The notes under the pieces were generated by a model that did not search any database, had not been told where the DNA came from, and saw only the letters and a program-made list of their open reading frames with translations. 64,000 bases of DNA from a virus. How positions within the stretch are numbered: the stretch's first letter is position 1; each line of letters begins with the position of its first letter. Below are positions 1 through 64,000 of the stretch, piece by piece. The DNA lies in IMG/VR virus record IMGVR_UViG_3300042485_001470, positions 31,082-95,081 of that record. One strand, written 5' to 3'. The position numbers and the translations under genes are program-made.

Positions 1-471
1 TTCAACTCATTTTTTCAAGCAACTAGATTAGCAAATATACCAGCTGACCTTTTTGATTATTCACCAAATGCTACAACGTTTTCAAATACATTCGCATCGA
101 TATTAACATTGACAAGCGTACCAACTGGATTATTTGATAACGTACCTTCTGCAACTACATTTGCATCTTGTTTCTTTGCATGCACCGCACTTACTTCAGT
201 ACCATCAACATTGTTTGACCAAAATATAAACGCATCAAACTTTTCTGGTACTTTTAGAAATTGTAGAGCACTTACAAATGTATTACAATTTACAAATAAT
301 GTAAACGCATTGATTTTTAATAACTGCTATAATATGAGTTCTACAACAAATGCACTTACAGGCACAGCACCTGAATTATGGAATAGAACCCCAACACCTT
401 CTGGAACTGATTGTTTTAATAATTGTGTTAATTTAACAAATTTCGCAACAATACCTGCAAACTTTAAGTAA
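1..471 (+). CDS. DUF285/BspA-type repeat protein, 5' end outside window
   Basis: The frame is open from base 1 to the TAA at 469-471, so the start lies upstream of the window; 156 residues are visible. They form degenerate repeats of about 25 residues built on 'T-x-F-x-x-x-F-x-x-x-x-x-L-T-x-V-P-x-x-L-F-D', each with Cys, Asn or Phe at fixed places. This is the pattern of the DUF285 (Mycoplasma/BspA-like leucine-rich) surface-repeat family. Such repeats usually mediate adhesion. Next to fibre genes, the likely role is a virion adhesin or receptor-binding tip. The protein ends in a short cap without membrane or sorting signal. The next gene starts one base after the stop. The family call is from pattern only, and the virion role is inferred from position. 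Confidence 0.6.
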   Translation, partial: FNSFFQATRLANIPADLFDYSPNATTFSNTFASILTLTSVPTGLFDNVPSATTFASCFFACTALTSVPSTLFDQNINASNFSGTFRNCRALTNVLQFTNNVNALIFNNCYNMSSTTNALTGTAPELWNRTPTPSGTDCFNNCVNLTNFATIPANFK

Positions 472-472
472 T

Positions 473-916
473 ATGTATTTAAGAATTATAGATGAAACGA
501 TAAATTATCCTTATACTATTAAGGAATTGAGAGAAGCCTATCCTAATGTAAGTTTACCTGCTGAATTATCGGATGAAATGTTGGCAGATTGGGATGTGTA
601 TGTGGTTACTCCAACTACAATGCCAAATGATTATACAAAAAATATTACCGAAGGAACTCCTGTTTTGACGGATGGTGTATATTATCAAAATTGGATTCAA
701 ATAAATGCAACCGAATCTGAAATAAATTATAGATTAGAAAACCAATGGGAAGAAGTAAGAATAATTAGAAATGAATTACTTAAAGAATCTGATTGGACTC
801 AATTAAATGATATTTCTCAAACAATAAAAGATTTGTGGAGTACTTATAGACAAGAATTGAGAGATGTAACGAATCAGCAAAATCCGTTTAATATAGAATG
901 GCCTGTAAAACCCTAA
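473..916 (+). CDS. Tail-fibre assembly chaperone-like protein (Phage_tail_APC type)
   Basis: 147 residues. The C-terminal half carries R-N-E-L-L-K-E-S-D-W-T-Q, then W-x-x-Y-R-Q-E-L-R-D-V, then a closing F-N-I-E-W-P-x-K-P. This is the signature of the phage tail assembly chaperone family (pfam16778 type) often encoded beside tail-fibre genes. The N-terminal half (about residues 1-85) is a separate unassigned segment. The start is one base after the stop of the repeat protein, so the two are probably co-translated. The role would be folding or attaching the adhesin or fibre. Confidence in the C-terminal motif is good; the partner is inferred. Confidence 0.65.
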   Translation: MYLRIIDETINYPYTIKELREAYPNVSLPAELSDEMLADWDVYVVTPTTMPNDYTKNITEGTPVLTDGVYYQNWIQINATESEINYRLENQWEEVRIIRNELLKESDWTQLNDISQTIKDLWSTYRQELRDVTNQQNPFNIEWPVKP

Positions 917-932
917 AAGATATGGAAGTTTA

Positions 933-940
933 TATTTATA
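933..940 (+). promoter_or_regulatory. TATTTATA putative phage promoter element
   Basis: TATTTATA lies 25 nt before the ATG at 966 in a 49-nt gap between genes. The same octamer recurs on the coding strand before several other virion and late genes (see findings). Confidence 0.4.
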
Positions 941-965
941 CCTATAACAAAATAGTTAAGGTAAA

Positions 966-1247
966 ATGGTAATACACAATCCTATATTTTCGGGTTCTAT
1001 AATTCAAGATAGAAATAATGCTTTTGCGGATTTAAGTGGTTCGTTTACTGGTTCTTTAACTGGTTCATTTAAAGGTACAATTGATGTTCAACAAGCATCA
1101 TTTGCAAATTTAAGTATAACTAATAAATTATCGGTAAGTGGTTCTTTAATAATGACCGGTTCTATGAATTTGAATGCCGGTGGATATTTAGTAGATGGGG
1201 TGAATGTATTAGATTCAGCTATCGCATTTGCAATAGCGTTGGGATAA
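966..1247 (+). CDS. Small fibre-associated protein with GSxTGS repeats
   Basis: 93 residues. It contains repeated G-S-F-T-G-S-L-T-G-S-F-K-G-T and S-G-S-L-I-M-T-G-S-M motifs, the same short beta-type repeats found at the N-terminal ends of the two large fibres in this window. No signal peptide or membrane segment. It ends in a hydrophobic AIAFAIALG. It is probably a small fibre or fibre-connector protein of the virion, but the family is not recognised. It is preceded by a TATTTATA element and followed 14 nt later by another small gene. Confidence 0.45.
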   Translation: MVIHNPIFSGSIIQDRNNAFADLSGSFTGSLTGSFKGTIDVQQASFANLSITNKLSVSGSLIMTGSMNLNAGGYLVDGVNVLDSAIAFAIALG

Positions 1248-1261
1248 AAAAATAAAAAAAA

Positions 1262-1594
1262 ATGGCAAACGCATTTAAAAATAGTATAGCAAGTTCAATT
1301 GGAACAACTGGTGTGCCGGTTTACACAACACCAGCAAATACATCAACAACGGTAATTGGTGTTGGTGTGGCAAACGTAAATACAAACAATATTTCGGTTA
1401 GTGTAATGGTGAGAGATGTATCTGCAAATAAAGTTGCATACGTTGTTAAAGATGCGTTGATAGTGCCTGGTAGTTCTAATGTGTTGGTTGGTGGTGAACA
1501 AAAGTTAGTTTTAGAAAGTGGAGATTTTCTTTCGGTAACATCATCATTAGCTAATTCGGCAGATGTAATTGTTTCGGTATTGGAGATAACATAA
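1262..1594 (+). CDS. Small beta-rich virion-type protein, unknown function
   Basis: 110 residues, beginning MANAFKNSIAS. Rich in V, S, T and N with alternating hydrophobic residues throughout, typical of an all-beta (Ig- or jelly-roll-like) structural protein. No Cys, no membrane segment. Small proteins of this kind occur beside fibre and neck genes in marine T4-like phages, but I cannot name the family. It lies between the 93-residue repeat protein and the giant fibre, 12 nt upstream of the latter, so it is probably expressed with them as a virion component. Confidence 0.4.
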   Translation: MANAFKNSIASSIGTTGVPVYTTPANTSTTVIGVGVANVNTNNISVSVMVRDVSANKVAYVVKDALIVPGSSNVLVGGEQKLVLESGDFLSVTSSLANSADVIVSVLEIT

Positions 1595-1606
1595 AAGTTT
1601 TAATGA

Positions 1607-4600
1607 ATGGAATATTTGGGTAAAAGTCCTAATGGGTTAAATCAACTAAGTTCATCCTTAGTTGGTTTGTTTGTAAGTGGTAGTAATATAGCACAATTTT
1701 CATCAGCATCAGTAAATGTTGTTGGTAGTGTTACTGCTTCTGGAATACAAGCATACGAAATAGATTCTTTTGGAAACTTACCATTGGAAATAAAATCTAA
1801 TACTCAAATAACTGGGTCTTTAGCTGTATCATCTTCAATAACCGCATCTTTATTTAGAGGTGATGGTGCCGGATTGTTTAATATATCAGCCACATCTATT
1901 GGTGATATTGATAAAATAAAATCAGGTTCAGCAACTGCAATAATTTCACCAAATAAAGGGTTGGTAGTAAATGTACCAACTTCAATTGATGGTGTATTGG
2001 CAGTAAACGGAAATTCAAACATAACTGGTTCAGTTGTAATAAGCCAAAACTTAAATGTGGCTGGAAAAATTACAACAACTGAATTACATACAACATTTAT
2101 ATCATCTTCAGTAATATTCTCATCTGGTTCAAATAAATTTGGTGACAACGTTATTGATAGACAAGAAATAACTGGTTCTTTAAACGTAAGTGGTTCTATA
2201 TTTGTAGGCGGAAATACAATACCAACCGATAATACAACAAATGAGGTGTTGGTGTTGAATACTACAACTGGTAGAATTAGTAGAAGATTTGCAGCAGCAA
2301 CTTCTGGTACATCAGGAACTTCTGGCACATCAGGAACTTCTGGAACATCAGGAACTTCTGGAACATCAGGAACTTCTGGCACATCGGGAACTTCTGGAAC
2401 AAGCGGAACTTCTGGTACATCAGGAACTTCTGGTACATCAGGAACTTCTGGTACATCGGGAACTTCTGGTACATCGGGAACTTCTGGAACATCAGGAACT
2501 TCTGGTACAAGTGGAACATCGGGTTCTTCTGGTACTCGTGGAACAAGCGGAACTTCTGGAACATCAGGAACTTCTGGCACATCGGGAACTTCTGGTACAA
2601 GTGGTACATCTGGTTCTAGTGGAACAAGCGGAGCTAGTGGTAGTAGTGGTAGTAGTGGAACATCTGGAACTTCTGGCACAAGCGGTACATCTGGAACTTC
2701 GGGTATAAGTGGTAGTAGTGGAACGAGTGGAAGTAGTGGAACAAGTGGTTCTTCTGGAAGTAGTGGAACGAGTGGAAGTAGTGGAACAAGTGGTTCATCG
2801 GGAACTTCTGGTATAAGTGGTACATCAGGAACTTCTGGTATAAGTGGTACATCAGGAACTTCTGGTACATCGGGAATAAGTGGAAGTGCTGGTACGTCTG
2901 GTACAAGTGGTATAAGTGGTACATCGGGAACTTCTGGTACATCAGGAACAAGTGGAACATCGGGAACTTCTGGATTAACTGGAGCCGGTGGTGGTACTGG
3001 AAGTTCTGGTTCAAGTGGTTCTTCTGGAACTTCAGGAACATCTGGAACAAGCGGAACATCAGGAACTTCTGGGACTAGTGGTATAGGTGGAGCAAGTGGT
3101 ACTAGCGGAACATCAGGAACTTCTGGGACTAGTGGTACATCGGGTATAAATGGAAGTAGTGGAACATCCGGTACACGTGGAACTTCTGGTACAAGCGGAG
3201 CTAGTGGAACTGGTGGTACTTCTGGTACATCAGGAACTTCTGGGACTAGTGGTACATCTGGTACATCGGGTACTTCTGGTACTTCTGGTACTTCTGGTTC
3301 ACGTGGAACTTCTGGAACAAGTGGAGCCAGCGGAAGTGCAGGTTCATCGGGAACTTCTGGAACAAGTGGCACATCCGGAACTTCGGGTATAAGTGGTTCA
3401 TCGGGAACTTCTGGTACATCAGGAACTTCTGGTACATCAGGAACTTCTGGTAGTCGTGGTACAAGCGGAACTTCTGGCACAAGTGGAGTAAGTGGAAGTG
3501 CCGGTACAAGTGGTACTTCTGGTACAAGCGGAACATCGGGAACATCTGGAACATCGGGAACTTCTGGAACATCTGGAACTTCTGGAACATCTGGAACTTC
3601 TGGAACATCGGGAACTTCTGGAACATCAGGAGTAAGTGGTTCATCAGGAACTTCTGGTACAAGTGGAACATCGGGAACTTCTGGAACAAGCGGTACGTCT
3701 GGAACATCAGGAACTTCTGGAACAAGTGGTGTAAGTGGTTCATCGGGAACTTCTGGTACATCGGGAACAAGCGGTACATCAGGAACAAGCGGTACATCAG
3801 GAACAAGAGGAACTTCTGGTACAAGCGGAACTTCTGGTACGAGCGGAACATCCGGTACATCAGGAACATCTGGAACAAGTGGTTCATCTGGAACGCGTGG
3901 GACTTCTGGAACTTCTGGAACTTCTGGTACATCAGGAACTTCTGGAACAAGCGGAAGTAGTGGTTCATCTGGATTACTATCATTAACTGGTACAACTGAT
4001 AATGGTGTAATCACATTAAATGGAACTGCACCAAACGCAACTGTTGAAGCAAACTTAAAATTCGATGGTAGTACATTGACAGTAACGGGGGATGCTACAA
4101 TTAGTGGTAACTTAACTGTAAGTGGTACAACAACTACAATTAATACCGAAACAATCCTATTAGCGGATAATATTATAACTCTTAACTCAAACTTCACATC
4201 TGGAGCACCAACTGAAAATGCTGGTATCGAAGTTAGGAGAGGTTCATCTGCAACTGTACAATTTTATTGGGATGAAACCAATGATAGATGGTATGCAGAT
4301 AATACATTACAGGTTGTAGGCAACGTAATCCTTAGTGGTACAATAGATACTGGACAGGGAGCAACGGAAGTTCATTTAATGAATCAGAATCTTCGTACAA
4401 CTGATAACGTAACACATGCTACAATTACAGCAACAAATGGTGTAAGTGTAACTGGTGGAAACCTTTCAGTAAGTGCTGGTAATATAACTATAAGTGGTAC
4501 AATAGATACTGGACAAGGTGCAACCGAAGTTCATTTAATGAACCAAAACGTTAGAACTTCTGATAACGTACAATTTGCAACAGTAAACGCATCTAATTTT

Positions 4601-7600
4601 AGAGATGGTAATGGTGCATTCAACGTAAACTTAGGTAGTGGTGGTTCTGAAGGTAGAGGTTTAGTTGCTGGATATAGTGGTGGATGGTATGGTGGTATCG
4701 GGTATAACGTAAGACATACAGGTACATCTGGTACTTTAATAGCACCATTAACCGATACGGCAACATATCTTAATTTTAGTCAAGGATTTACTTTCTATAA
4801 TGACCAAACAACTACTGCTGGTAGAACTATTGGTTGGACTCAAATCGGTAGATTAGATAGTGCAGGTACATTTACAATTCCTGGTAACTTAGTTGCGGCA
4901 CAGGTAAATACTGGACAAGGTTTAACTGAAGTTCATTTAATGAACCAAAATGTTAGAACAACTGATAGTGTAACATTTGCTAATATAAGTGCTGCTAATA
5001 CAACTGTTAATAATTTAATTTTACCACAAAATCCGGTAGGAACAACTTATGGAAATGGTGTATCAACAACACCACCATATATGATTTCCCAAACCGTTGG
5101 TGATAATGATGGTTGGCGAATTTTTGGTGAAACATCTACAACAAATGCCGTAAGAATGGTATTTGAATTGATTGATGATATTGAAACTGCATTTACTGAC
5201 CAATGGGCGTTTAGAAATAAATTAACATACGGTGGTTATACTGCAAGAAATGAATTCCAAATATCAGGAGATGGAGATGCATTAGCTCGTACATCGATGA
5301 GGGCTCCAATTTTTTATGATAGTGATAATACTGGATATTATGGTAATTTTGCAGCAACATCCGAATTAAATGCCGCAAATCTATATGGAACTTGGGCTTG
5401 GAGAAATGGAGCACAACAAAACTTCTACACATCAGCTGGAAATTTAAGAGGATATATTCAGGCAACTGATACCGATGATGCACACTTCATTATAGCTACA
5501 TCCGGTGGTGAAGATATATCATTTAGAGATGGTGGACTGGCGGGATCTGTGAATATGGTAATTAGAGGAAATGGTACGGTTCAGGCATACGATGATTTCA
5601 GAGCACCAATATTCTATGATTCGGCAGATACAACATATAGAATTGATGCAAATGGCACATCTGTTGTTGATATAATGGAATTTGGTGGTGATATATCAAC
5701 TAACACTTCAAATGGTTCTAAAATGTTTGGTATGTTTATACCGGATGGTAAATATCAAACTCGTAATTGGCATGCTGGTGATGGTGGATATGTTTGGGGT
5801 GGAATGCAATATAGAACAGGATTATCGGATTCTCCAATTGGTTCATACGCACATAGCGGAAACTTTGCCGCTTGGGCAGGATGGAGACAAAACGGATGGG
5901 TGCCAATTGATAGAACAAAAACATATAAAGTTTCTGCTTGGATAAGAACAACATCTGGTAATCCATATTGCTATCTTTCATTTACGCAAGCTGGATTTGA
6001 TTATTCTCAACCTGATAATGGTGGTTGGGGACAACCTTATTATTGGAGTGGTGTGGCACCATCTTCTTGGACAGAATACACAATGACTATTGGACCTGCT
6101 GGGTCTGGAGCTCAATATACTTGGTATTCATACGCAAGATTCATGCAGTTAGGCTTCCTACATAACTATTTGTATAGTGGATATAGTGGAAATGCGGAAT
6201 TTGTAGGATTTAAAATTGAAGAAGTTGATAATACATTAGCTAATAATACTGTTGTATTAGGACCTATTTACGCAACTCAATTTATTGATAATAATGATGG
6301 TAGTTTCTTAGTTGACCCTAATGGTACTTCTAGACTTAGTGTTTTAACACTAACATCTACATTCAATTTACCAAACAACGCATTAGTATCAGTAAATAAT
6401 GAGCCGGATACTTGGGGTGCTAGATTTAGAACAACAACATCTACATCAAACTTAGGTTCGGCACTTAAAAATATTATTTGGACAGGTGGGGGTAGTTCCG
6501 AAGGTTTTGCAGTTTCTGGAGTAGGAACTGGTGGATATGCATTAGAAGTAAGAAATGATGGTATAGCTTGGGCTAGGAGTTCATTTAGAGCACCTGAAAT
6601 TTACGCTGACCGTTTTTATGATGATGATGGAACATTTGCATTTAGATTTGCACCAAATACTGGTGTATCTAGAGCGATAAACTTGGCAAGTAGTACATCA
6701 GACCCATCAAGTGTTGGTTCAGCATCTGGTATCACATCTGGACAAAGAAGTGATGGACAACCATACTATATGCTTTATGTACCATCTGCTTATAACAATG
6801 GATATAGTACACATACTCGTTTAAGATTAAATTGGCATACTGGTGTTGAAATAGGAGCTGACCCATCGTATGGTGGTACTAGATTCTTTAACGGAAACTT
6901 ACCAATTTACGGAAGTGAAATAATGTCAATCGGTGCTGGTGATTCTAATATAAGAATTACAAACACTTTATTTGTTCCGTATATTGCAGATAGAGACAAT
7001 ACGGCATTCTATCTAAACCCTGCTGATACGGGAAATTCTATTAATATAGCAGGTTCATTACGAGCAGCTAATTATAATAAACCGGCTATTATGTCTGTGT
7101 CAAGCGGAACATCTTCAGCTGGGGCATCATTTGGAATTCAACAAGAAACGGCTGAAGGTTGGACAGGTATATTTGTAGATTATGAACCATATACTGGATG
7201 GGGATTCTACCATGATAATCCAAACAACCTATTTTCGTTTACTTCTGAAGGTTCAACTGGGCAAATTCGTTCATTTACTGTACCATCGAGAGTAAGTGGT
7301 AATAGAACGGCTTATGAGAAACTTAGAATTGACCAAAATAATGGTGATATAATTGTTGGTAGAGATGGTTATGCACAATCATCATTTAGAGCACCAATAT
7401 TCTATGATAGTAACAACACAACATATTATATAGACCCTAATAGTAACTCTGTTATAAGAGGTAGATTGGATGTTCAGGCTGGACATGGTAATACAAATAT
7501 AAGATTAACTGCAATAGGTGGGGAGATGGGTTCTGGTGTACAATCTACTATGCAGTGGTGGGTATCTGAACCGGGTGTAACTTGGAACGATGGTGGTTTT

Positions 7601-9919
7601 GGATATAACGTACAAAACGATGGTGGTTCTCCTTCTGGATTTGGTAGATTGAATACGGGATTAGGACAGGCTTACATGAGATTCAGTACAGCTGGGCATT
7701 TATATTTTTATAACACAAATACTTCTGGTACTAGATATTCTACTATGGATATGTATGCTAGTAATTACATATATGTTCATAACTATTTAGAAGCAGGTAG
7801 TTCATTAAGAGCACCAATATTCTACGATAGTAATAATACTGGATTTTATACTGACCAAGCATCTACATCTCGATACAATGAGATAAGAGCTAACAAAATG
7901 CGTGCTGATACCAATGGTGCTATGAGTGATGACCAGGGTTGGTGGACGCATGACCCGTATGGATATGGGTGGGGTAAACCACATGGTTCATTCCGTACAT
8001 TGGAGGTATCTACATCTGGTAATTTCAGTACTGAACCAATGTTGTTCCGTATGCACCAGTGGGGTTCTGGAGCAGCAGAATTCTGGAAACCACAAGGTCT
8101 TACTCTTTTCTTGAGAGAAACTCCAATTGGTGGTAATATTAAGCACAGTAACTGGTTTACTCGTTTTTATGTACAAAGATACATTGAAACGGATGAATCA
8201 ATGAGAGCGCCAATTTTCTACGATAGTGATAATACTGGATATTATGTAGACCCTACCGGCGAAACAAACTGGCAAGGATTAACTTTATATGCAAAAAATA
8301 GAATTGGTTTAGCCGCTAAGGAGCAGTATAGAAGAAGTGATTACACTGGTGATACTAACCACTGGACTGGTGCTAGAGGATGGGGTACTACTTCATTCAA
8401 TGACCAAATGAACTGGGGTTCTGGTTGGGGTGATTCTTGGGGTAGTATTGGACAATCTCCTGGCGATACTTCTCATTATTTAACGGCACAAGTATATCAC
8501 TATTCTTATTCTGGAGTTGGATATGGGTGGCAATTAACTGGTGGTGTTACTGATTCATTGTGGTGGAGACATAGCTGGCCATCTAATAGCGGTTGGTTCA
8601 AAATCGCAATGTATGATAATAATGCATCAGCGGGTGGTGCGTTATGGGCAGGTATATTTTATGATTCAAATGATAGTGGATATTATTTAGACCCAAATAC
8701 TACATCAAATGCTGCATTAAGAATTAGAGGTGGTACATTACATGGACCTAACCCAAGTTGGGGAAAATATTTAGCAGTTGGTACAAACGGACATTGGACC
8801 GGTGGTTATGCTAGTGTTGCTGTAACCAATGGTAACCTTCACTTAGATTCTGAAGGTGGGTATGGTATGTACCTACAATGGTATGTTGGTGGTAGCACCT
8901 ATGTAAATGGTGATATACGTGCAAACATATTCTATGATTTGCAAAACACCTCATATTATTGTGACCCTACTGGATATTCTCAATTTAGTAGTGGTGAGTT
9001 TAACAACTATATGAGAGCAGCTCGTATAGACTTCATTGGTACGGGTGGTAACTCTGGACAAGGTACAAATGCATACTCTATCTTCCAAGAAGGTGGTGGA
9101 TGGGGTTATCCTTATCCGGATTTAAGAATTGCATACCATACTGGTATCAAATTAGGAGCAAACGGACCTTCTTATGAAGGAACAAGAGTTTACACCGATT
9201 ATGATATGAGTGATTTAGCAATCCAATTGTGTGGACCATCAAACTATTCATTTAAGTATAAATGGATGTGGACAAATGATACTGGATATTATTCTAGTGT
9301 AAATGGGGCACACTGGTATCCAAATAACATCACCTATGGTGCTTGGAGAATGGATGGTAATCGAAATGGTTGGTATGGACACGTAATTGATTCGGCGTAT
9401 TTACCTCACTATATGTGGGAGAGTGGTAATGGTGGAATATATTTACAAAATGCCGGAAGATGGGTATTATATCATTCATTGGGAAATAACTGTACCGGAT
9501 TGGGTACATCAGCAACATCTGGCGCATACGGTATATATGTAGATAAAGGTGTTTACACTACTGGAAACGTTGTAGCTTACTCCGATAGACGTGCAAAAGA
9601 AAATATTGTAACTATTGATGATGCATTAAGTAAATTAATGCAATTAAGAGGTGTTTATTACAATAGAATAAAAGATGAAGATAAAGTAAGACAATTGGGT
9701 GTAATTGCACAAGAAGTTAATGAGATAGTTCCTGAAGTAGTAACTTATGCAGAAGATGTTGATGAATACGGAGTTGCTTATGGTAATTTAGCTGGATTAT
9801 TTATAGAATCTATAAAAGACCAACAAGCAATTATTGATAAACAATCTGAAGAAATAAATTTATTAAAAGATGAATTACAAAAAATTAAAGATTTAATATT
9901 TAATACTAATAAAGGATAA
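1607..9919 (+). CDS. Giant tail fibre with collagen-like region and S74 chaperone
   Basis: 2770 residues. Order: beta-repeat N-terminus with ITGSL/VSGSI motifs (1-230); a collagen-like region made almost only of G-T-S/G-S-S triplets (about 231-790); a segment with repeated 'TIDTGQGATEVHLMNQN' units (about 830-1130); then about nine copies of a receptor-binding-type module carrying R-A-P-I-F-Y-D-S-x-N-T-x-Y-Y-x-D-P (about 1220-2480). It ends with an intramolecular chaperone/autoprotease of the Peptidase_S74 family (about 2658-2755), with the Ser and Lys of Y-S-D-R-R-A-K-E-N-I and I-A-Q-E-V downstream, followed by a coiled-coil tail. S74 domains trimerise fibres and cut themselves off, so the mature fibre should lack about 110 C-terminal residues. 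The ATG at 1607 is used; the ATG at 1603 is out of frame. Confidence 0.9.
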   Translation: MEYLGKSPNGLNQLSSSLVGLFVSGSNIAQFSSASVNVVGSVTASGIQAYEIDSFGNLPLEIKSNTQITGSLAVSSSITASLFRGDGAGLFNISATSIGDIDKIKSGSATAIISPNKGLVVNVPTSIDGVLAVNGNSNITGSVVISQNLNVAGKITTTELHTTFISSSVIFSSGSNKFGDNVIDRQEITGSLNVSGSIFVGGNTIPTDNTTNEVLVLNTTTGRISRRFAAATSGTSGTSGTSGTSGTSGTSGTSGTSGTSGTSGTSGTSGTSGTSGTSGTSGTSGTSGTSGTSGTSGTSGTSGTSGSSGTRGTSGTSGTSGTSGTSGTSGTSGTSGSSGTSGASGSSGSSGTSGTSGTSGTSGTSGISGSSGTSGSSGTSGSSGSSGTSGSSGTSGSSGTSGISGTSGTSGISGTSGTSGTSGISGSAGTSGTSGISGTSGTSGTSGTSGTSGTSGLTGAGGGTGSSGSSGSSGTSGTSGTSGTSGTSGTSGIGGASGTSGTSGTSGTSGTSGINGSSGTSGTRGTSGTSGASGTGGTSGTSGTSGTSGTSGTSGTSGTSGTSGSRGTSGTSGASGSAGSSGTSGTSGTSGTSGISGSSGTSGTSGTSGTSGTSGSRGTSGTSGTSGVSGSAGTSGTSGTSGTSGTSGTSGTSGTSGTSGTSGTSGTSGTSGTSGVSGSSGTSGTSGTSGTSGTSGTSGTSGTSGTSGVSGSSGTSGTSGTSGTSGTSGTSGTRGTSGTSGTSGTSGTSGTSGTSGTSGSSGTRGTSGTSGTSGTSGTSGTSGSSGSSGLLSLTGTTDNGVITLNGTAPNATVEANLKFDGSTLTVTGDATISGNLTVSGTTTTINTETILLADNIITLNSNFTSGAPTENAGIEVRRGSSATVQFYWDETNDRWYADNTLQVVGNVILSGTIDTGQGATEVHLMNQNLRTTDNVTHATITATNGVSVTGGNLSVSAGNITISGTIDTGQGATEVHLMNQNVRTSDNVQFATVNASNFRDGNGAFNVNLGSGGSEGRGLVAGYSGGWYGGIGYNVRHTGTSGTLIAPLTDTATYLNFSQGFTFYNDQTTTAGRTIGWTQIGRLDSAGTFTIPGNLVAAQVNTGQGLTEVHLMNQNVRTTDSVTFANISAANTTVNNLILPQNPVGTTYGNGVSTTPPYMISQTVGDNDGWRIFGETSTTNAVRMVFELIDDIETAFTDQWAFRNKLTYGGYTARNEFQISGDGDALARTSMRAPIFYDSDNTGYYGNFAATSELNAANLYGTWAWRNGAQQNFYTSAGNLRGYIQATDTDDAHFIIATSGGEDISFRDGGLAGSVNMVIRGNGTVQAYDDFRAPIFYDSADTTYRIDANGTSVVDIMEFGGDISTNTSNGSKMFGMFIPDGKYQTRNWHAGDGGYVWGGMQYRTGLSDSPIGSYAHSGNFAAWAGWRQNGWVPIDRTKTYKVSAWIRTTSGNPYCYLSFTQAGFDYSQPDNGGWGQPYYWSGVAPSSWTEYTMTIGPAGSGAQYTWYSYARFMQLGFLHNYLYSGYSGNAEFVGFKIEEVDNTLANNTVVLGPIYATQFIDNNDGSFLVDPNGTSRLSVLTLTSTFNLPNNALVSVNNEPDTWGARFRTTTSTSNLGSALKNIIWTGGGSSEGFAVSGVGTGGYALEVRNDGIAWARSSFRAPEIYADRFYDDDGTFAFRFAPNTGVSRAINLASSTSDPSSVGSASGITSGQRSDGQPYYMLYVPSAYNNGYSTHTRLRLNWHTGVEIGADPSYGGTRFFNGNLPIYGSEIMSIGAGDSNIRITNTLFVPYIADRDNTAFYLNPADTGNSINIAGSLRAANYNKPAIMSVSSGTSSAGASFGIQQETAEGWTGIFVDYEPYTGWGFYHDNPNNLFSFTSEGSTGQIRSFTVPSRVSGNRTAYEKLRIDQNNGDIIVGRDGYAQSSFRAPIFYDSNNTTYYIDPNSNSVIRGRLDVQAGHGNTNIRLTAIGGEMGSGVQSTMQWWVSEPGVTWNDGGFGYNVQNDGGSPSGFGRLNTGLGQAYMRFSTAGHLYFYNTNTSGTRYSTMDMYASNYIYVHNYLEAGSSLRAPIFYDSNNTGFYTDQASTSRYNEIRANKMRADTNGAMSDDQGWWTHDPYGYGWGKPHGSFRTLEVSTSGNFSTEPMLFRMHQWGSGAAEFWKPQGLTLFLRETPIGGNIKHSNWFTRFYVQRYIETDESMRAPIFYDSDNTGYYVDPTGETNWQGLTLYAKNRIGLAAKEQYRRSDYTGDTNHWTGARGWGTTSFNDQMNWGSGWGDSWGSIGQSPGDTSHYLTAQVYHYSYSGVGYGWQLTGGVTDSLWWRHSWPSNSGWFKIAMYDNNASAGGALWAGIFYDSNDSGYYLDPNTTSNAALRIRGGTLHGPNPSWGKYLAVGTNGHWTGGYASVAVTNGNLHLDSEGGYGMYLQWYVGGSTYVNGDIRANIFYDLQNTSYYCDPTGYSQFSSGEFNNYMRAARIDFIGTGGNSGQGTNAYSIFQEGGGWGYPYPDLRIAYHTGIKLGANGPSYEGTRVYTDYDMSDLAIQLCGPSNYSFKYKWMWTNDTGYYSSVNGAHWYPNNITYGAWRMDGNRNGWYGHVIDSAYLPHYMWESGNGGIYLQNAGRWVLYHSLGNNCTGLGTSATSGAYGIYVDKGVYTTGNVVAYSDRRAKENIVTIDDALSKLMQLRGVYYNRIKDEDKVRQLGVIAQEVNEIVPEVVTYAEDVDEYGVAYGNLAGLFIESIKDQQAIIDKQSEEINLLKDELQKIKDLIFNTNKG
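2300..3975 (+). repeat. GTS/GSS triplet repeat coding tract in the giant fibre
   Basis: About 1.7 kb of 9-nt units coding Gly-Thr-Ser, with GSS, GIS, GVS, GAS and GTR variants. Codons are varied (ggt/gga, aca/act, tct/tca/agt/agc), so the tract is not a simple perfect repeat, but it remains open in other frames and on the other strand. Gly at every third residue is the collagen-like requirement; there is little proline. Confidence 0.9.
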
Positions 9920-9922
9920 ATT

Positions 9923-10354
9923 ATGGCACTCTTAAGAGATTACGAACTACCAGGAACTGGATTAATTGCACCAAATGCATATCATGTTGTAACAAATGTA
10001 AAGGTTGAAAAACGAATGGCGGATTTCAAACCACCAGTAGATAATTCAAGACCAGACGGCCTTACTGTAATGAACAGAACTTTAGAAACAGCAGTTCATT
10101 GGAAATCTGGATATATTGCTGAAATAGCAGTAACGATTTGGAAAGATAAAGAGGCAAGAGATACTGACGCAAATCCAATTGGATTTATAGGAAAAAATCC
10201 ATCTGATAATAAATATGGCGTAAGTATTGGTACTGATGGTATGGACCATAAATGTGTATTTATTTTAGATGTGCCATCGGAATTAGACCATGTAGCACAA
10301 GCATATAGACATCTACTAACTACTGATTATTACAGTGGTTCTTTGGAAGTTTAA
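9923..10354 (+). CDS. Conserved-type virion protein, unknown function
   Basis: 143 residues starting MALLRDYELPGTG, three bases after the fibre stop. Compact mixed composition with two Cys-poor beta segments (V-V-T-N-V-K-V-E-K and W-K-S-G-Y-I-A-E-I-A-V-T-I-W) and a C-terminal D-Y-Y-S-G-S-L-E-V. No signal peptide or membrane segment. I do not recognise a family. Its place between the fibre and the tail sheath suggests a tail or neck accessory protein. It is probably co-transcribed with the fibre because there is no room for a promoter between them. Confidence 0.4.
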   Translation: MALLRDYELPGTGLIAPNAYHVVTNVKVEKRMADFKPPVDNSRPDGLTVMNRTLETAVHWKSGYIAEIAVTIWKDKEARDTDANPIGFIGKNPSDNKYGVSIGTDGMDHKCVFILDVPSELDHVAQAYRHLLTTDYYSGSLEV

Positions 10355-10369
10355 AAAATAAATTACATA

Positions 10370-10377
10370 TATTTATA
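10370..10377 (+). promoter_or_regulatory. TATTTATA putative phage promoter element
   Basis: TATTTATA ends 20 nt before the ATG at 10398 within a 43-nt gap. The spacing matches the copy before 14993. Confidence 0.4.
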
Positions 10378-10397
10378 GAATATAAAACAAAATTATT

Positions 10398-10799
10398 ATG
10401 GCATTAACATACGAATGGAAATTAACGGGTTTAAAAAAACAAAATGGTGAAAACTTAAATGATGTAGTTGTTGGTACAAATTGGAAGCTGACTGGCACAG
10501 ACGAAGATGGATACCAAGGAACATTTAATGGAGCAACACCATTTAGTATAAGTTCAGTAAATCCAACAAATTTTACAGAATATAATTCATTGACAGAAGA
10601 ACAAGTATTAGGTTGGGTAATGAATCATGTAAGTGGTTCATCTAACACAAATTACATGTCTCATATCAATGAAGTGATTTTAAGAGATATAAATTCTAAA
10701 AAATGGACTAGAATGGAAGTGATGGAAACCGATTTACCTTGGTCACCAACATCAGGAAGTTCAGTAACTCCAGAAATAAGTGGTTCGGCTCCTGTATAG
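10398..10799 (+). CDS. Small tail-region protein, unknown function
   Basis: 133 residues starting MALTYEWKLTGLKKQNGENL. The N-terminal Y-x-W-K-L-T-G-L and the repeated W-K-L-T-G resemble small conserved proteins in the tail clusters of cyanophage-type T4-like phages ('W-K-I-x-x-L' N-terminus). The C-terminus is S, T and P rich. No catalytic motif is visible. It has its own TATTTATA element upstream and a strong terminator downstream, so it may be a separate small transcription unit. Function unknown. Confidence 0.45.
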   Translation: MALTYEWKLTGLKKQNGENLNDVVVGTNWKLTGTDEDGYQGTFNGATPFSISSVNPTNFTEYNSLTEEQVLGWVMNHVSGSSNTNYMSHINEVILRDINSKKWTRMEVMETDLPWSPTSGSSVTPEISGSAPV

Positions 10800-10825
10800 T
10801 AGAATAGTTAAATTTTAAACTTTAT

Positions 10826-10863
10826 AAATATCCAAAGCATTATATTATGTTTTGGATATTTTT
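10826..10863 (+). terminator. Rho-independent-type terminator hairpin
   Basis: AAATATCCAAAGCAT pairs with ATGTTTTGGATATTT (15-bp stem, one G-U pair, loop TATATT), followed by TTTTTG. It separates the 10398 gene from the tail sheath gene. Confidence 0.65.
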
Positions 10864-10867
10864 GTTA

Positions 10868-10875
10868 TATTTATA
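10868..10875 (+). promoter_or_regulatory. TATTTATA putative promoter of the tail sheath gene
   Basis: TATTTATA directly follows the terminator and precedes the sheath ATG by 54 nt, leaving an untranslated A-rich leader. Confidence 0.45.
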
Positions 10876-10929
10876 TGTGTATTTCATAACTAGCAAATAC
10901 AAACTTAAAATACAAATTGTAGAAATAAA

Positions 10930-13257
10930 ATGGCAGAAAGAATCGTATCACCTGGCGTATTCACAAGAGAAAATGACCTTTCCTTCTTAGCGCAAGGAAT
11001 TGGTGAAATTGGAGCAGCATTTATAGGACCTTTTAAGCAAGGACCTGCATTTGTTCCAACTATTGTTAGAACGCAATCAGAGTTTGAAGAAATCTTCGGA
11101 ACTCCTGATGGAACTTATTATACTGAACACGCAGTACAAAACTATTTAAGAGAAGCTGGAACTGCTACCATCGTAAGAGTTGGTGGTATTGGTGGTTACA
11201 CCCAAGTTGCACCTTTAGGTATTTTTGCTTCTGGTTCATCTAACCAAAGTTTAGGTACTAAACTAATTGGAGTATTATATTCAACGCAAGTTGGAGATGA
11301 AGGTGTTGGATTTGCATCATCAACAATAGTTAGTAACGATGCAACCGATGGTTCATTTGTAATTAATACATTGGCTGCAGGTGTAAACGTATCTGCATCT
11401 ATTTTACCAACCGCTACTAACGATTTAGCAGATGTGTTTGGTGAATCTCCATTTGGTTCAAAGGCTGGTTATGCATACACTTACTTTGAAAATATTGCAG
11501 CTTTATATACTGGTTCTTTGGGAAACAATATTGTAGTATCTACTAATTCATTACCATCTCAAGTATATGGTGATATTAAAACTGCAAGAACTCCGTATGT
11601 TAAATCTCAATTAATTAGTGGTGAAAGATATGACCTTTTCCGTTTTGTAACTTTAGGACATGGTACATTATATAATACTAAATTTAAAATTGGTATCTCT
11701 AATGTAAAAGCAGCTGGTGAAGATGGTTCAACTGATTACGCAACATTTACTGTAACAGTTCGTTCATTTGTTGATACCGATAAGAGAAAGAGTGTTGTTG
11801 AAACATTTAACAATGTAAACTTAGACCCTGCTTCTCCAAACTATATTGCTAAAAGAATTGGTGATAGATGGAATGAAATTGCATCTGATGGAAAAATAAC
11901 TGAAAATGGTGATTATACAAACAGATCAAAATTTGTAAGAGTTGAAATGGCACAAAATAGTGTTGGAAATCCAATTTCAGCAGCACCATTTGGACATGGA
12001 GCATATATAAACCCAATTACAGCAGATAATGATTCGGAGGCACAACAAATACCAGCGGTAGTTTATCAAACTGGTTCTCTAGTTAATACATCATCATCTC
12101 CAATATATTTTAGTGGATTTGATTTTGAAACAATTGGAGTGGCCGATGATAATAAACAATATTTAAAACCAATTCCTGAAAGTGCACAAATTGGAGCAAA
12201 CCAAATATTTGCGTTTGATTCTAATGGTGGATTGAGCTTAGGAGCTCTTACAGGTTCTGCATCTACTGATATGGTTAAGAGACAATTCGTTCTTGGATTC
12301 CAAGAAGGTTTTGATGGATTGAACCCAACGGTAAAGGCTAATTTAGGTTTAGATATAGAAGCGGCAAACACACAAGGTTTCAACTGCGCAAATGCAGGAA
12401 CAACAGGTACACAGGCATACACTAAAGCAATTAACGCTATATCAAACGCAGATGAATATGATATTAACTTAGTTGTAACTCCTGGTATCATCCGTTCTTT
12501 ACACCCAACTATTACTAATAGAGTAATTGATATGGTTGAAGATAGACAAGATTGTTTCTATATTGCTGATTTTGTAGAAGCAGATGCATCTATAACTGAA
12601 GTAACTGAAAAAGCAAATGAAGTAGATTCTAACTATGTGGCAACATACTACCCTTGGATTAAGACGGTAGATGCTAATACAAACAAATTAATATCAGTTC
12701 CACCATCAGTATTGATGCCGGCTGTATTCGCTGCAAACGATAGATTGGCAGCTGAATGGTTCGCACCTGCTGGTTTAAATAGAGGTGGTATCATCGGAGC
12801 AGTTAGTGTATTGAATAGATTAACACACTCTGAAAGAGATACTCTTTATGAGAACAAAGTGAACCCAATCGCAGCATTCCCTGGACAAGGTATTGTAGCA
12901 TTTGGACAGAAGACATTGCAAGATAAGGCTTCAGCATTAGATAGAATCAACGTAAGAAGATTACTTATCACTGTTAAGAAGTTCATCGCTTCAACATCTC
13001 GTTTCTTAGTATTCGAACAAAATACTTCTACAACTAGAGGAAGATTCTTAAACACTGTAAACCCTTACTTAGAAGCAATTCAACAAAGACAAGGTTTATA
13101 CGCTTTCAGAGTTGTAATGGATGAGAGTAACAACACACCTGATGTAATTGATAGAAACATATTAGCAGGACAAATTTTCTTACAACCGGCTAAGACCGCT
13201 GAATTCATCGTAATTGATTTCAACATCTTACCAACTGGAGCAAGTTTTAACGCTTAA
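10930..13257 (+). CDS. gp18: Contractile tail sheath protein (T4 gp18-like)
   Basis: 775 residues. Starts MAERIVSPGVFTRENDLSF, the classic sheath N-terminus ('spGVy-xxE-x-D'), and contains I-G-A-A-F-I-G-P-F-K-Q-G-P. The C-terminal domain has W-F-A-P-A-G-L-N-R-G and a final segment with P-A-K-T-A-E-F-I-V-I-D-F-N-I-L-P-T-G-A, the conserved phage_sheath C-terminal strand that interlocks neighbouring subunits. The middle part (about 100-470) is the variable outer domain. Length is close to the T4 sheath (about 660) with some extra surface domain. It contracts around the tube in DNA injection. The tube gene follows 54 nt later, as in T4. Confidence 0.93.
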   Translation: MAERIVSPGVFTRENDLSFLAQGIGEIGAAFIGPFKQGPAFVPTIVRTQSEFEEIFGTPDGTYYTEHAVQNYLREAGTATIVRVGGIGGYTQVAPLGIFASGSSNQSLGTKLIGVLYSTQVGDEGVGFASSTIVSNDATDGSFVINTLAAGVNVSASILPTATNDLADVFGESPFGSKAGYAYTYFENIAALYTGSLGNNIVVSTNSLPSQVYGDIKTARTPYVKSQLISGERYDLFRFVTLGHGTLYNTKFKIGISNVKAAGEDGSTDYATFTVTVRSFVDTDKRKSVVETFNNVNLDPASPNYIAKRIGDRWNEIASDGKITENGDYTNRSKFVRVEMAQNSVGNPISAAPFGHGAYINPITADNDSEAQQIPAVVYQTGSLVNTSSSPIYFSGFDFETIGVADDNKQYLKPIPESAQIGANQIFAFDSNGGLSLGALTGSASTDMVKRQFVLGFQEGFDGLNPTVKANLGLDIEAANTQGFNCANAGTTGTQAYTKAINAISNADEYDINLVVTPGIIRSLHPTITNRVIDMVEDRQDCFYIADFVEADASITEVTEKANEVDSNYVATYYPWIKTVDANTNKLISVPPSVLMPAVFAANDRLAAEWFAPAGLNRGGIIGAVSVLNRLTHSERDTLYENKVNPIAAFPGQGIVAFGQKTLQDKASALDRINVRRLLITVKKFIASTSRFLVFEQNTSTTRGRFLNTVNPYLEAIQQRQGLYAFRVVMDESNNTPDVIDRNILAGQIFLQPAKTAEFIVIDFNILPTGASFNA

Positions 13258-13278
13258 TACGAATTTAAGGTAACTTGA

Positions 13279-13286
13279 TATTTATT
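13279..13286 (+). promoter_or_regulatory. TATTTATT, variant of the TATTTATA element, before tail tube gene
   Basis: TATTTATT lies 25 nt before the ATG at 13312 in a 54-nt gap. One mismatch from the repeated octamer. Confidence 0.3.
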
Positions 13287-13311
13287 AATATAAAAATAAA
13301 AGGATAATAAA

Positions 13312-13806
13312 ATGGCAGAAATACTAGAGTTTGATAAGATGTTCTATACGAACTTCGAACCTAAGATGAAAAATAGATATGTGATGGAAATGACAGATGT
13401 AGGCATTCCAGCATATATGGTTAAGGCGGCAGCTAGACCTTCAATTAACTTTGAACCCGTTGTGTTAGACCACATCAACATTAAAAGAAAGTTGCAAGGT
13501 AAGGGTGAGTGGCAAGATATTACCATTACATTATATGACCCGATTGTTCCATCTGGAGCACAAGCTGTAATGGAGTGGATACGTTTAGGACACGAATCTA
13601 TAACTGGTAGACGTGGATATGCAGATTTCTATAAAAAAGATATTGATTTCTATATGCTAGGTCCTGTTGGTGATAAAATCGAACAATGGAAACTAAAAGG
13701 TGCATTTATTGTATCTGCAAACTTTGGTGATGTTGCATTTGATTCAAATGAAGTAGCAACTATTGAATTAACATTGGCTTACGATTACGCTATACTTGAA
13801 TTCTAA
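13312..13806 (+). CDS. gp19: Tail tube protein (T4 gp19-like)
   Basis: 164 residues, the size of T4 gp19 (163). Starts MAEILEFDKMFYTNFEPKMKN and contains R-Y-V-M-E-M-T-D-V-G-I-P-A-Y-M-V-K-A-A-A-R-P, then W-Q-D-I-T-I-T-L-Y-D-P, the two signatures of T4-type tail tube proteins. It ends E-V-A-T-I-E-L-T-L-A-Y-D-Y-A-I-L. It forms stacked hexameric rings that make the DNA conduit inside the sheath. Gene order sheath-tube is conserved. A strong terminator follows 30 nt after the stop, closing the sheath-tube unit. Confidence 0.92.
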   Translation: MAEILEFDKMFYTNFEPKMKNRYVMEMTDVGIPAYMVKAAARPSINFEPVVLDHINIKRKLQGKGEWQDITITLYDPIVPSGAQAVMEWIRLGHESITGRRGYADFYKKDIDFYMLGPVGDKIEQWKLKGAFIVSANFGDVAFDSNEVATIELTLAYDYAILEF

Positions 13807-13836
13807 AAATATTCCTTACGGAAGCTACCGAAGGAC

Positions 13837-13866
13837 AACCCTCATCAGAAATGGTGGGGGTTTTTT
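13837..13866 (+). terminator. Terminator after sheath-tube unit
   Basis: AACCCTCATC pairs with GGTGGGGGTT (10 bp with two G-U pairs, loop AGAAAT) and runs into TTTTTT. Confidence 0.75.
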
Positions 13867-13890
13867 ATTTCCAATTTTTTAAAAACTATG

Positions 13891-13898
13891 TATTTATA
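13891..13898 (+). promoter_or_regulatory. TATTTATA putative promoter of the gp26-like gene
   Basis: TATTTATA lies 28 nt before the ATG at 13927, just after the terminator. Confidence 0.45.
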
Positions 13899-13926
13899 TA
13901 TACAAACTTAAAAAAGATATAAAGTT

Positions 13927-14742
13927 ATGGCAGAAGTTAATATTGCACAACAAAATCCAACCCCTACACAGGTTGAAAAAGGTAAATTTGATTTTCCTAC
14001 AGAAGTAATCGAATTACCATCAAAAGGATTACTATATCCAGAAGGACATCCTCTTAGAAAAGGTACTTGTGAATTAAAGTATATGACAGCAAGAGAAGAA
14101 GATATTCTTGCAAATACAAACCTTATTAAGAAAGGTATTGTATTAGATAAATTGTTTGAATCAGTAGTTGTTGAACCGGGTGTTAATCCAAATGATATTT
14201 TTATTGGTGATAAAAACGCTATCCTAATGGCAACTCGTATTTTGGGATATGGGGCTGATTATCAAATAGAAATGACAGATAAATTTTCATCAGAAAAGCA
14301 AGCTGTTACTATTGATTTGGGTAAAGTACAAACTAAAGATTTTGATGAATCTATATTGAATCCAAAAAATAGATATAGTTTTAAGTTACCAACAATGGGT
14401 ACTCAACTTATTTTTAAATTATTAACACATGGTGATGAGCAAGAAATAACTAGAGAAGTACAAGCTTTAGAAAAATTAAATAAGAATTCAGGCGCTTCAT
14501 TTGATGTAACAACTCGTTTGAAATATATGATTGTTTCAGTTGATGGCAATGAAGATAGAGGTTTTGTAAACAGATGGATAACTAACTCATTCTTAGCAAA
14601 AGATACTAAAGCATTTAGAGCTTATGTTAAAGAATTATCACCTGATTTGGATATGAAATTCCAATTTACATCAGATGTTACTGGCGAGACGGAGGCGCTG
14701 GATATACCATTTGGGATTAACTTTTTTTACCCTTCCAACTGA
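13927..14742 (+). CDS. gp26: gp26-like baseplate/tail assembly protein
   Basis: 271 residues. After a T/P-rich lead, the conserved block V-I-E-L-P-S-K-G-L-L-Y-P-E-G-H-P-L (about 27-43) is followed by K-Y-M-T-A-R-E-E-D-I-L and L-M-A-T-R-I-L-G-Y-G-A-D-Y. This is the pattern of the T4 baseplate protein family (PF12322, gp26 of T4-like phages), involved in hub assembly and analogous to tail assembly chaperones. It ends ...D-I-P-F-G-I-N-F-F-Y-P-S-N just after a run of seven T. A second conserved reading frame (+1) continues across and beyond this stop and codes a gp51-like piece (next entry). Family call good; exact T4 equivalence moderate. Confidence 0.75.
   Translation: MAEVNIAQQNPTPTQVEKGKFDFPTEVIELPSKGLLYPEGHPLRKGTCELKYMTAREEDILANTNLIKKGIVLDKLFESVVVEPGVNPNDIFIGDKNAILMATRILGYGADYQIEMTDKFSSEKQAVTIDLGKVQTKDFDESILNPKNRYSFKLPTMGTQLIFKLLTHGDEQEITREVQALEKLNKNSGASFDVTTRLKYMIVSVDGNEDRGFVNRWITNSFLAKDTKAFRAYVKELSPDLDMKFQFTSDVTGETEALDIPFGINFFYPSN
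14722..14728 (+). other. T7 run, candidate +1 (or -2) frameshift site between gp26-like and gp51-like frames
   Basis: In the gp26 frame the run is read ttt-ttt-t, and a stop follows 12 nt later. Moving +1 here joins ...G-I-N-F-F to T-L-P-T-D-Y-K-I-I-L, the conserved frame of the next entry. It could be programmed slippage or a one-base homopolymer error. Confidence 0.4.
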
Positions 14743-14941
14743 TTATAAAATAATTCTTCATTCTCAAATTTGGGAAATGGTTCAATTTGGTAATGGATTT
14801 ACTTGGTCAGAGGTTTATCACATGCCATCATACCTTCGTAAATTTTATTTTAATAAGTTAATAGAACTTAAGAAAAAAGAAGCAGAAGAACATAAAAAGG
14901 CTCAGTCAAAAATGAAATCAAATAAAGTGAGGATACGTTAA
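14729..14941 (+). CDS. gp51: gp51-like baseplate hub assembly piece, +1 frame relative to gp26-like
   Basis: 70 residues, counted from the first +1-frame codon after the T run, not from a start codon. It contains Q-I-W-E-M-V-Q-F-G-N-G-F-T-W-S-E-V-Y-x-M-P-x-x-L-R-K-F-Y-F-N-K-L-I-E-L-K-K-K-E-A, the pattern I associate with the small gp51-like assembly proteins that follow gp26 in marine T4-like phages. No good start was found: an ATG at 14675 would add an unnatural Arg-rich stretch overlapping gp26, and the next ATG (14777) would cut the conserved block at its start. The likeliest expression is therefore as a gp26-51 fusion by frameshifting, or by initiation at 14777. A terminator overlaps the stop codon. 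Confidence 0.6.
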   Translation, partial: TLPTDYKIILHSQIWEMVQFGNGFTWSEVYHMPSYLRKFYFNKLIELKKKEAEEHKKAQSKMKSNKVRIR

Positions 14942-14956
14942 TATCCTCACTTTTTT
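14927..14956 (+). terminator. Terminator overlapping the gp51-like stop codon
   Basis: GTGAGGATA pairs perfectly with TATCCTCAC (9 bp, loop CGTTAA), followed by TTTTTT. The TAA stop lies in the loop. Confidence 0.8.
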
Positions 14957-14965
14957 ATTTGCCGA

Positions 14966-14973
14966 TATTTATA
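14966..14973 (+). promoter_or_regulatory. TATTTATA putative promoter of the tape measure-baseplate operon
   Basis: TATTTATA lies 10 nt after the terminator T-run and ends 19 nt before the ATG at 14993. No further promoter-like gap occurs until 23461, so it may drive the operon 14993-23461. Confidence 0.45.
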
Positions 14974-14992
14974 CAATATAAACATTCTAATT

Positions 14993-15202
14993 ATGGAAAA
15001 TAATAAAAAACAAGTTAAAGAAGGTATATTCGATGCAGCTGATAAATTTGTAACTAAATTTTTTGATGGTTTGTCAAATGGAGCTGCTAATAGCATTATT
15101 AGAAAAGCTGAACAGGCTAAATTACCAAAAGAAGCAATCGATAGGATGAAAAAAATGGAAAAAGATGCAGAAGAATTTAGAAAATTTTTAGATTCTTTAT
15201 AA
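14993..15202 (+). CDS. Small helical protein before the tape measure gene
   Basis: 69 residues starting MENNKKQVKEGIFDAADKFV. Predicted to be almost entirely amphipathic helix (E-A-I-D-R-M-K-K-M-E-K-D-A-E-E-F-R-K-F). No Cys, no membrane segment. First gene after a terminator and a TATTTATA element, 22 nt before the tape measure gene. Small helical proteins in this place could be tail assembly factors or virion accessory proteins. The family is not recognised. Confidence 0.45.
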   Translation: MENNKKQVKEGIFDAADKFVTKFFDGLSNGAANSIIRKAEQAKLPKEAIDRMKKMEKDAEEFRKFLDSL

Positions 15203-15224
15203 TCTACATTAGATAATTTTATAA

Positions 15225-18020
15225 ATGGCAAAAGCAAAAAATACACAAAAGGGACAACAGCTAGAATTATTCCCTACACCCGCCGCAGCACCTGCTGCAC
15301 CTGCTGCTGCTGCGCAAGAACTTAAACTTTCTGAAAGAATTGCACAAAAAAGAGCAGAAATTAATAAATTACTAGAAAAGGGTGAAGAAATTACTGAAGC
15401 TGAATTAGAGTTAGTTAGAAAAGAAGAAATTGCTTTAGCAAAATTAGAAAAACAACAAAAGAAAGTATTAGAGGGTAGGCGTACCAATGAACAGAAACAA
15501 CTAGATATAAATTCAGCAGTAAAGGAAGAATTAGGTTCTCTGGCATCAATCAGTAAAGTATATGGCGGTTTAACAACAGCCCAATCAAATACTTTAACTA
15601 CACATCAAAAATCATTAACGGCGGTATTAGCACAAGAAAGCGCAACCCAAGAGCAATATGAATTTGCTCAAAATCATGTTGCGGAAATGTCAAAGATGTT
15701 TGCATTGCAACAGCAGCTTGCTCAATTGGGTCCTGAACAAGTAGCTGAACGAGAAGCAATAAATGCAAAAATTGACGTTCAGAATGATAAAATGGAGCAA
15801 TCTATTGCACATGCAAAGGGTATGGGTTATATAACCGAAGACCAAGCTAAGGCGATGAACGATGGACGAGTTGCTGCACTGAAAAACAACTCAATAGCGG
15901 AAAAGTATGCAACAATTAGTGCAGAGACAAAAGAAGTAATAGAGGGACAGATTCAGGCGTATGAAGCCATAAAAAAATCAATTAGGGGTGTAATTGGTAC
16001 TGTCAAATTACTTACTATGGGATGGGCAGGTGTTGCTAGAATAACATTGATGGGTGCTGGGGCAGCTATCTCAAAAGTAGGAAAAACAATCAGAGAGATG
16101 GGTGGGTACTTGGGGGGTGCAACTATATCTGCTACTGCGTTGGGAACTGTATTTGATTCCGCTAATGATGTTGCTAAGGGATTATCAGAAGAAATGGGTG
16201 GTTTGAATGATGTATCATTTCAAGCTCAACTCAATACAAACCTTATGGCCACTAATATGGGTATAAGTGGAACTGAAGCAGCAAAATTAACTGGTAATCT
16301 AGCTCGTTTAAATGGTAATAGTATTGAAACTGCACAAAACCTAGCAAATGGAGCCAAAGAAATGGCAAAAACTGCCGGAGTAGTCCCAGCAGCTGTAATG
16401 GCTGATATGGCAGCATCTGCTGAAGAATTTGCACTATTTGGTAAGGATGGTGGAAAGAATATGCAAGAAGCCGCAGTTCAAGCCGCTAAGATGGGTGTTA
16501 GTTTAAAAACTATGGGTGGCGTTGCCGATAACCTTTTAGATTTTGAAACTTCTATTAATAGTGAATTGGAATTGGGGGCAATGCTCGGTAAAAATATTAA
16601 TTTAGATAGAGCAAGGGCATTAGCATACGAAGGAGATATAGCAGGAGCTACTCAAGAAACATTGAATGCATTAGGTGGTGTTGATGAGTTTAATAAAATG
16701 GATTATTTCCAAAAGAAAAAAACAGCCGAATTATTAGGTACTTCCGTTGAAGAATTACAAAAAATGGTTACCCAACAGGAAGAAGCAGCAACATTAGGTG
16801 GGCAAATAGATGGAACATTCAATTCAATGACGGAAGGATTAACTGCATTAACAACAGGCCCTTTAGGTGGATTTGTTTCTGGGTTGAGTGGTGCAATTGG
16901 ACAAACATCGGAAATAGCAGGTAACTTTAAATCAGCTGGTGATTTTGCAAAAGAGACGTTTGGTAAAGCAAAAGATTTTTTTGGAGGAAAAAAACCTGAT
17001 GTACCTGACTTACCAAAAAATTCTACAGAATCAATAACAGATTCAGTTACATCATCTGGTGATTCTGGTGGTAAAGTATCAGGTCCTGGAGAAAAAGCTG
17101 GTGATGGTCTAAAAAGTTTAGCAGAAGGTTTAGAAAAAATGGGTACTACAAAAGTATTATTTGGTGCATTGAACTTAATACCAACTGCATTGGGTTTACT
17201 TCTTATGGTAGTTGGTATTCCATCATTAATGGCAATTGGTGCATTTGGTCTTAATGCTGGAATGGGATTACTATATCTTGCTGAAGGCTTAGAAAAAATG
17301 GGCACTACACAGGTATTATTTGGTGCATTGAATTTAATACCAACTGCATTAGGATTTGCTTTAATGACACTTGGTGTAATTGGATTAGCAGGTGTTGCAC
17401 TTTTAGGTGCACCAGCTGGGGCAGGATTAGTCGCATTAGGTAGTGGATTGGCATCATTTGGAGCAACGGCTGGGACTGTAGGATGGTTGGGAGTTGCCGT
17501 AATTTTGGCATTAGGAGCCGCTTTTACATTATTTGCATTTGGATTGAGTTTATTAGCACCATTAGTTGAATCAATTGGAAACGCAATTGGTAGTGTTGTA
17601 GAATCAATAGCAGCCGGTATTGTTATGATTGTTTCAAGTATAAGTGATTTATTGGTTAATGTATTACCATTACTTAATTTAGAAGCAGCGGCTGGAATTC
17701 TAGCGATGGCAGCTTCATTTACGGTATTAGCAGGTTCATTGGCATTGTTAAGCACTATGGGATTAGCAGCCATTCCTGTATTATTAGCGGTTGGTGCAGT
17801 TGGTGCAGTTGGAGCAAGTATATTTGGTGGTGGTGAAGAAGGAGCCGAAGGGGCTGATGGTGGTGGTGATAGAACTGGTGAGTTAATTGATGAGATAAAA
17901 GGATTGAGAGCAGATTTAATAGCTGGTAAAATAGCCGTAAATATAGATGGCCAAAAGGTTACTTCTAATGTAGGTAAAGTTGTATCTAGAATTAGTTCAA
18001 ATTCATACGCTAAAGTATAA
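15225..18020 (+). CDS. Tail tape measure protein (gp29-like role)
   Basis: 931 residues. An A/P-rich lead (residues 15-30) is followed by long coiled coil (about 35-240, E/K/Q rich), then an A/G/M-rich helical middle with a hydrophobic segment about 250-300, and a C-terminal half with several membrane-type hydrophobic helices (about 640-860). A glycine-rich linker and a short basic tail close it. Coiled coil plus hydrophobic C-terminal stretches between the tube/chaperone genes and the hub genes is the standard sign of a tape measure. A segment L-A-E-G-L-E-K-M-G-T-T, then V-L-F-G-A-L-N-L-I-P-T-A-L-G, occurs twice (nt about 17116-17200 and 17278-17356), a recent internal duplication. It sets tail length and may reach the host membrane at injection. 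Confidence 0.8.
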   Translation: MAKAKNTQKGQQLELFPTPAAAPAAPAAAAQELKLSERIAQKRAEINKLLEKGEEITEAELELVRKEEIALAKLEKQQKKVLEGRRTNEQKQLDINSAVKEELGSLASISKVYGGLTTAQSNTLTTHQKSLTAVLAQESATQEQYEFAQNHVAEMSKMFALQQQLAQLGPEQVAEREAINAKIDVQNDKMEQSIAHAKGMGYITEDQAKAMNDGRVAALKNNSIAEKYATISAETKEVIEGQIQAYEAIKKSIRGVIGTVKLLTMGWAGVARITLMGAGAAISKVGKTIREMGGYLGGATISATALGTVFDSANDVAKGLSEEMGGLNDVSFQAQLNTNLMATNMGISGTEAAKLTGNLARLNGNSIETAQNLANGAKEMAKTAGVVPAAVMADMAASAEEFALFGKDGGKNMQEAAVQAAKMGVSLKTMGGVADNLLDFETSINSELELGAMLGKNINLDRARALAYEGDIAGATQETLNALGGVDEFNKMDYFQKKKTAELLGTSVEELQKMVTQQEEAATLGGQIDGTFNSMTEGLTALTTGPLGGFVSGLSGAIGQTSEIAGNFKSAGDFAKETFGKAKDFFGGKKPDVPDLPKNSTESITDSVTSSGDSGGKVSGPGEKAGDGLKSLAEGLEKMGTTKVLFGALNLIPTALGLLLMVVGIPSLMAIGAFGLNAGMGLLYLAEGLEKMGTTQVLFGALNLIPTALGFALMTLGVIGLAGVALLGAPAGAGLVALGSGLASFGATAGTVGWLGVAVILALGAAFTLFAFGLSLLAPLVESIGNAIGSVVESIAAGIVMIVSSISDLLVNVLPLLNLEAAAGILAMAASFTVLAGSLALLSTMGLAAIPVLLAVGAVGAVGASIFGGGEEGAEGADGGGDRTGELIDEIKGLRADLIAGKIAVNIDGQKVTSNVGKVVSRISSNSYAKV

Positions 18021-18022
18021 CG

Positions 18023-20506
18023 ATGGGAAAAAGTATTGAAGAATTATTTAAAACAAAACAATTGGTAGATGGTAAAACAGCTGCCGAAAAATACGAAATT
18101 CGTAATAGTAAAGATATAGAATTACGTGCATCTACGGGTGCTATGAATTTACCATTCAAAGGAGCACAAATACTAAGAAGAAATTTATCATCAAGAACAA
18201 GAGAAACCCGATTAGAAGAAGAAGTAACAGGATTAAGAATTATATCTAAGCTAGCAGGCCCTATTATATATGGTACTGATATTTTTAAATTAAGTACACA
18301 AAAAACTGAAATGGTTTCCGTAATGAAAGATTCGGTAAACCCAAACAATTCAGCAGATAGTGGTCTTTTGGGAAACGCATTTGAAAAGGGAAAAACAAAA
18401 GGATTAGAATTATTAAGTAAACTAGGCGTACAACTTCCACAAAAACTAATACCAACTCGTATATTTTTAAATAAGGAATTTAAAGCAGGTAAAGAGCCAG
18501 ATACTATGGCTACACTTGCTAAAATAAAAGGAGATGGTGCTGGTAATTTGGCTGGAAAGTTTTTAGCTCAAAATGCAAAAGGAACTCCTAAACAAATAGG
18601 TAACCAGGTATTAGGTGGTGGTATTGGTTTATTAAAAGGTGAAGTTAAGAAAAAATTATTTGGAGCACCAAAGCAAGGTGCACAAAATCTTGCCAAAAAA
18701 GGAGATACTGAAGTTCAATACGATAGTACTGCAAAATATTCCGATACTGTAAACCCAATTGATGAAGATTATTTCAAAAGAAATGACCTTTCATCTATAT
18801 TAGTGGCACAAGATACAAAAGAGAATGCTGACCAGGCTGTTAAAAAAAGAGTTGATGAAATAGTCCCTAAAGGAAAATCTATAAATGCTTCAAAAAATCC
18901 ATTTGCTAAGTTAGGTGAAAAAATTGGAGATATTAAAAAAGAAGGTGAGCAAAAATTATCACAAGCAAAAAAAGTAGGACAGCAAGAATTATCAGCTGGT
19001 AAAAAAGTTGGTGATACTAAAAGTGGAGGTTCATCTACTGGGGCGGATTCGATAATTAGATATTCTGATACTGTTGATGAAACACAGGATGATGCAAAAT
19101 TAAGAAATGACCTTTCTACTTTACTTCTATCAAAAAAACAAAAGGAAACAGAATCTCCTGATAATAAAAAGCAAATTGATGCAATAAAAGGTAATCTGGG
19201 GGCTTTAAATGTAAAGCAAAATCCATTCGCAAAATCATCAGATAAAGTTAAATCAGCAGATGGTGACACAAAAAATGGTTTACAATCTGGTAGAAAATTA
19301 GGACAGCAATCGATTGCAACTGGTAAAAAAATTGGTGAAACTGCTGATACGGCTGCTGGTGTAATTATATACTCTAATACCGTAGATGAAACACAGGATG
19401 ATGTAAAATTAAGAAATGATTTATCAACAAAATTACAAGCATTAATGCAAGCAAGTAGTGCAGTAACTGCCCAAGGGGGTACTATTTCTGGTCTATCAAG
19501 ATCCGATGTTACTCAAAATATGTATTCAACGAAAAAAAATAAAAGTACAAAACTGGGTAGAAAAGATGTACCATCGGTATCTTTAAAAACAAAATATGGT
19601 ATAGAAAGTTCAAATAAGTTAGATTTTTTAAATGAAAAAACAACATACACATCTGACCCCCTTAAACTAAGTGATGGTACGACATTAGATGACCATGATT
19701 TTATAGTACTTAAATTTAAATCAATAGCAACTGGAGAAGTGGCAAGTTTTAGAGCAACTGTAACTGGAATATCTGAAACAGTATCACCTTCATGGGATAG
19801 TGCAAAATTTATAGGTTCTCCGTTTAATTATTATACATACTCAAGTATAGAAAGAAGTGTAAGTTTTAATTTCAAAATGTATTCAACAACCCCTACACAA
19901 CATATAGCATGTTGGCAACGATTAAACTTTTTAACTGGTTTGACATATCCGCAAGGTTATTCGGGACCATACGCAACTCCTCCTTTTGTAGAATTTACAT
20001 TGGGTAGTCTTTATAAACGTAAAGCCACCTTTATTGAATCTTTATCATATACTATGGATGACAACGGAGGATGGGAAATAGGTAATACTTTAGGATTACT
20101 CAGTGAAAAAGTAAAAGTCAATGGTAAAGATGTTTCTATGAAAGATTATAAGTTACCAATGGTTGTAGATGTTTCAATAACTTTAAAAATATTGGAATCA
20201 AAAAGTACAACTGATAGTAAACAATTTTATGGATTTTCTAGATTGGGTGCAAATAATTCAGTTAAGCCAACGGATACTAAAGGAAACACATCAACTAATG
20301 CACAAAAATCAGGCGATGCAAATATATCAACGGACTCAACTAAAGTTGAATCATCAGAAACTATCAAACAAAGTAACGTAAAAAGTTTGAATAGTAAAGA
20401 AACTAATAAACAAACTGATAATAATTCTGCAATCCCTAGCTTCATAAAATTTGATGGTTATGGTGGTGGTGATTTTGGTGGCGGCGGAGCTGGTGATAGT
20501 TTTTAA
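18023..20506 (+). CDS. Baseplate / tail-tube junction protein candidate
   Basis: 827 residues. N-terminal region about 1-190, then three degenerate repeats of Y-S-D/N-T-V-D-E-T-Q-D-D-x-K-L-R-N-D-L-S separated by K/G/Q-rich linkers (about 235-490), then a folded C-terminal domain (about 520-720). That domain contains A-S-F-R-A-T-V-T-G-I-S-E, W-D-S-A-K-F-I-G-S-P-F-N-Y-Y-T-Y and R-S-V-S-F-N-F-K-M-Y, a tube-like beta fold as in gp48/gp54-type baseplate-tube junction proteins, and is followed by an S/T/N-rich tail ending in a glycine-rich motif. It starts three bases after the tape measure stop. A structural role at the baseplate end of the tube is inferred from fold pattern and position. Confidence 0.5.
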   Translation: MGKSIEELFKTKQLVDGKTAAEKYEIRNSKDIELRASTGAMNLPFKGAQILRRNLSSRTRETRLEEEVTGLRIISKLAGPIIYGTDIFKLSTQKTEMVSVMKDSVNPNNSADSGLLGNAFEKGKTKGLELLSKLGVQLPQKLIPTRIFLNKEFKAGKEPDTMATLAKIKGDGAGNLAGKFLAQNAKGTPKQIGNQVLGGGIGLLKGEVKKKLFGAPKQGAQNLAKKGDTEVQYDSTAKYSDTVNPIDEDYFKRNDLSSILVAQDTKENADQAVKKRVDEIVPKGKSINASKNPFAKLGEKIGDIKKEGEQKLSQAKKVGQQELSAGKKVGDTKSGGSSTGADSIIRYSDTVDETQDDAKLRNDLSTLLLSKKQKETESPDNKKQIDAIKGNLGALNVKQNPFAKSSDKVKSADGDTKNGLQSGRKLGQQSIATGKKIGETADTAAGVIIYSNTVDETQDDVKLRNDLSTKLQALMQASSAVTAQGGTISGLSRSDVTQNMYSTKKNKSTKLGRKDVPSVSLKTKYGIESSNKLDFLNEKTTYTSDPLKLSDGTTLDDHDFIVLKFKSIATGEVASFRATVTGISETVSPSWDSAKFIGSPFNYYTYSSIERSVSFNFKMYSTTPTQHIACWQRLNFLTGLTYPQGYSGPYATPPFVEFTLGSLYKRKATFIESLSYTMDDNGGWEIGNTLGLLSEKVKVNGKDVSMKDYKLPMVVDVSITLKILESKSTTDSKQFYGFSRLGANNSVKPTDTKGNTSTNAQKSGDANISTDSTKVESSETIKQSNVKSLNSKETNKQTDNNSAIPSFIKFDGYGGGDFGGGGAGDSF

Positions 20507-20517
20507 ATATATTAATT

Positions 20518-20805
20518 ATGAGTAGATACGAAAATAATCCTATTAAAAAAACTTTTGATGGTAAAGAAGTATATAGAAGAAAAATATATCCAAATATTCC
20601 GTTAAAAGATACCGATGTATATGTAATGACGGAAACTGGTGACAGATTGGATACATTGGCATTTCAATATTATGAAGATTCATCATTATGGTGGATAATT
20701 GCCGCAGCAAATAATATACACGATGCCCCTATGGGATTGCAAGATGGTACTATACTAAGAATACCATTAAACTATATTCAAATAAACAGTAATTTTATAA
20801 AATAA
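20518..20805 (+). CDS. Small LysM-like baseplate protein (gp53/gpX type)
   Basis: 95 residues. Contains D-V-Y-V-M-T-E-T-G-D-R-L-D-T-L-A-F-Q-Y-Y-E-D-S-S-L-W-W-I-I-A-A-A-N-N-I, the LysM-like core typical of short tail proteins (gpX of P2-like phages) and of the C-terminal part of T4 gp53. The end, T-I-L-R-I-P, fits the usual 'G-x-x-L-x-I-P' of LysM. In a virion such modules connect the hub or wedge rather than bind peptidoglycan. It is shorter than T4 gp53 (196), so only the core module is present. It lies 11 nt after the preceding gene and three bases before the hub gene. Confidence 0.7.
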   Translation: MSRYENNPIKKTFDGKEVYRRKIYPNIPLKDTDVYVMTETGDRLDTLAFQYYEDSSLWWIIAAANNIHDAPMGLQDGTILRIPLNYIQINSNFIK

Positions 20806-20808
20806 TTT

Positions 20809-23088
20809 ATGTCAAGTTTTCCTAATTTATCAAATTTAGCGGGTTATGTAAAATCTGCATTAGATAGAAGAATTGGTAATGTTCAAAATGTATCACAATT
20901 AAATGCTTGGGTTAGAGTATCTTCTGGTGTTGGTGGGGGACTTATGTTATTATCTAATCCCAATTTTGCATTATTTAGAGCAGCTGGTGAAGGTTCTATC
21001 TATGGGGATGGTAAATCAAGTGGTACTTTGGGAACTAGTTGGGGCGGTGCAGCAATTTATGCGGAAACAAGTGATTCTGGATTTAGACCTAAACCAAATA
21101 TTACATCAATCGAAATCGATGAGGGAGCTGGTACATTAAGTAGAAAAGCATCGTTTACCATAACATGCTACACTAAAGGACAATTGGATACTTTGTGTGA
21201 ATATTTTTTAGAACCGGGATATTCTATTTTTTTAGAATGGGGTTGGAATGTACCTGAATCACTAAAAGCATACAGTTCCACATTAAATTCTACTACGGTA
21301 GCAAATTTTCAAAGTTTTAAAAAAGTAAATGAAGCAAGAGCAAATTCAAAAGGTACTTATGATAACTATTTGGGATTTATAACCGGAGGCGGTATTTCAT
21401 CTAATGGGGATACTTATGAAATATCTGTTAAATGTACTGGATTCACAGAACTACCTGCATATTTTATGGGAGCCGATAATTCAGAAGATTCGGAAAATGA
21501 GGAAAAAATAACAGAACCAGAATATAGTACTGCACAAATATCAGCTGAAACTAATTTGGGTAAAAAAAGATTTATGATGGCTTTTAATAGATTGCCATCG
21601 AATAGAAGAACTACTAGAGTATCATCTCTAATAGTAAACCCATTGGTAGCAAACCCTTCTAATTTTATAAATGTTGATGAAACTGTAAAGGCAAAAGTAA
21701 ATGAATGTGTTGGTGGAACTGAATTGCTTGGAATATCAATAAATGATGAAGAAGCAAATGTAGGTGGAGTGACTCAAGAATTCCCATCAGGAACGGAAAT
21801 TATAAAAGATGAATCCTTTATACGATTTGGTACTTTAATGGAAATACTTAATCAAATTGGTATGGAAGGGTTTATGATAGGTGGGAAGGTAATAAAAACC
21901 ACAATAAACACAAAAACCACAGTTTGTTGTGCATTTCCAAAAATATTTAGTACTGATAAGAAAAAACTATTTATACCAAATAAAACCGCTCCTTTATTCG
22001 ATTTAGTTAAAGCAGCAAATAGTCCAACTGATAATGGTGTAAGTGATGCGGCAACAGATGATTGTTCTGTAGTTAATGTAAATGATTCAGCCAATCTAAT
22101 TATGTTTCCAGCAGCAGGAACGATAGCAAATGGTATTGCTAATGGTAAGGTTGTTGTTAGTAATAAAATAGATGGTTCATTTGAAGCATTGACTAAACCA
22201 AATGGGCAGTGGGGGTTTTTGGATGACCTTTATGTAAATTTAGATTTTGCAAAAGGGGTATTAGAAACCAAAAACTTTTCTATAAGAAATGCATTATATC
22301 AAATATTAAATGGAATGTCAGCAGCGGCTGGAGGTCTATGGGATTTTCAAATAATGTCTGATGAGGATGATACAGAATTAAGAGTTGTTGATATGAATTT
22401 AACACCAACTGGTGTACAAGAGCCATATCAATTTATATTGGCTGGAGTTAATTCTATTTTTATAGATGCATCATTGGATATGGATATTAGTGGTGCAAAG
22501 ATGAATCAAATAATTGGTAATAGATTAGGACAGACAATTAATGGAAGTCAAAAAGATGTTAAATCAAAAGATAAAAAAGGACTATTTACCAATAAAGATG
22601 ACCAAATTTTAAAAGAAATAAAAAAAAGGGAAGAACCACCTCCACCAAAAGATGCTACGCCACCTGAAGGTCCTACTGATGATGAACTTGAAGAAGCAAA
22701 AATCAAAAACTTACAATTGTTTTTAGATAAAATTGGATTGATGCCTAGACCACATCTTGATGATAAATACCCATTTGAGGCAGACTTGAAAAAAAGTGTG
22801 TTTACAGTCGCATATAATGACCAAGCAGTTTTTGAATTTTTCAAAAATCAAAACGATAAAAAGGCAGTACAAACTGAACCAGGTGGAGTTGGACCTATTA
22901 TGCCAATTAAATTTACATTTACAATACATGGATTGAGTGGTATTAAGAGAGGTGATAAATTTAAAGTATTGGGATTACCTAAAAATTATGAATCAACTGG
23001 GTTTTTTCAAGTAACATCCGTTAAACATACGATAACCGATATGTTATGGAAAACTGATATAGAAGGAAGCTTTAGACAATCAAGATAA
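20809..23088 (+). CDS. Baseplate hub protein (gp27/gpD type)
   Basis: 759 residues. The N-terminal part includes P-N-I-T-S-I-E-I-D-E-G and S-F-T-I-T-C-Y-T-K-G-Q-L-D-T-L followed by Y-S-I-F-L-E-W-G-W-N. The C-terminal part has F-T-I-H-G-L-S-G-I-K-R-G-D-K-F, then F-Q-V-T-S-V-K-H-T-I and W-K-T-D-I-E-G-S-F-R, the closing pattern of hub proteins that form the trimeric ring under the tube. A charged, proline-rich linker (about residues 585-640) separates the halves. No lysozyme domain is present, so cell-wall cutting by the spike must come from elsewhere. Fold-level call; the T4 equivalent is inferred. Confidence 0.65.
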   Translation: MSSFPNLSNLAGYVKSALDRRIGNVQNVSQLNAWVRVSSGVGGGLMLLSNPNFALFRAAGEGSIYGDGKSSGTLGTSWGGAAIYAETSDSGFRPKPNITSIEIDEGAGTLSRKASFTITCYTKGQLDTLCEYFLEPGYSIFLEWGWNVPESLKAYSSTLNSTTVANFQSFKKVNEARANSKGTYDNYLGFITGGGISSNGDTYEISVKCTGFTELPAYFMGADNSEDSENEEKITEPEYSTAQISAETNLGKKRFMMAFNRLPSNRRTTRVSSLIVNPLVANPSNFINVDETVKAKVNECVGGTELLGISINDEEANVGGVTQEFPSGTEIIKDESFIRFGTLMEILNQIGMEGFMIGGKVIKTTINTKTTVCCAFPKIFSTDKKKLFIPNKTAPLFDLVKAANSPTDNGVSDAATDDCSVVNVNDSANLIMFPAAGTIANGIANGKVVVSNKIDGSFEALTKPNGQWGFLDDLYVNLDFAKGVLETKNFSIRNALYQILNGMSAAAGGLWDFQIMSDEDDTELRVVDMNLTPTGVQEPYQFILAGVNSIFIDASLDMDISGAKMNQIIGNRLGQTINGSQKDVKSKDKKGLFTNKDDQILKEIKKREEPPPPKDATPPEGPTDDELEEAKIKNLQLFLDKIGLMPRPHLDDKYPFEADLKKSVFTVAYNDQAVFEFFKNQNDKKAVQTEPGGVGPIMPIKFTFTIHGLSGIKRGDKFKVLGLPKNYESTGFFQVTSVKHTITDMLWKTDIEGSFRQSR

Positions 23089-23089
23089 T

Positions 23090-23461
23090 ATGTTAGATAT
23101 TAACCGATATAAAAAAATAAATAGTCCTGATGTACTTTATGATAGTATAAAGATAAAAACTCATGTGGCAACACCAACCCAAACCGATTATAAAAGAGGG
23201 TATATTACAAGATATTTCATACAAAAAGCAAATGATACCGAATCAGCTATATATGAAGTTGATTATATAGGGTTTAGTAAATTTATAGACAACCCATTTT
23301 ATACACATGTAAATTTAAATTGGAGAATAATTGGTACTGATGAACAAATAAAAGATTCAAATTTTAAAGCAATACGTTTATTAACTCCAAAAATACCAAA
23401 ACTTCAACTATATCTTCCAAACTTATTGCAGTTTAAGCAAAAAAATGATTTGGAAGTTTAA
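23090..23461 (+). CDS. Baseplate-region protein, unknown
   Basis: 123 residues starting MLDINRYKKI, two bases after the hub stop. Mixed alpha/beta with many aromatic residues (Y-I-T-R-Y-F-I-Q-K, Y-E-V-D-Y-I-G-F-S-K-F). No Cys, no membrane segment. As the last gene of the tail operon it is probably a baseplate wedge or accessory protein; no family recognised. The TTTG box of the tmRNA promoter lies inside its last codons. Confidence 0.45.
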   Translation: MLDINRYKKINSPDVLYDSIKIKTHVATPTQTDYKRGYITRYFIQKANDTESAIYEVDYIGFSKFIDNPFYTHVNLNWRIIGTDEQIKDSNFKAIRLLTPKIPKLQLYLPNLLQFKQKNDLEV

Positions 23462-23480
23462 TTATTTTTTTGTATATTTG
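23449..23480 (+). promoter_or_regulatory. Bacteroidetes-type promoter of the tmRNA gene
   Basis: TTTG (23449-23452), 20-nt spacer, TATATTTG (23473-23480). It matches the Bacteroidetes -33 TTTG / -7 TAnnTTTG consensus exactly. The tmRNA 5' end predicted from its acceptor stem (23494) is 14 nt after the box. Confidence 0.75.
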
Positions 23481-23493
23481 TATTTATCAATAT

Positions 23494-23879
23494 GGGGGTG
23501 ACTCGGAATTGATTACAATGAGAATTGTAGTATCACATGTAGTGGGATGGTTCTCCAACCACTTTAATCTCGGAATCAACAAATAAACGCAGAAGAATTA
23601 TCTTCTTGGACCTTCGAAGATGCTATGGCATTCGTAGGTGCTGATTACGCTGTAGCAGCCTAATCAAACTCGGGTCGGTGCACATATAACCTAGGAACAG
23701 AAGTGTTTACAAAGGCTTTATTCGTTGAGCCCAAATCAATGAATTGGTGGAAACGCTGAACTAACCATTCGGCCCCAATTATTTTGGAAAGTGAATAAGA
23801 TTAAACTTTATCCTAAACATGTGAGACGTTGGTATTATGGTTACTTTGTAAGACATGGGTTCGAATCCCATCACCTCCA
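23494..23879 (+). ncRNA. ssrA: Transfer-messenger RNA (tmRNA), phage-encoded
   Basis: A 386-nt single-piece tmRNA. Seen: 5' GGGGGTG (23494-23500) pairs with 3' CACCTCC (23872-23878, one G-U pair); discriminator A at 23879; a T arm with ATGGG / TTCGAAT / CCCAT; and the typical CTAAACATGT before it. An upstream pseudoknot (GTGG...CCAC) precedes the tag reading frame. The frame from GCA 23589 to TAA 23661-23663 gives a 24-residue tag starting AEELSS and ending DYAVAA, the latter close to the bacterial YALAA degradation signal. The encoded 3' end is C-A-A, so CCA must be added by the host. The role is to rescue stalled ribosomes and tag their products. It has its own Bacteroidetes-type promoter and a terminator. 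The tag is longer than the roughly 10 residues usual in bacteria. Confidence 0.92.
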
Positions 23880-23884
23880 CAACA

Positions 23885-23921
23885 ATCCCGAACTATTATT
23901 TGGTAGTTTGGGATTTTTTTT
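23885..23921 (+). terminator. Terminator of the tmRNA gene
   Basis: ATCCCGAACTA pairs with TAGTTTGGGAT (11 bp, one G-U pair, loop TTATTTGG), followed by eight T. It starts five bases after the tmRNA end. Confidence 0.85.
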
Positions 23922-23930
23922 GTATATTTG
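23899..23930 (+). promoter_or_regulatory. Bacteroidetes-type promoter nested in the tmRNA terminator
   Basis: TTTG (23899-23902) sits in the loop of the terminator; 20 nt later is TATATTTG (23923-23930). The ATG of the polymerase-like gene (23936) is five bases after the box, so the transcript would have almost no leader. Confidence 0.65.
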
Positions 23931-23935
23931 TGAAT

Positions 23936-25216
23936 ATGAAAATTGTTGAGTCTATTGGCGAATTGAACGAATTGAAAGTTTTGTTGGAAACCGAAGTATC
24001 CATTTGGTATCCAATATGGGTAGATAATGATAAGCACCCACAAAACACTCATATATCGTTCGTATTCGTTAGAACCTTATCGGACAAGTACATACTACCA
24101 CAACAACATACAGACGCTGTATCGCTATCTAATGAACAAATAGAAAGTGTGTTGAATACTGCCGGTGAAAAATGGGTTTTCCAAAAGAAAAAGCTACTAC
24201 AATCTTTTACAAATGTAAGGGAAGGCTTGAATGATGTTGATACCGCTCACTTCTTAAAGACCGGTGAACCAATAGATTACTCTCAACCACTACAACACTT
24301 AGTAGCTCCCCTTTTACATAGGGGTTACAAAGAAGACATCATTCAATCTATTCCCATTCTTAAACTTGCGGAAGCAATAGAACCACAATTACTAAAACAT
24401 ACAAATCAAAAGAGTAAAACTTATAATTGGTATAACGATATATTCTTACCTACCCTTTCAGATATTGAACGATTTGGGATTCGGGTCGATGGAAAAAAAT
24501 TTATTGATAGATGGCCTCAAGCCTATAAGCAATTAAAAGGAGATTGTGTGTTTACGGAATACAATCCATTTACGGTGACAGGTAGACCATCCAATAGACA
24601 TGGTGGTGTGAATTATGCCGCCCTCAATAAAACCGATGGTAGTAGAGATGTGTTCGTTTCCGATGGGATATTTCTACAAATGGATTATAACGCATATCAC
24701 CCCCGTCTAATCGCTAAGTTGGTTAAGTTCGATGCGCCGGATGGTAATATGCACCAATGGTTAGCCGAACAATATGGTTGTAGTGTGGATGAATCGAAGG
24801 GAATTACGTTCCAATTACTTTATGGTGGTATCGATGATGAGTTCCGCCAAATCCCATACTTTGATAAAGTGGCTGATTATATAGATGAGTTGTGGATTGA
24901 AACACAAAGAAGGGGATACTTACAAACACCACATAGAGAGATACCCCTAAGTTGGATAGAACAACCAAATGCTCAAAAAGTATTTAACTATCTACTACAA
25001 GCGGTAGAAACTGAAATGAATATTGATAAGATGATGAAGATATTAGAATGTATTAAGGGAAGTGGTATTGAGTTTTCCCTATACACATACGATTCATTTC
25101 TTTTTGATGTTCCTGTTGATGTTGATAAAGGGCTTATTAAGAAATTGAAAGAAATAATCGAAGAAGGGGGGTTTCCTATCAAAGCTAGTTGGGGAAAAAC
25201 TTACGGAAAACTCTAA
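23936..25216 (+). CDS. Divergent family A DNA polymerase-like protein
   Basis: 426 residues from ATG 23936; the frame is open further upstream, but that would run into the tmRNA. C-terminal palm of a Pol I-type polymerase: T-G-R-P-S-N (215-220), motif A Q-M-D-Y-N-A-Y-H-P-R-L (catalytic Asp 250), motif B K-G-I-T-F-Q-L-L-Y-G-G (288-298), N-Y-L-L-Q-A-V-E-T-E-M (351-361, the usual N-x-x-I-Q-G helix), and motif C Y-T-Y-D-S-F-L-F-D (Asp 386). Both metal Asp are kept, but motif C has D-S instead of D-E and motif B lacks the usual Arg. The N-terminal 170 residues may be a degenerate exonuclease domain. Shorter than replicative family A enzymes. The phage also has a family B polymerase (50345-52867), so this is not the main replicase; repair or another role is inferred. 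Confidence 0.7.
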   Translation: MKIVESIGELNELKVLLETEVSIWYPIWVDNDKHPQNTHISFVFVRTLSDKYILPQQHTDAVSLSNEQIESVLNTAGEKWVFQKKKLLQSFTNVREGLNDVDTAHFLKTGEPIDYSQPLQHLVAPLLHRGYKEDIIQSIPILKLAEAIEPQLLKHTNQKSKTYNWYNDIFLPTLSDIERFGIRVDGKKFIDRWPQAYKQLKGDCVFTEYNPFTVTGRPSNRHGGVNYAALNKTDGSRDVFVSDGIFLQMDYNAYHPRLIAKLVKFDAPDGNMHQWLAEQYGCSVDESKGITFQLLYGGIDDEFRQIPYFDKVADYIDELWIETQRRGYLQTPHREIPLSWIEQPNAQKVFNYLLQAVETEMNIDKMMKILECIKGSGIEFSLYTYDSFLFDVPVDVDKGLIKKLKEIIEEGGFPIKASWGKTYGKL

Positions 25217-25222
25217 AGAATA

Positions 25223-25230
25223 TATTTATA
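25223..25230 (+). promoter_or_regulatory. TATTTATA putative phage promoter element
   Basis: TATTTATA lies 25 nt before the ATG at 25256 in the only gap (39 nt) upstream of the nuclease gene. Confidence 0.4.
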
Positions 25231-25255
25231 CTATATACAAAAATAGTGTCATAAT

Positions 25256-25858
25256 ATGAAAAAAATCAGTACCCTTATCGGTTTCCTACTTGTTTCTTTA
25301 ATTTCGTTTGGGCAAGATGTTAGAATTAAAAACGAAGTATTTGAAGTTCTTTATTCACAATCATTAGAACAACCTTTAGTAATTAAATATCGTTCAACTA
25401 ATAGACCTACAAATGTGAACAGAGGTACTATGGATTTTTACAAAGAACCAAACATTAAAACATCAGATGCGGAAGATTACGCTAAAAATATATACGATAA
25501 AGGACATGGTGCACCAGCTGCAACATTCTCTGATAATATGGTAAACCTAAAACAAACATTCTCATACTTAAATTGTATAATGCAAGACCAATACCTTAAT
25601 AGAGGTGAGTGGAGATTGTTAGAAGAACAAATCCGTAAATGGGATGATACTGAAAATATAACTGTACTAATAAAAACATTCTTTGATACTCCAGTAAAAA
25701 GAGTGGCAACTGGAGCAGCAATTCCATCTTACTTACAAAAACACATCTATTTTGAAACACAAAAGAAATGGAGATGTTATGTATTTCTAAATCAAAAACC
25801 AAAATTTCATTGGGATGAATTAGAAATGATATGCGAAGCTGAAGACCACAAATTTTAA
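25256..25858 (+). CDS. Exported DNA/RNA non-specific endonuclease (NUC1 family)
   Basis: 200 residues. The signal peptide at 1-20 (MKK, hydrophobic core, end S-F-G-Q) is typical of Bacteroidetes. The active-site block D-K-G-H-G-A-P-A (His 84) matches the NUC family D-R-G-H, followed by F-S-D-N (91-94), N-C-I-M-Q (106-110) and L-N-R-G-E-W-R-x-L-E-x-x-I-R (114-127), the conserved metal-binding Asn helix. It should cut DNA and RNA with Mg2+, in the periplasm or outside the cell. Possible jobs are degrading released host DNA or competing DNA, lowering lysate viscosity, or feeding nucleotides. The stop overlaps the next ATG by one base, so it is coupled to the giant gene. Confidence 0.8.
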   Translation: MKKISTLIGFLLVSLISFGQDVRIKNEVFEVLYSQSLEQPLVIKYRSTNRPTNVNRGTMDFYKEPNIKTSDAEDYAKNIYDKGHGAPAATFSDNMVNLKQTFSYLNCIMQDQYLNRGEWRLLEEQIRKWDDTENITVLIKTFFDTPVKRVATGAAIPSYLQKHIYFETQKKWRCYVFLNQKPKFHWDELEMICEAEDHKF

Positions 25859-28800
25859 TGAATATGAATTTATCTGAATTAATAAACGAAATACTATCCG
25901 AATGGGCATATAGAGTTGAAAATGGTATGCCTGACCCAAAGAACCCAACCCATTTAAAGGAGTTGGGTATTGTACTTTCTGAAATGGGATTATCTCATAT
26001 CAAAGATACATTGGTTGAAAACCTTTTGGTGGAAACGGGAAAAACTCCACAAAAAGTTGTTGAAGCTGAAAAGGGTAACTTTACAAATCCTGCTCTTAAT
26101 AAATCTATTAAGTATAAAAATGATAAAGGTGAAGATAAGGAAGGATTGGTTGGTAACCTGTTAAGATTACCAAAAGAGCATCCTGGTAGAAAAGCAGCGG
26201 AAGCAACATTACCTGCCGATGGTACGCCGGAAAGAGATTCTATTAATAAAGATTTGGGTGGGGAAGGTCAACCTAAAAAGCCTGAAGATGGAAAGGGCAA
26301 AGAAGGTGGAGAATCAGGTGGTGGAGAAGATGAAAAAATGAAACAAGCGGCGGCAATGTTTGACCCAAAAGTAGACCCAGCTATGGCTGCTAGAATGAAT
26401 AAAGAAAAAGAAGTTCAAGCTCAATTAGCAAAAGATGCTGAAGCACAAAACGAACCACCCCCAACTCCAAAAAACCAAACAACAAACAAACAATTAGCAA
26501 AAGCAGCTGGATTTGATAATGTTGGTAGTTGGTATAATGACCTTAATAAGAAAGCAATGTCTGATGATCCTGAAGTGGCATCAAAGGCGGAAAAAGATTT
26601 AGATACATACGAAAAAAATAAAGTAAAAGATGCTCAATCAACTGATGATTTTAATCCAATAGATAGTAAGGATGTAGCAAAAGAAATGCCACAAGCTGAC
26701 CCAGAAACATTTGGAGGAGATAGTGATATACCGGATGGTATAGAACCTGAACAATTGCAAAAATTCAATACTGATATTAGTAAAGTAGCACAGCAAGTAG
26801 CTGATGCAAAGGCTAAAGGAGAACCAGCACCAAACATTAACTTATGTGATGTGACTGTTCCTGGTACTAACTTATATTGTGATGATAATTTGGGTATTCC
26901 AAGAGACCAAATGCCACAATTCAAAGGTACTGCTCAACCTGGTAGTAGAGCAGCTGGAATGGATGTGGATGCAAGTGGTGAGGTAGACACTGAACCTGTA
27001 TTCAAAGAAATGTTAAAAGAGAAAGGTATTAAGACATTACAAACGGAAATACCTGCTGATAAATTAAAAGCAACTCAGCAAGATTTAGTTGGTGCAAAAG
27101 TAGTTGGTATGATGGGTGTTTTAAAAGACCCAAATCACCCAGCTTTTGAAAAAATTACCGCACCAATATATGTGAGTAGGGATGGTCACGTAATTGATGG
27201 ACATCACCGTTGGGCGGCAATCGTAGCTCATAATGCAGCAAATCCAGACAATCAAATACCAATGAAAACAACGGTATTGGATATGGATATTAAAGATGCA
27301 ATTCCAATGGCGAATAAGTTTGCAGAAGATATGGGTATTGCGGCTAAGAAAGCAGATGCAAATAAAGAAGCACCAACCGAACAACCATCAGAACCAGCAA
27401 AAAGAGAACCTGCCAATAATGATCCTGAATCTAAAGCACAGCAATTTAAAGGAAAATCATCTGGTGAAAATATCCAAACAATGGAAATGGAAGGTGGTGG
27501 ATTCGTATATGGAACGAAGCACGGAAACACCGCAATGGTTGATGATATATTAGATGATGTTAAATCTAAAATACCAAAAGAAAGATGGAAGGATGTTGTA
27601 TTCGTAGGTGAGGGAGGTGCAACTGGTGATAGTGGTGAAGTGGAATTTAACGATGAAATGGATTACGCAGCTCCAAAGTTCAAAGAAATGGGTGCTGGTG
27701 TGGATACATGGGATGGTGATGATATGGATGTACATAATGACCAATCTAAATTATACCAAAAGCAAAAAGAAAAAACTGGATTTAACGATTCTCAAGTTAA
27801 AGCTGGTAACTGGGCTAGTATGATTGGGCAGGGAGAAGGTACTGATACAATGTCACCAAACGATTATTTAGATGATGAAGGTAAACAATTCTTAAGTGAT
27901 GCTGCAAAAGAGGCTGGATTCCCACCAATAGAAAATTGGAATGAACCAACCGAACAGGATAAAGATACTCTTTATAGATTATCATTCCCAGAAGATAATG
28001 GTGATAAACCAACAAAGATAAATGATATTCAAGTTGCATTTAATGATGCAAGAGATGAAAATTTAATTGAAAAGAATAAAGAACTAACTGCACAGGGTAA
28101 AATACCTATTACGATTGCAGGTGAGAGTCATGTTGACTTAGTCGATAAAATGACAAGAAAACAAAAAGGAGCATCAAGCGAAAAATTACCTGAACCAGAA
28201 GCCCCATCAGAAGAAGATGGTGGTGTTGTATATAGTGTGGGTGGTGGATATTATTCGGATAAGCCTGATGGGCCTGCACAATATGTGGCAACTGAAAATG
28301 TAATTCAAAAAGTATTAATTGAAGGTGATATTAATTTTTCTTATTTATTGTTTGAAGCAGCAGTAACTAAAAAAACTTCTAAAGGTAAGGTTGTAAAATT
28401 AAGAACAATCAAACCAAAAGACCAAAATAAAGCAACTGCAGCAGCTGCGGCAGCAAAACCACAGCCACCTGCTAAAATTGTACCACCGGGAGTAAAACAA
28501 AAACCACCGGTTATCGCACCACCAGAGGTAAAACCAAAATCACAAGCACCTGCTAAAATTGTACCTCCTGGTGTAAAACCAAAGGCATCAGTTCCACCTC
28601 CACCACCGCCTCCACCGCCGCCACTTCCTAAGAAGAAAGCAGGAGCTGTGCCACCTCCACCGCCACCTCCGCCACCAACGGTGAAGAAAGCAGGAGCTGT
28701 GCCACCGCCACCGCCACCACTTCCTACGAAAAAAGCAGGAGCTGTGCCGCCTCCACCGCCACCTCCGCCACCAACGGCGAAGAAAGCAGGAGCTGTACCA

Positions 28801-31800
28801 CCTCCACCGCCACCTCCTCCGCCGCCACTTCCTAAGAAGAAAGCAGGAGCTGTACCTCCTCCACCGCCACCTCCGCCACCTCCACCGCTTCCTAAAAAAG
28901 CAGGAGATAAAAGTGGTTGGGATGGATATGAAGAACCTGAATGGATAAAAAATGCTCCAAAAGGTTGGGATGATGATGCGGTTAAAAATAAGAGTGCTTG
29001 GGGTGATGAACCAATGCAAGAACCTGATTGGATGAAAGGTGGTTCTTCGTGGGATAAAAAGCCAATGCCTAAAGGTGAAACTCCACCTCCTGGTACTAAA
29101 AAAGCTGGAGCAATTCCACCACCGCCTCCACCGCCTCCACCGGGAGCTAAGAGTGCAAATAATAACGAAAATATACCACCAACCGATAAACAAGCAAATG
29201 AACAAATAGCTCAAGAAAGAAAAGGTTTAACTCATGAGGAAAATCAAGTTTATGAATTCTTAGAAGGAATGCCTGAAGAGCAAAGGGCAGAGGCAATTCA
29301 AAAAGCATTGGATGATAGAAGTTTGTTGCAAAAAGGATTGCAAGATACAATGGTAGGCGGTTGGTTTAAGAAGAAAGGGAAAATGTTGTCTAATGTATAT
29401 GATGGAATAAAGCAATGGTATAAAACAGGTAAAGTTGGTACTACTAAAGATTGTAGTGGTGCACCAGCTGGACCTCATGCAAATAAGAATGAAAATATAA
29501 AAGAAGATTCACAAAATAGACAAGACTATTTAGCATCTTTAGATAAGACGGGTAAAAAGAAAAAGAAAGCTGATGATAGTGATTGTATGGATGTGCATGT
29601 TGAGGACTATCAAAAAAGAGATAAAGATGGTAACTTAATGTACAAAAAAGAACCTGTATATGAAAGTGGAGAAAAACCAGACCCAAAAAACTTTGGACCA
29701 GATGGTGCATATTTCGGTGGGTTGGGAACTGGATACATAGGTCCTAGAAAAACTGGAACTGAATATGGTAATGCTTCTAAAGAAGATGCATTTAAAGCAA
29801 GTGAATTAGATTCTAAAACAGGATACTTTAAGAGAGATGGAAAATACTATGGTGTAGATGGTGAGGAAGTAAATGCGAAAGGACAAAAATTAGATGCAGA
29901 GGGTAATACAACACAAAAGACAGAAAGATGTTTCTTTTGTTTTCCTCCGGGAAAAAAGGTCCCAGTTACGCAAAAAGTTGCTGATTTGGAAGATGGTTTA
30001 ACCGCTGAACAAAAACATGCAGCTCATCATTCGGAACATGCTCAACATGAAAGAAAGCATGCGATGTGGCATTTAGGAATAGAAGCTTCATTGATAGTTG
30101 GTGGTGCATTAGCTGGCCCTATGATATTAGCTAAGATGGGAGTCGGTGGAGCAGCTGCTGGAGCTGGTTCGCATGGTGTAGCACAAGCAACTTCACAAGC
30201 CGCAACAGCCGCAGCTGAACATCACGGAGCATCTGCATTTGCAGCACACGTTTTAAAAGATTTTGGAAAGCATGCATTAGCAGAAACATTAGGAGTAACG
30301 AACCCTTATGCAGCAGCAGGGAGTGGGTTGGCAGCAAGTGCAGTTACTGGTGGTGTATTAGAATCATTTTGGAAAGATGTAGAAAAGTATAATTTATTAT
30401 CGGAAGATATTGATGGAGAAATGGATGAGAATAAAGGTAAAGATTTCTTAGAAAAAATTATGGTATTGATGATGGAGAAAATGAAAACTTACAAAATGAC
30501 TCCTCAGCAAAAGTTGGAAAGTATAAGAAAGTATAAATTTGAAAAAGCTGAAAACGAAAAGAAAAAACAAAAACAAGATAAATTAAAAGATTTGGCTAAT
30601 TTACTAAAAGAAAAAACAGCAAAGTCAAAACAAAATTCTATAAATCATTTTGTTGAATTTGCAGCTAAACGATTAAATTTAAAAGAAACTCCAAAAATTA
30701 ATTTAATGAGTGGAAATGAATTTAAAAATGAATTGGCAGCTTTGGGTGGGTATGACCCTTCTTCAAAAGAAATATTTGTTGCAACCGAAGGAAGATTGAC
30801 AGCTGATATTTTAAGAACTATTGCACATGAAATGGTACATAGAAAGCAAGAAGAAAAAGGATTCCTTAAGAACATTGATAAAGATGGTTCAGCTGGGTCT
30901 AAAATAGAAAATCAAGCCAATTCAATTGCTGGAATTTTGATGAGAGAATATGGTAAGATAAACAAACAAATCTATAACGAAAATACAAAAAAACAATTAG
31001 AATTAGTAAGTAATTTATTATTAGAGAAGGTTAATCGTTTTATTGATGAGGCTAAACCAAAGAAAGATGATCCTGATGTAAAATATATAGATGGAAAAGG
31101 AAAAGAACATACAATCAAATTTTCATCAGCAATTAAGTATGATGAAAAACATCCTGCTTATATAGCAGCTATGAAATTAAAAGATACTGGAGATAACTCA
31201 AATGATACCCAAACTGTTCAAGGTGCAGGATTGTTTGATGACCCAGAATATCAAAAAAGAATGGGAGCTGAAGTACCACCAACACAAACAACACCAACTG
31301 ATTCAGAAGAAAATCCGGAAGGATTGTATGACCCTAATGATAAATTACAATCGGCAGTTGTTGATGCAAAAAATCCAAAAGAATTATTTTCCGCATTAGA
31401 TGAATTAGGTAAAGATGAGGAAGATATAATGTTGGATAAGGTTAAAGCTGGGGCAGGTGGTCCTGTTGCATCAACTGGTGAAACTCTTTGTACTGAAGCT
31501 CAAACTAATATGATACAAGGTAGATATAATCCGAAGGAAGTTAGGAGTTCTACGGAATATAAAGCCGAATTGGCAAGTGTTAGAAATGTAATGAGTGGTA
31601 CTGATAAGAGAGCAAAAACTGCTCTTACTAAGGAATTGGATAATATTTGTGACAAAATGGGGTATTATAAAGAAGATGGTAACCCTGATTATGAATTAGC
31701 AATGGCTATGAAAGCCGAAGCAGATTTGTATATTAAACAAAATTTACCAGCTTTCAAAAAAACAAATGTAGCAAAAACTAAATTTAAAAAAGAAGAAGAT

Positions 31801-33201
31801 ATGGTAAGTTGGATGAAAGCATCATTCTATTCATCATATTCTTTAATAAATAATGGACCTGCTGATTGGGATAGAAAAAAGGGTAATGGTAGAGTAATGA
31901 AAGCTAATCCAAGAACACAAGGAGCTACAAAGCAAGTTTTATTAGATGGTTTAAAAAACGCAAAAACTCCTGAAGAAAAGGCTCATTATGAAAATCAATT
32001 AAAAGTTTGGAGTAAATTTAAAGGTTATCACGATACGTTTTTGGTTTACAAAAATGATAAAGGATTGGTTTCAGTATTTCATATATCAAATAAAAAAAGT
32101 GATGAGTTAGATGACCCTCAAAATAATACAACTCCTGAAACTAGACTTGCTAACTATATGGCAGCAGCTAGAGAAGCTAATTTAAGTCCTAAAGCAGCTA
32201 AAGCGGTAGCTAACGCACAATCAGTAGCTATGGCAGGTTCTGCTGATAATGATAATATTGCAAAGGGTGCTTGGAATGAAGTAGAAGATGTAAACTTAAT
32301 AACATCATTAGCCGGTAGATTACCTGCTAGAGGTCAAACTGATGTTAAAGATGAATATTATACTGATTTGAAAGGTGATAAATTAGTTAAAGATTGGTAT
32401 AAAAAGAAATATGGTAAAGATAAGTGGGAAGCAAAATGGAAGGCAGCAAAACCAAATGAAGTAATTGGAGTAGTGATGCAAATTGCAGAAGCACAAGATG
32501 ATATTTCAAAACTATCAGGAAACTTTACTAAATTTATGTTAAAGCAAGGTCAATTAGCACAAAGTGTATTTGCAAAAGCTCAATCTGGTATGAATGCAAA
32601 ACAAATTTCTCAAAGCTTTAACGGAATATATTCACCAAAAGAAATACAAGCTATTCTTGATAGTGAAACAATGAAAATGTTAGCTGATAAAAAAGCACAA
32701 CATGCTGCTGGTTTAGAAGGTGTACATAAAGGATTTATTACATCACTACATAAAGCAGATGGTACAAAGCCTGGTCATAGTGGTAAAAACGGACCTGCTG
32801 TTGAAACCTACGTTGCTGGTACGTTAAAAGCATTACATATTGATACCTACGTTACTAACTTTGATGAAAATATTGAGATTGAAATGGGTGGAGTTGGATG
32901 TAAACCTATTGATGTTAGGGGATGTATGGCTAGCCTATCTGGATTTAAGGGAGATATAACAACCCCAGAAGGAAGGGCGGCATTAAATACACATTTGGCC
33001 GAAAACGTAAAAGTAGATGCTGATTCAGATGCGGTATATCTTATTGGTAGTGATGGTAAGACTAGAACTTATTTAGCAAGTGATACTTGGAGACAGGCTG
33101 GTTCATCTAAAAAAATAGCAACTGGTTTTGGTAGTAATTTAAGAAAATGTTTAAAAAAGGCAGTTGGAAGTAGATTATCTAAAAAGAAAGCTAAAAAGTA
33201 G
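25858..33201 (+). CDS. 2447-residue multidomain ('polyvalent'-type) protein with ParB-like and metalloprotease domains
   Basis: Order: helical N-terminus; charged linkers; a ParB/sulfiredoxin-like domain (about 385-490) with V-S-R-D-G-H-V-I-D-G-H-H-R-W-A-A; a segment with V-F-V-G-E-G-G and I-A-G-E-S-H-V-D-L (about 540-770), unassigned; five to six repeats of K-K-A-G-A-V then poly-proline (about 909-1098); a region with several Cys and a hydrophobic A/G-rich stretch (about 1405-1440) after a His-rich segment; a zinc metalloprotease motif H-E-M-V-H (1657-1661); and a long C-terminal half ending in basic K-K-K-A-K-K. Several enzymatic modules on one chain is the layout of phage polyvalent proteins, which are packaged and injected to protect the incoming genome. 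Injection is inferred, not seen. A TATTTATA element precedes the two-gene unit. Confidence 0.7.
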   Translation: MNMNLSELINEILSEWAYRVENGMPDPKNPTHLKELGIVLSEMGLSHIKDTLVENLLVETGKTPQKVVEAEKGNFTNPALNKSIKYKNDKGEDKEGLVGNLLRLPKEHPGRKAAEATLPADGTPERDSINKDLGGEGQPKKPEDGKGKEGGESGGGEDEKMKQAAAMFDPKVDPAMAARMNKEKEVQAQLAKDAEAQNEPPPTPKNQTTNKQLAKAAGFDNVGSWYNDLNKKAMSDDPEVASKAEKDLDTYEKNKVKDAQSTDDFNPIDSKDVAKEMPQADPETFGGDSDIPDGIEPEQLQKFNTDISKVAQQVADAKAKGEPAPNINLCDVTVPGTNLYCDDNLGIPRDQMPQFKGTAQPGSRAAGMDVDASGEVDTEPVFKEMLKEKGIKTLQTEIPADKLKATQQDLVGAKVVGMMGVLKDPNHPAFEKITAPIYVSRDGHVIDGHHRWAAIVAHNAANPDNQIPMKTTVLDMDIKDAIPMANKFAEDMGIAAKKADANKEAPTEQPSEPAKREPANNDPESKAQQFKGKSSGENIQTMEMEGGGFVYGTKHGNTAMVDDILDDVKSKIPKERWKDVVFVGEGGATGDSGEVEFNDEMDYAAPKFKEMGAGVDTWDGDDMDVHNDQSKLYQKQKEKTGFNDSQVKAGNWASMIGQGEGTDTMSPNDYLDDEGKQFLSDAAKEAGFPPIENWNEPTEQDKDTLYRLSFPEDNGDKPTKINDIQVAFNDARDENLIEKNKELTAQGKIPITIAGESHVDLVDKMTRKQKGASSEKLPEPEAPSEEDGGVVYSVGGGYYSDKPDGPAQYVATENVIQKVLIEGDINFSYLLFEAAVTKKTSKGKVVKLRTIKPKDQNKATAAAAAAKPQPPAKIVPPGVKQKPPVIAPPEVKPKSQAPAKIVPPGVKPKASVPPPPPPPPPPLPKKKAGAVPPPPPPPPPTVKKAGAVPPPPPPLPTKKAGAVPPPPPPPPPTAKKAGAVPPPPPPPPPPLPKKKAGAVPPPPPPPPPPPLPKKAGDKSGWDGYEEPEWIKNAPKGWDDDAVKNKSAWGDEPMQEPDWMKGGSSWDKKPMPKGETPPPGTKKAGAIPPPPPPPPPGAKSANNNENIPPTDKQANEQIAQERKGLTHEENQVYEFLEGMPEEQRAEAIQKALDDRSLLQKGLQDTMVGGWFKKKGKMLSNVYDGIKQWYKTGKVGTTKDCSGAPAGPHANKNENIKEDSQNRQDYLASLDKTGKKKKKADDSDCMDVHVEDYQKRDKDGNLMYKKEPVYESGEKPDPKNFGPDGAYFGGLGTGYIGPRKTGTEYGNASKEDAFKASELDSKTGYFKRDGKYYGVDGEEVNAKGQKLDAEGNTTQKTERCFFCFPPGKKVPVTQKVADLEDGLTAEQKHAAHHSEHAQHERKHAMWHLGIEASLIVGGALAGPMILAKMGVGGAAAGAGSHGVAQATSQAATAAAEHHGASAFAAHVLKDFGKHALAETLGVTNPYAAAGSGLAASAVTGGVLESFWKDVEKYNLLSEDIDGEMDENKGKDFLEKIMVLMMEKMKTYKMTPQQKLESIRKYKFEKAENEKKKQKQDKLKDLANLLKEKTAKSKQNSINHFVEFAAKRLNLKETPKINLMSGNEFKNELAALGGYDPSSKEIFVATEGRLTADILRTIAHEMVHRKQEEKGFLKNIDKDGSAGSKIENQANSIAGILMREYGKINKQIYNENTKKQLELVSNLLLEKVNRFIDEAKPKKDDPDVKYIDGKGKEHTIKFSSAIKYDEKHPAYIAAMKLKDTGDNSNDTQTVQGAGLFDDPEYQKRMGAEVPPTQTTPTDSEENPEGLYDPNDKLQSAVVDAKNPKELFSALDELGKDEEDIMLDKVKAGAGGPVASTGETLCTEAQTNMIQGRYNPKEVRSSTEYKAELASVRNVMSGTDKRAKTALTKELDNICDKMGYYKEDGNPDYELAMAMKAEADLYIKQNLPAFKKTNVAKTKFKKEEDMVSWMKASFYSSYSLINNGPADWDRKKGNGRVMKANPRTQGATKQVLLDGLKNAKTPEEKAHYENQLKVWSKFKGYHDTFLVYKNDKGLVSVFHISNKKSDELDDPQNNTTPETRLANYMAAAREANLSPKAAKAVANAQSVAMAGSADNDNIAKGAWNEVEDVNLITSLAGRLPARGQTDVKDEYYTDLKGDKLVKDWYKKKYGKDKWEAKWKAAKPNEVIGVVMQIAEAQDDISKLSGNFTKFMLKQGQLAQSVFAKAQSGMNAKQISQSFNGIYSPKEIQAILDSETMKMLADKKAQHAAGLEGVHKGFITSLHKADGTKPGHSGKNGPAVETYVAGTLKALHIDTYVTNFDENIEIEMGGVGCKPIDVRGCMASLSGFKGDITTPEGRAALNTHLAENVKVDADSDAVYLIGSDGKTRTYLASDTWRQAGSSKKIATGFGSNLRKCLKKAVGSRLSKKKAKK

Positions 33202-33229
33202 TGAAAATACCCTTTGATTCCATTTTTCA

Positions 33230-33237
33230 TATTTATA
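33230..33237 (+). promoter_or_regulatory. TATTTATA putative phage promoter element
   Basis: TATTTATA lies 22 nt before the ATG at 33260, in the gap after the giant gene. Confidence 0.4.
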
Positions 33238-33259
33238 TGTGATAAAACAAGAACAGAGG

Positions 33260-33691
33260 ATGAAGACACAATTACTTTGTACATTTACAACAAAAGGAGA
33301 GTTACAAAACACTCTACAACAAATTAGAGAAACGTATCATATAGTGTATAATTACATTTATATTTTACAAAATAAATCTAATTTGGATGAGTTGTTTATA
33401 ACGTACAATATAGATACAGCGTTCCAACCGGCAACTCCGTTGGAAAATACTATTTTAATACATAGAAAGAAAGAGTCTAATACACTTTATACTATTAACG
33501 CCTTAAACGAATTGGTTAAGGAAGAAAATGGTGGTGTGTTGGACACTTCTTTTGTCATTAATTGGCAGAAGTTTAAAAATTCAATCATACTAACAAATGC
33601 GGAAGGTACTAAAAAAATTCAGACAAGAGTTTTTGAAGTAATGTCATTTGGTGAGGCTGAAACAAATAACAATAAAAATAGTGAGGGATAA
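33260..33691 (+). CDS. Conserved phage protein, unknown function
   Basis: 143 residues. I use ATG 33260, which is preceded by an AGAGG ribosome-binding-like site, rather than GTG 33239. Starts M-K-T-Q-L-L-C-T-F-T-T-K and contains I-R-E-T-Y-H-I-V-Y-N, then N-T-I-L-I-H-R-K-K-E-S-N-T-L-Y-T-I-N-A-L-N. I recall similar proteins of this length in marine T4-like phages but know no function. One Cys, no membrane segment, S/N-rich tail. It lies seven bases before the AdoMet decarboxylase homologue and is probably co-transcribed with it and the endolysin. Confidence 0.5.
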   Translation: MKTQLLCTFTTKGELQNTLQQIRETYHIVYNYIYILQNKSNLDELFITYNIDTAFQPATPLENTILIHRKKESNTLYTINALNELVKEENGGVLDTSFVINWQKFKNSIILTNAEGTKKIQTRVFEVMSFGEAETNNNKNSEG

Positions 33692-33698
33692 TTAAAAA

Positions 33699-34100
33699 AT
33701 GTTTATACCAAATCATTTACATTTACTTGTAAAAGGATACATAAAAACCCCACCACAAACCGAAAACGTATTAAACGAATGGTTTAGACAATTAGTTACT
33801 AAGGTAGGAATGAAAGTGGTAGCAGGACCTACATCGGTTTATGTAAATGAGCCAGGCAACGAAGGAATAACTGGAACAGTAACATTAGCAACATCGCATG
33901 CTAGTATTCATGTTTGGGATAATGAAACCCCAGCTATGTTTCAATTTGATTTATATAGTTGTTCGGATTTTACACCAACACAAGTATTAGACCATATTGA
34001 TGAATGGTTTGAATTAAATGACGCCTATTGGCAATTTATAGATAGAAACGGAAGTACCTTTGAATTAGTAAATTCTGGGCATTTCACAAAAAACAAATAA
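33699..34100 (+). CDS. speD: S-adenosylmethionine decarboxylase-like protein
   Basis: 133 residues, about the length of the short bacterial proenzyme (120-130). N-terminal H-L-H-L-L-V-K-G-Y; the key block L-A-T-S-H-A-S-I-H-V-W (63-73) matches the S-H-x-S-I-H-T-W motif around the self-cleavage Ser that becomes the pyruvoyl group (Ser 66), and F-Q-F-D-L-Y-S-C (81-88) matches the A-x-x-D-x-F-T-C strand with the conserved Cys. If active, it would make decarboxylated AdoMet for spermidine. SpeD homologues are a known auxiliary gene of cyanophages. The proton-donor and cleavage residues seem kept, but the usual Pro-Glu after the Trp is Asp-Asn here. It sits before the endolysin. Confidence 0.75.
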   Translation: MFIPNHLHLLVKGYIKTPPQTENVLNEWFRQLVTKVGMKVVAGPTSVYVNEPGNEGITGTVTLATSHASIHVWDNETPAMFQFDLYSCSDFTPTQVLDHIDEWFELNDAYWQFIDRNGSTFELVNSGHFTKNK

Positions 34101-34116
34101 TTTAAATACTAACATT

Positions 34117-34953
34117 ATGATACTTAAAAAAGGAGACAACAACGAAAATGTTAAGTTGATGCAACAAAAGCTTGGTATTGAGCCGGCTGTAACTAATTTT
34201 GGACCTAAAACCGAAGCAGCTGTAAAAGAATGGCAGGCAAAAAATGGTTTAGTTGCGGATGGTATAGTAGGACCGGCAACTTGGGCAAAGATAATGGGAG
34301 AATCAACTCCAGTACCAACAGCACCAGTTCAACCTGTGGCAAATGTTGGTGGATTGAAATTGGATAAATTGAGAGGACATATTCCTGATGCAGTTATCCA
34401 AATGATTCCTGATACTGCAGCTAAGTTCCAAATTAATACTCCATTAAGATTAGCACACTTCTTAGCACAATGCGGACATGAGAGTGGTGGATTTAGAGTA
34501 ACACAAGAAAACTTAAACTATTCAGCTAAAGGATTGGCTGGTATCTTTAAGAAATATTTCCCAACTGAAGCGGCGGCAGCACCTTATGCTAGAAACCCAC
34601 AAAAGATTGCAAACAAAGTGTATGCAAATCGTATGGCAAATGGTTCGGAAGCAAGTGGTGATGGCTACAAATTCAGAGGTAGAGGATATATCCAATTAAC
34701 AGGTAGAGATAACTACACTCAATTCGGTAAAGCAATTGGCGAAGATATAGCATCAAATCCTGATAAGGTATCATCTCAATACGCATTATTATCAGCAGCT
34801 TGGTTCTGGTCTAAAAACGGATTGAACAAATTAGCAGATGGTGGTGCAACTGATACTACTGTAACATCTATTACTAAAAGAGTAAATGGTGGTACTATTG
34901 GATTAGCTGACAGAATTAAACATTTCAAAGAATACTATCATTTACTAGCGTAA
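34117..34953 (+). CDS. Endolysin: peptidoglycan-binding domain plus GH19 lysozyme
   Basis: 278 residues. N-terminal PG_binding_1 domain (1-60): K-K-G-D-N-N-E-N-V-K-L-M-Q-Q-K-L-G, ending D-G-I-V-G-P-A-T-W. A T/P/V linker (about 62-78) is followed by a GH19 chitinase-type lysozyme domain (about 83-278) with A-H-F-L-A-Q-C-G-H-E-S-G-G (catalytic Glu 122), F-R-G-R-G-Y-I-Q-L-T-G-R-x-N-Y (about 186-200) and the closing R-V-N-G-G. It cuts the sugar backbone of peptidoglycan at lysis. No signal peptide is present, so a holin should be needed; none was recognised in the window. Confidence 0.92.
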   Translation: MILKKGDNNENVKLMQQKLGIEPAVTNFGPKTEAAVKEWQAKNGLVADGIVGPATWAKIMGESTPVPTAPVQPVANVGGLKLDKLRGHIPDAVIQMIPDTAAKFQINTPLRLAHFLAQCGHESGGFRVTQENLNYSAKGLAGIFKKYFPTEAAAAPYARNPQKIANKVYANRMANGSEASGDGYKFRGRGYIQLTGRDNYTQFGKAIGEDIASNPDKVSSQYALLSAAWFWSKNGLNKLADGGATDTTVTSITKRVNGGTIGLADRIKHFKEYYHLLA

Positions 34954-34955
34954 AA

Positions 34956-34989
34956 TTTGGTAATCTAAATAAAAATTCGTATATTTATA
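34956..34989 (+). promoter_or_regulatory. Composite promoter: TTTG-N20-TATATTTA overlapping TATTTATA
   Basis: TTTG (34956-34959) starts two bases after the endolysin stop. TATATTTA (34980-34987) follows after 20 nt, one mismatch from the Bacteroidetes box. TATTTATA (34982-34989) overlaps it. Both signals could serve the gene at 35008. Confidence 0.5.
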
Positions 34990-35007
34990 GGATATAACAT
35001 TATAAAC

Positions 35008-35985
35008 ATGGCAAACATAAGTTTAAAAAGATTATTAAAGGAAGCCGAAGATTTTAAGGCAAGAAGTAAGGAAACTGGAAAGTTGGTACACTTCAAGTCA
35101 AAAGATGCATATCAAGCTGCATTAAAAGCTGGTTCTCATGAAGACCCTAAAGCTGAAAAAGATAAAACTCCTAAAGCATCTGCAAAACCAAATGATATGT
35201 TTGGTGGCGATTATGCAAAAGATAGAGGTGGTGAACCTAAATCAGATGGTATGGAGACTGTTAAATCAATCGCAGCAAGTACTGGTTTAAGAGCTCAAGC
35301 AGTAGCAGGTTGGGCTGATGAGAATGGTGTAAACCTTTCAAAAGTATCAGATGCATTAAACTCTAAAAAGCTAAAACCAATGGATTTTATGACAGCCGTT
35401 AGTGGTAATCCTGGTAACAAATATGCAAAAGATATAATTGCAAAGTATTCTCAAAATGGAGGTGAAGCTCCAAAAGCTGACGTTAAAACAATTATCAAAA
35501 ATTTATTAAAAACAGCAGATAAAGAATTTAAAGGAGTTTACAAATTAAAAGATATTGCGGATGACCTTAATATAGATGATACTGATGGCGCGGATGGTAA
35601 CATGCTACAAGTAAGAATAGATAGAGGAGAAGATGGTACATATATTCAGACTGATGAAACCGAAGGAGTTATTGTATTTAATGATGGCTCTCAATACAAA
35701 CTACACCATGTTGAAGATGGTCCTATACCTGTAACAAGGATTGATGGTAATGCACCTAAATCGGATGCATCGGTGGATGGACAAACTGATGATGAATTAT
35801 ACGATGCTTTATATGATATGGGATATGATTTCGGAGAACTTGGTAGTGATGATTTTGATGAAGAAGGATTTGCGGATGCAGCGATGAGTTTAGGTTATCG
35901 ATATGATGACAAAAATAAAGTATGGAATCACAGAGATAAAATGAAAGAAAGTTCAACAAAACTAACATCAATGATTAAAAAATAA
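35008..35985 (+). CDS. Acidic conserved phage protein, unknown function
   Basis: 325 residues starting MANISLKRLLKEAEDFKARS. The segment T-G-K-L-V-H-F-K-S-K-D-A-Y-Q-A-A-L-K-A-G-S-H (24-45) is of a kind found in several large T4-like marine phage proteins, often virion-internal. The middle has helical domains (about 80-200) joined by charged linkers, and the C-terminal third is very acidic (D-D-E-L-Y-D-A-L-Y-D-M-G-Y-D-F, then D-D-F-D-E-E-G-F). No catalytic motif. It has its own composite promoter and is closed by a terminator. It might be a scaffold, internal or DNA-mimic-like protein, but this is only a guess from composition. Confidence 0.45.
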   Translation: MANISLKRLLKEAEDFKARSKETGKLVHFKSKDAYQAALKAGSHEDPKAEKDKTPKASAKPNDMFGGDYAKDRGGEPKSDGMETVKSIAASTGLRAQAVAGWADENGVNLSKVSDALNSKKLKPMDFMTAVSGNPGNKYAKDIIAKYSQNGGEAPKADVKTIIKNLLKTADKEFKGVYKLKDIADDLNIDDTDGADGNMLQVRIDRGEDGTYIQTDETEGVIVFNDGSQYKLHHVEDGPIPVTRIDGNAPKSDASVDGQTDDELYDALYDMGYDFGELGSDDFDEEGFADAAMSLGYRYDDKNKVWNHRDKMKESSTKLTSMIKK

Positions 35986-35987
35986 AC

Positions 35988-36019
35988 AAAAGGGAGAAAC
36001 TAAAAATTCTCCCTTTTTT
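35988..36019 (+). terminator. Terminator closing the lysis region
   Basis: AAAAGGGAGAA pairs with TTCTCCCTTTT (11 bp, loop ACTAAAAA), ending in a T run. It separates the lysis/virion part from the replication genes. Confidence 0.85.
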
Positions 36020-36020
36020 A

Positions 36021-36052
36021 TTTGGTATACTCGACTATTTTTCGTATATTTG
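36021..36052 (+). promoter_or_regulatory. Bacteroidetes-type promoter P1 before gp32
   Basis: TTTG (36021-36024), 20 nt, TATATTTG (36045-36052), with the family's extended TTTGGT and TTTCG parts. It starts one base after the terminator. Confidence 0.8.
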
Positions 36053-36111
36053 TGTATATCCACAATCATATATAAATGGTAATAGCTCTAAAAAATATAC
36101 CTCAAAAAACA

Positions 36112-36143
36112 TTTGGAATTATGAGAAATTTGTCGTATATTTG
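36112..36143 (+). promoter_or_regulatory. Bacteroidetes-type promoter P2 before gp32
   Basis: TTTG (36112-36115), 20 nt, TATATTTG (36136-36143). A second exact-spacing copy 91 nt after P1, so gp32 has tandem promoters. Confidence 0.8.
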
Positions 36144-36173
36144 TATTTCTATTATATTTATTAATGTAACGGA

Positions 36174-36229
36174 GGTGTAGGAAAGACACCAAAATAAAAC
36201 CATAAAACTTAAACTCTTAAAACTTAAAA
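36174..36229 (+). promoter_or_regulatory. Possible gp32 autoregulatory mRNA leader
   Basis: A short hairpin GGTGT (36174-36178) / ACACC (36186-36190) is followed by 39 nt without G (36191-36229), rich in A and T with repeats of AAAACTTAAA, up to the gp32 start region. T4 gene 32 is autoregulated by gp32 binding a structured, then unstructured A/U-rich leader. The same layout is seen here; function is inferred. Confidence 0.35.
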
Positions 36230-36232
36230 GAC

Positions 36233-37057
36233 ATGGCTATTAACTTAGACGCAATTAAGAGCAGACTTAACAAACTGCAAAACACCCAAAGAACAACTGT
36301 AGAACTTTGGAAGCCAGCACCAGGCAAACACACAATCAGATTGGTGCCTTACAAATTCAATAAAGAAAATCCTTTTATTGAACTTTATTTTCACTACAAC
36401 ATTAACAACAAATCTTACTTATCTCCGATGAGTTTTGGTAGACCCGACCCTATTGTTGAGTTTGCTGATAAACTTAAAAGAATGGGTGACAAGGAAGATT
36501 GGAAAGCTGCAAAAAAGATGGAGCCGAAACTTAGAACTTTCGTACCAGTATTGGTAAGAGGTGAAGAAGGTGAAGGTGTTCGTTTTTGGGGCTTTGGAAA
36601 AACTGTATATCAAGAAATTCTTGGTTATATGGCAGATCCTGATTATGGTGATATTACAGACCCAAATGAAGGTAGAGATATTACTGTTGAAGTAGTATCG
36701 GCTGAAGACAGTGGTACTTCTTACCCTGTAACAACTATCCGTGTTAAACCAAAGGAAACTCCAATGGCAACTTCAAAAGAAGAAACGGATAAGTTTCTAA
36801 ATTCCCAAAAGGAAATTACTGAACTTTATTCAGAATTAACTTATGCAGAATTGAAAAATGTATTAGAAGGTTGGTTAAATCCATCTGGAACTTCTGATGA
36901 TGAGGTATCGGCATCTGCGCAAACCCTATCATCAACGGCTAAAGATGAAGATGAAGCTCCATTCGATACAACTCCATCAAAACCAGCAACACCCGCAGCA
37001 GCACCTAAGAAAGTTGATGATGTGGCAGCAGCTTTTGATGACCTTTTCAATTCATAA
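36233..37057 (+). CDS. gp32: Single-stranded DNA-binding protein (T4 gp32-like)
   Basis: 274 residues (T4 gp32: 301). The N-terminal basic/helical part has L-D-A-I-K-S-R-L-N-K-L. The core has W-K-P-A-P-G-K-H-T-I-R-L-V-P, F-H-Y-N-I-N-N-K-S-Y-L-S-P and V-L-V-R-G-E-E-G-E-G-V-R-F-W-G-F-G-K, matching the OB-fold of gp32-like proteins. The S/A/P-rich linker ends in an acidic tail D-D-V-A-A-A-F-D-D-L-F, the protein-interaction tip. There is no cysteine at all, so the zinc site of T4 gp32 is missing. It coats ssDNA in replication and recombination and is first in the replication gene cluster, with tandem promoters upstream and uvsX 14 nt downstream. Confidence 0.9.
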   Translation: MAINLDAIKSRLNKLQNTQRTTVELWKPAPGKHTIRLVPYKFNKENPFIELYFHYNINNKSYLSPMSFGRPDPIVEFADKLKRMGDKEDWKAAKKMEPKLRTFVPVLVRGEEGEGVRFWGFGKTVYQEILGYMADPDYGDITDPNEGRDITVEVVSAEDSGTSYPVTTIRVKPKETPMATSKEETDKFLNSQKEITELYSELTYAELKNVLEGWLNPSGTSDDEVSASAQTLSSTAKDEDEAPFDTTPSKPATPAAAPKKVDDVAAAFDDLFNS

Positions 37058-37071
37058 AATAATAAGTTAAT

Positions 37072-38193
37072 ATGGCGAAAGCAACTAAGGAAGTGGACTT
37101 AGCAGAAGTGCTAGCGGACTCCCTAAACAAACAAGCGAAAGACCAAAAGGTAGCATTCTTTTTGGACAACAATGACTCCCCTACAAACGTAGAAGGTTGG
37201 GTATCAACTGGAGCATCAATGTTGGATGTGGCAATCTCTAATAGACCTTATGGAGGTTTGCCTGTTGGTAGAATTACCGAAATTACTGGATTAGAACAAA
37301 GTGGTAAATCATTAGTATCAGCTCACTTACTTGCCGAAACTCAAAAGTTGGGTGGTATAGCTGTATTGATTGACACGGAGAATGCAGTAAGTAGAGAATT
37401 CTTAGAAGCCATTGGAGTAGATACAACCAAATTACTTTATGTAGCAGCTGAGACTGTTGAACAATGTTTTGAATATACTGAAACGATTATCGAAAAGGTA
37501 AGAGTTGCATCGAAAGATAAGTATGTAACAATTGTTGTGGATTCAGTAGCAGCAGCATCAACTGAAAAGGAGATGGAAGCTGATTATGGTAAGGATGGTT
37601 ACGCTACGGATAAAGCAATTATCATTTCCAAAGCAATGCGTAAAATCACAAATCTTATTGGTAGACAGAAAATCACTTTGGTTTTCACAAACCAATTAAG
37701 ACAAAAGATGAACGCAATGCCATTCTCTGACCCTTGGACAACTTCTGGTGGTAAAGCAATAGCTTTCCATGCATCAGTTCGTTTAAGATTAAAGAGTATG
37801 GGAACGATTAAGGCGAAAGAAAATGGTAACGATAGAATCGTAGGTATTAAAGTTCGTTGTCAGGTAGTAAAGAATAGGATGGGACCTCCGTTACGTTCCG
37901 CCGATTTCGATATCTTCTTTGACAGAGGGATTGATAACTATGGAGCTTGGTTGGGAATGATGAAAGAAAATGGAATCGTAAAACAAAGTGGTGCATGGTA
38001 TGAATATACTGATATTGATACTGGTGAAATCATTAAGTTTCAGGCGAAAGATTTTCCTTCTACATTGGAAAACAATCAGGAAGTAAAAGAGCAAATCTAT
38101 AAAAGGATTTGTGAAGGTACAATTTTACAATACAAAAAAGATTCACTTGATACTGATAATTTGGTGACAGATTCAGAAGTAATAGGTGATTAA
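37072..38193 (+). CDS. uvsX: RecA-like recombinase (UvsX)
   Basis: 373 residues. Walker A G-L-E-Q-S-G-K-S (73-80), Walker B-type Y-V-T-I-V-V-D-S-V-A-A (about 147-157), and F-T-N-Q-L-R-Q-K-M (the DNA-binding L1/L2 area), with S-G-G-K-A-I-A-F-H-A-S-V-R-L-R-L as in RecA/UvsX. It forms filaments on gp32-coated ssDNA and drives strand exchange, replication restart and repair. Length is close to T4 UvsX (391). It lies between gp32 and a 5' nuclease gene, a recombination-replication cluster. Confidence 0.92.
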   Translation: MAKATKEVDLAEVLADSLNKQAKDQKVAFFLDNNDSPTNVEGWVSTGASMLDVAISNRPYGGLPVGRITEITGLEQSGKSLVSAHLLAETQKLGGIAVLIDTENAVSREFLEAIGVDTTKLLYVAAETVEQCFEYTETIIEKVRVASKDKYVTIVVDSVAAASTEKEMEADYGKDGYATDKAIIISKAMRKITNLIGRQKITLVFTNQLRQKMNAMPFSDPWTTSGGKAIAFHASVRLRLKSMGTIKAKENGNDRIVGIKVRCQVVKNRMGPPLRSADFDIFFDRGIDNYGAWLGMMKENGIVKQSGAWYEYTDIDTGEIIKFQAKDFPSTLENNQEVKEQIYKRICEGTILQYKKDSLDTDNLVTDSEVIGD

Positions 38194-38210
38194 TAAAGGT
38201 TACAAAAAAT

Positions 38211-39254
38211 ATGAAAGAACTATACAAAAAATTACTCAATGAAGTTGAGACAGAACATGAATCAAACGCCCAAAGGGTAAGGAATGGTAGAGTTCTTATC
38301 ATAGATGGACTCAATACCTTCATCCGTAGTTGGACAACCAATCCTACAATGAATGAGGATGGTGACCACACAGGTGGAGTTATTGGTTCATTGAATTCAA
38401 TCGGATATCAAATCCGTCAATTCAATCCTACTAGAGTTATCCTTACTTTTGATGGTAAGGGTGGCTCTAAAGGTAGGAAAGAATTATTTGAAGGCTATAA
38501 AGCTGATAGAGGTAAGAATCGTTTTAGGGTTAATCGTCAATACCCTGAAATGATGAGTGAAGAAGATGAGCAGGTTTCAATGAAAAGACAATTTGTGTGG
38601 TTAGTAGACTTGTTAGATAGTTTACCAATTACTACAATGATATATGATGGTATTGAAGCAGATGATGTTATCGGACATATTGCTAAGCATGTGCTTGGTG
38701 AAGAAGATGAATGTTATATTGTTTCTACCGATAAAGATTTTTTACAATTAGTGGATGAGAAAACTCTTGTTTATTCACCAACTAAAAAGAAACTTTACAA
38801 TAGAGAACTGGTTAAGGAGGAATGGGGAATATATCCGCAAAATCTTTTACTATTCAGAACATTGGATGGGGATAATTCAGATAATGTGCCTGGCGTAAAA
38901 GGATGTGGATTAAAGACAGTTCTTAAAAGATTTCCTGAATTATCGGAAGATAGAGAAATAACTTTTGATGAATTATTTCAAATATGTGAAGATAAAAGGA
39001 AAGAGGCTAAAATCTATGAAGATATACTTGCAGCCAAAGATGATGTTCTAAGAAATAGACAAATCATGCAATTGCAAGAACCACATATCAATACAAATAC
39101 AAAGTTGAAAATCAATGACCGTTTTGCCGAACCAAACAAAAGGTTTGATAAAATGGAATTCATCAAAGCCGCTATGAAGTATAAAATTCTTCAAAATTGG
39201 AAAGACATAAACGATTGGCTTAAATCAACTTATACAAATATAATAGTAAAATAA
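38211..39254 (+). CDS. rnh: FEN-family 5'-3' exonuclease / RNase H (T4 rnh-like)
   Basis: 347 residues. Metal-binding motifs of the FEN/PIN family: V-L-I-I-D-G-L-N-T-F (about 28-37), Y-D-G-I-E-A-D-D-V-I-G-H-I-A (about 145-158), Y-I-V-S-T-D-K-D-F-L-Q-L (about 168-179), and D-G-D-N-S-D-N-V-P-G-V-K-G-C-G-L-K-T-V (about 219-237), the helix-hairpin-helix with the last Asp pair. It removes RNA primers and 5' flaps from lagging-strand fragments. Longer than T4 RNase H (305). The next promoter begins directly at its stop codon. Confidence 0.9.
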   Translation: MKELYKKLLNEVETEHESNAQRVRNGRVLIIDGLNTFIRSWTTNPTMNEDGDHTGGVIGSLNSIGYQIRQFNPTRVILTFDGKGGSKGRKELFEGYKADRGKNRFRVNRQYPEMMSEEDEQVSMKRQFVWLVDLLDSLPITTMIYDGIEADDVIGHIAKHVLGEEDECYIVSTDKDFLQLVDEKTLVYSPTKKKLYNRELVKEEWGIYPQNLLLFRTLDGDNSDNVPGVKGCGLKTVLKRFPELSEDREITFDELFQICEDKRKEAKIYEDILAAKDDVLRNRQIMQLQEPHINTNTKLKINDRFAEPNKRFDKMEFIKAAMKYKILQNWKDINDWLKSTYTNIIVK

Positions 39255-39286
39255 TTTGGTGGACTCACTAAATTATCGTATATTTG
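39255..39286 (+). promoter_or_regulatory. Bacteroidetes-type promoter before gp41
   Basis: TTTG (39255-39258) directly follows the stop of the FEN gene; after 20 nt comes TATATTTG (39279-39286). ATG at 39306. Confidence 0.8.
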
Positions 39287-39305
39287 TAGAACTTTAAAAC
39301 ATAAA

Positions 39306-40697
39306 ATGCAGAGCGAAGATACATTATCAAAATACGGGCAATCATTTCAAACTAAAGTAGTAGCTGCCATCCTAAGTGATGATAGAATGCTAGATACTTT
39401 GGGTGATGTGATTCACAAAAAATTCTTTGAATCTGAAGCAAACAAATGGATTGTGGAAGAAGTGGTAGTATATTATAGTGAATATCATAGATTACCATCA
39501 TTGGATGTATTTAAGGTACAAGTATCTAAAGTTGATAACCCAGCATTACAAAAAACAATAGTAGCACAATTAAAAGAAGTTTATCAAAGTATTGGGGGTT
39601 TGGACCTACAATATATTAAAGATGAATTTACCGCATTTTGTATTAATCAAAACTTAAAGAATGTAATCGTACAATCAATCGATTTACTAAAATCAGGCAA
39701 CTATGATAAAATCAAAGAGTTGGTTGATAAGGCATTGAAGGTTGGTGTTGATGCTGATTTAGGTATGGATTACTTAACCGATTTCGAAGAACGTTATGAT
39801 GAAACTTCTAGAGATACGGTAGCAACTGATTGGGATTGTATTAATGAATTGATGAATGGTGGTTTGGGGCCAGGTGAATTAGGAGTTGTAGTTGCACCAT
39901 CTGGTGTTGGTAAGACTTGGGTTTTAGCAGCATTGGGAGCAGCAGCTGTAAAAGCTGGAAAGATTGTAGCTCACTATACATTAGAACTTTCACAAGGGTA
40001 TGTTGGATTAAGATATGATACTGTGTTTACACATATTGCATCATCTGATTTATCACAAAGGAGAGATGAAGTATTGGATAAAGTAAAGAGATTAAAAGGT
40101 AAACTTAAAATCAAATACTATCCACCTAAAGGAGCATCATCCAAAACAATTCAAGCTCACTTAGAAAAAATGATAGCAGCCGGTAATAAGCCCGATTTAG
40201 TAATTGTGGATTATGCTGATTTGTTGTTATCACATTCAAACAAAACCGATAGTACATACGCTGAGCAAGGTGGGGTGTATATTGATTTAAGAGGAATGAG
40301 TGGTGAGTTAGGAATTCCAATTTGGACAGCATCACAAACAAATCGTTCAGCAATTGATTCCGAAGTTATTGAAGCTGATAAGATTGCAGATAGTTACGCT
40401 AAAGTAATGAACGCTGACTTTATTATGAGTTTAAGTAGAAAGGCAAAGGATAAGTTGAACAATACGGCTAGAGTACATATTATGAAAAATCGATTTGGAC
40501 AGGATGGTATAACCTTCCCAGCTAAAATGGATACAACACATGGTAATTTAGAAGTATATACTGCATCATCCTCCGATGGTATCATAGCATCTAAAGAAAG
40601 TGCTAGTGGTGCCGAAATGGAGAAGCAAATGTTACACAAAAAATATATGGATACAATAGTAGGTAGTAAAGCACCTATGGTATCTGGATTAGGTTAA
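39306..40697 (+). CDS. gp41: Replicative DNA helicase (T4 gp41/DnaB-like)
   Basis: 463 residues (T4 gp41: 475). A DnaB-type N-terminal helical domain (about 1-150) precedes a RecA-like motor: G-P-G-E-L-G-V-V-V-A-P-S-G-V-G-K-T (Walker A, about 187-203), H-Y-T-L-E-L-S-Q (motif H1a), L-V-I-V-D-Y-A-D-L-L-L (Walker B, about 298-308), W-T-A-S-Q-T-N-R-S-A (H3) and K-N-R-F-G-Q-D-G (H4). Hexameric 5'-3' helicase at the fork. No primase (gp61) gene is seen in the window. Followed by a small basic protein gene and a weak terminator. Confidence 0.92.
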   Translation: MQSEDTLSKYGQSFQTKVVAAILSDDRMLDTLGDVIHKKFFESEANKWIVEEVVVYYSEYHRLPSLDVFKVQVSKVDNPALQKTIVAQLKEVYQSIGGLDLQYIKDEFTAFCINQNLKNVIVQSIDLLKSGNYDKIKELVDKALKVGVDADLGMDYLTDFEERYDETSRDTVATDWDCINELMNGGLGPGELGVVVAPSGVGKTWVLAALGAAAVKAGKIVAHYTLELSQGYVGLRYDTVFTHIASSDLSQRRDEVLDKVKRLKGKLKIKYYPPKGASSKTIQAHLEKMIAAGNKPDLVIVDYADLLLSHSNKTDSTYAEQGGVYIDLRGMSGELGIPIWTASQTNRSAIDSEVIEADKIADSYAKVMNADFIMSLSRKAKDKLNNTARVHIMKNRFGQDGITFPAKMDTTHGNLEVYTASSSDGIIASKESASGAEMEKQMLHKKYMDTIVGSKAPMVSGLG

Positions 40698-40719
40698 ATA
40701 ACAATTAAAAACAAAAACT

Positions 40720-40893
40720 ATGAACAGTCAAGAACTATTCGAACAAATGAAGACTCTTTTCACAACATTTGAAACAGAGCACAACGGAACTAAAAAAGTA
40801 AACAAATCAAGAGCTAGAAAAGCTATCGGTGATTTGAAGAAATTAATCACTGCGTATAGACAAACATCTACCGCAGAGCAAAAAGCAGCATAA
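40720..40893 (+). CDS. Small basic histone-like protein, 57 residues
   Basis: 57 residues, with a helical acidic start (MNSQELFEQMKTLFTTFETE) and a basic second half (K-K-V-N-K-S-R-A-R-K-A-I-G-D-L-K-K-L-I-T). It ends A-E-Q-K-A-A. The form resembles short Hc1/histone H1-like or 'transition' proteins of T4-like marine phages, which may bind DNA. It starts 23 nt after the helicase stop and ends just before a hairpin. Coding is supported by the open frame, the biased composition and the gapless fit between features. Confidence 0.6.
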   Translation: MNSQELFEQMKTLFTTFETEHNGTKKVNKSRARKAIGDLKKLITAYRQTSTAEQKAA

Positions 40894-40899
40894 TATGAT

Positions 40900-40921
40900 A
40901 GGGGAGGTAACTCTCCCCTTT
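40900..40921 (+). terminator. Hairpin, probable weak terminator
   Basis: AGGGGAG pairs with CTCCCCT (7 bp, loop GTAACT), followed only by TTTCT. It closes the gp41 unit. Confidence 0.5.
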
Positions 40922-41007
40922 CTATATGTTATAATAGACATTGATTAAACCACACAAAAATATTGAAAAATATTTGTAATTTATCAAAGGTTTGTGAGTA
41001 TATATTG

Positions 41008-41015
41008 TATTTATA
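41008..41015 (+). promoter_or_regulatory. TATTTATA element before nrdB
   Basis: TATTTATA lies 38 nt before ATG 41054 in the 160-nt gap 40894-41053. The rest of this gap holds the hairpin and AT-rich sequence; an AATATTTG at 40969-40976 lacks a TTTG box at the right distance. Confidence 0.3.
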
Positions 41016-41053
41016 TTCACCCCTCAAATAACTTACAAAAACCAAATTACGCT

Positions 41054-42067
41054 ATGAGCAAATTATTTACGGATAGAATTCCCTACAAACCATTTGAATA
41101 CCCAGACTACTACAATGAAGGTTGGTTGAAACAAATGCAGGCATTTTGGTTACATACTGAAATACCAATGCAAGGGGATGTGAAGGATTGGAATGAAAAC
41201 TTAACAAAAGAAGAAAAACACTTAGTTGGTAATATACTATTAGGATTTGCTCAAACGGAATGTGCAGTATCGGATTATTGGACTGGTATGGTTACTAAAT
41301 GGTTTCCAAAGCATGAGATTAGACAAATGGCAATGGCATTTGGTTCGCAAGAAACAATCCATTCAGTTGCATATTCATATCTTAATGAAACATTAGGATT
41401 GGATGATTTCGCAGGTTTCCTACATGATGAAACAATGAAGGAAAGATTTGAATTACTAACAAACACAACTGCAGATTGGACTCCTAAAGATTTACAAACA
41501 AATCATACGGCTAGAGTTGAGGTTGCTCGTTCACTTGCTATCTTTTCGGCATTTGCGGAAGGTGTGGCATTATATTCTTCATTTGCTGTATTATATTCGT
41601 TTCAAATGAGAAACCTATTGAAAGGAATTGGACAACAAATGAAGTGGAGTGTTAGAGATGAATCCCTACACTCAAAGATGGGTTGTCAATTATTCAGACA
41701 CATGTGTGATGAGTTTCCTGAATTGTTAGAGGAAGCTAAAGCTGATATCTACAAAGCAGCTGAAATGATTAGAGATTTAGAACACAAATTTATTGATAAG
41801 ATTTTTGAAATGGGTGATTTAGAGAATCTTAAAAAGAATGACCTAAAAGAATTTATTACAAAAAGAGTTAATGAAAAATTAGGAGAATTAGGATATAACC
41901 CAATTAAAGGTGGAGATGACTACTTTGAGTTTAACGAAAAGAAAGCATCTGAATTAGATTGGTTCTATCATCTTACAGGTGGTGTAACTCATACTGATTT
42001 CTTCGCTATGAGACCTACTGATTATAGTAAGGCTGGTGAAGGTGAAAATTGGGATAATATATTTTAA
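41054..42067 (+). CDS. nrdB: Ribonucleotide reductase class Ia, beta subunit
   Basis: 337 residues from ATG 41054 (M-S-K-L-F-T-D-R-I-P-Y-K-P); a GTG 60 nt upstream would add an unlike 20-residue lead. Iron ligands and radical site: Glu 69 (F-A-Q-T-E-C, where E. coli has Asp), E-T-I-H-S-V-A-Y with Glu 100, His 103 and radical Tyr 107, Glu 169 (A-F-A-E-G), and R-D-E-S-L-H with Glu 203 and His 206. It makes the tyrosyl radical used by NrdA for dNTP synthesis. Gene order nrdB-nrdA-thioredoxin gives a compact dNTP supply operon. Confidence 0.93.
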   Translation: MSKLFTDRIPYKPFEYPDYYNEGWLKQMQAFWLHTEIPMQGDVKDWNENLTKEEKHLVGNILLGFAQTECAVSDYWTGMVTKWFPKHEIRQMAMAFGSQETIHSVAYSYLNETLGLDDFAGFLHDETMKERFELLTNTTADWTPKDLQTNHTARVEVARSLAIFSAFAEGVALYSSFAVLYSFQMRNLLKGIGQQMKWSVRDESLHSKMGCQLFRHMCDEFPELLEEAKADIYKAAEMIRDLEHKFIDKIFEMGDLENLKKNDLKEFITKRVNEKLGELGYNPIKGGDDYFEFNEKKASELDWFYHLTGGVTHTDFFAMRPTDYSKAGEGENWDNIF

Positions 42068-42076
42068 AAATAATTT

Positions 42077-43858
42077 ATGAAAAATTACGGAGAAGAAAAT
42101 GGATGGGAAGTAGATGTTGATTTCCCATCTTGGGGTAATAATGAGATATATGTAAAAACTATATCTAAAACATATTTGCAGGCAGGAGAAAAACCAAAAG
42201 ATGCATATTGGAGAGTTGCTACGGCAGTTGCTAAAAGATTGGATAAACCACAATTAGCAACAAAGTTCTTTGATTACATTTGGAAAGGTTGGCTGTGTTT
42301 AGCAACGCCGGTACTATCAAACACAGGTACGGATAGAGGTTTACCAATCTCTTGTTTTGGTATCGATGTAGGTGATAGTATCTATGAGATTGGTTCTAAG
42401 AATTTAGAATTAATGTTGTTAGCAAAGCATGGTGGTGGTGTTGGTATTGGTATCAATATGATTAGACCTGCTGGTAGTAAAATTACTGGTAATGGTACAT
42501 CGGATGGTATTGTCCCATTTGCCAAAATCTATGATTCAACTATCCTAGCTACAAATCAGGGTTCAGTTCGTAGAGGAGCAGCATCGGTGAACATTAAAAT
42601 TGAACACAAAGATTTTGAAGATTTCTTAGAGATTAGAGAACCTAAAGGCGATGTGAATAGACAATCACTTAACTTACATCAATGTGTTGTAGTTAGTGAT
42701 AGATTTATGAAGAAGTTAGAAGAAGGTGATAGTGAATCACGTAGAAAATGGGGTAAGTTACTTCAGAAAAGAAAAGCAACTGGCGAACCTTATATTATGT
42801 ACAAAGGAAATGTAAACAAAGCAAATCCTGAAATGTATAAGAAGAACGGATTAAAAGTTCACATGACTAATATATGTTCTGAAATCGTTTTACATACTGA
42901 TGAGCAACATTCATTCGTTTGTTGTTTAAGTTCTTTGAACTTAGCAAAATACGATGAGTGGAAAGATACTGATTTAGTTTATACATCTACTATCTTCTTA
43001 GATGGTGTATTAGAAGAATTCTTACAAAGAGCTAAGAATATGAAAGGGTTTGAGAATTCAGTTCGTTCAGCAGAAAGAGGTAGAGCATTAGGATTAGGAG
43101 TATTGGGATGGCACACTTACTTACAACAAAAAGGATTGCCATTTGAAGGATTGCAAGCACAATTTGAAACCCGTAAGATTTTCTCTCAATTAAAGATTGA
43201 ATCTGAAAGAGCAAGTAGAGATTTAGCAAACGAATATGGTGAACCACTATGGTGTAAAGAAAGTGGATTCCGTAATACTCACCTAAGAGCAGTAGCACCT
43301 ACGGTATCAAACTCTAAGTTGAGTGGTAACGTAAGTAGTGGTATTGAACCTTGGGCAGCTAATGTATTTACGGAACAAACATCAAAGGGAACATTCATTA
43401 GAAAGAACCCTGAATTGGAAAGAGTGCTTCGTAAAGTAGGTAAAAATACTAAAGAAGTATGGGATAAGATTCTAGCAGATGGTGGTTCGGTGCAAGATTT
43501 ACATTTCTTAGATGAGTGGTGTTTCTTAGATGGTAAATTAGTTGAATGTTCGGAGGTTACCGAAGAATCACATAAAGGTAGATGTAATTCAGTTAAGGAT
43601 GTATTTAAAACATTTAAAGAAATTAACCAATTGGATTTAGTAAGACAAGCTGGTATAAGACAACAATATATAGACCAAGCAGTTTCTCTAAACTTAGCAT
43701 TCCCTGCAACTGCAGAACCAAAGTGGATTAATCAAATTCACATGGAAGCTTGGAAGCAAGGTGTTAAAACACTTTACTATATGAGAACCGAATCAGTATT
43801 GAGAGGTGATATAGCAGCAAAGGCAATGGATGAAACTTGTGTAAGTTGTGAAGGATAA
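42077..43858 (+). CDS. nrdA: Ribonucleotide reductase class Ia, alpha subunit
   Basis: 593 residues, shorter than E. coli NrdA (761): the N-terminal ATP-cone is absent, so the dATP activity switch is missing. Seen: L-A-T-P-V-L-S-N-T-G (first active-site area), C-F-G-I-D-V, G-G-G-V-G-I-G, N-I-C-S-E (Asn, Cys, Glu catalytic trio, about 265-269), P-T-V-S-N-S-K-L-S-G-N-V-S-S-G, and the C-terminal C-V-S-C-E-G (Cys 588 and 591) that is re-reduced by thioredoxin. It reduces NDPs to dNDPs and lies nine bases after nrdB. Confidence 0.93.
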   Translation: MKNYGEENGWEVDVDFPSWGNNEIYVKTISKTYLQAGEKPKDAYWRVATAVAKRLDKPQLATKFFDYIWKGWLCLATPVLSNTGTDRGLPISCFGIDVGDSIYEIGSKNLELMLLAKHGGGVGIGINMIRPAGSKITGNGTSDGIVPFAKIYDSTILATNQGSVRRGAASVNIKIEHKDFEDFLEIREPKGDVNRQSLNLHQCVVVSDRFMKKLEEGDSESRRKWGKLLQKRKATGEPYIMYKGNVNKANPEMYKKNGLKVHMTNICSEIVLHTDEQHSFVCCLSSLNLAKYDEWKDTDLVYTSTIFLDGVLEEFLQRAKNMKGFENSVRSAERGRALGLGVLGWHTYLQQKGLPFEGLQAQFETRKIFSQLKIESERASRDLANEYGEPLWCKESGFRNTHLRAVAPTVSNSKLSGNVSSGIEPWAANVFTEQTSKGTFIRKNPELERVLRKVGKNTKEVWDKILADGGSVQDLHFLDEWCFLDGKLVECSEVTEESHKGRCNSVKDVFKTFKEINQLDLVRQAGIRQQYIDQAVSLNLAFPATAEPKWINQIHMEAWKQGVKTLYYMRTESVLRGDIAAKAMDETCVSCEG

Positions 43859-43878
43859 AAAAATAAAACAAAAAGAAT

Positions 43879-44142
43879 ATGTTAGAAGTAAAAAGATTTT
43901 CAGCAGTATGGTGTGGTCCGTGTAGAGCATTGGCACCTTTAATGGAAGGTATTAAAAGTGAACATTCGGATGTGGTTTTTGAAACAATAGATGTAGATAC
44001 AGACCACGAACAGGCATCTCAATTTGCAATACGTTCAGTACCAACTGTTGTATTTGTAAAAGATGGAGTTGAAGTTGATAGATTGATTGGGGTAAACGCA
44101 AAGTTGGCTTACGAAAATAAAATCAACGAACATAAAGTATAA
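43879..44142 (+). CDS. Thioredoxin/glutaredoxin-like protein
   Basis: 87 residues. Active site W-C-G-P-C (11-15), D-V-D-T-D-H (38-43) and the cis-Pro loop R-S-V-P-T-V-V-F (52-59). Slightly shorter than E. coli thioredoxin (109), lacking the first strand, as in phage NrdC-type proteins. It probably supplies electrons to the NrdA C-terminal cysteines, given its place 20 nt after nrdA. Confidence 0.9.
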   Translation: MLEVKRFSAVWCGPCRALAPLMEGIKSEHSDVVFETIDVDTDHEQASQFAIRSVPTVVFVKDGVEVDRLIGVNAKLAYENKINEHKV

Positions 44143-44161
44143 ATAAATTAATAAAGGTTAC

Positions 44162-44365
44162 ATGGCTATTTTAAGAGGGCAAACTCATCCTGCCGCGAAG
44201 TTGACAGATGAGCAAGTTCTAAACATCAGAAGATTATGGAGTATGGGCCACCGAAATTTAAAGGTGATTGCCCGTAACAACAAAGTTTCACCTGCCAATG
44301 TAATGAAGATAGTTCAACGTAAAACTTGGGCACATCTAAATGAATTTTGGAGTGGAAGCTTATGA
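44162..44365 (+). CDS. Small helix-turn-helix protein coupled to the first Mom-like gene
   Basis: 67 residues. A-K-L-T-D-E-Q-V-L-N-I-R-R-L-W, then I-A-R-N-N-K-V-S-P-A-N-V-M-K-I-V-Q-R-K-T-W-A-H-L: a helix-turn-helix like those attached to phage HNH endonucleases (K-L-T-x-x-Q-V-x-x-I-R ... S-x-x-x-V-x-x-I-x-x-x-x-x-W). Here it stands alone without a nuclease domain. Its TGA overlaps the ATG of the Mom-like gene (ATGA), so the two are translationally coupled. Mu also has a small regulator, Com, overlapping mom, but Com is a zinc-finger RNA binder and this protein has no Cys. A DNA-binding regulator role is inferred. Confidence 0.65.
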   Translation: MAILRGQTHPAAKLTDEQVLNIRRLWSMGHRNLKVIARNNKVSPANVMKIVQRKTWAHLNEFWSGSL

Positions 44366-45135
44366 AAGTAGAAGGTAAACAATACTGCGATATCTCTAAA
44401 TTTTCTATTAGAGAAATTAACAAAAACATCGCAAAGGATATCATTGTCAATAACCATTATAGTGGGATATGGACGAAGGTATCCTATGCGTTGGGATTGT
44501 TTTACATATCCGATGATGAGCATAATTTTTTTAGTGGTGTAAACGAACAATTGGTTGGAGTTGCCTGTTATGGTGACCCGGTTGGTAGAAATGCAGGTGC
44601 ATCAATTTCCGAATTACTTCCTAGAGATGGTGTATTAGAATTGACCCGTTTATTTGTATTTGATGGATATGGTACTAACATTGAGAGTTGGTTCGTTGGA
44701 CAATCTTTCGAATGGTTAAGAACTAATGTACCTCGTATTAAAGCCCTAATATCCTATTCAGACCCAAACGCTGGGCACTTAGGTACGGTATATCAAGCTA
44801 CCAATTGGATATATCAGGGTAACAAAATTAGATGGTCGGATAGTTGGAGTTTTAAGTGGAGTGAGGATGATGAATGGCATCATTCTCGGACATCTTATGT
44901 GAAGTACGGAACGAATGACCCAAAGATAATTCAGACAATGGTTACAAGCCCATTCTGGATTAAAAGAGAACCCCGTAAGCACCGATATGTGTATATTCTA
45001 ACCAAAGATAAGAAGGAACGCAAAGCCCTCTTAAAATCGCTTAAACATGAGGTATTCCCATACCCAAAAGTAGAATTAGATATTATTGATGAAATCCATA
45101 AAATGGACCCAATAGATTTGGTAGTCTCAGGATAA
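44362..45135 (+). CDS. Mom-like DNA modification protein, copy 1
   Basis: 257 residues from ATG 44362 (M-K-V-E-G-K-Q-Y-C-D), the same start as copy 2. Seen: I-A-K-D-I-I-V-N-N-H-Y-S-G (23-35), E-L-T-R-L-F-V-F-D-G-Y-G-T-N-I-E-S (93-109) and S-Y-S-D-P-N-A-G-H-L-G-T-V-Y-Q-A-T-N-W-I-Y-Q-G (131-153). The latter blocks match the pattern I associate with the GNAT-fold Mom family (phage Mu adenine modification) and its phage relatives. Such proteins change bases in phage DNA to resist restriction. The exact modification is not known. The promoter for the next gene lies over its last codons. Confidence 0.6.
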   Translation: MKVEGKQYCDISKFSIREINKNIAKDIIVNNHYSGIWTKVSYALGLFYISDDEHNFFSGVNEQLVGVACYGDPVGRNAGASISELLPRDGVLELTRLFVFDGYGTNIESWFVGQSFEWLRTNVPRIKALISYSDPNAGHLGTVYQATNWIYQGNKIRWSDSWSFKWSEDDEWHHSRTSYVKYGTNDPKIIQTMVTSPFWIKREPRKHRYVYILTKDKKERKALLKSLKHEVFPYPKVELDIIDEIHKMDPIDLVVSG

Positions 45136-45148
45136 TTTCGTATATTTG
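45117..45148 (+). promoter_or_regulatory. Bacteroidetes-type promoter overlapping the end of Mom copy 1
   Basis: TTTG (45117-45120) lies inside the coding end of copy 1; after 20 nt TATATTTG (45141-45148). The next ATG (45156) is seven bases downstream. Confidence 0.75.
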
Positions 45149-45155
45149 TAATAAT

Positions 45156-45425
45156 ATGGCAGTATCTAAGAATCCATCCGAAAAACCTCGAAAGTTTGAA
45201 ATTGTTTACAAAGATGATGATGGCAGTGAATCTATATGGAAATATGATTTAGATAAATTTCCAAATGGACCTATATCAGTTGAGAACAAATTTCCTGCTG
45301 GGTATGATAAGATGATGAAGAAGCAACAAAAAGAAGCTAAGTTATCTAAATCACTTTCCGTATTAGAAAAAGCTAAAAAGGTTAAGAAGGAAGGTAAAAC
45401 ATTAGATAATAAAAACTATTGGTAA
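45156..45425 (+). CDS. Small charged protein between the two Mom-like genes
   Basis: 89 residues. The first half has beta-type F-E-I-V-Y-K-D-D-D-G-S-E-S-I-W-K-Y; the second half is very Lys-rich helix (K-K-Q-Q-K-E-A-K-L-S-K, K-A-K-K-V-K-K-E-G-K). The basic tail suggests nucleic-acid binding; no family recognised. It has a promoter with nearly no leader and lies three bases before Mom copy 2, so the two are likely co-expressed and may work together. Confidence 0.55.
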   Translation: MAVSKNPSEKPRKFEIVYKDDDGSESIWKYDLDKFPNGPISVENKFPAGYDKMMKKQQKEAKLSKSLSVLEKAKKVKKEGKTLDNKNYW

Positions 45426-45428
45426 AAT

Positions 45429-46229
45429 ATGAAAGTAGAAGGTAAACAATATTGTGATGTATCTAAAGTGTATGTTGCACCAATAGCAAAATCAATTGCC
45501 AAAGATATAATCGTAAAGAAACACTATACGCATGCTTGGACAGCTTGTAGATACGCAATCGGAATATATTACAAATCAGAAGATGCTAATACATTCGATG
45601 GTGATAAACTTATAGGTTGTTTAATCTATGGTTTTCCTGTTGGAGCAAAAGCATCCACTTCTATTTGTGAAGGATTAACCAAAGATAACATTTTAGAATT
45701 GACACGATTGTATTGTGATGATGGGTATGGTTCTAATATCGAAAGTTATGCATTAGGGCAATCTTTCAAATGGTTAAAAGAAAACGATAAAGCAATTAAA
45801 GTATTACTATCATACGCCGATAATGGACAAGCTCACTTAGGAGGAATATATCAGGCTACCAATTGGATTTATCAAGGATTATCTACGGATATTGCATTGA
45901 TGCCAAATTGGGGTATATCATTACACAAAGACCCATATCAATGGATTCATAGTAGAACTGTGTTTTCAATGTGGGGTAGTGGCAACTTAGCACACTTACA
46001 AATGGAAATCGGTAAGCAAGGATATAAAGAGTTTTGGAGAAGGGAAGAACCACCAAAGCATAGATATGTTCAGATACTTGCGCAAGATAAAAAAGAAAAG
46101 AAGGATTTGATGAAACGATTGAAGCACGAAATCAGACCTTATCCAAAAGATACCGCATCATACAATACCGAAGTGGTACATCACCTAACTACATACGAAG
46201 CACCTGAAGGGGCTGAAAACTTTTGGTAA
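45429..46229 (+). CDS. Mom-like DNA modification protein, copy 2
   Basis: 266 residues. Clear paralogue of 44362-45135: both start M-K-V-E-G-K-Q-Y-C-D and share I-A-K-D-I-I-V, H-Y, E-L-T-R-L-x-x-x-D-G-Y-G-x-N-I-E-S, S-Y-A-D-N-G-Q-A-H-L-G-G-I-Y-Q-A-T-N-W-I-Y-Q-G and K-H-R-Y-V. The middle and C-terminal parts differ, as if the two recognise different DNA or form a heteromer. A GNAT-like modification enzyme role is inferred as for copy 1. Followed by a dyad and the next promoter. Confidence 0.6.
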   Translation: MKVEGKQYCDVSKVYVAPIAKSIAKDIIVKKHYTHAWTACRYAIGIYYKSEDANTFDGDKLIGCLIYGFPVGAKASTSICEGLTKDNILELTRLYCDDGYGSNIESYALGQSFKWLKENDKAIKVLLSYADNGQAHLGGIYQATNWIYQGLSTDIALMPNWGISLHKDPYQWIHSRTVFSMWGSGNLAHLQMEIGKQGYKEFWRREEPPKHRYVQILAQDKKEKKDLMKRLKHEIRPYPKDTASYNTEVVHHLTTYEAPEGAENFW

Positions 46230-46233
46230 TATG

Positions 46234-46258
46234 TAACTCATTGATACTCAATCAGTTA
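46234..46258 (+). other. Dyad symmetry between Mom copy 2 and the next promoter
   Basis: TAACTCATTGA and TCAATCAGTTA form an 11-bp arm pair with one C-C mismatch and a TAC centre, 20 nt before the next promoter's TTTG-like box. No T run follows, so an operator or mRNA hairpin is as likely as a terminator. Confidence 0.4.
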
Positions 46259-46277
46259 GAAAAAAGTACTCAAAATG

Positions 46278-46309
46278 CTTGGTAGTTTCAGTTATTTTTC
46301 GTATATTTG
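46278..46309 (+). promoter_or_regulatory. Bacteroidetes-type promoter of the 620-residue gene
   Basis: CTTG (46278-46281, one mismatch), 20 nt, TATATTTG (46302-46309), with the extended TTGGTAG and TTTTTCG parts of the family. ATG at 46348. Confidence 0.75.
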
Positions 46310-46347
46310 TATATAAACAAAATTTAAAACCATAAAACACATAAAAA

Positions 46348-48210
46348 ATGTCACAACACTTAAACAAAGAAGCAAAGGCACTTATTGAAGAACTTATCGC
46401 ATTCTTTGAGCATCCCATAAACAAAAGAATATTCATTTCAAGTCTTGAAGATATAAGACCCTTATATAGAGGACATGCATCTTATAAAAATTTAGTTGCA
46501 CACATATTTAATTCCTCTTGGAATAGGCATCCTAATTTTGATAACCCATCTGTTAGAGCTAGTAAGTTAGGATATGTGATGAGGCTAGGTACGGGACTTG
46601 CATCAATAAACCAAATACCAATCAGTTTTTTAATAGATACAGTATCACCTATTAAAAATTTCTTATTAAAAGATAGAGGGCATATTTTGGAAATAACTTG
46701 TTGTTTATATAATGAGAAAATGTGGAAAACTTCCGAACTTGAAGAAATTGTAATAAATGAAATAAAATATTTAGAAGCAGCTCAGAATAAAACATCCGAT
46801 AGAATAAAGGCTCTCCAAATATTATCAGATGTTAAAAACTTCATTAAACAAACTGATAGTGAAATGATGAGTTCCGGAATTGTTGATAAAACAAAAAGAC
46901 TTGTATCGTTGCAAGAAATATGTGATTCGGTTCCTGATTTTAATTTTAATTTAAATAAAACTGATTTATCAATTGAAGTTAAAAAAGAAAGTATTCCTAC
47001 CCATATTAGAGAAATCCTTCAAATTAACAATATCAATAATAAGTGGATGGATGCTCAATTAGCTTGGCTTAATTTTTGGGCATATTGTTTTGATAAAGAT
47101 AATAACTCGGAATATATAGATTCTAAGTTGGAATATGAAAAACTAATATCTTTGTTTGAGCAAGACAGTACATTTAATGGTGATTATGATAAAAAGAGTA
47201 ACTATCCATTGATGGCTAATTCTATTACAGACTATTGTAAAAAGTTAAGTGAGGGTTCTATTATAGTTCCATTGAGTTTAGTATCAATTGATGCTAGTAC
47301 ACAAACATTAGACGATGTTGCATCTAAATTAGAAAAAGAAACGGAATCGGCATTAACATCGCAATATAAAAATTTGTATGATTTAAAAATTACAAAAAAA
47401 CAATTTGAGAAATATAAATCAGAATATAAAGCTATTATAGAGCAACCACATTGGAAAACTTTAAAAGATAAAATTGATAAATTAGTAAAAAAATACACAT
47501 CTCCAAATAGGGATTTGGAAAATTTAAAACACACTAATATTTTACATATAAGTTATGGTGGTGCTGCTCTCATCGCATGTAGACGTTTAATAATAAGCAA
47601 GGGTAACAAAGGTAGAACATCACCTGCTCATATTGAAAGAATAGTTAAAGATTTTTGCAATAATTTACACAAAAGAATTGAATCGATTTGTGAAGCCGGT
47701 ACATATTTTCCTGGAGTTGCTAAGAAATCATCCGCACGTGTTATCTATACAATAGGGTATGTTTACGATGAAATGATGAAGCAAAGTACATCGGATATTA
47801 AAATGACAGAGCAAGAAGTATATGAATATCTATTGGAAGATATTAAACAGCACTTAAATGGACAGACAAAATTTAGTGTTGTTAAACTTACATTACCTAA
47901 CTACAATGGTGATACTTTGGAAACAACACAAATAGATTTCGAAGATTTGCAACGAAGTAGAGCCGGTTTTGATTTGGGCCACAAACTTCAAACAACTGGA
48001 GATTTTACAATTGATAATTGTTTTATTCAGGAAAAACATCATAACAGGTCATATCATAATGTTGACCACATTACCGATACGATTGGGTATTGGAAGTGGT
48101 ACTCTAAAGTAAACCTTGAAATTGTTAATAATAAAAAAGACTATTTTATTAATAACGATATGATAGATGTTGTAGCAGACGCTAAAAAACTAAATGAAAG
48201 ATTTAATTAA
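46348..48210 (+). CDS. 620-residue protein with HNH-like C-terminal motif, unknown
   Basis: 620 residues, mostly helical. The C-terminal region has R-S-R-A-G-F-D-L-G-H, then T-G-D-F-T-I-D-N-C-F-I-Q, then K-H-H-N-R-S-Y-H-N-V-D-H (about 530-575): D-x-G-H, an Asn-centred strand, and an H-N-R helix, the order of an HNH nuclease finger (no zinc Cys pairs). The rest (about 1-520) matches no family I know; it contains a Lys-rich coiled-coil part (about 330-400). With its own promoter after the Mom-like genes and before glycosyltransferases, it could be a phage nuclease that attacks unmodified DNA. That is inference; the motif is suggestive, not proven. Confidence 0.5.
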   Translation: MSQHLNKEAKALIEELIAFFEHPINKRIFISSLEDIRPLYRGHASYKNLVAHIFNSSWNRHPNFDNPSVRASKLGYVMRLGTGLASINQIPISFLIDTVSPIKNFLLKDRGHILEITCCLYNEKMWKTSELEEIVINEIKYLEAAQNKTSDRIKALQILSDVKNFIKQTDSEMMSSGIVDKTKRLVSLQEICDSVPDFNFNLNKTDLSIEVKKESIPTHIREILQINNINNKWMDAQLAWLNFWAYCFDKDNNSEYIDSKLEYEKLISLFEQDSTFNGDYDKKSNYPLMANSITDYCKKLSEGSIIVPLSLVSIDASTQTLDDVASKLEKETESALTSQYKNLYDLKITKKQFEKYKSEYKAIIEQPHWKTLKDKIDKLVKKYTSPNRDLENLKHTNILHISYGGAALIACRRLIISKGNKGRTSPAHIERIVKDFCNNLHKRIESICEAGTYFPGVAKKSSARVIYTIGYVYDEMMKQSTSDIKMTEQEVYEYLLEDIKQHLNGQTKFSVVKLTLPNYNGDTLETTQIDFEDLQRSRAGFDLGHKLQTTGDFTIDNCFIQEKHHNRSYHNVDHITDTIGYWKWYSKVNLEIVNNKKDYFINNDMIDVVADAKKLNERFN

Positions 48211-48509
48211 TGAAATTTGATAAAACAAAAAGTGAAATAGTATATCATACTCCATCATTTAAAGATGGTTGGATTACTGTTATTGCCGAAGAATGTAAAG
48301 CAAATAATCAAAGAATGGTATTAATAATACCAACTTGTAAAAAATATTCATATCAAATCAATAAATCGTTTTCTATTTTAGGGGATGATTTATTGATATA
48401 TGAAATGGCGATGGGAATGGGTGTAGTGTTAGAATCCCGAGCAAAGAAATATGTAGAATATCATAAAAATAGTAAACTATATGAAAAAAATCCATTTTTT
48501 AAGTATTGA
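48210..48509 (+). CDS. Small protein coupled to the HNH-like gene, unknown
   Basis: 99 residues starting MKFDKTKSEIVYHTPSFKDG. Its ATG shares a base with the upstream stop (TAATG), and its end overlaps the next gene by 29 nt, so it is translated as part of one unit. Mixed alpha/beta with M-V-L-I-I-P-T-C and a hydrophobic L-L-I-Y-E-M-A-M-G-M-G-V-V segment. No family recognised. Coupling to both sides suggests a partner of the 620-residue protein or of the glycosyltransferase. Confidence 0.5.
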   Translation: MKFDKTKSEIVYHTPSFKDGWITVIAEECKANNQRMVLIIPTCKKYSYQINKSFSILGDDLLIYEMAMGMGVVLESRAKKYVEYHKNSKLYEKNPFFKY

Positions 48510-49230
48510 GACGGATATACATTCTAACATAGAAAAAGATTTAATTGAAAGTACTAGAATTAATAGTATTGACTTGAATATAATTGGTAGAGGGTATAAA
48601 TGGCAAGGATTCGTTACTAAGTTTAAAATCTTAAAAGAATACCTTCCTACAATTGAAGCTGATTTGGTTTGTTTAACGGATTCGCGTGACGTATTATATA
48701 TGTCAGATTCTAAAACAATTTATAATACATTTATAAAAAAATTCGATAAAGATTCTATTGTATTTAATGGAGAAACTAATTGTTTTCCAGAAAAAGATTT
48801 TGCACCATTACATCCGCATCAAAATAAAAAATATAAATATTTGAACTCTGGTTGTGTAATTGGTAGCAAAAAATTATTAATTGAAGTAGTTGATAAGTGC
48901 TTGGAGTTGTATGAAACTTGTAAAATAAATGATGACCAATATCTACTTCAACAAATATTTTTAAGTGGAGAATATGGTGATAGATTTACTATTGATTATA
49001 ATTGTGAGATATTCCAATGTATTTGGGATGAGGAATATGGTAGAAGTAATAATTTTGATTTAGTATATTCTAAGGAAGAAATCTTTAATAGATTAACTGA
49101 TACATACCCATTAATATTTCATTATCCCGGCCCAACGTGTACCGGTTCTCAGGTTTGGAAAATTCTTAATAGAAGATATTATAAAATTTCAAACGATTCG
49201 TATTACAAACAAAAGAAAAATAAAAAATAA
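48481..49230 (+). CDS. PLOD/procollagen-type glycosyltransferase
   Basis: 249 residues. Seen: D-L-V-C-L-T-D-S-R-D-V-L-Y-M (60-73, the D-x-x-D metal site), I-V-F-N-G-E-T-N-C-F-P (about 93-103), K-Y-L-N-S-G-C-V-I-G (about 118-127), N-D-D-Q-Y-L-L-Q-Q-I-F (about 149-159) and L-I-F-H-Y-P-G-P (about 210-217, sugar-donor closing His). This order fits the glycosyltransferase domain of procollagen lysyl hydroxylase (PLOD) and its viral relatives. It transfers glucose or galactose in those families. The acceptor here is unknown: fibre protein, DNA base or host glycan. The start overlaps the previous gene by 29 nt. Confidence 0.75.
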   Translation: MKKIHFLSIETDIHSNIEKDLIESTRINSIDLNIIGRGYKWQGFVTKFKILKEYLPTIEADLVCLTDSRDVLYMSDSKTIYNTFIKKFDKDSIVFNGETNCFPEKDFAPLHPHQNKKYKYLNSGCVIGSKKLLIEVVDKCLELYETCKINDDQYLLQQIFLSGEYGDRFTIDYNCEIFQCIWDEEYGRSNNFDLVYSKEEIFNRLTDTYPLIFHYPGPTCTGSQVWKILNRRYYKISNDSYYKQKKNKK

Positions 49231-50343
49231 ATGAAAGTATTAGTAATTCCAAATTACACAAACTTTGGCTCTAACAAAGATATAAATAGAGATTCATTTT
49301 TGCTTGTATTTAAAGCATTTTTAGATAACACTAAAATCGGTAAGGAGTGGGAATTTGTATTACCGTATCCAGATATGAATAACCATCCTGGCATTATTAA
49401 TCAATTCGAATATCCGAATGTATCACTTCGTAGGATGGACAGTTTAGATTGCTTTCCCCCTAAAATGAGAGTAGATTATCCGTATAAGTTTTTTAGTAGA
49501 CTAGTTGAAAAAGAACAATTCAATTTAATATGGTCACATTTACCTGAATGGACCCATGAATATAAAATTACTCGTATCTATAATAAGACTCAACCTATTA
49601 TCGGTTACTGCCATTGGTGGGAAATAAAAGATAATGGTGCACGAGATGATAATTCATTTTGGCGAAATATTAGAGGTATGTTGGATATGAAAGTATGTGG
49701 GGTAAACTCCCAATGGGTTAAAGATTTAGTTCTTAAAAGAGCAGCTGAAGATTTTCAACCTCATATTATTGAAAAGTTAGATGCAATTATTCAACCTTGG
49801 TATTTGGGTACGGATGAATTTGTAGAACCAGCCGCATATAAAAAGAAAACAATTGTATTCAATCATAGAGAAGGAATCTATACAGGTTCAGAGTGGTTCT
49901 TTGAAACTATGGATGAACTATGGAATGAAAGACAGGACTTTGAAGTATGGACTAGTTTAAAGGATATGAAAAAACCATACACAAAATATATTGGACATGC
50001 TGATAGAAGTGTATATATGAATCAATTATCACAAGCACATTTTGGTGTAGGGTGTTTCCAAACATATTCTGCTTGGAGTATGAGTACAACTGATGGACTT
50101 AGTAGGGGTGTACCATATCTATTACCAAATGGATTGTGTTATCCTGAAATGGTTGGTAAAGATTATCCACTTCTTTACGATGGTAAAGCTGAGTTTAAAG
50201 AAAAGGTAATTGGTTTATTGGATGAAACAATTGAAAGACCTGATGTAAGTGCTATTGCCAACGCATTACTATGGGAAAACTCATTAAAGAGTTGGGATAT
50301 TGAAAACAATTTTATTAATATGGCAAGAACATTTATAGATTAA
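49231..50343 (+). CDS. Glycosyltransferase, GT-B type
   Basis: 370 residues. M-K-V-L-V-I-P-N-Y start, a donor half with I-V-F-N-H-R-E-G, G-S-E-W-F-F-E-T-M (about 208-225), and a C-terminal donor site F-G-V-G-C-F-Q-T-Y-S-A-W-S-M-S-T-T-D-G-L-S-R-G-V-P (about 272-296), equivalent to the E-x-x-x-x-G-x-P of GT4-type enzymes (here D-G-L-S-R-G-V-P). No signal peptide. It starts directly at the previous stop and ends one base before the DNA polymerase gene, an unusual coupling of glycosyl transfer to replication genes as in phages that glycosylate their DNA. Confidence 0.65.
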   Translation: MKVLVIPNYTNFGSNKDINRDSFLLVFKAFLDNTKIGKEWEFVLPYPDMNNHPGIINQFEYPNVSLRRMDSLDCFPPKMRVDYPYKFFSRLVEKEQFNLIWSHLPEWTHEYKITRIYNKTQPIIGYCHWWEIKDNGARDDNSFWRNIRGMLDMKVCGVNSQWVKDLVLKRAAEDFQPHIIEKLDAIIQPWYLGTDEFVEPAAYKKKTIVFNHREGIYTGSEWFFETMDELWNERQDFEVWTSLKDMKKPYTKYIGHADRSVYMNQLSQAHFGVGCFQTYSAWSMSTTDGLSRGVPYLLPNGLCYPEMVGKDYPLLYDGKAEFKEKVIGLLDETIERPDVSAIANALLWENSLKSWDIENNFINMARTFID

Positions 50344-50344
50344 T

Positions 50345-52867
50345 ATGTATCAAAACTGTTATTATCAAAGAGAGAAGAATTTAGTACACATTTGGGATGA
50401 TAAATTAGGTTATCGTTCATTTCCATATACAAGATATGCGTATGAAAGGAGCCAAAACGGAGAATATACTTCTTTGTATGGTGATAAGCTTAGTAAGATT
50501 TTCAAATTTAAAAAAGATGATCCTGATTTATTTGAATCGGATGTACCCGAAACCACTCGTATATTAGTAGATGGTTATACCGATTCGGATATTCCATCGG
50601 AAGGGCATGTTATCCTTACATACGATATTGAGTGTGAGATGGATAGTGGTTTGCCTGATGTTGAGAAAGCGGAGAACGAACTTACAGCCATAGGTTTGCA
50701 CGATTCCGCAACTGACCATTATTGGGTTCTTATTATGGACAAAGATGGTAAGATGCAGGAAAGTAATAATGGTAATCGTAGTGTTATTCCTTTTAGAGAT
50801 GAGAGGGATATGTGTATGAAGTATCTTTCATTATACGAATATATCAATCCTACAATTGTAACGGGATGGAACATTGATTACTTCGATACTCCGTACCTAT
50901 ACAATCGTATTAAAAGAATATTGGGTGTTAAACATGCTAATAGATTATCACCTATTGGAGAATGTTTCTGGTCACCATATCGTAAAAGATTCTTTATGGC
51001 TGGTGTATCTTATTTAGATTACATTGGATTGTATAAATCTTACACTTATGTTGAGTTGGATAACTATCGTTTGGATACGGTAGCTATGAAAGAATTGGGT
51101 AGAGGTAAGGTAGAATATGCTGGTAACTTAGATGAGTTATTTAAAACCGATATTGAAAAGTTTATTGAGTATAACTTGGTAGACGTACAATTGGTGGTTG
51201 ACATGGAACGTAAATTACAATTCGTAGATTTGTGTAGAGGTATCTGCCACGCCGGACATGTACCCTATGAAGATTTTGTTTATTCATCTAAATTCTTAGA
51301 AGGTGCGATGTTATGTTACCTTAAAAGACAGAACATTGTAGCACCAAACAAACCTGCCGATAGACAAGAGATGATGCAGGCATTGAGAGATAATGAGCAA
51401 GAGAAATTCATTGGAGCTTATGTGAAGGCACCTATTGTTGGTAAATATGATTGGATATATGACTTGGATTTAACTTCACTATATCCATCAATCATTATGA
51501 CTACAAACATTTCACCAGAAACTAAAGTAGCTAAGATTAGTAATTGGGATGCACAAAAGTTTATGAAGGGTGAGATTGATACTTTTAATATTGGTGAGAA
51601 AACTATTACAAAAGAAAACCTTAGAAAGTTATTAGATGAAAGTAAATATGCAGTATCATCTAATGGTGTATTATATACAACGGATAAAGTAGGTTGTATT
51701 CCAGCTATCTTAGATTTATGGTTTGACCAAAGGGTTGAGTTTCGTAAGTTAGAGAAAAAATATGGTGAAGCTGGAGATAAAGAAAAATATGCATTCTATA
51801 AGAAAAGGCAGTTGGTTCAAAAGATTTTGTTGAACTCCTTATATGGAGTATTAGGATTACCTGCGTTTCGTTTCTATGATGTTGATAACGCTGAGGCCGT
51901 AACCCTAACAGGTCAGACGGTAATTAAATCTACTGCGGAAATGGTAAACATTAAATACAATAAAGAGTTAGGTAAGAAAGGTGAAGATTATAATATCTAC
52001 ATCGATACGGATTCGGTATTCTTTTCAGCAGTTCCATTGTTAGACCATAGATATCCTGAATGGAGAGCTGAAGATGATAAGGAAATTGCATTAAAGGTAG
52101 ATGCTATTGCTGGTGAAACGCAAGATTACCTAAATAGTTTCTATGATGTATTAGCAGAAAGAGTATTTAATGTAGCAAAAGAAAAACATAGATTCCAAAT
52201 CAAAAAAGAATTCGTAAGTAGAAGTGGTATTTGGATTGCTAAGAAAAGATACGCTCAATGGATTATTGCGGAGAATGGAATCCCAACCGATAGATTGGAT
52301 GTTAAGGGATTGGACGTAGTTCGGTCATCATATCCAGCAGAATTCCGTAAGTTTATGAGTGAGATTCTGATTTCAATTCTAAGAGGTGATGGTGAGATGA
52401 CATTAACTGATAGAATTTATGATTTCAAAAAATCGTTATCTACTATGAATGTTGTTAGTATAGCTAAGAACTCTGCAGTAAAAGAAATATCAAAATACAT
52501 TCCAAAGAAGAAAGATAATAGAGCAATGTTCCAATTTAATAGTGGAACTCCAGCGCACGTTAAAGCAGCAATTGCACATAATCAATTGTTGGTTCACTTC
52601 AAATGCGCAGCTAAGCACGCTCCTATGAGAGATGGTGATAAGATTAAGTGGGTATATTTAAAGCAAAATCCATTTGGATTAGATGCTGTTGGTTTCAAAG
52701 GACATGATGATCCTGAAGAAATAATGGACTTGGTGAGGACGTATATCGATTATGATAAAATCTTCGAAAGGGAATTATTGAAGAAACTGGAGGACTTCTA
52801 TGGGGCTTTGGGCTGGGGTGCAGTACTTTCCTCACAAAAAACCGCTGAACAATTCTTTTCTTTCTAA
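50345..52867 (+). CDS. gp43: Family B DNA polymerase (T4 gp43-like)
   Basis: 840 residues (T4: 898). Exonuclease motifs: T-Y-D-I-E-C-E-M (Exo I, about 92-99), T-G-W-N-I-D-Y-F-D-T-P-Y-L (Exo II, about 176-188), and Y-N-L-V-D-V-Q-L-V (Exo III, about 275-283). Polymerase motifs: D-L-D-L-T-S-L-Y-P-S-I-I (A, about 373-384), K-I-L-L-N-S-L-Y-G (B, about 493-501), and Y-I-D-T-D-S-V-F (C, about 552-559). It ends with a hydrophobic/aromatic tip A-E-Q-F-F-S-F, the expected clamp-binding peptide. The replicative polymerase with proofreading. Confidence 0.95.
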   Translation: MYQNCYYQREKNLVHIWDDKLGYRSFPYTRYAYERSQNGEYTSLYGDKLSKIFKFKKDDPDLFESDVPETTRILVDGYTDSDIPSEGHVILTYDIECEMDSGLPDVEKAENELTAIGLHDSATDHYWVLIMDKDGKMQESNNGNRSVIPFRDERDMCMKYLSLYEYINPTIVTGWNIDYFDTPYLYNRIKRILGVKHANRLSPIGECFWSPYRKRFFMAGVSYLDYIGLYKSYTYVELDNYRLDTVAMKELGRGKVEYAGNLDELFKTDIEKFIEYNLVDVQLVVDMERKLQFVDLCRGICHAGHVPYEDFVYSSKFLEGAMLCYLKRQNIVAPNKPADRQEMMQALRDNEQEKFIGAYVKAPIVGKYDWIYDLDLTSLYPSIIMTTNISPETKVAKISNWDAQKFMKGEIDTFNIGEKTITKENLRKLLDESKYAVSSNGVLYTTDKVGCIPAILDLWFDQRVEFRKLEKKYGEAGDKEKYAFYKKRQLVQKILLNSLYGVLGLPAFRFYDVDNAEAVTLTGQTVIKSTAEMVNIKYNKELGKKGEDYNIYIDTDSVFFSAVPLLDHRYPEWRAEDDKEIALKVDAIAGETQDYLNSFYDVLAERVFNVAKEKHRFQIKKEFVSRSGIWIAKKRYAQWIIAENGIPTDRLDVKGLDVVRSSYPAEFRKFMSEILISILRGDGEMTLTDRIYDFKKSLSTMNVVSIAKNSAVKEISKYIPKKKDNRAMFQFNSGTPAHVKAAIAHNQLLVHFKCAAKHAPMRDGDKIKWVYLKQNPFGLDAVGFKGHDDPEEIMDLVRTYIDYDKIFERELLKKLEDFYGALGWGAVLSSQKTAEQFFSF

Positions 52868-52871
52868 AAGA

Positions 52872-52903
52872 TTTGGTGGTTTCAGGTATTTTTCGTATAT
52901 TTG
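52872..52903 (+). promoter_or_regulatory. Bacteroidetes-type promoter before the sliding clamp
   Basis: TTTG (52872-52875) four bases after the gp43 stop; 20 nt; TATATTTG (52896-52903). ATG 52943. Confidence 0.8.
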
Positions 52904-52942
52904 TGTATTATAAACTTTAAATAAATTAAAACTAAATTCGTT

Positions 52943-53638
52943 ATGAACAAAAGTAAATTCGATGGCTTTATCAATCGTTACAACCTTGGCGGTGAGATTG
53001 AATCCGTTATGATTAAATCTGATGATAGTAATCTATCTGTAAGAATGATTTCCGATGACAAAACCTTATTAGGTGATGTTACTGTGGTAGAAGGTGATTT
53101 CCCTAATGGTGAATTCGGTATCTATACTACATCTCAATTGAAAGGATTATTGAGTGTGTTAGATGAGGCAATTTCAGTTGAAGAAGTGACTGGAGCAGTT
53201 AAGTTCTCTGATAAAGGAACTAAGGTACAATATATGTTAGCAGCACCATCGGTGATTCCTGCAGTACCTGATTTGAAAGCATTACCACCATTTGATGTGG
53301 AGGTAACATTGAATGATGACTTTATTAATAAGTTCATCAAATCTAAAGGAGCGTTATCTGATGCAGATACATTCACATTCACTTCTAAAGCTGGTAAATC
53401 TGAAATAATTTTAGGTTATTCTTCAATCAACTCAAATAGAATCTCTATTGATGTTGCTACCAATTCAACCGAAGATATTGAACCAATTGCATTTTCTGCA
53501 AAGTATTTGAAAGCTATCTTAATGGCTAACAAAGGTTCTAAATCTTCTTCATTGAAAATCTCATCTAAGGGATTATCACACGTATCATTTGTTGATGGAG
53601 ATTACACTTCAAACTATTACTTAGTAGAAATTAAATAA
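52943..53638 (+). CDS. gp45: Sliding clamp (T4 gp45-like)
   Basis: 231 residues (T4 gp45: 228). Acidic with long beta-strands: E-S-V-M-I-K-S-D-D-S-N-L-S-V-R, F-G-I-Y-T-T-S-Q-L-K-G-L-L-S-V-L, F-T-F-T-S-K-A-G-K-S-E-I-I-L and Y-L-K-A-I-L-M-A-N-K-G, ending L-S-H-V-S-F-V-D-G-D-Y-T-S-N-Y-Y-L-V-E. The order of the strands and final segment matches gp45-type clamps. A trimeric ring that holds gp43 on DNA, and in T4 also activates late transcription, relevant to the second promoter class here. Confidence 0.88.
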   Translation: MNKSKFDGFINRYNLGGEIESVMIKSDDSNLSVRMISDDKTLLGDVTVVEGDFPNGEFGIYTTSQLKGLLSVLDEAISVEEVTGAVKFSDKGTKVQYMLAAPSVIPAVPDLKALPPFDVEVTLNDDFINKFIKSKGALSDADTFTFTSKAGKSEIILGYSSINSNRISIDVATNSTEDIEPIAFSAKYLKAILMANKGSKSSSLKISSKGLSHVSFVDGDYTSNYYLVEIK

Positions 53639-53643
53639 TTATT

Positions 53644-54855
53644 ATGAGCTTTTGGGAAACTGAACCACAAAAACCTGTCTTTGACTTTGAATCTGAAAAG
53701 AGAAAGTTAATAGAAAATATGGACTATCTGATGACAATGTCTGTGCAAGAACAAACACTATACAAAAAGTGGGTGGAATTGCAAGAACCATCAATGATTC
53801 AGGCTAAAGCCCAAATCGCATCGTATTATGACTCTCAATGGAAACCAACTGATATCAACAATAAGGAGCTAACGATAAAAGAAATTGAATCGTTAGACCC
53901 TTACGTTGAGATTGTGGAAGACCCTAAAGAATCTACTAAATGGGCAGCGGTAAGACGTATGATTCATACAATGGATTTTACAGCAAACCCTGGCCGTAAT
54001 GTAAAGATTAATGTAAAGGATAGAGTAAGTGGAAAACTATTAGGACAGATTTCATTAGCATCCGATGTAACAGCTATGGCAGTTAGAGATAACTTCATTG
54101 GTTGGACTAAGGATAATAAGTTTGTTGATGGTAAGTTGAACAATACTACTATTGCCTCTACTATTGTATGTACTCAGCCATTAGGATACAATTTCTTAGG
54201 TGGTAAGTTAATCGCTATGATGACAACTACGCCGGAGGTTAGAGCATATTGGAAAGAGAAGTATAAGAACGTATTGATTGCAGTAGGTACAACATCCCTT
54301 TACGGAATTCATTCACAATACAATGGTATTCCTTTATTTAAAACACTTGGAGAATCTGCTGGTAAAATCAGTATGAAGCCGGATGATAAATTCTATGACC
54401 CTTGGCATCAATGGATTAAGGAAAATCATTCAGAGTGGTATGATGAAAACATTACTAGAGAAAGAGCTCGTAATGGTGCTAATATGGGATACGAAGCTAA
54501 TGGACCTGTTAGTGGTATCAAACAAAAGATATTAGGAAAAATTTTCAAAGAGTGTAGTATTAAAGCTAACGAATACCATCATGGATTTAAAAGAGGTGTG
54601 TATATGGCTATGATGTATGAGAACGGATGTGAATTCCTTCGTAACGAAATCACCGAAGATAAATTAATCATCAAAGATAAATTTAAGCAAGGTACTGAAT
54701 ACATTAACAAATGGTGGAAGAAACACGCAATCAGTAGATATACAAAACTGCATGATGAAGGAAGGATTAAACCCGAACACTTATTCTACATAGATGCTAT
54801 TGGAATTAGTTGGGAAGAAATGAAAGCTAAATACCTATCAGAAGTAGGAAGATAA
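53644..54855 (+). CDS. DruA/DUF4338-like protein
   Basis: 403 residues. The central block G-K-L-L-G-Q-I-S-L-A-S-D-V-T-A, then V-R-D-N-F-I-G-W-T (about 130-160), later L-G-Y-N-F-L-G-G-K-L-I-A-M-M (about 178-191), Y-W-K-E-K-Y-K-N-V-L-I-A-V-G-T-T-S-L-Y-G (about 201-220) and L-G-E-S-A-G-K follows the order of conserved parts in DUF4338, the domain of Druantia protein DruA (R-D-x-x-I-G-W, L-a-s-x-x-L, x-W-x-x-x-Y-x-x-x-x-x-x-x-E-T, l-G-x-T-x-G). The E-T-F motif is replaced by T-T-S. Function unknown; the place between clamp and dUTPase/clamp loader suggests a DNA-related job. Family link from memory of the pattern only. Confidence 0.45.
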   Translation: MSFWETEPQKPVFDFESEKRKLIENMDYLMTMSVQEQTLYKKWVELQEPSMIQAKAQIASYYDSQWKPTDINNKELTIKEIESLDPYVEIVEDPKESTKWAAVRRMIHTMDFTANPGRNVKINVKDRVSGKLLGQISLASDVTAMAVRDNFIGWTKDNKFVDGKLNNTTIASTIVCTQPLGYNFLGGKLIAMMTTTPEVRAYWKEKYKNVLIAVGTTSLYGIHSQYNGIPLFKTLGESAGKISMKPDDKFYDPWHQWIKENHSEWYDENITRERARNGANMGYEANGPVSGIKQKILGKIFKECSIKANEYHHGFKRGVYMAMMYENGCEFLRNEITEDKLIIKDKFKQGTEYINKWWKKHAISRYTKLHDEGRIKPEHLFYIDAIGISWEEMKAKYLSEVGR

Positions 54856-54866
54856 AAAATAAAATT

Positions 54867-55223
54867 ATGGCAAAAACTAAAAAAACAAAAAAAGAAGAAG
54901 TGATTGAATTTAAATCACCAGAGGTTACTCTATCACAAAAAAAGTATGAAGAATGTGAGTGGTGTTTTCAATTTGATGAAGATGAACCACAAATATTTGC
55001 TTGGACAGATAATGAATCGGATAAAAATGAAGACCCTAAAGTAATTTTTACAATTACAAATGTTGAGAATTCATATATAACTTTTCAGAATGGAAAGACT
55101 GGTAAAGTATTTAAACTATTTGCTAGAGAACTTACAAATGAAGGCATAGAATTGAGAAATAAACAAAAAGAATCTTTTAAAACTATTACAAATGCAAGTG
55201 AAAATAAAGAGGCTGAAGCCTAA
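54867..55223 (+). CDS. Small charged protein before dUTPase, unknown
   Basis: 118 residues. Lys-rich start (K-T-K-K-T-K-K-E-E), a W/C/F segment E-C-E-W-C-F-Q-F-D-E-D-E-P-Q-I-F-A-W, an R/K-containing beta part with Y-I-T-F-Q-N-G-K-T-G-K-V-F-K-L-F, and an acidic tail E-N-K-E-A-E-A. One C-x-x-C-like pair (E-C-E-W-C). No family recognised. Its last 32 bases overlap the start of the dUTPase gene in another frame, giving coupled translation. Confidence 0.5.
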   Translation: MAKTKKTKKEEVIEFKSPEVTLSQKKYEECEWCFQFDEDEPQIFAWTDNESDKNEDPKVIFTITNVENSYITFQNGKTGKVFKLFARELTNEGIELRNKQKESFKTITNASENKEAEA

Positions 55224-55656
55224 TGCAGTAATTCCTACTTACGCTAAAGAAGGTGATGCTGGTATGGATTTAGTAGCAACGGAAATCATTAAAGATACAC
55301 CTGAACAAATTACATACGGAACTGGTATTGCGATGGAAATTAGAGATGGTTTTGTAGGATTGGTATTTCCTCGTTCATCAATCCGAAAGACTGGTTTACA
55401 ATTAAGTAATTCGGTTGGAGTTATTGATAGTGGGTATAGGGGAGAACTTCAAGCTACTTTTAACAAAGTGTTTGGTGGAGAACGTATGTATGATGAAACA
55501 AAAAATACGGAAGATACATCAAATAATTTCTATAAAGTAGGTGATAGAATTGCACAAATTATGATTATCCCACATCCACAAATTGAGTTTGATGAAGTAG
55601 ATGAACTTTCAGATTCAGAAAGAGGTGAAGGTGGATTTGGTTCAACTGGAAAATAA
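55192..55656 (+). CDS. dut: dUTPase (trimeric, all-beta)
   Basis: 154 residues. All five motifs: D-A-G-M-D-L (I, about 22-27), P-R-S-S (II, about 60-63), G-V-I-D-S-G-Y-R-G-E (III, about 76-85), Y-K-V-G-D-R-I-A-Q (IV, about 113-121) and R-G-E-G-G-F-G-S-T-G (V, 144-153). It hydrolyses dUTP to dUMP, keeping uracil out of phage DNA and feeding dTMP synthesis. The ATG at 55192 gives the usual M-Q-V-K-I-K-R-L start and overlaps the previous gene by 32 nt. Confidence 0.95.
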   Translation: MQVKIKRLKPNAVIPTYAKEGDAGMDLVATEIIKDTPEQITYGTGIAMEIRDGFVGLVFPRSSIRKTGLQLSNSVGVIDSGYRGELQATFNKVFGGERMYDETKNTEDTSNNFYKVGDRIAQIMIIPHPQIEFDEVDELSDSERGEGGFGSTGK

Positions 55657-55666
55657 AAAATAAAAT

Positions 55667-56608
55667 ATGTTTATAGAACAAACGGAAGAAAAAGTAAATA
55701 ATAATTTATGGGTAGAGAAATATCGCCCATCAAAGCTTGAGGATTATGTAGGTAACGAACATCTAAAATCAAAAGTAGAAGGTTACTTAGAAACAGGCGA
55801 AATTCCACATTTACTTTTGTATGGAAAGGCCGGTACTGGTAAAACTACATTAGCAAAGTTAATTATAAAATCAATTGAATGTGATTATATGATTATCAAC
55901 GCATCTTCGGAAAACAATGTGGATACGGTAAGAAATAAGGTAACTAACTTTGCATCTTCAATGGGATTCAAGCCATTTAAGATTATTATATTGGATGAGT
56001 TTGATTATATGACTCACAACGCACAAGCTATCTTAAGAAACTTAATGGAAACGTTTAGTGCGCATTGTAGATTCATCTTAACTTGTAATTATGTTGAGAA
56101 AGTAATTGACCCGATTCAAAGTAGATGTCAATCATTTCAGATTGTACCTCCAACTAAAAAAGATGTTGCAATGCAAATTAGTAAAATCTTAAAGAATGAG
56201 GATATTGAATTTGAAATTAAGGATTTAGTTCCAATCATTGATGCGGCCTATCCCGATATTCGTAAGATTATCAATACTTGTCAATTAAACTCAAACAAAG
56301 GTAAGTTGAAAGTGGATGTACAAAATCTATTAGAGAATGATTACAAAAATAAAATTGTGGATATCTTAAAATCTTCGGATGATAAGAGAAACAAATATAT
56401 GAAAGTAAGACAGGCTCTTATTGATTCTAAAGTTACGGATTTTACTGATTTATATACAATGTTATATAATAAAGTAGATGAGTATGGTGGAGAAAACACT
56501 TCTAATGTAATCTTACTATTAGGAGATGGTGTAAGTAAATCAGCAGTAGCAATCGATAAAGAAATTATCGCAGCAGCTACATTAATTCAAATTTTAAATA
56601 TTATATAA
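55667..56608 (+). CDS. gp44: Clamp loader large subunit (T4 gp44-like)
   Basis: 313 residues (T4: 319). W-V-E-K-Y-R-P-S-K-L-E-D-Y-V-G (15-29), Walker A G-K-A-G-T-G-K-T (53-60), Walker B I-I-L-D-E-F-D-Y-M (about 107-115, D-E-F-D), sensor 1 R-F-I-L-T-C-N-Y, and S-R-C-Q-S-F (the arginine finger S-R-C). AAA+ ATPase that opens the gp45 clamp with gp62. The stop overlaps the next ATG by one base. Confidence 0.93.
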   Translation: MFIEQTEEKVNNNLWVEKYRPSKLEDYVGNEHLKSKVEGYLETGEIPHLLLYGKAGTGKTTLAKLIIKSIECDYMIINASSENNVDTVRNKVTNFASSMGFKPFKIIILDEFDYMTHNAQAILRNLMETFSAHCRFILTCNYVEKVIDPIQSRCQSFQIVPPTKKDVAMQISKILKNEDIEFEIKDLVPIIDAAYPDIRKIINTCQLNSNKGKLKVDVQNLLENDYKNKIVDILKSSDDKRNKYMKVRQALIDSKVTDFTDLYTMLYNKVDEYGGENTSNVILLLGDGVSKSAVAIDKEIIAAATLIQILNII

Positions 56609-56871
56609 TGGCAAACATTTTAGGAGCAGGTGGGCAACCAATTGGAGAAAGAGAAGAAGTTAAACTCGAATTAGATAAAACCGAACCAATTGCATGTAAA
56701 AAATGCGGTGGTGAGATTTTCGTACAAGGTTTTGGATTCCGTAGAATTTCTAAGTTATTAACTGGAAAACCAAAAGATGAAACATTACCAGTAGAATTAT
56801 TCCTATGTGGAGATTGTGGTGAAGTTCTTAATGAATTATTACCAGCTGGATTAAAAATAGAAGAAAACTAA
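56608..56871 (+). CDS. Small zinc-ribbon protein between gp44 and gp62
   Basis: 87 residues. C-K-K-C (Cys 30, 33) and C-G-D-C (Cys 67, 70), a four-Cys zinc ribbon with hydrophobic F-V-Q-G-F-G-F-R-R between. No further domain. Overlaps gp44 by one base and precedes gp62 by two bases, so it is made in a fixed ratio with the clamp loader. A T4-like late-transcription or clamp-associated factor would fit, but I do not recognise a named protein. Confidence 0.55.
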   Translation: MANILGAGGQPIGEREEVKLELDKTEPIACKKCGGEIFVQGFGFRRISKLLTGKPKDETLPVELFLCGDCGEVLNELLPAGLKIEEN

Positions 56872-56873
56872 TT

Positions 56874-57323
56874 ATGGCGAAAACATTATTCGACCACTTA
56901 AACGCAATTACTGATAAGAAAGACCCAAAGTATTGGGATTCATTGGAAGAAAGTGATAAGAAAACTTGGAGTAACTATATGATACTCCGTTTTCTTTCAA
57001 TGAAACCTGAATGGGTTGAACTTGTTGCCGATATACAACCTTACTTACAAGAGGCTCCTCCTAAAGCAATGTATTTGGCATTGATAGGTTTGATTCCAAA
57101 GACAAGAGCATTTCTGAAATATATGAAACCAGCTTCATCTGAAAAGTATGAAGATTGGATTGTTAAATTGGTAGCTCAATTCTATGAGGTATCTGAAACT
57201 GAATCAGAAGATTACCTTAAAATCCTTTATGAAACTACCAGCGGTAAGATGCATATTAAGGAAATTGCAGAGAATTATGGTACTGACCCTAAGCAAATTA
57301 CTAAGTTAAAACTCAAAGTTTAA
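56874..57323 (+). CDS. gp62: Clamp loader small subunit (gp62-like)
   Basis: 149 residues (T4 gp62: 187). N-terminal L-F-D-H-L-N-A-I-T, then W-S-N-Y-M-I-L-R-F-L-S-M-K-P-E-W-V-E-L-V (about 32-52), typical of gp62-type proteins in marine T4-like phages. The C-terminal half has a helical Y-L-K-I-L-Y-E and K-E-I-A-E-N-Y-G-T-D. Position directly after gp44 supports the call. It completes the pentameric loader. The next promoter starts at the base after its stop. Confidence 0.75.
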   Translation: MAKTLFDHLNAITDKKDPKYWDSLEESDKKTWSNYMILRFLSMKPEWVELVADIQPYLQEAPPKAMYLALIGLIPKTRAFLKYMKPASSEKYEDWIVKLVAQFYEVSETESEDYLKILYETTSGKMHIKEIAENYGTDPKQITKLKLKV

Positions 57324-57355
57324 TTTGGTTTACTCGGGTATTTTTCGTATCTTTA
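57324..57355 (+). promoter_or_regulatory. Bacteroidetes-type promoter of the nuclease gene
   Basis: TTTG (57324-57327), 20 nt, TATCTTTA (57348-57355; fits TAnnTTT but ends in A), with extended TTTGGT-ACTC and TTTTTCG parts. ATG 57373. Confidence 0.65.
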
Positions 57356-57372
57356 TACAATAAAACAACATA

Positions 57373-58242
57373 ATGGCTAAAGTATCATTTTCACAATATA
57401 GTATGTGGAGTTCATGTCCACAACAATACAAATTAAACTACATAGATAAATTGGGTGAGAGTTCTGGTAACATCCACACAATCTTTGGAACTGGGATGCA
57501 CGAAACAATACAACATTACCTTTCGGTTATGTATGGTGTTTCTAAAAAGCAAGCAGATGAAATTAATTTAGATAAACTTCTTTTAGAAAAAATGAAAGAT
57601 GCTTTTACTAAGGAGAAAGATTCTCTTAGTGAAGGAACTCCTTGTACTCAAATAGAGTTGGAAGAATTTTATGGAGATGGTAGACGAATATTAGCATGGC
57701 TTACAAAGAACATGCAAAAGTTTTATTCAAAATCCGGCTATGAATTAGTTGGTATTGAAATTCCTTTGAACGCTAAAATCAAAGAAGGTGTAAACTTCAT
57801 TGGATTTATTGATATTGTATTAAGAGATATGGCTGAGAACTCAATCATCATCATTGACCTTAAGACTTCAACAATGGGTTGGAATCAATATCAAAAGGCG
57901 GATAAGTTTAAGAATGCACAAATACTACTTTATAAGAAATATTATTCAGAATTATTTAATATTCCATTACAAAAGATTAGAGTAGAATATCAAATCATGC
58001 GTAGAAAACTTCCTGAAGATTCTGCGTTTCCAATTCCTTATGTATCTAAACACATTCCTGCAAATGGTGCACCATCCGTTACAAAAGTATATGATGAGTT
58101 TGTAGAATTCGTTAATACGGTATTTAATGATGACGGTACATTTAAGGATATTCCCTTTCCAAAAGTACCAGGTACTGCTAAAAAGAATTGTAAGTGGTGT
58201 GAGTTTATGAGTAGGGGTATTTGTGATGGGAAGGCTTCCTAA
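57373..58242 (+). CDS. PD-(D/E)XK exonuclease, Cas4/AddB-like with Fe-S cysteines
   Basis: 289 residues. F-S-Q-Y-S-M-W-S-S-C-P-Q-Q-Y (Cys 15), G-T-G-M-H-E-T-I-Q-H-Y (metal-site His/Glu, about 36-46), F-I-G-F-I-D-I-V-L (about 136-144), I-I-I-D-L-K-T-S (catalytic D-x-K, about 152-159), and a C-terminal C-K-W-C-E-F-M-S-R-G-I-C (Cys 273, 276, 284). One N-terminal plus three C-terminal Cys is the 4Fe-4S layout of Cas4/AddB/RecB-type nucleases. It probably resects DNA ends for UvsX recombination or degrades host DNA. No CRISPR is seen nearby. Confidence 0.85.
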   Translation: MAKVSFSQYSMWSSCPQQYKLNYIDKLGESSGNIHTIFGTGMHETIQHYLSVMYGVSKKQADEINLDKLLLEKMKDAFTKEKDSLSEGTPCTQIELEEFYGDGRRILAWLTKNMQKFYSKSGYELVGIEIPLNAKIKEGVNFIGFIDIVLRDMAENSIIIIDLKTSTMGWNQYQKADKFKNAQILLYKKYYSELFNIPLQKIRVEYQIMRRKLPEDSAFPIPYVSKHIPANGAPSVTKVYDEFVEFVNTVFNDDGTFKDIPFPKVPGTAKKNCKWCEFMSRGICDGKAS

Positions 58243-58274
58243 AAAAACTTTATAAAAATCATTGTTTTTTTACT

Positions 58275-58298
58275 TTTGTATATACTTATATATACAAA
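58275..58298 (+). promoter_or_regulatory. Palindromic operator upstream of the RHH regulator
   Basis: TTTGTATATA (58275-58284) and TATATACAAA (58289-58298) are perfect 10-bp arms around CTTA. A further half-like ATATACAAA occurs at about 58307-58315, just before the ATG at 58319. This is the size and symmetry of ribbon-helix-helix protein operators. Confidence 0.55.
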
Positions 58299-58318
58299 TA
58301 TATTAAATATACAAAACA

Positions 58319-58519
58319 ATGATTCAAGAAAACACAAAACTTACAACTGTGAAGATATTGAAAGATGTGTATTCATCATTTAAAAAAGTTTCCTTTGATT
58401 CTGATGTAACATTACAAAAGCTGGTAAATAGAACAGTTGAAAGATATGTTAAAGATGAAGATTTTAGAAAAGAAATGAATGAGTACTTACAACTACAAAT
58501 ATCAGGTTCACAATTTTAA
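58319..58519 (+). CDS. Ribbon-helix-helix (Arc/MetJ-type) regulator
   Basis: 66 residues. T-K-L-T-T-V-K-I-L-K-D-V-Y-S-S-F-K-K-V-S (the DNA-contact strand, then helix A), D-S-D-V-T-L-Q-K-L-V-N-R-T-V-E-R-Y-V-K-D-E-D-F (helix B): the ribbon-helix-helix fold, dimeric, strand in the major groove. With a perfect palindrome in its own promoter region it is probably autorepressed and may also control the following glycosyltransferase genes. No toxin partner is next to it, so an antitoxin role is unlikely. Confidence 0.75.
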   Translation: MIQENTKLTTVKILKDVYSSFKKVSFDSDVTLQKLVNRTVERYVKDEDFRKEMNEYLQLQISGSQF

Positions 58520-58533
58520 TGAAAAAATAAGTT

Positions 58534-59919
58534 ATGGCAAAAAAGAAAAAAATCCTATTACTATCAGATGATTTAAGAATGGCAAGTGGTATCGCCACAA
58601 TGTCAAAAGAGTTAGTATTAGGTACTGTACACAAATATGATTGGTTTCAAGTAGGAGCCGCAATTAATCACCCTGAAGCTGGTAAGATTTTAGATTTAAG
58701 CGAAGATATCCAAAAGAACTATGGAGTAGAAGATGCTTCTCTAAAGATACTTCCTTGGAATGGTTATGGTAACGCAGATTTGATTAGACAACTAATCAAT
58801 ACTGAACAACCTGATGCCATCTTACACTTTACTGACCCTCGTTATTGGACATGGTTGTATGATATCGAACATGAAATCAGACAAAATGTTCCAATCCTTT
58901 TCTACGCAATTTGGGATGATTTACCAGACCCATTATATAATCGTAACTACTATGAGAGTTGTGATTGGATTGGTTGTATCTCTCGTCAAACCTATGGTAT
59001 CATTAAAAGATTATCAGCATTGGATACTAAACCAACTTGGAAACCTAAGAAGGATTGGCAAGTTGATTATGTACCACATGGTATTAATACTAACATTTAC
59101 AAACCGGAAGAAGTACCTGCTGAATATCGTAAAGAAATTTTAGGTGGTAATGAGTATGATTTTGTTTTATATTGGAGTAATCGTAATATCAGAAGAAAAC
59201 AACCTGCAGATGTTATCGTAGCATTTAAAAAGTTTTGTGATAAGATTGGTAAAGAAAAAGCAGATAAGGTTTGTTTGGTAATGCATACACAACCTGTTGA
59301 TGAAAACGGAACTGATTTACCTGCAGTAATTGAAACAATGGCACCTGACTGTAATATCATATTTTCTGAAAAGAGAAGATTGCAAAATGAATTGAATTGG
59401 AATTATAATATAGCAGATGCAACAATCAATATTGCTAACAACGAAGGATTTGGATTAGCAACTGCGGAATCAGTAATGGCTGGAACTCCAATTATTGTAA
59501 ACGTAACTGGTGGATTGCAAGACCAATGTGGATTTGAAGTTGATGGTAAGATGCTAACTGCAGATGATTACATTAAGATTGGTTCACTTCACCAATGGAG
59601 AGAGTGGGAAGGAAAAGCTAAACCTGGTCCTTGGGCATTGCCTGTATGGAGTAGAGCATTAGCATTAGCAGGTTCAGTTCCGACACCTTATATTTGGGAT
59701 GATAGAGTTGATATAGAGGATGTTGCAGAAGCAATTGAGAAAATGTACAACACACCAAAAGAAGTCCGTAAAGCAAACGCATTGATAGGTAGAGAGGCAT
59801 TCATTGGTGAGATGGGATTAACACATACAAATATGTGTCAGCAATTAGAAAACGGAATCGAATCGGTTTTTGAAAATTGGAAACCAAGAGAAAGATTCGA
59901 AGTATTTAAAATTAAATAA
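58534..59919 (+). CDS. Glycosyltransferase, GT4-like
   Basis: 461 residues. Start with K-I-L-L-L-S-D-D-L-R-M-A-S-G-I-A-T-M (GT-B acceptor fold with the G-I loop), W-Q-V-D-Y-V-P-H-G-I-N-T (about 175-186), and the donor site N-I-A-N-N-E-G-F-G-L-A-T-A-E-S-V-M-A-G-T-P (about 301-321), the E-G-F-G-x-x-x-x-E-x-x-A-x-G-x-P of GT4. No signal peptide. Acts in the cytoplasm on an unknown acceptor. First of two adjacent glycosyltransferases downstream of the RHH regulator. Confidence 0.82.
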   Translation: MAKKKKILLLSDDLRMASGIATMSKELVLGTVHKYDWFQVGAAINHPEAGKILDLSEDIQKNYGVEDASLKILPWNGYGNADLIRQLINTEQPDAILHFTDPRYWTWLYDIEHEIRQNVPILFYAIWDDLPDPLYNRNYYESCDWIGCISRQTYGIIKRLSALDTKPTWKPKKDWQVDYVPHGINTNIYKPEEVPAEYRKEILGGNEYDFVLYWSNRNIRRKQPADVIVAFKKFCDKIGKEKADKVCLVMHTQPVDENGTDLPAVIETMAPDCNIIFSEKRRLQNELNWNYNIADATINIANNEGFGLATAESVMAGTPIIVNVTGGLQDQCGFEVDGKMLTADDYIKIGSLHQWREWEGKAKPGPWALPVWSRALALAGSVPTPYIWDDRVDIEDVAEAIEKMYNTPKEVRKANALIGREAFIGEMGLTHTNMCQQLENGIESVFENWKPRERFEVFKIK

Positions 59920-59928
59920 GTTATATAA

Positions 59929-61218
59929 ATGAAACCAACATTAGTATTTCAAGGACCTATATTTACACGTAGTGGTTATGGAGACCATTGTAGAGATTTA
60001 ATGAAATCCCTACGCAAGATGGATAAATATGATATACAAATTATTCCTTTAAGATGGGGTAACACTCCACAAAATCAAGTTAGTGGGCAGGATGAATTTG
60101 GTAGATGGATGTTAGATAGAGTCATCGGACAAATTGAGCAAAAGCCCGATGTGTTTATGCAAGTTTCAGTAGCAAACGAATTCGAACCAAAAGGACACTA
60201 TAATATTGGTGTAACTGCTGGTGTGGAAACTACAATAGCACCAAAAGATTTTATTGATGGTTCTAATAAAATGGACTTGATTATTGTACCATCTAACTTC
60301 ACAAAACAAAATTTGGGTGGAACTGTATATCAACAAAAAGACCAAGCAACTGGGCAGATTGTTGGTGAGATTAAGGTAACTAAACCAATAGAAGTTTTGT
60401 TAGAGGGTGTTGATACTGAAATATTTTCTAAGGGTAGTGGTAAAGATGTATTAGCCAATGTAAAAGAAGATTTTAACTTTCTAATTGTAGGACATTGGTT
60501 GAAGGGTTCGTTAGGACAAGATAGAAAAGATATTGGTATGGCAATTAAAACATTTGCTACGGTATTCCAATATCTACCAAAAGATAAAAGACCAGGACTT
60601 ATTGTTAAAACATCGCATGCTGGGTTTAGTGTAATTGATAGAGAAGCAACAAGACAAAAAATAGATGATGTATTGAAATCATTTGGAGATAAATGTCCAT
60701 CGGTATATTTGATACATGGTGATATGGAAGAAACCGATATGAGTAATTTATACCATCATCCTAAAGTTAAAGCAATGATTTCATTTGCTAAAGGTGAGGG
60801 ATATGGTAGGCCTATGGCTGAGTTTACTTTGACAGGTAAACCAATCATAGCTAGTGGTTGGAGTGGACAAATGGATTTCTTACCAACAGAGCATGCAGTT
60901 TTATTGGAAGGTAGTTTAACTGCGGTAGATGAATCGGCAGCTGACCAGTTTTGTATGAAAGAAGCACAATGGTTTACTGTAAATTACTCAAATGCAGCAA
61001 ATAAGATTTATGATGTATATAACAAATATGATTCTTATTTAGAGAAATCAAAAGGATTAAGAGAGAATACTTTGAAACACTTTACTTTGGATAATATGCA
61101 TGATAAGTTTACCCAACTAATGGATACTTATGTAAAGAAACAACCTCAATATGTTCCATTTAACGCACCAAAAGTAAATGCATCTAAAATGCAAATACCT
61201 AAGTTAAATAAAATTTAG
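59929..61218 (+). CDS. Glycosyltransferase, GT4-like, second of the pair
   Basis: 429 residues. F-Q-G-P-I-F-T-R-S-G-Y-G-D-H-C-R-D-L (8-25, acceptor loop), a long middle with V-L-L-E-G-V-D-T-E-I-F (about 163-173), and the donor site S-F-A-K-G-E-G-Y-G-R-P-M-A-E-F-T-L-T-G-K-P (about 283-303) with the GT4 E-G-x-G-x-x-x-x-E pattern. Distantly similar to its upstream neighbour. Ends with a basic K-V-N-A-S-K-M-Q-I-P-K-L tail. The pair probably acts in series on one acceptor (glycan, fibre protein or DNA). Confidence 0.8.
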   Translation: MKPTLVFQGPIFTRSGYGDHCRDLMKSLRKMDKYDIQIIPLRWGNTPQNQVSGQDEFGRWMLDRVIGQIEQKPDVFMQVSVANEFEPKGHYNIGVTAGVETTIAPKDFIDGSNKMDLIIVPSNFTKQNLGGTVYQQKDQATGQIVGEIKVTKPIEVLLEGVDTEIFSKGSGKDVLANVKEDFNFLIVGHWLKGSLGQDRKDIGMAIKTFATVFQYLPKDKRPGLIVKTSHAGFSVIDREATRQKIDDVLKSFGDKCPSVYLIHGDMEETDMSNLYHHPKVKAMISFAKGEGYGRPMAEFTLTGKPIIASGWSGQMDFLPTEHAVLLEGSLTAVDESAADQFCMKEAQWFTVNYSNAANKIYDVYNKYDSYLEKSKGLRENTLKHFTLDNMHDKFTQLMDTYVKKQPQYVPFNAPKVNASKMQIPKLNKI

Positions 61219-61220
61219 AA

Positions 61221-61805
61221 ATGGCTAATGCAACCCTATATAAAAGATACATAAAAAAGCAAGTATCTGCGGTTAAAACAAGTTTAAAAACAAGAAACAT
61301 TTACAAAATCGAATCATACGAATATGTAGATGGAACTAAGAAAATTTTTAGAGGACCGGAGGCTAGTTTAGTATTTTTAGTAGGTATTTCACCTGATAAA
61401 AAATTATCATGTGTTAAGTTCAGCGAAGCAAATCCTGATATATTCTTCAGATGGCTTAAGGGGTTATTTAAGCCATCTGTAACTTGTAAGCAAATAAAAG
61501 AAGCTATTGGAAGTGAGGAATTTGAAACCTTATTAATTGAAGATACCAATAAGGGTGGGGCAATATTTTCAAAATTAAAATCAGACTCTTTATACAAAAA
61601 AGACCCATCGGTATTTAGAACATATAATGTAAAGGGTATAAAATCAATTTCATATTTATATTTGGATGATGATTATTTAATAACCAAACTACTCAAATTG
61701 AAATGTTTTGATGATGCCGATTTGAACCAAGATGGTATTGTGACAGAGGAGGAAATTCAAATTTACGAAAAGAGTACTGGAGAAAAGTACAAACCATCAA
61801 TATAA
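61221..61805 (+). CDS. EF-hand-containing small protein
   Basis: 194 residues. The body (1-155) is Lys-rich mixed alpha/beta with R-W-L-K-G-L-F-K-P-S-V-T-C-K-Q-I-K-E-A-I and matches no family I know. The C-terminal loop D-L-N-Q-D-G-I-V-T-E-E-E (167-178) is a perfect single EF-hand / dockerin-like calcium loop (ligands 167, 169, 171, 173, 175, 178). Starts two bases after the glycosyltransferase, ends before the second fibre unit. It could be a virion or surface-sugar related accessory protein; this is inference from position. Confidence 0.55.
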   Translation: MANATLYKRYIKKQVSAVKTSLKTRNIYKIESYEYVDGTKKIFRGPEASLVFLVGISPDKKLSCVKFSEANPDIFFRWLKGLFKPSVTCKQIKEAIGSEEFETLLIEDTNKGGAIFSKLKSDSLYKKDPSVFRTYNVKGIKSISYLYLDDDYLITKLLKLKCFDDADLNQDGIVTEEEIQIYEKSTGEKYKPSI

Positions 61806-61832
61806 TTTATTAACTATTCTTTATTCCTTGAA

Positions 61833-61840
61833 TATTTATA
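61833..61840 (+). promoter_or_regulatory. TATTTATA putative promoter of the second fibre
   Basis: TATTTATA lies 40 nt before the ATG at 61881, in the 75-nt gap. Confidence 0.45.
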
Positions 61841-61874
61841 TTTACTTGTATAATAAAAGAACCTCACAAGTAAA
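61841..61874 (+). promoter_or_regulatory. Inverted repeat in the leader of the second fibre
   Basis: TTTACTTGT (61841-61849) and ACAAGTAAA (61866-61874) are a perfect 9-bp inverted repeat with a 16-nt centre, ending six bases before the ATG. It could be an operator or a translation-controlling hairpin. Confidence 0.45.
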
Positions 61875-61880
61875 GATAAA

Positions 61881-64000
61881 ATGGCAATAATTAAAAGACT
61901 CATAAAGGGAGCTCCCATCACAGCGCTGGAGATGGATGCAAATCTAACCGAATTGGAAAATATATCCAGTTCATTCGGAGCTGTTTCAGCATCAGTATCT
62001 AACCTATCAACATTACAAGGAACACTTAGTGGACAATTTACTGGAAGTGCATTGATTTCTGGTAGTTTAAAATTTGATAATATAGATGCAGACCCATCTA
62101 CATCGGTAGTATTGGTATATAACGCATCAACTAAAAAAATAGGAACTAATACCGTTGGAGGTGTGAGTAGTTCTGGAACGGCTGGTTCTGCTGGAACAAG
62201 TGGAACTGGTGGAACTGCTGGTACGGCTGGTACATCTGGTACAAATGCACCTGGCTTAACATCTGGAACGGCTGGTACATCTGGTTCATCTGGAACTAGT
62301 GGTATAAACGGCACATCTGGTTCGTCTGGCACATCTGGTTCGTCTGGTACATCTGGTTCATCTGGCACATCTGGTTCATCCGGTACTGCTGGAACTACTG
62401 GTTCAAGTGGTACATCCATTGATTCAAATATAACAAATAGATTGATGCAAACAACTGCATCATTAAATACATTTACTGGTTCTATTAGAGGTGAGGTAAA
62501 TGGATTGGAAGCATATACGGCATCTTTAAAAGCAACAACTTTAATTTCTGGAGCAGCACAAATTTCAGCATTGGGATTTGGTGTTGGTGGTGGTGGGGAT
62601 TCTTTCCCATATAGTGGTTCTGCTATTATTAGTGGTTCTTTAATTGTGACTGGTTCAGTTTTCTCAACAAATATAGTTTCTGGTGCAAGAGGATTGAGTA
62701 CAGCCGGCCCATTAACAGCATCTCTTAGAGAAGGTTATGTTTGGGTTGGTGGTGATACTAATCAAAACAATCGTCAAATAGCAACATCATCGTTGGGTGG
62801 TGCTGGTGGTACTATTAGTGTGATACGAGGAGTAAACAATTATACCTCTGTTGATACTTTAGAAATGAGTGCTAATTTTAGTGTAACCAATTTAGGTGGT
62901 GGTAATTTATCAATTGATGTAGTTGGTGGAGGTGGAGGTAGTGGTACTTCTGGTTCGTCTGGTTCTTCTGGATTCCCAGGTACATCAGGTACAACTGGTT
63001 CGTCTGGTTCATCTGGTTCGTCTGGGCAACCCGGTCAAGGTGGTTCATCTGGTACATCTGGTACAAATGGTTCAAACGGTACGGCTGGTACAACGGGTTC
63101 AAATGGAGTTAGTGGTACATCTGGAACATCTGGAGTTGGTGGTAGTAATGGTACAGCTGGTACAGCAGGAACATCTGGTACTACAACACAAATAGGAGTT
63201 AGAGATGGGGGTGGTATAAGTGCAGTATATAATGTAAACGATATATCATTTAGTGGTAGTGTAATACTAACACCATCTGGTTCAAATGGAGTTGTAGTGA
63301 CTCTGACAGGAGGTAATGCATCTGGATTCTCATCGGCATCTTTTGAGGGTTGGATAACAGGTTCGGCTCAAATATTAGATGCTGGATTTGTACAATCTTC
63401 TTCTGGTATTTTTAAAGATTTTATAGTAACACAATCAATGGTAAGAGATTGGAGTGTTGTTAATAACGGAAATGATGGATATGTATTTTTACCAACAAAT
63501 GACCCAACTTTAGAAAGAGGTGAAGATGTAGATATATGGGTTCAGCATGGTGATACAATTATATTTAATGTAGTAGCAGCATCGCATCCTTTTTACCTAA
63601 AAACATCAGTAACAACTGGAACAGGTCAACAGGTTACTGGTGTAACAAACAATGGAGCAACCGGTGGTACGGTACGATATAATACATCTGGCTCGGTTCC
63701 TGGTACAACAATTTTCTATTGTAGTTCAGCAAATTCTAACTTAAGTGGACCTATCTATATTAAAGAAAGACAAAGAAGAACTGAATTCAAAGATGGTAGA
63801 ATAATACATACCGGTTCTATGTGGGTTGATGGTGGTGTGGTTGTAACTGGTTCAATTTGGTTTAGTGGTTCACTTTACCAAAATGGAGTTCCATTTGTAG
63901 GTGGTGGAGGTGGTGGACCATTTGCACAAACAGCTTCATACTATTCAGCAAATGGTGATGTATTTGTAACTGGTTCATTTAGAGTTAGTGGTTCAATCAC
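61881..64000 (+). CDS. Second large collagen-like tail fibre, 3' end outside window
   Basis: At least 706 residues, open to the window end. Starts M-A-I-I-K-R-L-I-K-G-A-P-I-T-A-L-E-M-D-A-N-L. Two collagen-like G-x-x regions (about 95-175 and 353-435) of GTS, GSS, GTA, GTN triplets flank GSIxxTGS beta-repeats. Then a cupredoxin-like domain (about 545-625): W-V-Q-H-G-D-T-I-I-F-N, A-S-H-P-F-Y-L-K-T, V-T-N-N-G-A-T-G-G-T and G-T-T-I-F-Y-C-S-S. Domains of this type occur in marine phage tail proteins. A further Gly-rich fibre part begins before the window ends. No S74 domain is visible yet; it would be expected downstream. Confidence 0.85.
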   Translation, partial: MAIIKRLIKGAPITALEMDANLTELENISSSFGAVSASVSNLSTLQGTLSGQFTGSALISGSLKFDNIDADPSTSVVLVYNASTKKIGTNTVGGVSSSGTAGSAGTSGTGGTAGTAGTSGTNAPGLTSGTAGTSGSSGTSGINGTSGSSGTSGSSGTSGSSGTSGSSGTAGTTGSSGTSIDSNITNRLMQTTASLNTFTGSIRGEVNGLEAYTASLKATTLISGAAQISALGFGVGGGGDSFPYSGSAIISGSLIVTGSVFSTNIVSGARGLSTAGPLTASLREGYVWVGGDTNQNNRQIATSSLGGAGGTISVIRGVNNYTSVDTLEMSANFSVTNLGGGNLSIDVVGGGGGSGTSGSSGSSGFPGTSGTTGSSGSSGSSGQPGQGGSSGTSGTNGSNGTAGTTGSNGVSGTSGTSGVGGSNGTAGTAGTSGTTTQIGVRDGGGISAVYNVNDISFSGSVILTPSGSNGVVVTLTGGNASGFSSASFEGWITGSAQILDAGFVQSSSGIFKDFIVTQSMVRDWSVVNNGNDGYVFLPTNDPTLERGEDVDIWVQHGDTIIFNVVAASHPFYLKTSVTTGTGQQVTGVTNNGATGGTVRYNTSGSVPGTTIFYCSSANSNLSGPIYIKERQRRTEFKDGRIIHTGSMWVDGGVVVTGSIWFSGSLYQNGVPFVGGGGGGPFAQTASYYSANGDVFVTGSFRVSGSI
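62157..63183 (+). repeat. GTS/GSS/GTA collagen-like tracts in the second fibre
   Basis: Two tracts of 9-nt units coding Gly-x-x triplets: about 62157-62412 and about 62935-63183, separated by roughly 500 nt of beta-repeat coding. Composition as in the giant fibre at 1607-9919, but with more GTA and GTN units. Confidence 0.85.

Follow-up and report, generated by a model that had tools for sequence, protein, structure and literature searches.

A tmRNA gene among the phage tail genes

The 64,000-nucleotide stretch of viral DNA analysed here (the window) carries a one-piece tmRNA (ssrA) gene at 23494–23880, which is the sole tmRNA of the 95,081-base virus record to which the window belongs. All features of this locus described below are on the plus strand. 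The gene was called by ARAGORN, and the covariance model RF00023 matched it at 86.8 bits (E 2.8e-32; gathering score 47) over the full model, 1–374, bearing out the original prediction of a phage-encoded tmRNA. The full linear match ruled out a two-piece or permuted form. The predicted start, 23494, stood, but the predicted end, 23879, fell one base short of the true end at 23880; across the ARAGORN and RF00023 placements, the 3′ end was 23880 or 23882. ARAGORN found no tRNA within the window.

The acceptor stem, the T arm and a tag frame ending in DYAVAA-stop, all of which had been described earlier, were read directly in the sequence. The 5′ strand of the acceptor stem (GGGGGUG, 23494–23500) pairs with CACCUCC, and the alanine identity pair G3–U70 is present together with A73. 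G3 and U70 were kept in 76 of 78 related tmRNAs. The 3′ strand of helix 2, the T arm (GGGUUCGAAUCCC) and the acceptor stem make up the tRNA-like domain (23801–23880), whose 3′ terminus reads CAA, with no encoded CCA. Upstream of the resume codon GCA lies the element AAUAAAC (23582–23588), which the sequence and the relatives mark as the type of Bacteroidota hosts. The tag reading frame (23589–23663) encodes the 24 residues AEELSSWTFEDAMAFVGADYAVAA, closes with UAA, and ends as an open frame with a hydrophobic A-A degron; it was called by ARAGORN, belongs to a conserved family and is under purifying selection (see below).

The covariance-model alignment assigned positions to the PK1–PK4 regions, but many of the pairs it made within PK2 and PK3 were non-standard. 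The PK2–PK4 domain (23664–23800) is divergent among relatives and was apparently exchanged by recombination. The stop codon of a tmRNA usually lies in the loop of helix 5, with a short tag, although this is not obligatory (PMC1168896, PMC11915505). The window tmRNA has neither property: RF00023 placed helix 5 within the frame of the 24-residue tag, and the stop codon lies past it. The single-strand fold of the RNA beat 100 of 100 shuffles (z −2.96). Its minimum-energy structure differs from the full tmRNA fold, as expected because the RNA has pseudoknots.

Promoter and terminator-like hairpin

The original prediction had given the gene its own host-type promoter and terminator; a promoter of this kind and a terminator-like hairpin were found. 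A promoter of the form TTTG-N20-TATATTTG (23449–23480), which we take to fit the Bacteroidetes promoter consensus, ends 13 nt before the mature 5′ end of the tmRNA. Seven promoters of this form were found, and a second one near the tmRNA (23899–23930) serves the gene starting at 23936. Such a promoter was located within 90 nt upstream of 28/77 related tmRNAs, compared with 14/3,358 control windows. Downstream of the tmRNA lies a terminator-like hairpin (23884–23921; AATCCCGAACTATT-ATTT-GGTAGTTTGGGATT) of 14 bp followed by a T-run, with an energy of −22.4 kcal/mol for a 69-nt stretch. The 3′ part of this hairpin overlaps the next promoter.

Hairpin and promoter are fused in this way at 23884–23930 and also at 23449, 39255 and 52872. 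The −33 TTTG of the fused elements is in the loop or the 3′ arm of the hairpin, and at 23899 the T-run is the spacer. It is possible that such a fusion serves this phage as a combined stop–start boundary element.

Genome context and the probable host

The tmRNA, for which early and strong synthesis had originally been suggested, lies among tail genes, which are usually late genes, but has a promoter of its own. The window holds genes for the tail sheath, baseplate hub and tail tube. It also encodes a DnaB-type helicase, a ribonucleotide reductase, a T4-type DNA polymerase and a clamp loader, along with a gp32-like protein, a RecA-like protein and a 5′–3′ exonuclease. Judged by gene content, this set of replication and contractile-tail genes therefore identifies the source as a T4-like myovirus. 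By DNA polymerase, the nearest named phage is Microcystis phage Mel-JY01 (51.5% identical), and its tail sheath is 48% identical to that of the window. The sheath of Flavobacterium phage immuto is 54.6% identical over two pieces covering 47%. No tmRNA match above the RF00023 cut-off was obtained in Mel-JY01 (190 kb). Since the seven promoters appear to fit the Bacteroidetes consensus, the host is probably a Bacteroidota bacterium, and the signals within the tmRNA point the same way.

Several other genes of the window may be recorded here. Two Mom-family proteins (44347–45135 and 45429–46229; PF25680, E about 1e-43) are encoded near the T4-like replication genes and are likely to modify the DNA against host restriction. 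Downstream of the phage DNA polymerase, a protein (53644–54855) has a DruA domain (PF14236, E 5e-19), named from the Druantia defence. The window also has an ORF of 2447 residues without a Pfam match (25858–33201) and one of 2770 residues (1607–9919).

A family of long tags in related viruses

Relatives were collected in two ways. In the tag-independent way, 34 viral contigs were picked by the protein encoded upstream of the tmRNA. RF00023 scored above its cut-off in 17 of 35 records (these 34 and Mel-JY01), and several more contigs stop inside the tmRNA. The tmRNA lay at the same site in these relatives, and every complete tag downstream of the upstream protein had 23–25 residues. The exception was a distant 266-kb phage contig, L039, with its tmRNA elsewhere in the genome (1501–1882). 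In this contig, linked to the window through a tail protein, the tag is the short, host-like GVNNYALAA (VNNYALAA as read by ARAGORN). About ten of the 34 contigs break off inside the tmRNA or shortly past it, which would suit a branch point of recombination or assembly at this gene.

In the tag-dependent way, IMG/VR was scanned for DYAVAA-stop and for FEDxMA; the counts refer to the matches listed and are lower bounds. At least about 150 long-tag contigs were obtained, their tmRNA tags having 23–26 residues. The loci totalled at least 188 (152 from the two scans), repeats of the same contig being counted, with at least 88 distinct 120-base stretches among them. The shared pattern is S[ST]xTF[ED]DxM[AS]F[VI]GADYAVAA. 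For 87 distinct sequences among the matches listed, tag lengths were 23 (26 sequences), 24 (43), 25 (14) and 26 (4). Among the listed matches of the DYAVAA-stop scan, 110 of 119 loci were long-tag tmRNAs, and the other nine were outside any tmRNA. The ARAGORN tags VN[NK]PEHYLSAP in several relatives were mis-calls, the normal frame holding DVELSTWNFEDAMAFVGAYDYAVAA. Long-tag records are up to 271 kb in length, and 33/50 of them encode a tail sheath whose identity to the window's own runs from 90% down to 36%; the tag is thus spread over several phage groups. In INPHARED phages the consensus tag was absent by tblastn, and blastn gave short fragments only. Our literature search found no report of a conserved, phage-specific long tag family.

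The tag peptide is under purifying selection

Conservation was measured on 78 divergent representative tmRNAs from loci partly chosen by the tag itself. Mean nucleotide identity was 81.5% in the tag coding sequence, compared with 72.5% over the last 80 nt at the 3′ end, 66% in the 5′ part and 57.8% in the pseudoknots. The RNAs thus diverge elsewhere, and the tag is their most conserved section. In host tmRNAs the ranking was the same, but the lead of the tag was narrower (70%, against 67% for the 3′ end). Differences in the tag were 0.13, 0.07 and 0.31 for the three codon positions, and pN/pS was 0.29. The frame and its stop were kept in 78/78 representatives, and all length differences were multiples of three. 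The test was repeated on residues 1–14 in loci picked only by DYAVAA, the scan patterns leaving third positions free. The differences were then 0.20, 0.12 and 0.39 (permutation p 0.0002); conservation as an artefact of the pattern scans was ruled out, these unselected residues being still significant.

It could be argued that the stretch is conserved through RNA structure, as helix 5-like hairpins within the frame, and not as a peptide. RNAalifold did find two short stems here, one with a U-A/A-U covarying pair, and the minimum-energy fold also pairs the tag region. However, the consensus structure is weak (−4.28 kcal/mol, 8 pairs), the changes are concentrated at third codon positions, and neither the invariable frame and stop nor the length changes in threes speak for this reading, which we hold to be very improbable. 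The third-position bias and the weak RNA structure therefore indicate that the peptide is what is conserved, and the substitution pattern places it under purifying selection. Part of the conservation could still be at the RNA level, since the tag region also folds. A search for an amphipathic helix in the tag gave a low hydrophobic moment for the consensus, and this candidate was dropped.

A comparison with the relative L002 showed the inside of the tmRNA to be mosaic. Ahead of the tmRNA the two sequences share about 97% identity, and further on 98%, whereas between 23531 and 23765 of the window identity falls to 52–60% across PK1 and PK2–PK3, with 85% in the tag stretch. By this alignment, exchange has replaced the interior of the tmRNA, yet the two tag peptides remain similar.

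These results also bear on whether the gene is a non-functional remnant of a host tmRNA gained by transduction. Host tmRNAs do score higher with RF00023 (105–200 bits against 66–111), and the window tmRNA lacks an encoded CCA. Yet many relatives carry the gene at the same site, together with a promoter and a terminator-like hairpin, its intact tag frame is under purifying selection, and G3–U70 is retained in nearly all of them (76/78). A remnant is thus already refuted by conservation, barring a different function, and we give it almost no weight.

Comparison with Bacteroidota host tmRNAs

The tags of Bacteroidota hosts were surveyed in a set weighted to high-scoring models and supplemented by 40 further regions, chosen manually to cover the range of scores. 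All 72 of 72 tags had 9 (39 tags) or 10 (33) residues; they were of 25 kinds, and all ended in AA. The phage tags have 23–26 residues, and the expectation that the 24-residue tag AEELSSWTFEDAMAFVGADYAVAA would prove longer than usual held good. The phage tag pattern had 0 matches in 84,980 cellular genomes, while the controls were positive (the pattern in the window and 110 loci, GENNYALAA in Bacteroidota). When up to 3 mismatches were allowed, a search of 396 Bacteroidota genomes for a related pattern gave 0 matches.

In other respects host and phage tmRNAs are alike. Both are one-piece RNAs (387 nt for the window tmRNA, about 350–400 nt for hosts) with G3–U70, the same resume-codon offset and context, and a tag ending in YA-x-AA. 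The phage DYAVAA end matches the YALAA and YAMAA degrons of host tags such as GENNYALAA, ADDYSYAMAA and GNTQYAMAA, which lack the conserved insertion. The phage RNAs also have lower RF00023 scores and divergent pseudoknots. As the resume offset and context match those of the host, the phage tag can be read as a tag of the host type into which about 15 residues have been inserted ahead of the degron. One Bacteroidota chromosome, L413, has a second, low-scoring tmRNA (462–873; 49.3 bits) whose tag is GENNYALAA; it lies about 45 kb away from the normal tmRNA, perhaps in an integrated element.

The likeness to host tmRNAs would suit an ordinary phage tmRNA that backs up host trans-translation, the tag being a longer, adaptor-independent degron whose sequence is inherited and not functionally specific. 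The normal YAVAA end, the host-like resume element and G3–U70 are in keeping with this, and a role in maintaining translation has been suggested for known phage tmRNAs. Nevertheless, the insertion is conserved as a peptide, also at unselected positions, while the pseudoknots diverged to 58% identity, and a mere spacer would not need STxTFEDxMAFVGA. We regard a simple back-up role as rather unlikely.

Relation to known phage tmRNAs

The original statement that tmRNA genes are known in few phages no longer holds, since they occur in 402 of 18,146 phage genomes (PMC9004378). Tag lengths range down to 2 residues, with 10 the commonest (PMC11915505). The crAss-like phages cr10_1 and cr50_1 and Chryseobacterium phage MA9V-3 also encode a tmRNA. 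Unlike the one-piece form of the window, theirs are permuted (Rfam, ARAGORN), and the tags called by ARAGORN (GNNFVTDYTQLAVA, GNNFVTDYTAIGA and GNVIDINKYVAKLEVAA) are unrelated to the long tag. For Methylophilales phage Melnitz and SAR11 phage Mosig, both lytic myophages, the tmRNA was proposed to support or redirect trans-translation (PMC9004378). The Melnitz tmRNA differs from that of the window in being two-piece and of the alphaproteobacterial type, with a glutamine riboswitch, as in Mosig (PMC9004378). Phages of other hosts, namely mycobacteriophages (the Bxz1 group, Wildcat) and Bacillus phage G, carry ssrA (PMC4131195), with no shared long tag family reported for them in the literature searched. 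Phage tmRNAs themselves are known, and the conserved long tag is the new part.

Phage DS6A has a tmRNA consisting of the tRNA-like domain only, which is reported to inhibit tmRNA (PMC4131195, PMC11915505). This precedent raises another reading, in which the phage RNA acts as a decoy, displacing host tmRNA from SmpB and ribosomes and adding a tag less well handled by host quality control, so that phage products are protected or fragments withheld. The tag does differ from host tags, with the degron end the same. The complete mRNA-like and pseudoknot domains and the intact YAVAA of the window RNA argue instead for active tagging and degradation, and we think a decoy unlikely.

Search for a partner of the tag

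SmpB and adaptor genes had been proposed as something to seek elsewhere in the genome, but the phage record contained no homologue of SmpB or SspB. SmpB was also missing from 50 long-tag records and SspB from 49 (fragments or records of unknown completeness). A phage-encoded SmpB was accordingly set aside for the 51 records searched, and SspB as a partner for the 49; these absences are weak because the records are fragments. Since the phage record lacks SmpB, the tmRNA would have to rely on the SmpB of the host. The notion that the residues before DYAVAA have a role of their own was strengthened by their conservation across phages, although the search identified no partner for them.

ClpP was found in 6/50 long-tag records. 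In four of these regions a ClpP-like protein of about 180 residues (L455 3362–3904, L456 8434–8976, L457 3144–3686, L458 2635–3174) is encoded about 4–6 kb from the long-tag tmRNA, with tRNAs between; the order of genes is the same in all four, which suggests a single clade. No ClpP was seen in the available sequence of the window's own clade (fragmentary records). ClpP was rejected as a general partner, being limited to one apparent clade, with a head maturation protease as its best PHROGs match. In the ClpP clade, a gene for a conserved protein of 105–107 residues and no known family (L455 7219–7542, L456 4601–4918, L458 7923–8240) ends about 6 nt before the tmRNA and is a candidate partner. 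No neighbouring gene was common to all long-tag loci; the best family, the upstream tail gene, occurred in 28/78 loci, and a shared neighbour was discarded as the partner.

Proposed function of the long tag

We favour, as a probable reading, a working phage tmRNA whose long tag combines a host-readable degron with a conserved docking element of about 15 residues for a protease, an adaptor or another factor. By analogy with the known tmRNA pathway, the RNA would be transcribed from its own host-type promoter, matured by host enzymes, which would add CCA, and charged with alanine by host AlaRS through G3–U70. Host SmpB would bring it to ribosomes that have stalled on truncated mRNAs, and such ribosomes should be common in infected cells. 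The tag then appended would be of 24 residues, not the 9–10 of the host. Its DYAVAA end should stay readable by ClpXP-type proteases of the host, leading to degradation, and the S[ST]xTF[ED]DxMAFVGA element most likely would be the docking site of a protease, an adaptor or some other factor, from either host or phage, which would handle the tagged fragments differently from host-tagged ones.

A more specific and tentative proposal is that Bacteroidota phages of a widespread group have evolved a trans-translation tag of their own, with STxTFEDxMAFVGA as the peptide on which a specific factor, from phage or host, docks. If so, infected cells would run a phage-directed branch of quality control distinct from that of the host. 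The tags of tmRNAs are normally short degrons; a tag of 23–26 residues that is shared among viruses and is the most conserved part of the RNA implies selection on the fate of tagged proteins during infection. Because the tag is conserved in viruses and absent from the bacterial genomes searched, it suggests that these viruses label unfinished proteins in a manner of their own, and it offers a practical starting point for asking why phages have tmRNA genes.
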